32,770 bases of DNA from assembly GCA_017309275.1 (NCBI GenBank), contig JAFKLT010000081.1:1-32770 (forward strand), written 5' to 3'. This stretch comes from Sphingomonadales bacterium. GTDB lineage: Bacteria > Pseudomonadota > Alphaproteobacteria > Sphingomonadales > Sphingomonadaceae. Shown one piece after another: positions 1-32,770 of this stretch. Position numbers and translations under genes: made by a program. Under the pieces are notes generated by a model, which did no database searches, was not told the origin of the DNA, and saw only the letters and a program-made list of their open reading frames with translations. The first letter of the stretch is position 1. Each line of letters opens with the position of its first letter.

Positions 1-198
1 TTGGTCGGGACCCGATCCGCGCGAAAGGCATCATGGCCAGCGGCGCATGACAAGGCCGCATCACAGGCCGGACACATGGCTGCACCAACCAGCAGACTGC
101 ATCGTTCCAGAAACCGCTTGCCAACGGAGGGCCGTCCACACACGGCCAATTCGGTTGAGCCGGCACTTGAAAGAAAGGGGCTCGCCGAAAGAGACGGA

Positions 199-783
199 TC
201 ATGTTGGTCTCCCCGATTTTCGTAACATCGGAACCTTCAACCCATCTTGTGACGAGGCAATCAGAATTCCCATCCGTTTCGACCTTGTTTCTTCCTTCTT
301 GGCGCTCATCACCCACCAGATCGAGGCTCGCTTGGATGAGGGGGCCAAAGTTGAAAAGAATATCCACGCCGGCGGGTTTGCTCTTATTCGGGCTTCGAGC
401 ACCGGGTCGAGCAGCATATCTCTGCCCTTCAGCGAATAGCCGTCTTTGTCGCTTCTGGCGTTGAAGAGCCGCAATCCCTCCGGCCGCATCCTGCCGCACT
501 GAATGAGCGCTTGGACTTTCTGGACATTGACCGCGCTCCAGACGCTGGCTGACTTTCGGGGGGTAAAGCGGATCTTGTAGCTCTGTCCATCGATGGATTT
601 TCGGACCCCGTCGATCCAACCATAGCAAAGGGCAACATCGACCGATTCCGGCCAGGACATGCTTGGACGTCCGGAGCCTTTTACGAAATAGCCGACCCAT
701 AGCGCGGTGGCACTCCTGGAATGATCTTCGAGCCAAGCGCTGAACGCATCCTGCGTGGCGAAAAAGAAGGGCTCCTCCATCAT
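199..783 (-). CDS. YdeI/OmpD-associated family protein
   Basis: This 194-residue protein matches what I know of the YdeI/OmpD-associated (bacteriocin-protection-like) family. The N-terminal part carries the ATALWVGYFVKGSG and CYGWIDGVRKSIDG segments and an RFTPRKSASVWSAVN segment, and the C-terminal helix region contains WVMSAKKEETRSKR, all typical of the family. Length is normal, so the gene looks intact. Two ATG codons are adjacent at the start (783 and 780) and either may be used; an AAAGG-type site lies upstream. The molecular role of the family is poorly defined. It stands alone, downstream of the alpha/beta hydrolase gene on the same strand, with about 70 bases between them, and has no obvious link to the catabolic genes. 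Confidence 0.8.
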   Translation of the reverse strand: MMEEPFFFATQDAFSAWLEDHSRSATALWVGYFVKGSGRPSMSWPESVDVALCYGWIDGVRKSIDGQSYKIRFTPRKSASVWSAVNVQKVQALIQCGRMRPEGLRLFNARSDKDGYSLKGRDMLLDPVLEARIRANPPAWIFFSTLAPSSKRASIWWVMSAKKEETRSKRMGILIASSQDGLKVPMLRKSGRPT

Positions 784-853
784 GCATCCGTCAACCTTTC
801 ATGCGCCCTCCGGCGATGCCGGGGGGCGCAAATATAGTTTTGCTCTTTTGAAA

Positions 854-1795
854 TCAGCGCGACGTCTGCTTTAGCCAGCCCAGAATTTCCCTGGTTGTCT
901 CCTCTGGCTTTTCTTCCTGAATCCAATGGCCTGCGTCCAGGCTGACAACGTCGACGTTCGGCACGAAGTCGCGCAGGCTGGGAGATTTTGGAATGGCATC
1001 GCGATCGCCGTAGATCATGAGCGCCCGGTGCGGGACAATCGGGTCCGCAGACGCCAACAGGCGCCAATTGCGGTCGAGGTTTCGATACCAATTGATGCTG
1101 CCCGTGAAGCCGGACGCCTCGAACGCCGCGTCGAGGACGGACATTTCGGCAGGCGTCATGATCGGGTCGCCGCCGGCATTCTGCGCCTTCGCCAGGTTGA
1201 TCATTATCATTCCCGGTTCGGGTGCCTGTGGAGGTTCGTTTTTGCGATACAGATTTCGCAGGAACTGCGATCTGTTTTCATCCAGCACAGCATCCGCCAC
1301 GCCGGGCTGCCGGTTGAAATGTACCATGTAGTTATCGGCCCCCATGATCCTTTCGATCAGCGTCACCCAAGGTATGTCACCTCGTTCCTGATAGGGGAGC
1401 GCGAGTGCGATGAGCTTGCTCACGCGGTTTGGATGCAGCAGCGCCATGCCCCAGACAACATTGGCGCCCCAATCATGGCCGACAAAGACGGCGTCGTCGT
1501 ATCCGAAGTGATCGAGGAGCGCGGCAAGATCACCAGTGAGATGTGTGATGTCATATTCGAACACGTCGGTCGGCCGCGCAGAATTGCCATAGCCGCGCTG
1601 GTTTGGAACGATGACATGATAGCCAGCGGCGGCAAGCGCCGACATTTGGTGTCGCCACGAAAAGGCATGGCCCGGCCACCCATGACAGAGCACAATCGGG
1701 TGTCCCGAGTTTTCCTTTCCGGCTTCGAAGACCTCCAAATCCACGCCGTTGGCGGAAATCATGGTGGGTTGAGGAAAGCCATTTGGTTCAGACAT
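854..1795 (-). CDS. Alpha/beta hydrolase, epoxide-hydrolase-like
   Basis: A 313-residue soluble alpha/beta-fold hydrolase of the epoxide hydrolase / haloalkane dehalogenase-like group. Visible motifs are HGWP at residues 38-41 (oxyanion hole), GHDWGA with the nucleophile Asp108, GDRDAIP near 263-269 (acid residue), and the catalytic His290 in DAGHW. An Asp nucleophile, rather than Ser, points to epoxide or C-halogen hydrolysis, though function within this superfamily is hard to predict. The length fits epoxide hydrolases. An AAGGAA site precedes the ATG. It is divergent from the WYL regulator at 1956, with an 11-bp-arm inverted repeat between them, so control by that regulator is a reasonable inference. 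It could act on an epoxide made by an oxygenase, but no epoxide-forming step is visible here. Confidence 0.85.
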   Translation of the reverse strand: MSEPNGFPQPTMISANGVDLEVFEAGKENSGHPIVLCHGWPGHAFSWRHQMSALAAAGYHVIVPNQRGYGNSARPTDVFEYDITHLTGDLAALLDHFGYDDAVFVGHDWGANVVWGMALLHPNRVSKLIALALPYQERGDIPWVTLIERIMGADNYMVHFNRQPGVADAVLDENRSQFLRNLYRKNEPPQAPEPGMIMINLAKAQNAGGDPIMTPAEMSVLDAAFEASGFTGSINWYRNLDRNWRLLASADPIVPHRALMIYGDRDAIPKSPSLRDFVPNVDVVSLDAGHWIQEEKPEETTREILGWLKQTSR

Positions 1796-1910
1796 TTATT
1801 TTCCTTCTTGTGCTTGGGCGCCGGCGCAAAACGGCGACGCATTTTCTGCCCCGTTGATCAGAGGATTCGTGCCGAACGCCCACGGGCATCGACATCCGGG
1901 ATCTAATCTG

Positions 1911-1937
1911 CAATGGTGCCAAAATCTGGCACCATTG
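1911..1937. promoter_or_regulatory. Perfect inverted repeat, candidate operator
   Basis: Arms CAATGGTGCCA (1911-1921) and TGGCACCATTG (1927-1937) are exact reverse complements separated by five bases. The repeat lies in the 160-base divergent region between the alpha/beta hydrolase and the WYL regulator, 18 bases before the regulator's ATG. Its position and symmetry suit an operator for the dimeric regulator next door; that assignment is inference. Confidence 0.6.
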
Positions 1938-1955
1938 TTTGTTGGCCCACCGAAA

Positions 1956-2690
1956 ATGAATGTTCATAGTCGACAAGAGGCGGTGATCCGAAGCCTGCGA
2001 CGGAACGGATCATCGACGATTGCCGAGCTTTCGGTTCAGGTGGGTGCATCCCGAAGAACATTGCTGCGCGACATCAGCGCGTTGCGAGAGCAAGGCTTTG
2101 TCATTCATTCCGAACCCGGTCGTGGCGGGGGATTGCGACTTGACCCGGGTTCGGTTCAGACGACGCCTCGCCTTTCGGTGACGGAGGTATTTGCTCTTCT
2201 GATCGGCGTGGCGGCCATGCGCGCGGCGGGAAACCTCCCTTTTGCAAGTCTGGCAGATGCCGGACTTGCAAAGATCGAGAAGGCATTGCCGTCCGACAAG
2301 GTCCGCGATTTGCGGCAGTTTCTGGACTGCCTGTATGTCGGGGAACTCGCGCCGCAAGTCGACAGAAGCAATATCGGTACGATGGACCGCGCACTGCTTC
2401 CCGAATTCGAGGCCGCCTTTCTTCAGCGCCTGCATCTGCAGTTCCATTATCAAGATGCGAAAGGCGAACGCAGCATGCGTGTTGTCGAACCGCAGGCGAT
2501 GCTGATCTTGCCGCCACTTTGGTATCTGGTTGCCTGGGATCCCGAGCGCGATGATTTCCGGCATTTCCGCATGGACCGAATCCGCGAACCGCGCTGTATG
2601 GAGGGAAGGGCGTTTCGGAAACGGAAGGTCGTTTTCGATAAGGGGGTTCGACCATTGGAAGGTGCAATGGAGGCGGAAACTCAAGATTGA
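1956..2690 (+). CDS. YafY-type HTH/WYL-domain transcriptional regulator
   Basis: A 244-residue cytoplasmic regulator. Residues about 5-60 form a DeoR-type winged helix-turn-helix (TIAELSVQVGASRRTLLRDI followed by the wing GFVIHSEPGRGGGLRL). The C-terminal third carries a WYL domain, with the literal motif in LPPLWYLVAWD and the conserved FRMDRI segment. WYL domains in this family bind ligands or nucleic acid and control nearby genes. I chose the ATG at 1956 because the family begins just before the HTH; an in-frame upstream extension to 1854 would run through the inverted repeat at 1911-1937 and is not family-like. It is divergent from the alpha/beta hydrolase, its most likely target. The C-terminus is shorter than in many YafY proteins but shows no frameshift. 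Confidence 0.85.
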   Translation: MNVHSRQEAVIRSLRRNGSSTIAELSVQVGASRRTLLRDISALREQGFVIHSEPGRGGGLRLDPGSVQTTPRLSVTEVFALLIGVAAMRAAGNLPFASLADAGLAKIEKALPSDKVRDLRQFLDCLYVGELAPQVDRSNIGTMDRALLPEFEAAFLQRLHLQFHYQDAKGERSMRVVEPQAMLILPPLWYLVAWDPERDDFRHFRMDRIREPRCMEGRAFRKRKVVFDKGVRPLEGAMEAETQD

Positions 2691-2818
2691 CGGGCGCCGG
2701 TGCAGGGCCGAGCAGCTAGAAGCGTTGTCAAAGGCTCTGGAGCCGCCCGCGCGAAATTGCGGGGGGCCATGAGTTCAAGTGTCCACGCTCCTCATCGGGC
2801 GCCGGTAGCCGGACGCTG

Positions 2819-3619
2819 CTAGAATTTTGGCAGTCGGGTGCCGGGCGCAGGCGGATCGATCGGCGCTCCGGCAAAGCATTGCGCCACAGCCATCCACTTC
2901 TTGGCAACCGGACCGACAACTTCAAGTTGCGTGTCGGCAATATTGCGGACTTGTGTAACGACGAAACAGAACGCGGTAGCGTCCCCACATACATGGTCTG
3001 TCGTGTTCTCCTCATTCCATGTCCAGACGTCGCCCGAAGGCGCCGTCAGTTCGACACGTGGAGCAGGTCCGGGGAGCTCAAGGCCTCGGTTGACGAAGGT
3101 CCAGCCGAACGTCTTGATGCCGATGGTGGCAACATGCTTTACACGATCAGTGTGAGTGCGTGTGGTTTCGGCAAGGTCGAAGATCGCTTGCGCATGGGAC
3201 CAGGTCTCCATGAACCGCGCTGTCAGGAACATGCGCGCGCCCATGTCCGGCCCGAACCATGGAAGCCGGCTCGACGGATCCAGGTCGGAGAATTTTGCGG
3301 CCAGCTCCACGGCTGTCGCGTGCCAGGCATCGATCAGTTCGGAAGCACTGAGACCCGCAAGATTTTCCCGAGCAACCGCTTGATGGTCCTTTCCCTGCTG
3401 AAAGCTCGCCGCCAGGCGATTGCGCTCGTGCCCGAAAGCCTCGCGCCCCTCCGCCGATTTCAGGCCGACCAGATCGAACAAGTGAAGATGTGCTACGACA
3501 TCCCAGGGAGTCCATTTCATGAACCCCGTTTCCTGGGCCCAGACTTCCTCTGGAAGCCCTTGGAATACGGTATGGAGATAGTTCACTTCCGCAAGGAAGT
3601 CGTCGCAAATTAGCTTCAT
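2819..3619 (-). CDS. TIGR03084-like DinB/maleylpyruvate isomerase-fold protein
   Basis: A 266-residue protein resembling the TIGR03084 family, whose N-terminal half has the DinB / mycothiol-dependent maleylpyruvate isomerase fold. Supporting segments are WTPWDVVAHLHLFD, with a putative metal-binding His, LPWFGPDMGARMFLTARFME followed by TWSHAQAIFD, and a C-terminal VELTAPSGDVWTW then DFC-like TAFCFVVTQ module. Members occur in actinobacterial and sphingomonad catabolic loci, but their reaction is not established. I chose the start at 3619 because the family begins with an M..ICDDF-type segment; the frame is open to 3673, which nearly abuts the stop of the amidohydrolase gene. It lies downstream of that gene on the same strand and probably shares its transcript. 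Confidence 0.78.
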   Translation of the reverse strand: MKLICDDFLAEVNYLHTVFQGLPEEVWAQETGFMKWTPWDVVAHLHLFDLVGLKSAEGREAFGHERNRLAASFQQGKDHQAVARENLAGLSASELIDAWHATAVELAAKFSDLDPSSRLPWFGPDMGARMFLTARFMETWSHAQAIFDLAETTRTHTDRVKHVATIGIKTFGWTFVNRGLELPGPAPRVELTAPSGDVWTWNEENTTDHVCGDATAFCFVVTQVRNIADTQLEVVGPVAKKWMAVAQCFAGAPIDPPAPGTRLPKF

Positions 3620-3676
3620 GGCATGGTCCTGGTTGGGTCGGGGGATGGCAAGCTTGCCTTGGCAACTCATCATGGG

Positions 3677-4573
3677 TCACGCGGGGGCTGCGGCCAACAG
3701 GCCGTCCAGCTTGTAGACCGCGTGGGCGTTCCTGCTCAGAAAGTACGGCCACGCTTCGTCGGAAAGCGACACATCGTCCATTTCACGAAAAATTCGCTCG
3801 TAAGAAAGGGCTGGATAATAGCCCGCGAAGAGGATTTTCTCCTTCCCGCGCTTGTTCGCAAATTCGATGATGTTTTTTGCGTAGTGCTTGGGTGCCCAAG
3901 CGGAGGTCGAATAATATAGGTTGGGCCATTTGAGCAGCATTTTGACGCACAGATCTGTCCACGGGTCGCCGCCGTGGCGCATGACTATTTTAAGCTCGGG
4001 AAAGAACCATGCGACTTCGTCCAATAATCCCGGGTACTGGCATTTATAAGGCACGCGCGGACCCGGCACGCCGACGAGCATGTTGATGGGTATGTCGAGT
4101 TCGCAACATTTGGCGTAAATCGGATACCAGCGTCTATCGTCGATCGGGACCTGGGGGTTCAACAGGCAAGGCGCTCCCGCAGCGGCCACGATGTTCGGGT
4201 GGAGTTTTACGATTTCTTCCAGCCGCCGTACCCCATCCATGCTCATATTGGGGTCGGTGCCCACCTCGCCAAGGAAGCGACCGGGGTGCTTCTCGAACAG
4301 GGTCAGCGTGTTTTCGGGTTGATGAATATCCACATGAATCATTGCCATCCGGACACCGAACCGGTCCATCATCTCGACGACCGTGTCCGGGTCGACGGCC
4401 TGGCCCATTCGATCCGGCGCGTCTTTGAAAAGATATTGTGCGGGGTGGTGAGAAAAATCCTCCGAAGCTTTGTCCCGCATCAACTTGCGAGCATCGGACA
4501 TGCCCATGCCGGCCTGTCCATTCGGAAGGTCCATCATGAGGTCAATTACAGGAATGTCTAACGGACGGGCCAC
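3677..4573 (-). CDS. Amidohydrolase_2-fold protein with degenerate metal site
   Basis: A 298-residue TIM-barrel protein of the amidohydrolase_2 group (ACMSD / 4-oxalomesaconate hydratase / decarboxylase relatives). Family-like segments include FGVRMAMIHVD, HPGRFLGEVGTDPNM, LKIVMRHGGDPW and a C-terminal SRNAHAVYKL. The usual N-terminal HxH is replaced by VIDLMMDLP, the mid-barrel His is absent from NMLVGVPGP, and the TDYP-type Asp is replaced in FAGYYPALSYER; only the His of RHGG is obvious. A standard mono-zinc site therefore seems absent and the true activity is unclear. The start is GTG at 4573 with a GAGGAGA site just upstream. It leads a two-gene minus-strand unit with the TIGR03084-like gene and is divergent from the TonB receptor, sharing an operator-like palindrome. 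Confidence 0.8.
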   Translation of the reverse strand: MARPLDIPVIDLMMDLPNGQAGMGMSDARKLMRDKASEDFSHHPAQYLFKDAPDRMGQAVDPDTVVEMMDRFGVRMAMIHVDIHQPENTLTLFEKHPGRFLGEVGTDPNMSMDGVRRLEEIVKLHPNIVAAAGAPCLLNPQVPIDDRRWYPIYAKCCELDIPINMLVGVPGPRVPYKCQYPGLLDEVAWFFPELKIVMRHGGDPWTDLCVKMLLKWPNLYYSTSAWAPKHYAKNIIEFANKRGKEKILFAGYYPALSYERIFREMDDVSLSDEAWPYFLSRNAHAVYKLDGLLAAAPA

Positions 4574-4787
4574 GGAGATCTCCTCGGTTTGTTGAATGTG
4601 TTCCGCGTGGTCGCGGCTTTGTCTCTATCGACGATCGTCACGGCGGGACTCCGCGCGCGGCGTGGCGTTGAAAGACGCTCGGTGTCGATGCCCACGAATG
4701 CCTCCCCATTGCGACATCCCTGCTGGCACATGATGTCAGTCAGGCCGGATTCCGCATTCCCTGTCGCCGCTGATTCGGCCCTTGCTA

Positions 4788-4801
4788 TATATCATGGTAT
4801 A
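4788..4801. promoter_or_regulatory. Operator-like palindrome, site 1
   Basis: The 14-mer TATATCATGGTATA is symmetric except for one base pair around CATG. Close matches occur at 10929-10942 and 12319-12332. It sits in the divergent region between the amidohydrolase gene and the TonB receptor, 66 bases before the receptor ATG, so it could control both directions. The nearby TetR protein is the likely ligand-sensing partner (inference). Confidence 0.6.
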
Positions 4802-4866
4802 ATCTAGATCACGATCTAACACGATGCAAGAACGAACCAGCATCGGTCTTTTTGAGGGGATATGGC

Positions 4867-7065
4867 ATGTACCGTTCATCGGGTCTTTTTCTGTATGCGG
4901 CGACGGGTTCGGCGCTTTTCATGGGTACGGCTAATGCTCAGGAAAATAATCAGGAAATCGTCGTCACGGCGGAGCGTCGCGAGCAGGCCATCCAAAGCGT
5001 TCCAGGCGCCATTTCGGCTCTTACGACACAGCAACTGGAACTGCAGGGGATCGATTCCGCGTCCAGCTTGCAATTCAGCGTCCCCGGAGTTTTCGTTGGT
5101 GAGCAATCGACGCAAACCAGCGTAACGATCCGCGGTGTCGGTCCTACGCCGCAGGGGCAGTCAGGCGTATCTTCGGTTGCCGTCAGCGTAGATGGCGTCA
5201 ATCAATCGCGAACGGTAGCGATGGGGTTTGCGCAAGTTGACCTGAAGCGGATCGAGGTCGCCCGCGGGCCTCAAGGCACTCTGTATGGCCGCAATGCGAC
5301 AGGCGGCGCGATCAATTATATCACGCAAGAACCGACCGGTTCGTTCGAGGGCGAATTGTCCGCCGGCTATGCCGAATATAATGAATTCAGCGGAAGCGGT
5401 GTCGTGAATATCCCCATCGGCGACCGCATCCGCTCGCGACTGGTTGTCGATTACAAGAACCGCCGGGACGGGTTTGTCGATAACATCTCGCCCGGTGGCG
5501 AGGATGTCGATGCGAGGGAGCAGCTTGCGGGGCGCTTGCGGATCGCCGTTGACCTGGCGGATACGCTGGAGCTGGACGTCAATCTTTCGAGGATGAGCAT
5601 AAACCACACGGGGAATTATCTGAGCCAACTCAACACGCCGACCCCCGAGGCCCTTGCGGCCAGCCCGATCCTGGCAGCCGCGACCTTCTATCCCGGCCGG
5701 AACAGGGTTACGGGCGCCAACGAGCCTAATCGCAACAGGCTCCTGTATGATGTCGCGAGCGCGACGCTCAAATGGGATTTGCCTTTCGCGACGTTCAAAT
5801 CGATCACCGCGTATCAAAAATATAAAAGCAGGACGAGGGCCGACGGGGACGGCCTCGATCTCTCCCTTTCGTCGCTGGCAGGAAGGAATATCAACAAAAC
5901 CTTCTCTCAGGAATTGACCGTCGCAGGTTCGACGGACAGCTTGAGCTGGGTCGTTGGCGCCTTCTACTCGAACGAAGACGACCAGAACGAGTTTCATATC
6001 AGATTCACGGAAAACCTTTTGGGGGCTGGGCCTGACTCAGGCCTCGACTATCTGCAGCCGAAATATTCCCAAAAAACTTACGCGGCTTTTGCGGATCTGA
6101 CCTACTCTGTAACCGACAAGATCGACCTGATCGCTGGCATCAGATATACTAAAGACAAGTTGCACGCGGAATACAGCTCATCGTTCTTTGCCAATAATTT
6201 CCCGAATATATTCACTCCCCCTCCTCCATCTACGATAGCCGTCGCATTCCCTCTATGTCCGGCGACAGTGGATGAACCGGATTTCAGCTCTACGACGCCC
6301 CGTATTGGCGTTCAGTACAAACTTGCTGATAAGCAAATGGTGTACTTCAAATACTCGCAAGGATACAAAGCTGGTGGCGTAAATGTCTATAGCTGTAATA
6401 ATACATATGAGCCAGAGGAAGTTAAATCTTACGAGCTTGGCTACAAGAGTACGCATTTTGACGGCGCACTCGTATTAAATGCGACAGCATTCCACTATGA
6501 TTATACGAACTTTCAGGTTTCACAGATCATTAACAGCACTCTTTCGACTACAAACGCGTCATCTGCTATAGTCGACGGCCTTGAACTCGAAACCGTTCTG
6601 GCGCCCGGTGACCATTTTCGGGTTAGTGCGAGCTACGCCTATATTCATGCTCGCTACGATGAGTTCATGAACATCGACGGCCTCAATCCCTCGGCTGGCC
6701 TGCAGAATTTGTCGGGCAATTTGCTCAACGGTTCGCCGAAACATTCCGGAAATGTCACGGTCTCCTACAAGTCGGACGACTACAGTTGGGGCAATTTGAC
6801 GGGGGCGGTCAGCCTGAGCAGCCGGTCTCGTACATTCTTTCGGGAGTTCAACGCGAAAGAAGATTCACAGAAGGGGTTCACCTTGGTGAACCTAAGCCTC
6901 GTCTGGAAAAGCCCGGATGATGCCTATCAGGTCCGTCTCTATGCGAATAATGTTACCGATAAGGCCTACTACCAGTTTCTGGCTGCCGAAGACGTTATCG
7001 GCAGCCGATACGGATATTGGGGCCCTCCGCGTCAGGTTGGATTCGAGGTAACCACACGGTTTTGA
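4867..7065 (+). CDS. TonB-dependent outer-membrane receptor
   Basis: A 732-residue outer-membrane receptor for energised uptake of a specific substrate. It begins with a signal peptide (hydrophobic core GLFLYAATGSALFMGTA, cleavage expected near ANAQ), then a QEIVVTAERR stretch typical of sphingomonad receptors. Next comes a plug domain (SVPGVFVGEQSTQTSVTIRG, RIEVARGPQGTLYGRNATGG) and a long beta-barrel ending in VGFEVTTRF with the C-terminal Phe expected for barrel assembly. Length is normal. I chose ATG 4867 because GAGGGGA lies 7 bases upstream; an in-frame TTG at 4852 is less likely. The receptor leads the plus-strand group with a serine hydrolase and a carrier, suggesting it imports the catabolic substrate. 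The substrate cannot be deduced. Confidence 0.93.
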   Translation: MYRSSGLFLYAATGSALFMGTANAQENNQEIVVTAERREQAIQSVPGAISALTTQQLELQGIDSASSLQFSVPGVFVGEQSTQTSVTIRGVGPTPQGQSGVSSVAVSVDGVNQSRTVAMGFAQVDLKRIEVARGPQGTLYGRNATGGAINYITQEPTGSFEGELSAGYAEYNEFSGSGVVNIPIGDRIRSRLVVDYKNRRDGFVDNISPGGEDVDAREQLAGRLRIAVDLADTLELDVNLSRMSINHTGNYLSQLNTPTPEALAASPILAAATFYPGRNRVTGANEPNRNRLLYDVASATLKWDLPFATFKSITAYQKYKSRTRADGDGLDLSLSSLAGRNINKTFSQELTVAGSTDSLSWVVGAFYSNEDDQNEFHIRFTENLLGAGPDSGLDYLQPKYSQKTYAAFADLTYSVTDKIDLIAGIRYTKDKLHAEYSSSFFANNFPNIFTPPPPSTIAVAFPLCPATVDEPDFSSTTPRIGVQYKLADKQMVYFKYSQGYKAGGVNVYSCNNTYEPEEVKSYELGYKSTHFDGALVLNATAFHYDYTNFQVSQIINSTLSTTNASSAIVDGLELETVLAPGDHFRVSASYAYIHARYDEFMNIDGLNPSAGLQNLSGNLLNGSPKHSGNVTVSYKSDDYSWGNLTGAVSLSSRSRTFFREFNAKEDSQKGFTLVNLSLVWKSPDDAYQVRLYANNVTDKAYYQFLAAEDVIGSRYGYWGPPRQVGFEVTTRF

Positions 7066-7165
7066 GTGTGACGGTTGTTCACAAGTCCATTTAGGTGCTG
7101 TCCGGCGCTTTTTGCGGCGTGCCGGTCATGGCGATCGGGGGCAATATTCAGTGCAAGGAAAAAAG

Positions 7166-8338
7166 ATGTCAGAACGTATCGATAGAATTGCTGCGGTCGC
7201 CGAGCGCTATGTAAATTCCGGGAGCTTTTCCAGCATCGAATGGGCTGTCGATGTTGACGGCCGCGCATTGAGTGCCGGAAAATTCGGCAAGGCGGATCAG
7301 GAGGCTGGAACCGGGATCGCTGACGGCGCCCTGTATCGCATCTACTCGATGACCAAGCCGGTGATTTCTGTTCTGGCCTTGCAACTGATCGAACAAGGTC
7401 GCCTGAGATTTACAGATATCCTTCCGCAGTTTGACGAACGCTTCAGTCGGATGGTCGTGCTGACATCGGACGGACAGATTCAACAGGCCCAAAGGCCGAT
7501 CACGGTCGAGGACCTGCTGACCCATCGTGCTGGATTTACCTATGAATTCATCCACGGTTGCCACATCGCGCAATATTACAGAGAAGCGAAGGTCTCGTAC
7601 AACGACGACAGTCTCGACGAGATGATGGGCAGGCTGTCAACGCTACCCCTGGGTTTTCATCCAGGCCAGAACTATGGCTACGGCGTTTCGACCGATGTGT
7701 TGGCACATGTGATAGAAAGGGCGACCGGCAGCGATGTCGGTACGCTGCTCGCAGAACATATCTTCGGGCCCCTGGGCATGAAAGATACGGCTTATCATGT
7801 GCCGGAGGAAAAGCAGTCGCGGCTGGTCAAGATGTATGGCCGCGAAGGATTCCTGAATCCGCCAGCGATCACTTTGCCCGGAAAGCAGGAACTGGTTCCG
7901 GTCGATGTGGTCCCCTACTATCCGGTCAATAAGAAGACATTCCGTCGTGGCGGGATAGGATTATACTCGACGCTCGCCGACTATCGCAAATTCGCGGCCA
8001 TGATGCTGGACGGCAAATCGCCCGATGGCGAGATACTGTTGTCTCGCAAGATGATCGAGATGATGTCGGCGAACCGTATTCCCGCGCACCTTCAGCCGCT
8101 TTGGCCAGGCGTCATGGAGGGATATGGCTGGGGATTGGTTGGTCGCTTGCTCATCGACCAGGGGCGAACGACGAACCTGTCCGGCGTGGGCGAGTTTGGC
8201 TGGGCCGGCGGAGCTTCGACCTTTTTTTGGGTTGATCCAAAGGAGCGTATGACCGGCGTCATCCTGACTCAATATCTGGGCTCATGGTTGCCTCTCGCCA
8301 ATGATCTGCGCACGGCTGCATATCAGGCGTTAACCTGA
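7166..8338 (+). CDS. Serine hydrolase, beta-lactamase/esterase (EstB-like) family
   Basis: A 390-residue class C beta-lactamase-fold hydrolase of the kind often annotated as esterase EstB or 1,4-butanediol diacrylate esterase. The nucleophile motif SMTK (Ser61, Lys64) is present, followed by a VEDLLTHRAGFTYEF segment and a YGYGVSTDVLAHVIE stretch in the position of the second (YxN-like) motif. The C-terminal GEFGWAGGASTFFWVDP segment fills the third-motif region. There is no clear signal peptide, so it is probably cytoplasmic. The ATG at 7166 follows AAGGAAAA. It lies 100 bases after the TonB receptor, likely co-transcribed. Together with the receptor it suggests hydrolysis of an imported ester or lactone, but the substrate is unknown. 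Confidence 0.87.
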   Translation: MSERIDRIAAVAERYVNSGSFSSIEWAVDVDGRALSAGKFGKADQEAGTGIADGALYRIYSMTKPVISVLALQLIEQGRLRFTDILPQFDERFSRMVVLTSDGQIQQAQRPITVEDLLTHRAGFTYEFIHGCHIAQYYREAKVSYNDDSLDEMMGRLSTLPLGFHPGQNYGYGVSTDVLAHVIERATGSDVGTLLAEHIFGPLGMKDTAYHVPEEKQSRLVKMYGREGFLNPPAITLPGKQELVPVDVVPYYPVNKKTFRRGGIGLYSTLADYRKFAAMMLDGKSPDGEILLSRKMIEMMSANRIPAHLQPLWPGVMEGYGWGLVGRLLIDQGRTTNLSGVGEFGWAGGASTFFWVDPKERMTGVILTQYLGSWLPLANDLRTAAYQALT

Positions 8339-8361
8339 CGTCGCTGCCTCGATCGACATCA

Positions 8362-8394
8362 TCGCTGCTTTCCGGACAAAGCCGGATGCAGCGA
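8362..8394 (+). terminator. Stem-loop after serine hydrolase gene
   Basis: Arms TCGCTGC-TT-TCCGG and CCGGA-T-GCAGCGA pair around a six-base loop, 24 bases after the serine hydrolase stop. No clear T-tract follows, so it may be a transcript-stabilising hairpin rather than an intrinsic terminator. Confidence 0.45.
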
Positions 8395-8470
8395 CAGGCG
8401 TTGCTACGAAATCTAGTCCCGCCACAGTACTCGAGTTGAGTATGGAGCGCACTTACTGAGTGAGGACGCT

Positions 8471-9934
8471 ATGAATACATCGCGCCTTAAAACAACAACC
8501 AAGATCATTTACGGGATCGGTCAGGGGGCTGAAGGGGTCAAGATGGCCGCTTTCTCGGTATTTCTGATTTTTTACTACAATCAGGTCCTTGGACTATCCG
8601 GATCTTTGGCCGGGCTGGCAATAGGTATAGCCCTCGTTTTCGATGCGGTTTCTGACCCACTCGTGGGTTCGCTTTCGGATCGATGGCAATCTCCCAAGGG
8701 TCGCCGCCACCCATTCATGTATGCGGCCATTCTTCCCTTTGCCATCTCGATATTTCTCCTCTTTTCTCCTCCGCAAAGCCTTCCGGAAGCTGGCCTGTTT
8801 GCCTGGCTAACGCTTTTCGCAGTGCTCACCCGCGTTGCGATGGCATTGTTCCATGTGCCGCATCTATCGTTGGGCGCCGAACTCTCGTCCGATTTCGATG
8901 AACGCACCACCATTGTCAGCTACCGGTTCTTTTTCAGTACGTTAGGGACATTGATCGCCGTCGGCTTGGGTTTTGGTGTCTTTCTTGCCGACACCAGCAA
9001 CGGGCGGGGGCTGTTCAATCCCATCCAATACTCAATTTTTGCGGCTACGCTGTCCCTCGTGATATTTTTCGTGATGACGACGAGCTCGCTCGGAACGCAG
9101 AAATTTGCATCCCGGCTCTACCAGGCGCGATCCAGCCACCCAGCTTGGCGACAATCCGGCCTGTTTCGTCAGATGGTAAGGGATTTGCGTGCCGCATTAC
9201 GCAATCGGTCATTCCGCGGATTATTCTTCGGACTGTTGGCCACTGCCGTCATGATCGGTGTGGATAATTCTCTAAGTTTGCACATGAATTCATTCTTTTG
9301 GGGGCTGTCGAGCGAGCAGAACATGCCTTTCTTCATCGCCAGCCCGATAGGGCTCTTGGTTGGCGTGTTGTTTACGCACAGGCTCGGTATCTTGTTCGAC
9401 AAGAAGCCCCTCATAATTTGGGGCACCGGCGGCTGGCTCGCGTGTCAGATAACCCCGGTCATGCTTCGCTTCTTCGACAGTTTCCCCACGAACGGATCAA
9501 CCGAATTGGTGTGGGTGCTAGTCTCGTTCAAATTCCTGCAAGGCATGATCCTCGCGCAAATCATCGTGCCGTTCAACTCCATGGTCGCTGACATCGTCGA
9601 CGAACATCAGCTCGAAACCGGCGAGCGTAATGAAGGCATATTCTTCGGGGCCGTGGGATTCTCTGGCAAAGCCACTACGGGCTTGGGAAGTTTCGCGTCG
9701 GGAGTGGCGCTGGATCTGATATCCTGGCCAAAAGGCTCGGCTATACGCTCGGCGTCCGACGTCCCGGCAGAGACCATAACGGCGCTTGGAATGGTTTATG
9801 GGCCAAGCATCGCAATTTTTGGCGTGGTCTCTATCTGGTTCTACTCTCATCACAGTTTGAGCCGCAGCAGGCATCGCGAGATTCAGGCAGAGCTTCAGAG
9901 GCTACAGCGAGCGAGCGATGCCGCACCGCTTTGA
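8471..9934 (+). CDS. GPH-family (MelB-like) MFS transporter
   Basis: A 487-residue polytopic membrane protein of the glycoside-pentoside-hexuronide:cation symporter group of the major facilitator superfamily. The first helices carry IFYYNQVLGLSG and VFDAVSDPLVGSLSDRW, followed by SPKGRRHPFMY, the characteristic loop of this family. About twelve hydrophobic segments are visible, with a cytoplasmic loop rich in basic and polar residues near 210-235. Length is normal. The ATG follows TGAGG with suitable spacing. Such carriers import sugars, glycosides or, in sphingomonads, varied small organic molecules with a cation. It is placed after the TonB receptor and serine hydrolase and would complete inner-membrane uptake. 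The 130-base gap holds a stem-loop and a short TACTC/GAGTA inverted repeat (8428-8442), so it may have its own promoter. Confidence 0.87.
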   Translation: MNTSRLKTTTKIIYGIGQGAEGVKMAAFSVFLIFYYNQVLGLSGSLAGLAIGIALVFDAVSDPLVGSLSDRWQSPKGRRHPFMYAAILPFAISIFLLFSPPQSLPEAGLFAWLTLFAVLTRVAMALFHVPHLSLGAELSSDFDERTTIVSYRFFFSTLGTLIAVGLGFGVFLADTSNGRGLFNPIQYSIFAATLSLVIFFVMTTSSLGTQKFASRLYQARSSHPAWRQSGLFRQMVRDLRAALRNRSFRGLFFGLLATAVMIGVDNSLSLHMNSFFWGLSSEQNMPFFIASPIGLLVGVLFTHRLGILFDKKPLIIWGTGGWLACQITPVMLRFFDSFPTNGSTELVWVLVSFKFLQGMILAQIIVPFNSMVADIVDEHQLETGERNEGIFFGAVGFSGKATTGLGSFASGVALDLISWPKGSAIRSASDVPAETITALGMVYGPSIAIFGVVSIWFYSHHSLSRSRHREIQAELQRLQRASDAAPL

Positions 9935-10022
9935 CTTCAAGGGGATTTGGTTCGGCGCGATCGCCAGAACTGGCCGGAGCTGTACCAAGCGCGATCAAGG
10001 GCGCCGTGAGAATGGTCTGGTA

Positions 10023-10709
10023 TCAATCCGTCGTTGAGCGGGTACTGCCGGAGGGCAATGAATCCAAAATCGGCGAGACCTGCTTCTGCAATTTGGCCAG
10101 CTTGCGATTTGATTTTGCCCGAAATGCATCCGGATAAAATGCGTTTAGCATAAGCTCGACACCCAGCTCGACGCGGATCATCCATTCGTCCGACGAGATC
10201 GTGCCGCCCGACCATAAAATGACGGTTCCGAACCAGAACGTCTCCAGCTGCTCTGCCAGAACGGAAGGCATGGCATGAGGGGAAAGCTGGCCACGTTGGA
10301 TTTCCAGTTCGATGCGTCGTTTAATCCCTTCAAGAGCCGTCCGCAGGGTATGGCTGCGTGGTGGAATGGCTTGCAGTACCACCCTGAAAACAGGTTGATA
10401 GATGTCCTGTTTGGAGATGTAATAGGCCGTGATATCGCGAAACCCCTCCATGACGGTTTCGGGTTCCGCGACGCCATGACTGTATATGTCGCTCATGCTT
10501 CTGGCAACGAGCGCATTGAGAATGCCCTCTTTGGATTTGAAGTGATTGAACGGCGTCGCCGGGCTCACGCCAGCGCAACTCGCGACTTCGCGAACCGTCA
10601 TATCCGTGTCGCCACGGGTCTTGATCAGGCTGGCCGTTGCATCCAGAATTTGACTACGAATGTTGCGCCTCCGGCGTTCATAGCCATCAATCGTGCCATT
10701 CGTATCCAT
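10023..10709 (-). CDS. TetR-family transcriptional regulator
   Basis: A 228-residue regulator, convergent with the GPH carrier and divergent from the beta-propeller gene. The N-terminal TetR DNA-binding domain is clear: RSQILDATASLIKTRG, then MTVREVASCAGVSPATPFNH and FKSKEGILNAL. The C-terminal part, about 150 residues, is a helical ligand-binding and dimerisation domain without recognisable specificity. I favour ATG 10709, which has AAGGA close upstream, over ATG 10724, which has no visible binding site; the choice does not affect the domain. An AT-rich stretch of about 100 bases precedes it. A palindrome at 10925-10946 lies in its divergent region and recurs before the TonB receptor and the Rieske operon, which makes this protein the best local candidate for regulating all three. 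Confidence 0.88.
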   Translation of the reverse strand: MDTNGTIDGYERRRRNIRSQILDATASLIKTRGDTDMTVREVASCAGVSPATPFNHFKSKEGILNALVARSMSDIYSHGVAEPETVMEGFRDITAYYISKQDIYQPVFRVVLQAIPPRSHTLRTALEGIKRRIELEIQRGQLSPHAMPSVLAEQLETFWFGTVILWSGGTISSDEWMIRVELGVELMLNAFYPDAFRAKSNRKLAKLQKQVSPILDSLPSGSTRSTTD

Positions 10710-10734
10710 AATTCCTTGACCCATTTCGTGTTAT

Positions 10735-10835
10735 CGGATTTTAAATTTAAATATATTGGATAATATTTATTGCATTAGAGTTTTTATTCTAAAATTATTA
10801 CAAGAATACAGAAATATGCACAAACAGCGGCATTC
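10735..10835. promoter_or_regulatory. AT-rich divergent promoter region of the TetR gene
   Basis: About 100 bases of strongly AT-rich sequence, unlike the GC-rich surroundings, lie directly upstream of the TetR gene. They contain the palindrome TTTAAATTTAAA and an ATATT-GGAT-AATAT dyad. These probably hold the TetR promoter and possibly an autoregulatory site; specific promoter boxes cannot be assigned with confidence. Confidence 0.4.
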
Positions 10836-10924
10836 TCTATCTGCCCGATCTCGGTATCTGGGCGAGAATTCCGAGTCAACCAACCCACCTTTTCCACATC
10901 GCGATAGCCGGTCCAAAATGGCTT

Positions 10925-10946
10925 GAATTGTATCTTGGTATAATTC
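10925..10946. promoter_or_regulatory. Operator-like palindrome, site 2
   Basis: A 22-base imperfect palindrome with perfect outer arms GAATT and AATTC surrounds the core TGTATCTTGGTATA (10929-10942), which matches sites 1 and 3. It lies 42 bases before the preferred start of the beta-propeller gene and about 215 bases upstream of the TetR gene. Its overlap with the longest open frame of the propeller gene (from 10928) argues for a downstream start. Confidence 0.6.
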
Positions 10947-10987
10947 ACCCTTTGGCCATCGGATGCAACCGGGAAATGGGAGGGCTC

Positions 10988-11866
10988 ATGTACAGGGCGG
11001 ATTTGGATTGGGCGGCATATGGCTTTGGAGAATTCTCATTGGGGATATCCGACGTCACTTTCGACCGTTCCGGATATTTGTGGACAGTGGATCGAGGTGG
11101 TCGCGCCTGGGGGGATCGCGATGCCGAGCAACGGATTGCGACCGATGTGCTGCGATGCTGGTCGCCGAATGGTCAAATGGAAAAATCATTCGGAGCGGGG
11201 CTGTTCGTCATGCCGCACAGTGTCACGGCTTGCGAGGATGGGCTGCTGGTAACCGATGTCGGACTCCATCAGGTGCTCAAGCTGACGTGGCAAGGTGCGG
11301 TCGAGTGGTCGCTTGGCAACCCCCGATCTCCCACGGATGCGCTCGATGGATTCAACCTGCCGACAGATGTGGCCGTATGTGAGGATGGCGGATTCTTCGT
11401 ATCCGATGGTTACGGCAACGCCCGGGTGCTGAAGTTCGGGGACGATCTTGGTTTGGAGGCAAGTTGGGGGCAGCAGGGCGGGGCGACCGGCGAATTTAGA
11501 CTGCCCCACGCCTTGGACATTCTTGATGGATCCACTGTCGTCGTAGCTGACCGAGAGAATGCTCGAATCCAGATGTTCGATTTTGCCGGCGTGCATTTCA
11601 AGACGATCAAGTCCGATACGCTCGGAAAACCCTATGGAGTGAGTGTCCGCGGCCGTCGAATTTACGTGGCCGACAATGGGTTCCCGGAAGAGAAGCGGGC
11701 GGGGGTGTCGATCTTCGATCTGGACAGTGGCGAAACGCATCGTTTTGGCGCGTTGGGCAAGGGCGCGGGCGAAATGCTGGGGCCGCACAGCCTTGCCGTC
11801 GATTGCAACCACGACATATTTGTCGCCGACGTGGTTCGCGGACTTCTGAAGTTCACCCCGGCTTAG
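10988..11866 (+). CDS. NHL/SMP-30-like beta-propeller protein
   Basis: A roughly 292-residue protein made of repeated propeller blades of the NHL / peptidylglycine lyase-like type. Repeats are visible as LGISDVTFDRSGYLWTVDRG, LPTDVAVCEDGGFFVSDGYG, LPHALDILDGSTVVVADREN, YGVSVRGRRIYVADNG and GPHSLAVDCNHDIFVADV. No signal peptide or membrane segment is seen. Such proteins can be lactonases, lyases or binding scaffolds, and the reaction cannot be assigned. The start is uncertain: ATG 10976 and ATG 10988 are both possible, and GGGAGGG lies just before the second. The in-frame start at 10928 is unlikely because it falls inside the operator-like palindrome. The gene is divergent from TetR and carries the shared motif, so it probably belongs to the same regulon as the Rieske operon. 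Confidence 0.8.
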   Translation: MYRADLDWAAYGFGEFSLGISDVTFDRSGYLWTVDRGGRAWGDRDAEQRIATDVLRCWSPNGQMEKSFGAGLFVMPHSVTACEDGLLVTDVGLHQVLKLTWQGAVEWSLGNPRSPTDALDGFNLPTDVAVCEDGGFFVSDGYGNARVLKFGDDLGLEASWGQQGGATGEFRLPHALDILDGSTVVVADRENARIQMFDFAGVHFKTIKSDTLGKPYGVSVRGRRIYVADNGFPEEKRAGVSIFDLDSGETHRFGALGKGAGEMLGPHSLAVDCNHDIFVADVVRGLLKFTPA

Positions 11867-12003
11867 GGCATCGACTCCCGCACCGCCCGGCGCCGGTTTT
11901 GTCATCGGACCTTCGAGCTCTCTTCCCGATACAGGCACCGGGTCTTTCCGCGAGCGATCTGCACGGCCGCGCGGCAATGCCGGACATGAAGGCGCCGATG
12001 GCC

Positions 12004-12026
12004 TGCCCAGCGAGGCTGGCTGGGCA
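12004..12026 (+). terminator. Stem-loop downstream of propeller gene
   Basis: TGCCCAGC and GCTGGGCA pair perfectly around a seven-base loop, about 140 bases after the propeller stop. No T-tract follows, so its role as terminator is only possible. Confidence 0.35.
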
Positions 12027-12318
12027 ACTCACTTAGCTTGCGGCAAACCTCGGTGCCGTCACCGCGCCCCGATCGGTGGCCTAAGCGCCCCGGTCGCCGA
12101 GTTCGGCCGTCCACACGTGCTAGATCGCGCTCGACATATCTGACGACGAAGATCGGTTTCCTCTGCGTTGGGTTCGGTTCCTTCACGATGTCGGTTTCCC
12201 GTTTCTTCGCGGAGTACTTCTGCTGTTTTCCGTCCTTTCTGCCGGCCACACGCCGACGTGAACCGATGACGGAAATGGCGAGGCAAGCCATTCCGGACAA
12301 CTCTCTTGCAGATTGTAT

Positions 12319-12332
12319 TATATCATGCTATA
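12319..12332. promoter_or_regulatory. Operator-like palindrome, site 3
   Basis: The 14-mer TATATCATGCTATA differs by one base from site 1 at 4788-4801 and is extended by one more matched pair (T...A) on the outside. It is 50 bases before the preferred start of the Rieske oxygenase and overlaps the likely promoter, a position suited to repression. Confidence 0.6.
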
Positions 12333-12381
12333 AAATATAGCGTAGCATATGTTGCTGCCATCAGCGGAGGTTCTTTCTGGT

Positions 12382-13395
12382 ATGCTCGCAAGAGACCACT
12401 GGTACATTGCTTGTCCCTCATTGAAGCTGGCCGAACGAAAGCCGCTGGCTGCGCAATTCGGCGACCTTCAGGTTGTCGTGTTTCGCGGCAAGAACGGGGA
12501 GCCGCATGCGCTGCTCGATCGATGCTGTCATCGGGGCGTCAAGCTTTCTCGCGGACGGGTCAGCGAGAACGGCTGCATTGCATGCGGCTATCATGGCTGG
12601 GAATATGACGCTCAAGGGAATGTCCAACATATTCCGTCGCTTGGTGATGGAAAAATGCGGTCGAAATTCCAGGTACCAAGTTTCCATGTTCGCGAAACGC
12701 ATCACTATGTCTGGGTCTGGATTCCTGGCGAGAGCGAGGCGCCGACCTATGAGCCGGAATTGCGAGGCTTCGCGCCTGGAACCTGGATCCAGTTTTCAGG
12801 AATCTGGAAATGCAATGTGTCGGCTGCGGTCGAAAACCAGTTGGACACCGCCCATCCGGTCTTCTCGCACCCGACCACATATCCGACATTCGAGACCGAT
12901 CGGGAACTGAATCCCGAACTTTTCCTCTCGACATGGCGAGGCCATGTCGAGGACGGCAACAAGGTCGAGATATATTTTCTGCCGACCGACGGCACTCCCG
13001 TTCAGAGGCCCACGATCGAAAATCCGGGATCGAACATTACGGCGTTCGAGATGCCTTACAGGAACTATGTGTTCCTTACCTCGGCCAATGTGCGGGCGAT
13101 TTACAACTGGATACCCTTGTCCGAAGACACGGGCCGATTGGAATATATGTCGCTTTCCTGGCCACCTAAAGGGCCCGGCGATTTCAAGGTGCGAATCTGG
13201 GACGAGGAACTGGAAATTCTCGCGCAGGACCGTGTCCTGCTCGAAAGTGCGCAGGGGACCTACAATCCGTCCAGGGACAAGCATGTTCCGGCAGACAGGC
13301 CGCCTTTGGCCGCGCGACAGATCATTCACCATGCGCATCAATTGGCGGCAGCACCCCCGAAAGACCAAGAGTTCGAATTCGAGGTGTACGCCTGA
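12382..13395 (+). CDS. Rieske non-heme iron oxygenase, alpha subunit
   Basis: A 337-residue oxygenase of the Rieske mononuclear-iron family, closest in architecture to single-component-type alpha subunits such as vanillate or dicamba O-demethylase oxygenases. The 2Fe-2S Rieske ligands are Cys48, His50, Cys68 and His71 (CCHRG ... CGYHGW). The mononuclear iron motif is N152-x2-D155-x2-H158-x4-H163 (ENQLDTAHPVFSH), with bridging Asp155. No small beta subunit gene is nearby, consistent with an alpha-only trimer. I chose ATG 12382, 11 bases after a GCGGAGG site, because the family begins just before WYIACP; ATG 12349 lacks a binding site. The stop overlaps the next gene's ATG by one base, so the aldehyde dehydrogenase is translationally coupled. 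Electrons probably come from the ferredoxin at 23277. Substrate unknown. Confidence 0.92.
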   Translation: MLARDHWYIACPSLKLAERKPLAAQFGDLQVVVFRGKNGEPHALLDRCCHRGVKLSRGRVSENGCIACGYHGWEYDAQGNVQHIPSLGDGKMRSKFQVPSFHVRETHHYVWVWIPGESEAPTYEPELRGFAPGTWIQFSGIWKCNVSAAVENQLDTAHPVFSHPTTYPTFETDRELNPELFLSTWRGHVEDGNKVEIYFLPTDGTPVQRPTIENPGSNITAFEMPYRNYVFLTSANVRAIYNWIPLSEDTGRLEYMSLSWPPKGPGDFKVRIWDEELEILAQDRVLLESAQGTYNPSRDKHVPADRPPLAARQIIHHAHQLAAAPPKDQEFEFEVYA

Positions 13396-14804
13396 TGTCC
13401 GGTGAATGGAAACTGTCCGTAGCAGGGGCGCTCGAGAACGGCCGGCAGGTCTTTGACGTAATCAATCCTGCGACCGAAAAGGTCTTTGCCCAGGCTCCCA
13501 AGGCGGACGCCGCAATGCTGGAGGCTGCGATCGCGGCTGCCGAGGCTGCGTTCCCGTCCTGGCGCGCGACTGCCGCCGAAGATCGGCACCGGATGTTCCG
13601 GCAGCTCGCCCGGAGAATCGAGGCCCAGGCCGAGGAGTATGTGTCGATCCTGGTCCAGGAAGCGGGGAAGCCGCGAAAGCAGGCGGATATCGAGGTTCGT
13701 ACCGCCCTGTACATGATCGATACGCTAGCGGCGTTGAGCGATTTTCCCGAGGAGGCAATGCCTCTTGCCGACGGCCGCGTTGCACGGATTTTCCGGCGGC
13801 CGTTGGGCGTCGTGGCCGGGATAACCCCGTGGAACATGCCTTTGCTGCAGCCTGTGATGAAGTTGATGCAGACTTTGGCGACGGGCAATTGTCTGGTGCT
13901 CAAAGTTGCCCCGACCGCGCCGCTCGCCGCGCTAAAACTGGGCGCCGATGCCGTCGACATCTTTCCCGCCGGCACCATGAGCGTTTTGGCCGACGAGAAT
14001 GAGCTGGGGCCGCTGCTGACTTCGCATCCGGGGATAGCGAAAGTGGCATTCACGGGCTCGACGACAACTGGCCGAAAAATCATGGAAAGTGCCGCGCCTT
14101 CACTCAAGCGCCTCACGATGGAACTTGGCGGAAGCGACGCGGCAATCGTCCTCGAGGATGTGGACGTCGAAGGCGTTGCCAAGCAATTGTATCTGGGAGC
14201 GATGTACAATTGCGGGCAAATCTGCACGGCGCCCAAAAGATTCTATGTTGCGCATCAGATCTACGATCAATTCTGCGATGCCCTTGTTGCACTTACGGCG
14301 AAGGCTTCTCTCGGCGATCCGGCAGATCCGAAAACGAACCTCGGCCCCCTGCAAAACCGCATGCAATATGAGCGGGTGCTGGGACTGATCGATGATGCCA
14401 GAGCGAACGGTGTCGTATGCGCCGGCGGTAACGCGCCTGATCGACCGGGCTATTTTGTCGAGCCTACGATCGTACGCGACATCGAAGATGGAACGCGGGT
14501 CGTAGATGAAGAGCAATTTGGTCCGATCATGCCCATCGTTCGCATCAAGGACGCAAGCGATGGTCTGGCTCGCGCAAATCGGTCTCCCTATGGTCTGGGA
14601 GGCTCGGTCTGGTGTGCCGACGAGGACCGCGGGGCCAAAATTGCGGCCGAGCTCGAATGTGGTTCGGCGTGGGTAAACGCGCACAATGCAATATCCATGG
14701 ATGCGCCCTACTCGGGGGCGAAACAATCAGGATATGGAGTGGAGGGAGGAGATGAAACGGTTCATGCTTTCACCCAGGTGCACGTAGTTTACAAGCCGAA
14801 CTGA
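13395..14804 (+). CDS. NAD(P)-dependent aldehyde dehydrogenase
   Basis: A 469-residue class I/II-type aldehyde dehydrogenase that oxidises an aldehyde to a carboxylate. The coenzyme-binding ITPWNMP motif (Asn147), FTGSTTTG, the general base Glu243 in MELGG and the catalytic Cys277 in NCGQICTAP are all present. A VVDEEQFGPIMPI segment and a C-terminal PYSGAKQSGYG segment follow. The gene starts inside the Rieske stop codon (TGATG), so the two products are made together. The likely role is oxidation of an aldehyde released by the oxygenase step, for example after O- or N-dealkylation or from a hydroxymethyl group; this is inference. It is moderately similar to the second aldehyde dehydrogenase at 17965, especially around the DEEQFGP segment. 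Confidence 0.93.
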   Translation: MSGEWKLSVAGALENGRQVFDVINPATEKVFAQAPKADAAMLEAAIAAAEAAFPSWRATAAEDRHRMFRQLARRIEAQAEEYVSILVQEAGKPRKQADIEVRTALYMIDTLAALSDFPEEAMPLADGRVARIFRRPLGVVAGITPWNMPLLQPVMKLMQTLATGNCLVLKVAPTAPLAALKLGADAVDIFPAGTMSVLADENELGPLLTSHPGIAKVAFTGSTTTGRKIMESAAPSLKRLTMELGGSDAAIVLEDVDVEGVAKQLYLGAMYNCGQICTAPKRFYVAHQIYDQFCDALVALTAKASLGDPADPKTNLGPLQNRMQYERVLGLIDDARANGVVCAGGNAPDRPGYFVEPTIVRDIEDGTRVVDEEQFGPIMPIVRIKDASDGLARANRSPYGLGGSVWCADEDRGAKIAAELECGSAWVNAHNAISMDAPYSGAKQSGYGVEGGDETVHAFTQVHVVYKPN

Positions 14805-14805
14805 T

Positions 14806-14819
14806 CGTTTCATGAAACG
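14806..14819. repeat. Perfect palindrome over the WYL-2 start codon
   Basis: CGTTTCATGAAACG is self-complementary, with the ATG of the second WYL regulator at its centre (14812). It could form a small hairpin masking the start codon, or bind a protein. At 14 bp in an otherwise tight junction it could also be chance. Confidence 0.4.
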
Positions 14820-15603
14820 CGTAGAGCGCCTCTTTCGACTGATACTTCTGATGCGCGAGGGAAGGGTTCTTACCGGCCATTATCTCTCGGAAAAACTGGG
14901 TGTATCGAGCAGGACGGTCTATCGGGATATTAGCGACTTGGTCGATTCCGGTGTTCCGATCGATGGCCAGTCCGGTGTAGGCTTTCTGCTTCGAGACGAG
15001 CGCCAGTTGCCGACGGTCATATTCACCGACGACGAGTTGCAAGCTCTTGCGCTGGGCGCGGAGATGGTTCGGACTTGGTCGGATCGAGAGCTGGGCAATG
15101 CGAGCGAGAACGCCATACGCAAGCTCGAAACGGTTCTGCCTAGAAATCTGAAAGCCAAAATTCACCTCGACGGCTTCAAAGCTCATGGCGTTCCAATGCC
15201 GGAGGATAATTCCGAGAAACTGAAAATGCTTCGCGCTTCCATCGAGGCCGGAGAGAAACTGGTTCTATCCTATTTGTCTCATGGAAATGTCGTGAGCCGT
15301 CGAACCATCAGGCCCTTGCTGTTGGGGCGCTGGTACGGGGTCTGGTCGGTGGGCGCATGGTGCGAGCTGCGCGGTGAATTTCGCACATTCCAGGCCGACC
15401 GAATAATTGGCGTCGAAAAGACAGAGGAGTCTTTCGAGCACGCGGCGGACTGCGATCACCATGCTTACCTGACCAGTCAAACTCGCCTGGGCCTCTTCCG
15501 GAAGCAAAACGGTGGTCCGGGGCATGGTGCGTCGCGGCCGATGGACGGTTCCAGATCGCCGCCGCCGACACCCACCGCATTAGAGACAATGACCACATTA
15601 TAA
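14812..15603 (+). CDS. YafY-type HTH/WYL-domain regulator (second copy)
   Basis: A 263-residue regulator embedded in the catabolic operon. The N-terminal winged HTH is RLFRLILLMREGRVLTGHYL then LGVSSRTVYRDISDLVDSGV. The WYL-like segment is in RRTIRPLLLGRWYGVWSVGA and FRTFQADRI. The C-terminal tail after about residue 225 is Pro/Thr-rich and not typical. The ATG lies 7 bases after the aldehyde dehydrogenase stop, with no clear Shine-Dalgarno, which suggests reinitiation after the upstream gene. A perfect 14-bp palindrome (14806-14819) overlaps its start codon. It is a different subtype from the WYL protein at 1956. Its place inside the operon suggests feedback on this cluster. Confidence 0.85.
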   Translation: MKRVERLFRLILLMREGRVLTGHYLSEKLGVSSRTVYRDISDLVDSGVPIDGQSGVGFLLRDERQLPTVIFTDDELQALALGAEMVRTWSDRELGNASENAIRKLETVLPRNLKAKIHLDGFKAHGVPMPEDNSEKLKMLRASIEAGEKLVLSYLSHGNVVSRRTIRPLLLGRWYGVWSVGAWCELRGEFRTFQADRIIGVEKTEESFEHAADCDHHAYLTSQTRLGLFRKQNGGPGHGASRPMDGSRSPPPTPTALETMTTL

Positions 15604-15620
15604 TTGAGGAGAGAGCCGCA

Positions 15621-16799
15621 ATGAAACCGCTCGAGGGCATTACAGTAATCGAGTTCTCGACTATGATCACGGCCTCTTTCGCGGCCATGATGATGGCCGA
15701 ACAGGGCGCGCGCGTGATCAAGGTGGAGCCGTTGGAGGGCGGAGATCCCATGCGCTACATGGGGGCCGAAAATGCCGGTATTTCATCGCTGTTCGCTAAT
15801 TGCAATCGCGGTAAGCAATCGATACGCGTCAACGTGAAATCCGAAGAAGGTCAGTCGCTTATCCGCGAAATGATCTCCGAAGTCGACGTGCTGATACATA
15901 ATTTCCGTCCGGGTGTGATGGATCGGTTGAACCTGGGCAGCGATGCGCTTCGGGCGATCAATCCCAAGCTGATCTATGCGGCAGTTTCAGGCTTCGGCAC
16001 GAAGGGAGGCTTGGCGAACGCGCCCGCCTATGATCCTATCATTCAGGCATATGCCGGGCTCACCGTCACGCAGGGCGATTGCAATAGACCTGCTTTTTTC
16101 CGGACGTTGATCAGCGACAAGATCACGTCTTACACCGCTTGCCAGGCCGTCACGGCGGCGCTCTTTCACCGCGAACGGACCGGGGAAGGGCAACACATAG
16201 ATGTGTCGATGCTCGATGCCAGTCTCTTTTTCGTTTTTCCGGATGGTTTCCAGAATCATACGCTGCTGGACGATGATCTCGTCTCGCAGCCGTTGACGAT
16301 CGATCTCGTCTTCAGGCTCATGCCCACGAAAGATGGCGGGGTGGTTTCGGCCCCCGGCACGCCGGACATGCTGATGCGATCCTTGACCGCCGTCGGTGTG
16401 CAACATTTGCTGGAAGACGAGCGGTTCAACAGTAACGAAAAACGATCAGCCAATTTCGAGGAATTTTTCTCGTTACTGAGCGAAGCCTATCTTCAATATA
16501 CGTCGGACGAGGTCATCCAGAGGCTGGAGGAAGCCGATATACCTTGTGCCCGCTGCCTCAGCAGAGATGAAGTCCTGGCGCACGACCAGCTTGCCGCAAA
16601 TGATACGATCGGAACAATCGATCACCCGTTGATGGGGAAGATGCGGGTCGTCAAATTCCCGGCGCGCTTCGCCGGGGAGCGCCTTGCTCCATCCCGCCCA
16701 AGCCCCGCTCATGGCGAGAATACGAAGGAAGTGCTCGACGCCTTCGCGATCAACGAACAGCGGATTCAGTCATTGATGGGATCCGGTGTAATTATCTGA
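15621..16799 (+). CDS. CaiB/BaiF family (class III) CoA-transferase
   Basis: A 392-residue class III CoA-transferase, which moves CoA between an acyl-CoA donor and a free acid through an aspartyl-CoA thioester. The N-terminal VIEFSTMITASFAAMMMAEQ and GARVIKVEPLEGGDPMR segments are classic. LIHNFRPGVMDRL follows, and the likely catalytic residue is Asp166 in LISDKITSYTACQAVTAALF. The GEGQHIDVSMLDA motif is also present. GAGGAGAG stands before the ATG. Length is normal and the gene is intact. In context it would activate the acid formed by the aldehyde dehydrogenase, in parallel with the acyl-CoA ligase at 23713, or act as an alpha-methylacyl-CoA racemase-like enzyme, which the family also includes; the sequence does not discriminate. 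Confidence 0.9.
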   Translation: MKPLEGITVIEFSTMITASFAAMMMAEQGARVIKVEPLEGGDPMRYMGAENAGISSLFANCNRGKQSIRVNVKSEEGQSLIREMISEVDVLIHNFRPGVMDRLNLGSDALRAINPKLIYAAVSGFGTKGGLANAPAYDPIIQAYAGLTVTQGDCNRPAFFRTLISDKITSYTACQAVTAALFHRERTGEGQHIDVSMLDASLFFVFPDGFQNHTLLDDDLVSQPLTIDLVFRLMPTKDGGVVSAPGTPDMLMRSLTAVGVQHLLEDERFNSNEKRSANFEEFFSLLSEAYLQYTSDEVIQRLEEADIPCARCLSRDEVLAHDQLAANDTIGTIDHPLMGKMRVVKFPARFAGERLAPSRPSPAHGENTKEVLDAFAINEQRIQSLMGSGVII

Positions 16800-16847
16800 A
16801 ATTGCTTCAACCTATTGCGAAACAAGCTTTTCACGGGGAATTTGAGC

Positions 16848-17846
16848 ATGAGAACGCGTATCACCGAGCTTTTCGGTATCGAGCATCCGATCGTTCAGGG
16901 CGGGATGCATTATGTGGGCTTTGCCGAGCTGGCCTCGGCGGTGGCGAACGCCGGTGGACTTGGTCTTATCACCGCGCTGACGCAGCGCACACCCGACGAT
17001 CTCGCCCGCGAAATTGCTCGCTGCCGCGAGATGACCGATCCCGGCCGCGTGTTCGGCGTCAACCTTACCTTCCTCCCTTCCGTCACACCCCCCGACTACC
17101 CGGGATATGTACGGGCGATTATCGAAGGCGGTATCAAGGTAGTGGAGACCGCGGGCAACAACCCGTCCCAATGGCTGCCGGTGCTCAAGGAAGCCGGGAT
17201 CAAGGTCATCCACAAATGCACGAGCGTGCGCCATTCCCTGAAAGCCGAAGCGATCGGCTGCGATGCCGTCTCCGTCGACGGCTTCGAATGCGGCGGCCAT
17301 CCGGGCGAGGACGACGTGCCCAACTTCATCCTGCTGCCGCGCGCCGCCGATGAACTGAAAATTCCTTTCGTGGCTTCGGGCGGCATGGCCGACGGACGCA
17401 GCTTGGCTGCAGCGCTCAGCCTCGGGGCCGACGGCATCAACATGGGCACCCGTTTCATCGCGACGAAAGAGGCGCCCGTGCACGACAACGTCAAGCAGGC
17501 GATCGTGGCAGCGACCGAGCTCGACACCCGGCTCGTCATGCGCCCCTTGAGGAACACCGAACGCGTATTGAACAATGCCGGCGTCGAGCGCCTGCTGGAG
17601 AAGGAGCGCACACTTGGCGCCAACCTCAAGTTCGAGGACATCCTTCCCGAGGTGGCGGGCGTCTATCCGCGCATCATGAAAGAAGGAGACATGGATGCGG
17701 GCGTTTGGTCGTGCGGCATGGTTGCCGGCCTCATCCACGACGTGCCCAGCGTCAAGGAACTCGTCCACCGCATCGTCGACGAGGCGGAAACGATCATATG
17801 CGGACGGCTAGCCGGCATGGTTACGGCCGGGCGCGCAGCCCTATAA
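16848..17846 (+). CDS. Nitronate monooxygenase / 2-nitropropane dioxygenase-like flavoprotein
   Basis: A 332-residue FMN-dependent TIM-barrel protein of the NPD/enoyl-reductase (FabK-like) group. The N-terminus HPIVQGGMHYVGFAELASAV and NAGGLGLITA, the central GFECGGHPGEDDV, and the FMN-binding VASGGMADGRSLAAALSLGA and GINMGTRFIAT segments are visible. Classical nitronate monooxygenases use a conserved His, here possibly in CGGHPG. Homologues in catabolic clusters are often mis-annotated as nitronate monooxygenases and may instead act as enoyl-CoA reductases or oxidases. ATG 16848 follows GGGGAA with good spacing and matches the usual family start. It is the last gene of the plus-strand Rieske operon, ending before a strong hairpin at 17888-17923 and the convergent aldehyde dehydrogenase. 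Confidence 0.88.
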   Translation: MRTRITELFGIEHPIVQGGMHYVGFAELASAVANAGGLGLITALTQRTPDDLAREIARCREMTDPGRVFGVNLTFLPSVTPPDYPGYVRAIIEGGIKVVETAGNNPSQWLPVLKEAGIKVIHKCTSVRHSLKAEAIGCDAVSVDGFECGGHPGEDDVPNFILLPRAADELKIPFVASGGMADGRSLAAALSLGADGINMGTRFIATKEAPVHDNVKQAIVAATELDTRLVMRPLRNTERVLNNAGVERLLEKERTLGANLKFEDILPEVAGVYPRIMKEGDMDAGVWSCGMVAGLIHDVPSVKELVHRIVDEAETIICGRLAGMVTAGRAAL

Positions 17847-17887
17847 GAGGGCGCGCCAGTTGCTTCACCTCATGCTGGCGTAACTAT

Positions 17888-17923
17888 CGAACGAACCTCG
17901 CCCGCGTGGTCGAGGTTCGTTCG
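17888..17923. terminator. Strong hairpin between convergent genes
   Basis: Thirteen-base perfect arms (17888-17900 and 17911-17923, beginning CGAACGAACC) enclose a ten-base loop. It lies between the convergent NPD-like and aldehyde dehydrogenase genes and probably ends transcription in both directions, although T-tracts are weak. Confidence 0.6.
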
Positions 17924-17964
17924 AAATGATTCATCGCGCTGCCCGTGACGCAGCGTTGCGGCCG

Positions 17965-19386
17965 TTAACGTGTCGGGCGGTCGGTTCTCGCCATGCTCAG
18001 CACCTGGAGCTGAGTGAATTCGTTCAGGCCTTCCTCTCCGAGTTCTGCGCCCACACCCGAAAGCTTTGCACCGCCGAAAGGGATGTGGGGCTGCAAGTCG
18101 CCGTGCTTGTTGATCCAGACGCTGCCGCTCTCGATCTGCTCCGCCACACGCCAAGCCTTTTCGGCATCGCTTGCCCAAACGGAGCCGCCGAGGCCGTAGA
18201 TGGACGCGTTGGCGCGAGCGACGACTTCGGCGGGATCGGCATATTTGATCACCGGCATGACCGGGCCGAACTGTTCTTCGTCGACAAGTTTCGAACCGTC
18301 GGTGATGTCGCGTACGATGGTGGGCTCGATGAAATAGCCTCTGTTGCCCTTGCGGCTGCCGCCGGCGATGATCTTGCCGTCTTCCTTGGCGCTGTCGATG
18401 AAGCCGAGGATCTTCTCGAACTGCTGCCTGTTCTGTACGGGTCCCATCTGGACGCCCTGTTCCAGACCATCGCCGACTACGGCCTCGGAGGCGAGCTTCG
18501 CGAGCTCGTTACACATCGGATCGTAGATGCTTTCGTGCACATAGATCCGTTTGGCCGCAATGCACACCTGACCGGCGTTTTGCATGGCCGCGGCGTAAAT
18601 CTTGGGTGCCATCGCCTTGGGGTCGACATCGTCGAGCACGATCAAGGCGTCATTGCCGCCAAGTTCCAGCGAAATGCGTTTCAGAGCATCGGCCGCGCCG
18701 GCCATGACCTTCTTTCCGGTTTCGGTGGAGCCCGTGAAGCTGATCTTGCGAATACCCGGATGAGCCGTCATTGCGCCGCCCAGATCATTGTTGTCGGCAA
18801 TGATGTTGACCACGCCCGGCGGCACCAGCTCCTTGATAATCTCACCGAACTTAAGGGTGGTGAGCGGTGTAGTCGCCGCGGGTTTCACGATCAGGGTGTT
18901 GCCGGCCAACAGCGCCGGGGGAACCTTGAAGGCCATCAAGACGATCGGGAAGTTCCAGGGAATGATGCAGCCGACGACACCCAGCGGCTTGCGGCGCACC
19001 TCGACTCGCCCAGTTGTATCGTCCGCCAAAATCTTCGGCGCCAGGTCCATGCCCGCAAAGTGACGGAAGAAGGCTTGAGCCCCGAAAATCTCGCCTCTTG
19101 CATCCTTGAGCGGTTTTCCCTGCTCCTGCACCAGAAGGCGGGCGAGGTCCTCGCTATTCTCTTGGATAGCGTCGGCGATGGCAATCAGAACCTTGCGGCG
19201 ATCGTCGATCGGTTTCGCACTCCAGGCTGGGAGCGCGGCTGTCGCTGCGGCCACGGCCTCATCCAGTTGCCTCTCCGACGCGCGCGCGCACGTGGCGAAA
19301 GCTTCCTCTGTAGCGGGATTGATGACTCCCATCGTATCATCGCCATCCACCATGTCGCCGTCGATCAGCAGCTTGTAGTTCAACAT
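17965..19386 (-). CDS. NAD(P)-dependent aldehyde dehydrogenase (second)
   Basis: A 473-residue aldehyde dehydrogenase. The IIPWNFP motif (Asn145), FTGSTETG, the general base Glu241 in LELGG and the nucleophile Cys275 in NAGQVCIAAKR are intact, as is the C-terminal IPFGGAKLSGVG. AAGGAAG lies before the ATG. It is downstream of the enoyl-CoA hydratase on the same strand with about 110 bases between, so they may be co-transcribed. Like the first aldehyde dehydrogenase it probably serves the pathway, and two such enzymes suggest two aldehyde intermediates or different chain lengths. The succinate-semialdehyde/aromatic aldehyde type and the fatty-aldehyde type cannot be separated by eye. Confidence 0.93.
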   Translation of the reverse strand: MLNYKLLIDGDMVDGDDTMGVINPATEEAFATCARASERQLDEAVAAATAALPAWSAKPIDDRRKVLIAIADAIQENSEDLARLLVQEQGKPLKDARGEIFGAQAFFRHFAGMDLAPKILADDTTGRVEVRRKPLGVVGCIIPWNFPIVLMAFKVPPALLAGNTLIVKPAATTPLTTLKFGEIIKELVPPGVVNIIADNNDLGGAMTAHPGIRKISFTGSTETGKKVMAGAADALKRISLELGGNDALIVLDDVDPKAMAPKIYAAAMQNAGQVCIAAKRIYVHESIYDPMCNELAKLASEAVVGDGLEQGVQMGPVQNRQQFEKILGFIDSAKEDGKIIAGGSRKGNRGYFIEPTIVRDITDGSKLVDEEQFGPVMPVIKYADPAEVVARANASIYGLGGSVWASDAEKAWRVAEQIESGSVWINKHGDLQPHIPFGGAKLSGVGAELGEEGLNEFTQLQVLSMARTDRPTR

Positions 19387-19497
19387 CTAATCTTCCTTTA
19401 TCCGGATGTGACGCTGCCGATGAGGCGCGTTGTTCGCATGATTTGGGCTCAGAAAACTTCGTGGGTATTTTCTGCGAATGCCAAATATGGAACGAAA

Positions 19498-20289
19498 CTA
19501 CCGCCCTTTGAATTCCGCGGCCCGTCGCTCGACGAATGATTTCACGCCCTCTTCGGCGTCTTCGGTTGCGGCGAGCATCGCCTGGATTTTGTCCATTTCG
19601 GATACCGCAGCATCGAAACCGTTTACGACAAAGCGACGGGATGACGCTTTGGTCTCCTGCACTGCGAGGGGAGCGCATTTTGCGATCTGTTCAGCAACTT
19701 GGATCGCACGGTCGAGTTCATCGCCCAGCGGCACGACTTCCTGAACCAGGCCTATGCGATACGCTTCCGCTGCATCGAATTCATCGGATGTCAGCAGATG
19801 GTACATCGCATTGCCCCAACCGCATCGTTGAACGAAGCGTATGGTGGCTCCGGCTGTCGCATGAATGCCTCGCTTGGGTTCCAGTTGGGAAAAACGAGCA
19901 TTATCGGCGGCAATTACGATATCGCCTGCAATCGCGAGTTCGATGCCAATGGTGTAAGTAATGCCCTTCACAGCAGTGACGATGGGTTTGCGGCAGGCGC
20001 GGCCGAGGCCGGCAACATCTACCAGTTCATTGGTGGGGGTTTCTTCTTCCGCGCTCTTGGTCATGCTTTCTACCCATTTGGGCATATCCAGTCCTGCAGT
20101 GAAATGCTTTCCATGAGCGAAGAGAACGCCAACCCGGAGTTCGCTATCCATATCCAGCCGGGTCATGGCTTCCGCCAGCTGCCTCGCCATCGTGGGAGTG
20201 TAGCCGTTATATTTTTCCGGCCGGTTCAATCCTATCAGATACAGATGGTCCCGTACCTCGGTGGAGATCGACCCTTCATCGTTGCTCAT
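19498..20289 (-). CDS. Enoyl-CoA hydratase/isomerase (crotonase) family protein
   Basis: A 263-residue crotonase-fold enzyme. The first oxyanion loop is in GKHFTAGLDMPKW, and the second region is VTAVKGITYTIGIELAIAGD. Both catalytic-type acids can be placed: Glu117 in GIEL and Glu137 in FSQLEPKRGI, so hydratase activity is plausible. The rest of the fold (ARFSQLEPKRG, SDEFDAAEAYRIGLVQEVVP) is normal for the family. The usual GGG of GGGCE is replaced by TIG, seen in divergent members, so isomerase or hydrolase activity remains possible. It precedes the second aldehyde dehydrogenase on the minus strand. With the acyl-CoA ligase and acyl-CoA dehydrogenase it gives the activation, dehydrogenation and hydration steps of a beta-oxidation-like route; no thiolase is in the window. 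Confidence 0.9.
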   Translation of the reverse strand: MSNDEGSISTEVRDHLYLIGLNRPEKYNGYTPTMARQLAEAMTRLDMDSELRVGVLFAHGKHFTAGLDMPKWVESMTKSAEEETPTNELVDVAGLGRACRKPIVTAVKGITYTIGIELAIAGDIVIAADNARFSQLEPKRGIHATAGATIRFVQRCGWGNAMYHLLTSDEFDAAEAYRIGLVQEVVPLGDELDRAIQVAEQIAKCAPLAVQETKASSRRFVVNGFDAAVSEMDKIQAMLAATEDAEEGVKSFVERRAAEFKGR

Positions 20290-20589
20290 GTTTCCATATT
20301 CCCATTCTAGCCGACGCGCTTTGAAGGGCTTCCGCCCGTTCCATATTTGTCTTTGCGTGGACGGAGATTTCTGGGCGACGCTATCACTCGCATCGATCGC
20401 GATGAACTGCGCGAAGGATGCTTCCTGCCAGATATTGTCACCAGCATTTCGAAACGGGCAATCGACGCGAAAATGGCTATCCGAACGATGGCTTTGGTCC
20501 CTTCGCGATATGGACGAGCAACGCTCGGCATCGGTCGACCAACGAGGTCAAGCCACTGTTTCGCCGGGCGTGTTGCGATGGAAGCCGGT
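20290..20589. other. Intergenic region without a recognisable gene
   Basis: About 300 bases lie between the enoyl-CoA hydratase and the amidase. Open frames exist on both strands, but I recognise no family, no good start with a ribosome-binding site, and no clear repeat. It probably holds the promoter of the minus-strand hydratase gene, and possibly the remains of an older gene. Confidence 0.5.
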
Positions 20590-21972
20590 CTAAATCATCG
20601 GATTTGTGAGTGCTCCGCGCGCCTGTTCGATCGCATGTCCAAGTCTGCAGAGAAGCGATTCCTCATAGTCGCGCCCGATCAACTGCACACTGGTCGGCAG
20701 GCCTTTGCTGCCGGGATGCCAAGGCACCGATAGGGTCGGGCTGCCCGAATAGTCATAGGGAGCCGTGAATCTGATGGATGTCTCGAGTGTCGATACGATC
20801 TGCTCGAAAGATACCGGCTCTTCCTTCGGGCCGGCGTAATTCGGCACCGACGGCAGCAGCAGCACGTCGACGCTTTGAAAGCATCTGTCCAGCTGCGCAC
20901 GGATCATCCGCCTCGACATCTCTGCCTGCATATAATCTTCTGCGGAAACGGATTTGGCGTATTCGAGCAACTCCGAAATAGGTCCATATTCGTCGGCACG
21001 GTCAGGGTAGATATTCCGGTGGGCGTGAGCCGCCTCGATGGCCGTCGTAACCATCCAATTATGGGAAGCGGACATTTTGAGAAGGGGCACATCCTGAAAG
21101 GTGCATCCCAGCGAGCCCAGTAGCTCCATTACCTTCTCGACTGCATCAACCTGCTCGGGGTCCGTATCATTTTCGATATAGTCCCGGTCGATGCCAATTC
21201 GGATTCCCGTCAGATCCAGACCGATCGAAGCGACATAGTCATCGACGGGCATCGAACTCGACGTCGGGTCGAGGGGGTCGTGACCGGCAATGATACGTAG
21301 CATCAGCGCCGCGTCCGTCACCGAACGCGTCATCGGTCCGATATGGTCGAGGGAGTAGGCGAGGGGGAAGGCGCCATGGCGGCTGACGCGGCCCCAGGTC
21401 GGTTTCAGCCCCACGATGCCGTTGGACGCGGAGGGGAAGCGGATGCTCCCGCCGGTGTCCGTTCCAAGACTGGCAAAGCAAAGTCCGGCAGCAGTAGCCA
21501 CACCGGAACCCGACGAGGACACACCCGCATAAAAGCTTTCGTCGAAAGGATTGACCGGCACGTCATAGGCCGGGTGGTGATGGGTGAACGCGCCCTCGGT
21601 CAGCTTCACCTTACCCAGCAGGACGGTACCGGCTTCGGCCAGCCTGGAAATAACCGTAGCGTCGTGATCCGGCTTGTGGGCCGCATAGACGGCCATGCCG
21701 TTGGTGGTGACGATGTTTCTGGTCGCCAGCAGATCCTTTGCCGAGACTGGAATACCGTGCAGCGGTGATCTGATTTTGCCGGATGCGATTTCTTCGTCGG
21801 CTTTTGCAGCCTGCGCGAGCGCATGGTCTACCGACACGGTTACATAGGCATGGAGATGATCCAGCAATTCGATCCGGTTCAGCATCGCCTGCGTCAATTC
21901 CACGGACGAGAGCTCTCCTGCGTGCAGGCGAGCCGCAACAACATGGGCGTCTTGGTAGTGAATGTCGGTCAT
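20590..21972 (-). CDS. Amidase signature family hydrolase
   Basis: A 460-residue amidase-signature hydrolase, which cleaves carboxamides to acid and amine. The Ser-cisSer-Lys triad can be placed: Lys79 in GIPVSAKDL, the cis-Ser in GVSSSGSG (about residue 153), and nucleophile Ser176 in LGTDTGGSIRFPS. The remaining signature (GIVGLKPTWGRVSRHGAFP then HIGPMTRSVTDAA) is intact. I chose ATG 21972 since the family starts there; longer frames reach 22068 without support. The signature stretch GVSSSGSG departs from the common GGSSGGS but keeps the serines. The gene is divergent from the nitrilase-family gene at 22301; the pair could work on a nitrogen-containing substrate. The 120-bp repeat copy A lies between them. 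Confidence 0.9.
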   Translation of the reverse strand: MTDIHYQDAHVVAARLHAGELSSVELTQAMLNRIELLDHLHAYVTVSVDHALAQAAKADEEIASGKIRSPLHGIPVSAKDLLATRNIVTTNGMAVYAAHKPDHDATVISRLAEAGTVLLGKVKLTEGAFTHHHPAYDVPVNPFDESFYAGVSSSGSGVATAAGLCFASLGTDTGGSIRFPSASNGIVGLKPTWGRVSRHGAFPLAYSLDHIGPMTRSVTDAALMLRIIAGHDPLDPTSSSMPVDDYVASIGLDLTGIRIGIDRDYIENDTDPEQVDAVEKVMELLGSLGCTFQDVPLLKMSASHNWMVTTAIEAAHAHRNIYPDRADEYGPISELLEYAKSVSAEDYMQAEMSRRMIRAQLDRCFQSVDVLLLPSVPNYAGPKEEPVSFEQIVSTLETSIRFTAPYDYSGSPTLSVPWHPGSKGLPTSVQLIGRDYEESLLCRLGHAIEQARGALTNPMI

Positions 21973-22300
21973 AACGGGATCCCTGCCGTGGTGTGTCTTC
22001 ATTCGGGATGCACGCGGGAAAGGCGAGCGGGACACGGATCGCGCGGGCCTGCCGATGCATTGGTGCAAAAGCTAGCACGCGAATTCGGTCGATGCGCCGT
22101 ACGCCGCCTCTCTTGATGACAAGGGCTGTCAGCAGCGTTCGGGCCGGCCATACACCTTTCGGAAAAACCCCATTACTCCGGCGGTGAAACGGGGTGTCGA
22201 TATGCATGATCGACAATCCCCCGATCGTTTAATCCGTCCGTGCGGAGCCAGCAATCAACCGCACCAAATCGCCAATAATGGCCGTTGGAATCGATCTACC
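21973..22300. promoter_or_regulatory. Divergent promoter region amidase / nitrilase-like gene
   Basis: This 328-base region separates two divergent starts and is mostly taken up by repeat copy A at 22072-22194. The frames extending into it from either gene look non-coding. It must hold both promoters, but no boxes can be named with confidence. Confidence 0.55.
22072..22194 (+). repeat. Imperfect direct repeat, copy A
   Basis: A stretch of about 123 bases that matches 26581-26704 in the same orientation with roughly 80% identity by eye and one single-base gap. The best-conserved blocks are GGCTGTCAGCAGCG (22124-22137) and AAAACCCCATTACTCCG (22164-22180). It occupies the divergent region between the amidase and the nitrilase-like gene. 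It has no terminal repeat or transposase, so it looks like a shared non-coding element or the residue of a mobile element. Confidence 0.7.
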
Positions 22301-23236
22301 ATGACTCAGGCAACATGTGTCGCCGTCGTACAGCACAACGCGAACACCGACGTGGCATCCAATCTCGACAAGCTCGCCGACTTGAGCCGGCGTGCCCGGG
22401 CGGACGGCGCTCAGGTCATCTGTTGGCCGGAAGCGTTCGCCTATCTTGGCCGGCATGAGGGCAAACGCGAGATTCTCGAACCGCTGCCGGACGGAGGACC
22501 GATCCTCGACCGGTGCCGGTCACTTGCCGCCGAGCTTGGATGCGAGCTGCTTCTGGGTGGCTTCCATGAAGTCATGCCTAGCGATCCTGAGCGTTGTTAC
22601 AATACAAGCGTATATCTGGACCAAAAGGGGGAGGTGCGGGCGACTTATCGCAAGATCCACCTTTTCGACGTCGATATCGAGAACGGGCCTAGCCTTCGCG
22701 AGTCAAGGCAAACAGCCCCTGGAAATCAGGTGGTAACGACGGACACCTTGTTCGGCACGCTCGGTCTGACGGTTTGCTACGATCTTCGTTTCCCGGCGCT
22801 CTACCAAAATCTGGTGGATCAGGGCGCTATCGCCGTGGCCGTCCCTTCCGCTTTCACCGCTACCACGGGCGCGTTACACTGGCATGCCCTGTTGCGGGCG
22901 CGGGCAATTGAAGCTCAATGCTACGTCATCGCTCCCGCTCAGCATGGATGGCACAGCAAGCATCGTGCCTCTTATGGCCATTCGATGATCGTCGATCCGT
23001 GGGGCCAGATCGTGGCCGAGATCGAGGATGGTGACGGCTATGCCCTGGCCGAGATTAATCCGGCGGAGGTCGAGCGCGTCCGTCGCGAAATACCAAGTCT
23101 CGACAACCGGCAACTTATATTTCCTCCGAAAAAGAAGAGATATCATCAGTCGGACAGCGATCTGTTCAAGGCTTGGGAAGAGATGGTCGATTGCGAACGC
23201 GAGGCATATGCCAAGAGCTGTCTGGATACTGTGTAA
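22301..23236 (+). CDS. Carbon-nitrogen hydrolase (nitrilase superfamily, Nit-like)
   Basis: A 311-residue nitrilase-superfamily hydrolase with the complete Glu-Lys-Cys triad: Glu44 in CWPEAF, Lys118 in TYRKIHLFD, and Cys159 in TVCYDLRFP. The RKIHLFD and CYDLRFP pattern is that of the Nit1/Nit2 (omega-amidase or deaminated-glutathione amidase) branch rather than true nitrilases, so amide or N-carbamoyl hydrolysis is more likely than nitrile hydrolysis. The ATG at 22301 matches the family start; a long in-frame upstream extension to 22184 begins within the repeat copy A region and is unlikely. It is followed after 40 bases by the ferredoxin and then the acyl-CoA ligase on the same strand, forming a probable operon. 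Confidence 0.87.
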   Translation: MTQATCVAVVQHNANTDVASNLDKLADLSRRARADGAQVICWPEAFAYLGRHEGKREILEPLPDGGPILDRCRSLAAELGCELLLGGFHEVMPSDPERCYNTSVYLDQKGEVRATYRKIHLFDVDIENGPSLRESRQTAPGNQVVTTDTLFGTLGLTVCYDLRFPALYQNLVDQGAIAVAVPSAFTATTGALHWHALLRARAIEAQCYVIAPAQHGWHSKHRASYGHSMIVDPWGQIVAEIEDGDGYALAEINPAEVERVRREIPSLDNRQLIFPPKKKRYHQSDSDLFKAWEEMVDCEREAYAKSCLDTV

Positions 23237-23276
23237 AAAGTCATTTTACTTAATTAAAAGGGAAAGGAGGCCGGCG

Positions 23277-23597
23277 TTGCCAAGAATTATTTTCATCGAA
23301 CATTCCGGTGAAAGGCATACCGTCCATGCATCTCCTGGAATTTCGGTGATGGAAGCGGCCGTCAATGATGGCGTGCCGGGGATCGGCGGCGATTGTGGCG
23401 GAGCCTGTGCCTGCGGAACCTGCCGGGTCCAGGTCGAGAATGACTGGCTTCACAAAGTTGGCGTGGCTTCGGAGGTTGAGGAGGCGATGCTGGAGTGCGC
23501 TAGCGATCCCGCTGAGAATTCGAGATTGTCATGCCAGATCGAGGTCGTGCCGGAACTGGATGGACTGGTCGTTCGCCTGCCTCCTTCTCAGCCCTAG
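23277..23597 (+). CDS. 2Fe-2S ferredoxin, adrenodoxin type
   Basis: A 106-residue soluble electron-transfer protein with a TTG start at 23277, supported by AAGGAGG (23264-23270) at ideal spacing. Cysteines 40, 46, 49 and 86 have the C-x5-C-x2-C-x36-C spacing of vertebrate-adrenodoxin/putidaredoxin-type ferredoxins, in GDCGGACACGTCRV and LSCQI. An extra Cys44 lies within the binding loop. Such ferredoxins pass electrons from an NAD(P)H-dependent reductase to cytochrome P450 or Rieske oxygenases. The Rieske oxygenase at 12382 is the only oxygenase in the window, so it is the natural partner despite lying 10 kb away. No reductase is nearby. It sits between the nitrilase-like gene and the acyl-CoA ligase, probably in one transcript. 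Confidence 0.92.
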   Translation: MPRIIFIEHSGERHTVHASPGISVMEAAVNDGVPGIGGDCGGACACGTCRVQVENDWLHKVGVASEVEEAMLECASDPAENSRLSCQIEVVPELDGLVVRLPPSQP

Positions 23598-23712
23598 CAA
23601 AACGAACGGCACCCACGGGCCAAGCGACCTCGTTCGTCCAAAAGACACCGGATGGCTTTTCCAAATCGAAATGAAGAAGATTTAAATATCTGAATAATCA
23701 GGAGAATTATTG

Positions 23713-25347
23713 ATGCTGGGAGCAATGCAGGATTGGAGCATGCGAATTACGCATGTGATAGACCACGCCGCGCGGGAGGCGGGGGGCAGGGAGATCGTGT
23801 CTCGCTGGGCCGATGGTAGCGAAACACGGACGAACTGGGCCGGCATTCGGCGCGACGCATTGAAGATGGCCCAGGCCCTGCTGGCGCTGGGTGTGGAAAA
23901 GGGAGAACGGGTCGCTAGCCTGGCGATGAACCACTCGCGACATCTGGTTAGCTGGTACGGCGTTGCCGGCATGGGCGGCGTGCTTCACACGGTGAACCCG
24001 CGCCTGTTCGACGACCAGCTCGAATACATCGTCAATCATGCCGAGGACAAAGTCCTTTGTTACGATGCCGCGTTTCAGCCCATCGTCGACAGGATGAAGG
24101 ACCGCTGGACGACGGTCGAGCACTATATCTGCTATGACTCCGGAGAATATTCTCAATCTTTCGAGGACTGGATCGGCGAGCAGGACGGCGACTTTGAGTG
24201 GGTCATGGGCAGTGAAACCGATCCATGCATGATCTGCTACACCAGCGGCACGACGGGAAATCCCAAGGGCGTCCAGTACGAACACCGTTCGACCCTGTTA
24301 CATGCGATGGCGGGGCTTCAGCCCTCCTCGTTCAATTTCAACCCCGGCAATGTGATGTTGCCGGTAGTCCCGATGTTCCACGCAGCCAGTTGGGGATTGC
24401 CTTATGCCGGGGCGATGGCCGGCATCAAATTCGTCTTTTCTGCCGTCAACGATCCCGCAGTATTGCACGAGTTGATGTTGCGGGAGGGGGTGACCGACAG
24501 CGCGGGTGTGCCGACCGTGTGGCTGGCGCATTTCCAATATTGCGATCAGGAAGGAATAGACCTTCCGCCTTTGAAGACGGCGACGATCGGTGGCTCGGCT
24601 TGTCCGCGCTTCATGATCGAGCGGCTGATGAGGAACGGAACGCGCGTGCAGCATGCGTGGGGTATGACCGAAACGTCGCCTATCGGCACTGTCGGCGGGC
24701 CGAGTTCGGACTGGGACCGGCTCAGCTTTGATGAGAAGGTGGACAAGACAGCGATGCAGGGGCGCCCGATCTTCGGCGCCGAACTGCGCACCGTCGATCT
24801 CGACGACATGCAAACGCTTTTGCCGCGCGATGGAAAGACGCCCGGCGCACTGCAGATTCGCGGTCCCTGGGTCATCAAACGCTACTTCAAGGCCCAAGTG
24901 GATGCGATCACTGAGGATGGTTGGTTCGACACCGGCGACGTCGGCATCATTCACCCCGACGGGACGTTGCAACTGACCGATCGGACCAAGGACGTCATCA
25001 AGTCAGGTGGAGAATGGATCAGCTCCGTGGAGCTCGAGAATGCTGCAGTCGGCCATCCTGCGATCGCGGAAGCCGCGGCGGTCGGCATTTATCACCCCAA
25101 ATGGGACGAGCGGCCGGTGCTGTTCGTGGTCAAGAAAGAAGGCGAAGATATTTCCGCTGAGGACGTGAATGCATTTCTGGCCGACAAGGTGGCCAAGTGG
25201 TGGCTGCCCGATGCCGTCGAGTTCATCGATGAGATTCCGCATACGGCCACCGGCAAGATCAGTAAGAAGGACTTGCGAGACCGCTATGCCGATTACAAGC
25301 TGGGGAACGGCGCGCCAGCGGTATTGCCGATGACCTGGCATGGGTAA
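23713..25347 (+). CDS. Acyl-CoA ligase (AMP-forming), medium/long-chain type
   Basis: A 544-residue adenylate-forming enzyme of the acyl-CoA synthetase / AMP-dependent ligase family, which activates a carboxylic acid via acyl-AMP to acyl-CoA. The P-loop-like A3 motif [11 protein letters not shown] spans residues 176-186. A5 (WGMTETSP), A7 (GWFDTGDVG), A8 ([17 protein letters not shown]) and the catalytic A10 lysine region ([12 protein letters not shown]) follow in order. The start ATG 23713 lies 8 bases after AGGAG. The IKSGGEW motif is typical of medium- and long-chain fatty acyl-CoA ligases, and such enzymes also activate aryl-alkanoic and terpenoid acids. Last gene of the operon started by the nitrilase-like hydrolase; ends 32 bases before a perfect palindrome. 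Confidence 0.93.
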
Positions 25348-25379
25348 TACCGCTTCGGCGGCGTGCCGAAGAAATTTTT

Positions 25380-25411
25380 GAATTGGGGTCAGGCATGCCT
25401 GACCCCAATTC
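25380..25411. terminator. 32-base perfect palindrome between convergent genes
   Basis: Sixteen-base arms, GAATTGGGGTCAGGCA and its exact complement, meet with no spacer. The palindrome ends directly against the TAA of the MDR gene (25412-25414) and lies 32 bases after the ligase stop. As RNA it would form a very stable hairpin in either direction and probably terminates both transcripts, though there is no T-tract. Confidence 0.6.
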
Positions 25412-26443
25412 TTATGATATCCGTACGCTGAGCTTCCCGATGCGATTGGAACCGAAGGTCCCGTCAACCAGCGCAGATGGCAGATTTTCCAGCCCTTCCA
25501 GAACGGTTTTAGGGGCCTTTAGACGTCCCTCTTTCATATAGGATGCTAAGGTTTTTTCGGCCCGGATTCGTTCACAATAATAATCGAATACGAGCAAAAA
25601 GCGTGGTTTCAGATTTTGGCGATCACATAATGTTTCGAGTTCCGGCGTGAGGCCGTTGCCCGTCAAAATGCCGCGATTATTGGCTGGATCGTCATAGGTC
25701 GTAATCTCGCCGAAGTGATACCATGGCGCGTTTTTGTTCATGACGGGCAGCGTTGCTGTCGTCACGATGCCGCCGGTCGCATCGGAAAAGAAATCCACGC
25801 CATCGGGGCATTTCGAAGCCAGATCTGCCGCGACATCTTCGCCCTTGTAGTCGACCGCATCATCGAATCCCAACTCGTCGACAAGCCACCGGCACTTCTC
25901 GATCCCTCCGCCAAAGCCGATGACACGGCAGCCGGCGATTTTGGCGAGCTGCCCCAAAATCGTACCACAGGCGCCTGTCGCACCGGCTACCACCACGGTT
26001 TGGCCGGCTCGCAACGGGCCCAGCTTTTCCAATCCAAAGAGGGCGGTCAGGCCTGGAATTCCCAAGGCGCCGACCAAATCTTCCTCCGAATATCCGGGCG
26101 TGCATTTGTAAAAAAACTCGGCCCGGTCATAGCTATTGATGATCGAGTAGTCGGCCCATTCCATATCGCCGTGGACGATGTCTCCCACTTTGAATCGATA
26201 ATCTCTGGTTTCGACCACTTCGCCGACACCGAAGCCGTGCATCGCCTCTCCGACATGCAATTTCGGGCGATAACCCTGATATTTGAAATAGGTCCTGTTT
26301 GCAGGGTCGAGCGAAATGACTTTGTTTCTTACCAGGGTCTGCCCTTGCCTGATCGTTGGCACTGGCGTCTGGCGCATTTTGAAATTGTCCGTAGCCAATT
26401 TTCCTTCGATCGGCTTCGCGTAAATCCATTGCCTGTTTGTCAT
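25412..26443 (-). CDS. NADP-dependent MDR oxidoreductase (PTGR/CurA-like)
   Basis: A 343-residue zinc-free medium-chain dehydrogenase/reductase of the leukotriene-B4 12-hydroxydehydrogenase / prostaglandin reductase type, which typically reduces alpha,beta-unsaturated ketones with NADPH. Supporting segments are SLDPANRTYFKY, the GEAMHGFGVGEVV loop, the nucleotide-binding VVVAGATGACGTILGQLAK segment and GVDFFSDATGGIV. Zinc-ligand motifs of alcohol dehydrogenases are absent. I chose ATG 26443, preceded by AAGGGAA; longer frames run into non-coding upstream DNA. It is transcribed toward the ligase gene and divergent from the SDR. Its role could be reduction of an enone or enal in the pathway, but it might also be a stress reductase. 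Confidence 0.88.
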   Translation of the reverse strand: MTNRQWIYAKPIEGKLATDNFKMRQTPVPTIRQGQTLVRNKVISLDPANRTYFKYQGYRPKLHVGEAMHGFGVGEVVETRDYRFKVGDIVHGDMEWADYSIINSYDRAEFFYKCTPGYSEEDLVGALGIPGLTALFGLEKLGPLRAGQTVVVAGATGACGTILGQLAKIAGCRVIGFGGGIEKCRWLVDELGFDDAVDYKGEDVAADLASKCPDGVDFFSDATGGIVTTATLPVMNKNAPWYHFGEITTYDDPANNRGILTGNGLTPELETLCDRQNLKPRFLLVFDYYCERIRAEKTLASYMKEGRLKAPKTVLEGLENLPSALVDGTFGSNRIGKLSVRIS

Positions 26444-26779
26444 TTCGTTCCCTTTTTGTCGGAGGGTTGAGAAGGATCTCTCGCTCGGGCGCCCGGGCAT
26501 ATCCCGTATGAAACCAAGAGCTTAGATCTGACCAATCTGCGATCCCAAAGTTCATTCCCTCGCTGCGGACGCGGCTTGCCCTACCACGCGAACTCAGCCG
26601 ACGCGCCGTAAGCCATCTCCTTTGGTGACAAAGGCTGTCAGCAGCGACCGGGCCAAGCCGTACCCCTTTCGGCAAAACCCCATTACTCCGCATGTGAAGC
26701 GGGGAAGGCGGTACATGGCCGTTCAAATCATCCCTCTGGGAGAATTTGCTTTGACGATATCTGTTCAGGTTTTGACGCG
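26444..26779. promoter_or_regulatory. Divergent promoter region MDR / SDR
   Basis: These 336 bases separate the MDR and SDR starts and contain repeat copy B at 26581-26704. No gene is supported. Both promoters must lie here, and the arrangement copies the amidase/nitrilase-like region, with the repeat in the middle of a divergent gap. Confidence 0.5.
26581..26704 (+). repeat. Imperfect direct repeat, copy B
   Basis: The partner of copy A at 22072-22194, in the same orientation, about 80% identical by eye. Conserved blocks are GGCTGTCAGCAGCG (26633-26646) and AAAACCCCATTACTCCG (26674-26690). It lies between the divergent MDR and SDR starts, ending 75 bases before the SDR. Confidence 0.7.
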
Positions 26780-27556
26780 ATGAGCGGTAGGGTCAAAGGC
26801 AAGAAGGCGCTGGTCACCGGCGCGGGTCAGGGCATTGGCGCGGCAGCGGCACGATTGCTTGCAGCGGAAGGGGCGCAGGTCCTGCTGACCGACAAGAATG
26901 CGGAAGCTGCCAAGGCGTGCGCGGAACAGATAATCGCCGAATTCGGCGAGGGTGCTGCTTTCGCGACCGGGCTCGACGTGACGTGCGAACAGGATTGGAT
27001 CACTGCTCTGCGATTTGCACAGGATGCGATGGGCGGGCTTTCGGTCCTGGTTAACAATGCGGGCATTGCATTGACCGGCTCGGTCGAAGACTTCGATCTA
27101 GACGAGTGGCGCCTGGGTTTCAGCGTGAATGTCGATAGCGTTTTCCTGGGATGCAAACACGCTATCCCGATGCTTCGGGAGAGGCAGCCCGCCTCGATCG
27201 TTAACCTGTCATCCATCGCCGGATTGATCGCCTCACCTACTTTCGCAAATTATAACGCCACGAAAGCGGCGGTCTGGCTTTTGTCGAAATCGATAGCTCT
27301 GCACTGCGCCCGGCGTGGCTGGGACGTCCGTTGCAATTCGGTGCACCCCACCTTCATCAAGACATCGATCCTTCAGGAACTCGTGGGTGAGAAAGACGAA
27401 GCGACCGTCTTCGCCAAGCTCGAGAAGCAAGTGCCGGTCGGACGTCTGGGCGAGGCCGAGGAGGTAGCGCAAGCCGTCCTATATCTCGCCTCCGACGAAA
27501 GCCGTTTCGTCACTGCCTCGGAGTTGAAGATCGATGGTGGCATCTCGGCGATGTGA
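26780..27556 (+). CDS. Short-chain dehydrogenase/reductase (SDR)
   Basis: A 258-residue classical SDR that interconverts an alcohol and a ketone or aldehyde with NAD(P). The cofactor motif TGAGQGIG is at residues 13-20, with a D38 (LLTDKN) in the position that favours NAD over NADP. NNAG follows near 92-95. The catalytic residues are Ser145 in NLSSIAG and Tyr158/Lys162 in YNATK. The C-terminal VLYLASDESRFVTASELKID and GG segment is typical. Length is standard. The ribosome-binding site is weak. It is followed by a strong hairpin and then the acyl-CoA dehydrogenase. In context it could oxidise a hydroxylated intermediate, such as a 3-hydroxyacyl-CoA or the product of the Rieske oxygenase; this is inference. 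Confidence 0.92.
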   Translation: MSGRVKGKKALVTGAGQGIGAAAARLLAAEGAQVLLTDKNAEAAKACAEQIIAEFGEGAAFATGLDVTCEQDWITALRFAQDAMGGLSVLVNNAGIALTGSVEDFDLDEWRLGFSVNVDSVFLGCKHAIPMLRERQPASIVNLSSIAGLIASPTFANYNATKAAVWLLSKSIALHCARRGWDVRCNSVHPTFIKTSILQELVGEKDEATVFAKLEKQVPVGRLGEAEEVAQAVLYLASDESRFVTASELKIDGGISAM

Positions 27557-27612
27557 TGAGAGATCGGTGGTGCAACGCTCGGCTCCTCTCCCGATGCACC
27601 ATCGGCAAACTT

Positions 27613-27650
27613 GCCGGCGCTTCGAACGTTCACGCGCACGAAGCGCCGGC
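27613..27650 (+). terminator. Hairpin after the SDR gene
   Basis: Perfect 12-base arms (GCCGGCGCTTCG and its complement) enclose a 14-base loop, 56 bases after the SDR stop. It is GC-rich and stable but is not followed by a run of T. It probably ends or attenuates SDR transcription ahead of the acyl-CoA dehydrogenase gene. Confidence 0.55.
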
Positions 27651-27821
27651 GCTATTTGCGGGTCAGTCGATCTGCCGGTCGTAAAGCGTTCCAAGCGCTT
27701 CCGGGCCTTTTGCGGATGAGCTGGGGGAAGTCGCCCAGGCCGGCTCTTGCCGTGACAGAAATCGCGGCGGACGCCCGTCACCGCCTTCCCATTCAAACCG
27801 CGATGATTGCGAGAGGTGCTC

Positions 27822-28985
27822 ATGACGCAATGGAATGATCCATCATTTCCAGAGATTAGGGCATCCGTCCGGCGATTATGTCAGGAATTTCCGGGCGAGT
27901 ATTGGCAGAAGCTCGACCGTGATCGCGCATATCCCGGAGAATTCGTTCGGGCTCTTACCGAAGGTGGATTCCTCTCGGTGCTCATCCCGGAAAACTATGG
28001 TGGTTCGGGTCTCGGCCTCGAGGCTGCGACGGCCATTCTCGAAGAGATTCAGCGATCGGGTTGCAACGGCGGGGCATGCCACGCGCAGATGTACACCATG
28101 GGAACCGTGCTCAAATATGGTTCGGAAGAGCAAAAGCAGGCGTATCTGCCGAAGGTGGCATCTGGTGAACTGCGCTTGCAGGCTTTCGGCGTAACCGAGC
28201 CGACCGCAGGAACCGATACGACCCGCATCCGCACCTTCGCCAGGCGCGATGGCGATCATTATGTGGTGAACGGCCAGAAAATCTGGATCAGCCGGGCCGA
28301 GCATTCCGATCTCATGGTCTTGCTGTGTCGCACGGTTCCCCGAGAGGACTGCAACAAGCCATCCGATGGTATGAGCGTCTTGGTGGTCGATATGCGCGAA
28401 GCCGTCGGAAACGGACTGACGATACGCCCGATCCGTACGATGCTGAATCATGCCACGACCGAACTCTTTTTCGATGATTTGCGGGTTCCTGCGGAAAATC
28501 TGCTGGGCGAAGAAGGTCAGGGTTTCAGATACATCTTGTCTGGGATGAACGCCGAAAGGATTCTGATAGCCGCCGAATGCATCGGCGACGGCCGGTTCTT
28601 TGTTGACAGAGCGTCGGCCTATGCCCGCGAACGCAATGTCTTCGGCCGCGCGATCGGCGCGAACCAGAGCATCCAGTTTCCGATCGCTCGTGCACATGTC
28701 GAGATAGAGGCGGCGTCCGAGATGGTCCGGAAGGCCGCCGTCCTGTTCGATAAAGGGCATTTGGGTGGTACCGAGGCGAACATGGCAAAATTGCTGGCGT
28801 CGGAAGCGAGCTGGCACGCCGCCGACATGTGCATCCAGACCCATGGCGGCTTCGGATTCGCCGAGGAATATGACGTCGAGCGCAAGTTTCGCGAAACGCG
28901 CTTGTATCAGGTCGCGCCGATCAGCACCAATTTGATCCTGAGCCATGTCGCGACGCACGCGCTTGGGTTGCCTAAGAGTTTTTGA
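27822..28985 (+). CDS. Acyl-CoA dehydrogenase
   Basis: A 387-residue FAD-dependent acyl-CoA dehydrogenase. The FAD/substrate-binding segment LQAFGVTEPTAGTDTT, the WISRAEHSDL region, the ACAD-type TMLNHATTELFFDDLRVP then ENLLGEEGQGF, and the C-terminal THGGFGFAEEYDVERKFRET segment are present. The position of the common catalytic Glu (YEGT in MCAD-type enzymes) is YQVAP here, so the base must lie elsewhere or the activity differs; a subgroup with RLY..APISTNLIL is familiar from other catabolic clusters. ATG 27822 follows GAGAGG. The gene is 265 bases after the SDR on the same strand. It would supply the first beta-oxidation step on the acyl-CoA made by the ligase or CoA-transferase. Confidence 0.91.
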   Translation: MTQWNDPSFPEIRASVRRLCQEFPGEYWQKLDRDRAYPGEFVRALTEGGFLSVLIPENYGGSGLGLEAATAILEEIQRSGCNGGACHAQMYTMGTVLKYGSEEQKQAYLPKVASGELRLQAFGVTEPTAGTDTTRIRTFARRDGDHYVVNGQKIWISRAEHSDLMVLLCRTVPREDCNKPSDGMSVLVVDMREAVGNGLTIRPIRTMLNHATTELFFDDLRVPAENLLGEEGQGFRYILSGMNAERILIAAECIGDGRFFVDRASAYARERNVFGRAIGANQSIQFPIARAHVEIEAASEMVRKAAVLFDKGHLGGTEANMAKLLASEASWHAADMCIQTHGGFGFAEEYDVERKFRETRLYQVAPISTNLILSHVATHALGLPKSF

Positions 28986-29524
28986 GAGTTGGCGATGGAG
29001 GATTATTCCGTCTGAATTGGCCGCAGCGAGATGTGGCGCGACATCGCGACCGCAACACCGATCGATTAAATCGCCCGCTTGCCCTAGCAATCACCAAGCA
29101 ATCACGGCGCGATAATAGAAAGTGTTTAGATCGTAGTGCGTTAGAGTGGAATCGGCGTTAATCTCGCGCTTCAGCGTACTACCGGCGGCGAAAACGCATA
29201 TGCCAGAATTCGAATAGAATTGACAATAAACATCTGAAATAAATAAATAAAATCGAGAAATTTGCCGACGTGCAATGCCCTTGGAAAGCACCGAGCAACC
29301 GCCAACGTTCGCGCAAAATGGTGCATTCAGCGATGGTTTGCGGTCTCAAAGTCTACCTTTGAAATTTCACCACCAAATTCTGTCGGCCTGCCCAGATGCA
29401 TTGATGAATTGCTGAACCACGATCACTCACGGACGGCGGCTTCGCGCCTGATGTCGGCCATTGCGACCAACGCTTATCATAGCCCAAAAGCGGCCATTTC
29501 GCGGCTGTTGCACGGGAGTCGTGG
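28986..29524. other. Intergenic region between catabolic genes and two-component operon
   Basis: About 540 bases with no convincing gene. The centre (about 29200-29265) is AT-rich, including AAATAAATAAATAAAAT, unlike the neighbouring GC-rich genes. Short open frames on both strands lack family matches and ribosome-binding sites. It lies at the boundary between the catabolic cluster and the unrelated minus-strand operon, so it may be an old recombination junction, but no attachment site or terminal repeat can be identified. Confidence 0.5.
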
Positions 29525-30271
29525 CTAGACCAGCATTGACGGGCCAAACCATGTTCGCCGGAACTTCTGATCCTGTAGTTGGGCAAAAAAGGGCAACCAA
29601 AGGCGCGACTGAGCGCTTTCGATCAAATCAAGGTATTCGGGGAAGTTGCGGAGGCGTCGCCAGATCGTTCCGTCGTTCTGACTGAGGCAGAAATCGATCG
29701 CCAATATTGGATCGAGCGGAACTACCGGAATTCGTGGCCCGGGACTCTGCATTAGCCCTTTCCATACCCCGGAAACGGTGCACGGGTTCGCCGGTAGAAA
29801 GTCGACTGCTGCAAATGCATCCTGGGCGTGCCCCCCTCGCTGAAAGTGAAACAGCGGGTGCGGCTCCTTGGAAGGGTTGGCGTTGCCGTCGGCGGCCACG
29901 CGCCTGCAGGGAGCATACATGTCGGTGTCGAGACGCCAATGATCCTGAAGTTCGAACAGCGCGCCGTCCGCGTCGAGATAGCCCTCGACCCGAACCTGGT
30001 ATTCAGCTCGCCAAGGAGCTCCTTCTTCCTCTTTCCACTCGAATTGAAAATCAAGATACGATGCCTGAAGCTCGCAGCCGTTCGGGTGAAGGCCCTGATT
30101 TCTCGGGACGGGAAGGGGTAGCTGGCTTCCCCTCATCTGGCGGTTGTTGATCCACTGACTACGGAACCGGCCCATATTTGTATCGAGCGCGTCCGCGGTC
30201 GCGTTGGTGGCCGGCTCCCGCCGGAGAACTGCGCTCAGCCGTTCAAGCTCATCCGGCAGCGAAAAAACCAT
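29525..30271 (-). CDS. Uncharacterised protein, third gene of the two-component operon
   Basis: A 248-residue soluble protein that I do not recognise. It is rich in aromatic and charged residues, with a central FQFEWKEEEGAPWRAEYQVR segment, an LFELQDHWRLDTDMY segment and a C-terminal DFCLSQNDGTIWRRL and WFGPSML region; no signal peptide, membrane helix or metal motif is evident. Its ATG directly follows the TGA of the preceding gene with no spacing, and GAGGG lies just upstream, so it is translationally coupled to the response regulator. Its conserved position suggests a working partner or effector of the kinase/regulator pair. A defence or stress role is conceivable but not supported by a visible motif. 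Confidence 0.7.
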   Translation of the reverse strand: MVFSLPDELERLSAVLRREPATNATADALDTNMGRFRSQWINNRQMRGSQLPLPVPRNQGLHPNGCELQASYLDFQFEWKEEEGAPWRAEYQVRVEGYLDADGALFELQDHWRLDTDMYAPCRRVAADGNANPSKEPHPLFHFQRGGHAQDAFAAVDFLPANPCTVSGVWKGLMQSPGPRIPVVPLDPILAIDFCLSQNDGTIWRRLRNFPEYLDLIESAQSRLWLPFFAQLQDQKFRRTWFGPSMLV

Positions 30272-31357
30272 TCAGCCCTCGCGTATGTAAATCTGGAGCC
30301 GCCGCAAATCTTCCTTGTCCAGTCTCGGATCTTCACGGTTCTGGAGTGCAATGCTCAAGGCGGCATATAGTGGGTCGAGCCACGTGGGCATGCTACTGCG
30401 GGGCTTCACCTTTACCGCGCGCGCGGGATCGACCGGGATTAACTGCTGCTGCGATTCCTTGGTGAGCAGGCAGTATCGCCAAGGCCGTTCGCCAAGGCTA
30501 CCCTTTGGCATCTGAAGCGGCACGAGGTCGGCGATGATCGGCGAAAGAAGCTCCAACCGCTGAGCGATCGTGCTTCCGGCTAGCGGCGTATCGGCGCCGA
30601 TCACTTCCTGCCACCAATCCTCGATGCCCCGCGCCCACTAGCGTATGAAGCAGCCGCCGGCGACGCCTCGATAGGCATAGGGTTCGAGTTCGCCCGCCAA
30701 TTTCTCCCAACCCTTCGAATTTAAGTGATCGACCCCCAGGCGCACCGCGAGCATCTCTTCGTCAATCAGCAAACCGGGATGCGCCATCATTCGAACGAGC
30801 GGACCCGCTTTCAGATGAACCCGATCACCAATGTCGAAGTCCGATTGGAAGCTGGTGCTTCCCCATTGGCACCATTGCTCGTCTGTTAGACCGAGGATCT
30901 GGAGCAACTCCGCTCCCTCAACGCTCAGCGCGTCGTAAAGCTCGCGCACGCCGATGAGTTTCGCCTGCGCCGCCGTCCGGGCTTCGGGCGTGCTTAGGCC
31001 ATCTTTCTCGATCTTCAGATCGAAGATATCGTCGCTGCTGGAATCATGTCCGATATTCTCAAGTACCTTGTCGCGGAGAGAAAAGCGCACGATCGGGAAT
31101 CCAGGAACTGCTCGCTTCTGCTGCGCCACCCGGATGTCCTGCGCCATACCCGGCCCGGACTGCTGGCTACCCGCCTCGTTGGAAAGATCGACATCCATCA
31201 GCACCCCTGATGGCGCGAATGTGCCGGCGCTGATCGCAGCAGCGGCTTCCTGCGCGCCCATCGGCATGATCTTCAGCGCATCGCCTTTGCTGAGGCCGTT
31301 GGCAAAGGCGGCTGCCTCTTCGGGACTGTCGTCGATCAGACGCCAATTGTCGTTCAT
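30272..31357 (-). pseudogene. Response-regulator-like protein split by an in-frame TAG
   Basis: The 5' part is a 239-residue product starting at ATG 31357. It begins like a receiver domain: acidic Asp9/Asp10 in RLIDDSP and a likely phosphorylated Asp55 in GVLMDVDLS. A C-terminal region of unknown type follows (ILGLTDEQWCQWGSTSFQSD, MMAHPGLLIDEEMLAVRLGV). A TAG at 30638-30640 ends this part right after GGCFIR. The same frame continues without a stop for 121 codons (WARGIEDWWQEV... to REG), ending at TGA 30272-30274. The join is smooth, so I read it as one gene of about 360 codons with a nonsense mutation; TGG-to-TAG would fit. Alternatives are readthrough or a second start at GTG 30604. The ATG overlaps the kinase stop by four bases (ATGA). 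Confidence 0.75.
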
Positions 31358-32623
31358 TCCTCGTCCTCTTCCTCCGCGGGCAGCCGAACTTCGAGGCACG
31401 TTGAAAAGCCTGCTGGCGGGTCAACCACCTCGATATCGCCACCGGCCTTGGAAATTATCTGATGAACGATCCAAAGGCCGAGGCCGGTTCCCGAAAACTG
31501 CTCGGCATTGCTGGCAGTCGCAGGAGCCGCGGTTCGTGTTGTAAAGAAAAGATCGAACACCTTCTCCTTATGCTCGTCCGGGATTCCGTCTCCGGAATCG
31601 CTGAAGCGAATGACGATGTCGCGATCCTCACCAGCCGCCGCCTCAACACGGATGAGCCGCTCACTGTCGACTCGGCGCAGCGCTTTCAGCGAATTGGAGA
31701 AGCAATTGAGGAGGATGGAAGCGATCTCGGCCGCGTGCATTGGCCTCGTGTAAAGTGGATCGTAGGCAGGCACATCGATCATCAAGCCGATTCCGGCCTT
31801 TTCCGCGAGCTTTGACACGCCGGTCTCGAATTCGCCAAGCGCCTTACTAACGCTGACGGGCGCCAACTGACGCACCGATCGTGCGGAGGCTAGCTCATTG
31901 AGATAGGCGGTCAGCGCGTCGAGGCGCGCCAGCATCGATTTTGCGCGCTCTGCCTGTGTTGCAAAGGCGTTGTCGCCCAGTCGTGCGCTAAGCGCTATTT
32001 CGAAGACTGACTGGAAGTCCATTCGTACAGCTTCGAATGTCATCCCTGTTTCATGGCTGAATTCCGACGTGGTCAGGCCAAGCGTCGCAAGGAGGCGAAG
32101 CAGCGCCGCTTCGTCGGCAAGTTCCGCCCGCTGTTTCTCGATCAGATCGATCGATTCCTCTATGAGCGCCGCGGAGCTTTCGCCGCCTGCCGGCTTCGGA
32201 TGAGGATCGGGGCTGGCATTGCCGGCAGGCGGCTCATTCGTACCCTTTTCCACTGCCTCCCGCGCTCGTTCCTCTTCGGCTTCACGGGCAGCGCGCGCCG
32301 CGTCGCGCAGTTTTTCCAGATTCTCGTCGGCCTTGCGCTGAGTCGATCCCCCGGCGCTTTGCTTGCGCCCCCGGTCCTCGGCAATACGATTGACGGCCGT
32401 CACTATCACCGCAGTTGCAAGACCAGTCAGTTCGAGAAATGCCTCCTTTTCGATTAGGCCCTCGCGCGACGTATGCTCTTCGAACTGTTCGCCCTCTGGA
32501 TCGTATACTTCGATGATACCGAAGAAGTTGCGGTTGGCGATCGGGGCCAGAACGGCGCCGCGCTGCGCGTAGATTTGGTCCAGACGCAGCCAGTCATTTT
32601 CTGGTTCCCCGTATGGAATGACC
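31354..32623 (-). pseudogene. Histidine kinase-like ATPase, 5' end removed by IS66
   Basis: The remaining part encodes an ATP-binding histidine kinase-like protein. Visible in order are an N-terminal segment (GAVLAPIANRNFFGIIEVYD), an Ala/Glu-rich charged helix, a helical H-box region (LTTSEFSHETGMTFEAVRM), the N-box LLNCFSNSLKAL, the G1 box DSGDGIP and the G2 box GTGLGLWIVH. The reading frame is open upstream of the GTG at 32409 and continues to the IS66 end at 32624, where no start codon of the original gene remains. So the sensor N-terminus is lost or displaced. Downstream genes overlap by ATGA, showing an operon with the response regulator. A shortened protein from GTG 32409 could still be made. 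Confidence 0.8.
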
Positions 32624-32770
32624 GTAAGCGGTGTTCTCAGCCCACGTCGGTCCAGGGCATGAGATTTCCGACGTTGTTTGCAGGGTGACCATTTGCCAGT
32701 TTGCTGAGCGTCTGGGTCAGCCAGTCGTGCGGGTTAATGCCGCTGATCTTGCAGTTTTCGATGAGCGTGG
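32624..32770 (-). mobile_element. IS66-family insertion sequence, right end, partial
   Basis: From 32624 the sequence begins GTAAGCGG, which fits the GTAA-starting terminal repeats of IS66-family elements, and a transposase tail follows. The element runs off the window, so its other end and target duplication cannot be checked; the adjacent 8 bases GAATGACC (32616-32623) are the expected target-site candidate. It has inserted within the histidine kinase-like gene. Confidence 0.75.
32637..32770 (-). CDS. IS66-family transposase, C-terminal 44 residues (partial)
   Basis: The minus strand reads TLIENCKISGINPHDWLTQT then LANGHPANNVGNLMPW and ends at TGA 32637-32639. This is the conserved C-terminus of the IS66 TnpC transposase, whose family typically ends with a (L/N)GHP..RI..LLPW pattern. 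The stop lies 13 bases from the proposed IS end. Only the last residues are in the window. Confidence 0.85.
   Translation of the reverse strand, partial: TLIENCKISGINPHDWLTQTLSKLANGHPANNVGNLMPWTDVG

Follow-up and report, generated by a model that had tools for sequence, protein, structure and literature searches.

Three near-identical palindromes stand before the genes of one catabolic region in a Sphingomonadales bacterium, and they raise the question of which protein reads them and how far they tie uptake, oxygenation and regulation into one circuit. The window, which is the whole stretch of DNA analysed here, is one complete contig (C87) of 32,770 bases. A sequence-only reading of this stretch had taken the palindromes for three copies of one motif and had named the local TetR protein as the candidate that binds them.

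Three palindromes in one catabolic region

On re-reading the sequence, the coordinates of all three palindromes proved correct. The sites and the genes around them are as follows:

4788 to 4801, plus strand: site 1, TATATCATGGTATA, upstream of the TonB receptor gene and about 215 nt from the start of the divergent amidohydrolase gene
10925 to 10946 (core 10929 to 10942), plus strand: site 2 with its outer arms, GAATTGTATCTTGGTATAATTC, upstream of the NHL-propeller gene
12319 to 12332, plus strand: site 3, TATATCATGCTATA, upstream of the Rieske operon
3677 to 4573, minus strand: amidohydrolase gene (Amidohydro_2), divergent from the TonB receptor gene
4867 to 7065, plus strand: TonB-dependent receptor gene (open reading frame 4852 to 7065, likely ATG at 4867)
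10023 to 10724, minus strand: TetR-type regulator gene (likely start at 10709, with AAGGA before the ATG; recognition helix GVSPATPFNHF)
10991 to 11866, plus strand: NHL-repeat beta-propeller protein gene (open reading frame 10928 to 11866, likely ATG at 10991)
12382 to 13395, plus strand: Rieske oxygenase gene (likely ATG at 12382), followed on the same strand by genes for an aldehyde dehydrogenase, a WYL regulator and a CoA-transferase
14812 to 15603, plus strand: WYL-domain regulator gene in the Rieske operon, a rival candidate for binding the sites

Sites 1 and 3 differ by one base in 14 and site 2 carries the outer arms GAATT/AATTC (10925 to 10946), both as had been claimed. The phrase "three copies" turned out to be loose, since sites 1 and 3 match the motif TATATCATGSTATA of that reading exactly, whereas the core of site 2 (10929 to 10942, TGTATCTTGGTATA) has two mismatches to it. 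When read from the sequence, sites 1 and 3 each form six of seven dyad pairs. Site 2, the weakest of the three palindromes, owes its symmetry mainly to the outer arms (8 of 11 pairs over 10925 to 10946). A TTG occurs at the same position in the flanks of all three sites. The regulator encoded in the window contains an N-terminal TetR_N domain (PF00440, E 7.2e-11, 42.1 bits against a cut-off of 24).

A motif that recurred frequently and at random over the genome had been named as a possible refutation, and the genome-wide scan did not produce one. The core TATCWTGSTATA has three matches in the 5,106,904-base genome, which are sites 1 to 3 in one orientation, and its reversed control has none; a single regulon would be expected to show one operator at its three promoters and at no other genomic position, and this is the pattern found for TATCWTGSTATA, with three of three matches in the window. 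The looser palindrome TATANCNNGNTATA recovered sites 1 and 3 genome-wide plus one further place (C82:25923). Within the window, allowing one mismatch to TATANCNNGNTATA, only sites 1 to 3 were found; as 6 of 200 block shuffles of the window also contained at least three such matches, the loose palindrome alone would be weak evidence. The motif of the earlier reading, a pattern derived from the three sites themselves, matched six times in the window when up to three mismatches were allowed, two of the sites counting twice because both strands were searched. The expected number was 1.08, and none of 100 window shuffles reached six. Genome-wide, TATATCATGGTATA at up to three mismatches showed no excess (58 matches versus 69 for the control), indicating that the signal consists of the three sites and not of a genome-wide regulon.

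Promoter-like elements and second dyads

Each site contains an extended −10-like element in the sense of the downstream gene, and two of the sites are followed by a second dyad:

4795 to 4803, plus strand: extended −10-like element TGGTATAAT, overlapping site 1
10936 to 10944, plus strand: extended −10-like element TGGTATAAT, at site 2
12326 to 12334, plus strand: extended −10-like element TGCTATAAA, at site 3
4805 to 4818, no strand: second, weaker dyad TAGATCACGATCTA, exactly 17 bp downstream of site 1, two mismatches to TATANCNNGNTATA
12336 to 12349, no strand: second, weaker dyad TATAGCGTAGCATA, exactly 17 bp downstream of site 3, two mismatches to TATANCNNGNTATA

As read from the sequence, the likely start codons at 4867, 10991 and 12382 lie about 50 to 70 nt downstream of the −10-like elements, so that each site resembles a promoter with an operator superimposed on it, and the right half of the palindrome would serve as an extended −10 element (TGnTATAAW). 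TGSTATAAW occurs 17 times in the whole genome and three of these occurrences are sites 1 to 3, on the strand of the downstream gene. At site 3 the sequence also contains TTGCAG 17 nt upstream of TATAAA. A consensus promoter scan, which requires a −35 hexamer and a T ending the −10, listed none of the three sites.

One explanation of this arrangement is that the sites are merely strong extended −10 promoters, in which TGnTATAAW happens to produce a palindrome that no dedicated regulator reads. It agrees with TGSTATAAW standing in gene sense at all three sites, at a similar distance from the start, with the additional TTGCAG of site 3 and with a different promoter-like element containing TATCATGGTATAA, which recurs elsewhere before genes that are presumably XRE-type. 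We nevertheless consider it unlikely, because the left half TATCW precedes TGSTATAAW only at sites 1 to 3 and is missing from the other 14 genome copies, and because, as described below, the palindrome is associated in other genomes with a particular class of TetR genes. Some TetR-family members act as activators, and the window TetR might thus activate at these sites instead of repressing. Given that the dyad covers the −10-like element, a position that is typical of repression, there is hardly any likelihood in this alternative, which we judge the least probable of all.

The +17 dyad is present at sites 1 and 3 and absent at site 2, and no partner at this distance was found among the other loci tested in the same comparison. 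The chance of a match of this type was about 0.0005 per position, as estimated from shuffled downstream flanks.

Recognition helix and operator in related genomes

An ATP[YF]N recognition helix is present in only one of the 36 TetR domains of the genome, which is that of the window (GVSPATPFNHF). The two best TetR matches in the genus, found by protein comparison only, have GVSFATPFN helices, and TATATCATGATATC and the perfect palindrome TATATCATGATATA stand directly before their genes. We searched the 450 nt before the TetR domain for TATANCNNGNTATA at no more than one mismatch in 131 rows, comprising the best 90 profile-search matches (30 loci plus 60 fetched, with E up to about 2e-12), the TetRs of the genus search and those of this genome. 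Helices were taken by exact coordinates and HMM. The 131 rows were obtained from 134 after L158, L163 and L172 were dropped as repeats; L160 and L162 gave no TetR.

An upstream site of the operator class TATAnCnnGnTATA was found for 23 of 31 ATP[YF]N TetRs (22 of 30 without the window's own), for 1 of 10 TetRs with other TP helices and for 0 of the 90 remaining rows, among which one is a repeat (the L143 row is the same gene as L146). For the TetR on whose account L143 was fetched, the best upstream match has six mismatches to TATATCATGATATA. In the same scan, seven control palindromes of like composition reached at most 2 of 31, 2 of 10 and 3 of 90. The corresponding Fisher values are descriptive, as the first cases were already known when the class was defined and as relatedness, which these values ignore, inflates significance. 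Among the ATP[YF]N TetRs outside the window that had not been retrieved by the motif scan, 9 of 17 had a site and 8 of 17 had none. Overall, 8 of the 31 ATP[YF]N TetRs had no site within the 450 nt upstream, showing that the helix signature is not sufficient. The window TetR counts among those with a site, in this case site 2, located at −293 of the domain with one mismatch; this is unusually far, compared to 67 to 132 nt before the HTH domain in the 22 other cases.

The palindrome itself was followed across the family using the longer TATATCATGNTAT, because the 12-mer TATCWTGSTATA was near background there (60 places, 57 of them outside the window, versus 41 for a control that was counted by eye). 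In 298 family genomes, the matches to TATATCATGNTAT filled 36 rows, palindromes counting on both strands, and reduced to 25 distinct places spread over 22 genomes; the reversed control gave two matches. Outside the window there were 23 places, 13 of which lay just before an ATP[YF]N TetR gene. Among the other 10, one is at the promoter of a flavin monooxygenase gene in G189 and another separates a TonB receptor gene from an MFS gene in G043; at least two are inside open frames. G189 and G071 each also have a site of this class ahead of an epoxide hydrolase gene. Scanning of the divergent neighbour at six ATP[YF]N loci showed a short-chain dehydrogenase at three and a luciferase-like monooxygenase at the other three. 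Of 23 genomes selected because they encode ATP[YF]N or related TetRs, 18 contained perfect TATANCNNGNTATA copies, at 29 sites in all; 15 of these 23 genomes had come from the motif scan, and only 3 of the other 8 carried a perfect copy. Among 23 genomes with no profile-search match, 4 contained perfect copies (4 sites). Control counts, summed by hand, were alike in both sets (47 and 48). In the 22 other ATP[YF]N operators, TGnTATA pointed towards tetR in 17 and away from it in 15, so that both strands of the palindrome can carry an extended −10. These results support the local TetR as the candidate reader of the three sites, since the palindrome class accompanies ATP[YF]N TetR genes and the window's helix is the only one of its kind among the 36.

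The same comparison bears on the WYL-domain regulators of the window (1854 to 2690 and 14812 to 15603), either of which could read the sites while the TetR uses a separate operator of its own. The location of one WYL gene within the Rieske operon fits this explanation, as do other AT-rich dyads in the tetR leader, for example around 10759. It is very improbable, given that 13 of the 23 motif places in related genomes precede TetR genes and that no relative of either WYL protein was detected at 1e-3 in the 49 loci obtained through the motif search or its follow-up. Furthermore, relatives of the second WYL protein were fetched at 19 loci, drawn from 30 listed matches outside the window, and only one of these loci had a site with at most one mismatch (1607 of L075), which lay inside the matched WYL stretch.

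Concerning the origin of the shared specificity, the window TetR is 22 to 27% identical to the three operator-bearing TetRs that were aligned with it. In a tree of 90 TetRs, the operator-bearing proteins fell into two large clades, of 13 and 9 rows, apart from one single row and the window TetR, a long branch of unsure placement outside these clades. The operator label needs four changes on this tree, at least three of them forced by well-supported branches, and gains or losses are alike possible. Since the window TetR is a long unplaced branch with such low identity, its specificity would be carried over from the recognition helix and not from orthology.

An orthologous cluster was not found in the searched genomes and the genus set, so that the sites could not be traced in close relatives. 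The window TetR found only itself in the 298 family genomes at 1e-15 and gave matches in 7 of 80 genus genomes, itself included, at 1e-6; among the genome contigs it matched two distant loci (27% and 23% identity). The Rieske protein retrieved only itself from 397 genomes at 1e-50. A plasmid search with the TetR gave 11 matches of 26.9 to 43.5% identity, the higher ones over about one quarter of the protein. Comparison of plasmids with the first 25 kb of the window detected no near match beyond two short stretches (Novosphingobium, Croceicoccus), which point to a sphingomonad host, and the other plasmid searches yielded only matches under 60%.

Two further arrangements were observed in other genomes. 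At L279 (G262:C2), two full TATAnCnnGnTATA sites 12 bp apart (3431 to 3456) stand before a gene with MarR and GNAT domains. In L036, L042, L054, L087, L088 and L089, GTTAAAGTAGTGAY followed by TATCATGGTATAA precedes regulator genes with RTPGLRREEVA, which we take to be XRE-type.

A candidate circuit and known systems

Altogether, the evidence makes it probable that each of the three palindromes serves as an operator for the TetR encoded in the window and is fused to the promoter that it controls. The sites, the restriction of their core to the window, their overlap with −10-like elements and the link between ATP[YF]N TetR genes and this palindrome in other genomes were observed, and to these we add, as inferences, binding, promoter activity, repression, a ligand and a second dimer. 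When no inducer is present, a TetR dimer on the palindrome would shut the promoter, blocking RNA polymerase at the TonB receptor, propeller and Rieske promoters, and at the receptor gene and the Rieske operon a second dimer may bind to the weaker dyad at +17, covering the start region. TetR would be released by a ligand, which is probably the imported compound or an early product, and the genes for uptake and oxidation would be turned on at the same time. It is thus probable that import and breakdown of one compound are switched together. The earlier proposal of one circuit also included the regulator gene. The comparison supports its uptake and oxygenation part; the part concerning tetR itself is less well supported, as about 220 nt separate site 2 from the likely start codon of tetR (10709) and no site is close to that start. 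Autoregulation of tetR is doubtful because of this distance and because of the other AT-rich dyads in the leader.

In the general picture, TetR-family local repressors bind palindromic operators over a promoter. The window resembles them in its TetR_N domain and in dyad sites on neighbouring promoters, and differs in that site 2 is far from the tetR start. Among the open-licence papers listed, we found no description of the operator class TATAnCnnGnTATA, of its link to the ATP[YF]N helix or of any ATPYN TetR. The excerpts of one report describe PheR of Sphingobium sp. SHPJ-2, a repressor whose loss raises expression of an oxygenase operon and of TonB and TonB-dependent receptor genes, the effect on receptors having been seen by transcriptome; its footprint covers the start region and its operator contains an essential GCAACG (PMC13273656). 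According to these excerpts, PheR is like the window circuit in being a sphingomonad repressor that links catabolism to TonB-dependent uptake, and unlike the window TetR in belonging to the IclR family and using another operator. In the bsd I bile-salt cluster of Caenibius tardaugens, as given in the accessible part of its report, a TetR gene accompanies amidohydrolase and monooxygenase genes, and the palindromes ATAGGGCCATTG and GCATGCGGGATGC were proposed as operators (PMC12882949). The likeness to the window consists in a TetR within a catabolic cluster with an amidohydrolase and in palindromes as putative operators; the palindromes that this part presents are unrelated to the operator class of the window. 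The TetR groups appearing in the extracts of another paper are FabR, FadP, LiuQ, PsrA and RutR (PMC5343134).

A further cluster, in G127 (L289, 4042 to 19484), contains two TonB receptors, two P450s, an amidohydrolase and two TetRs related to that of the window, with TTPFN and VTVFN helices. Similar dyads occupy the gaps of divergent genes, separating TonB receptor from amidohydrolase and P450 from TonB receptor. In contrast to the window, P450s replace the Rieske oxygenase and the dyads match TATANCNNGNTATA only at two mismatches.

A broader model would be that the TP[YF]N-helix TetR class of the family reads one operator, TATAnCnnGnTATA, which doubles as a two-way extended −10 promoter. In different lineages, genes for monooxygenases, dehydrogenases, epoxide hydrolases and TonB receptors would have come under this operator. 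The window would be a multi-promoter case, in which two of three promoters carry a second dimer site one 17-bp step downstream. The sequence comparisons leave the chances of this model evenly balanced. In the circuit proposed for the window, an orphan TetR would be linked with an uptake receptor and an oxygenase operon, forming a unit that can be tested. The circuit also suggests a rule leading from recognition helix to operator, which possibly holds in general and by which the regulons of other TetRs of the family would be predictable from sequence. With knowledge of the ligand, the promoter-operators could be used directly as parts of a sensor.

Other features of the window were also recorded. 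Frames without a Pfam match at 29525 to 31399 (minus strand) adjoin a histidine-kinase-type ATPase gene (31354 to 32409), and two long frames overlap at 17926 to 19539 (plus strand) and 17965 to 19386 (minus strand), the minus one encoding an aldehyde dehydrogenase and the plus one being without a Pfam match. Two WYL-domain regulators occur in one catabolic region (1854 to 2690, and 14812 to 15603 in the Rieske operon). Adjoining the amidohydrolase gene, 2819 to 3673 on the minus strand encodes a protein with a mycothiol maleylpyruvate isomerase N-terminal domain, which is unexpected in a proteobacterium.
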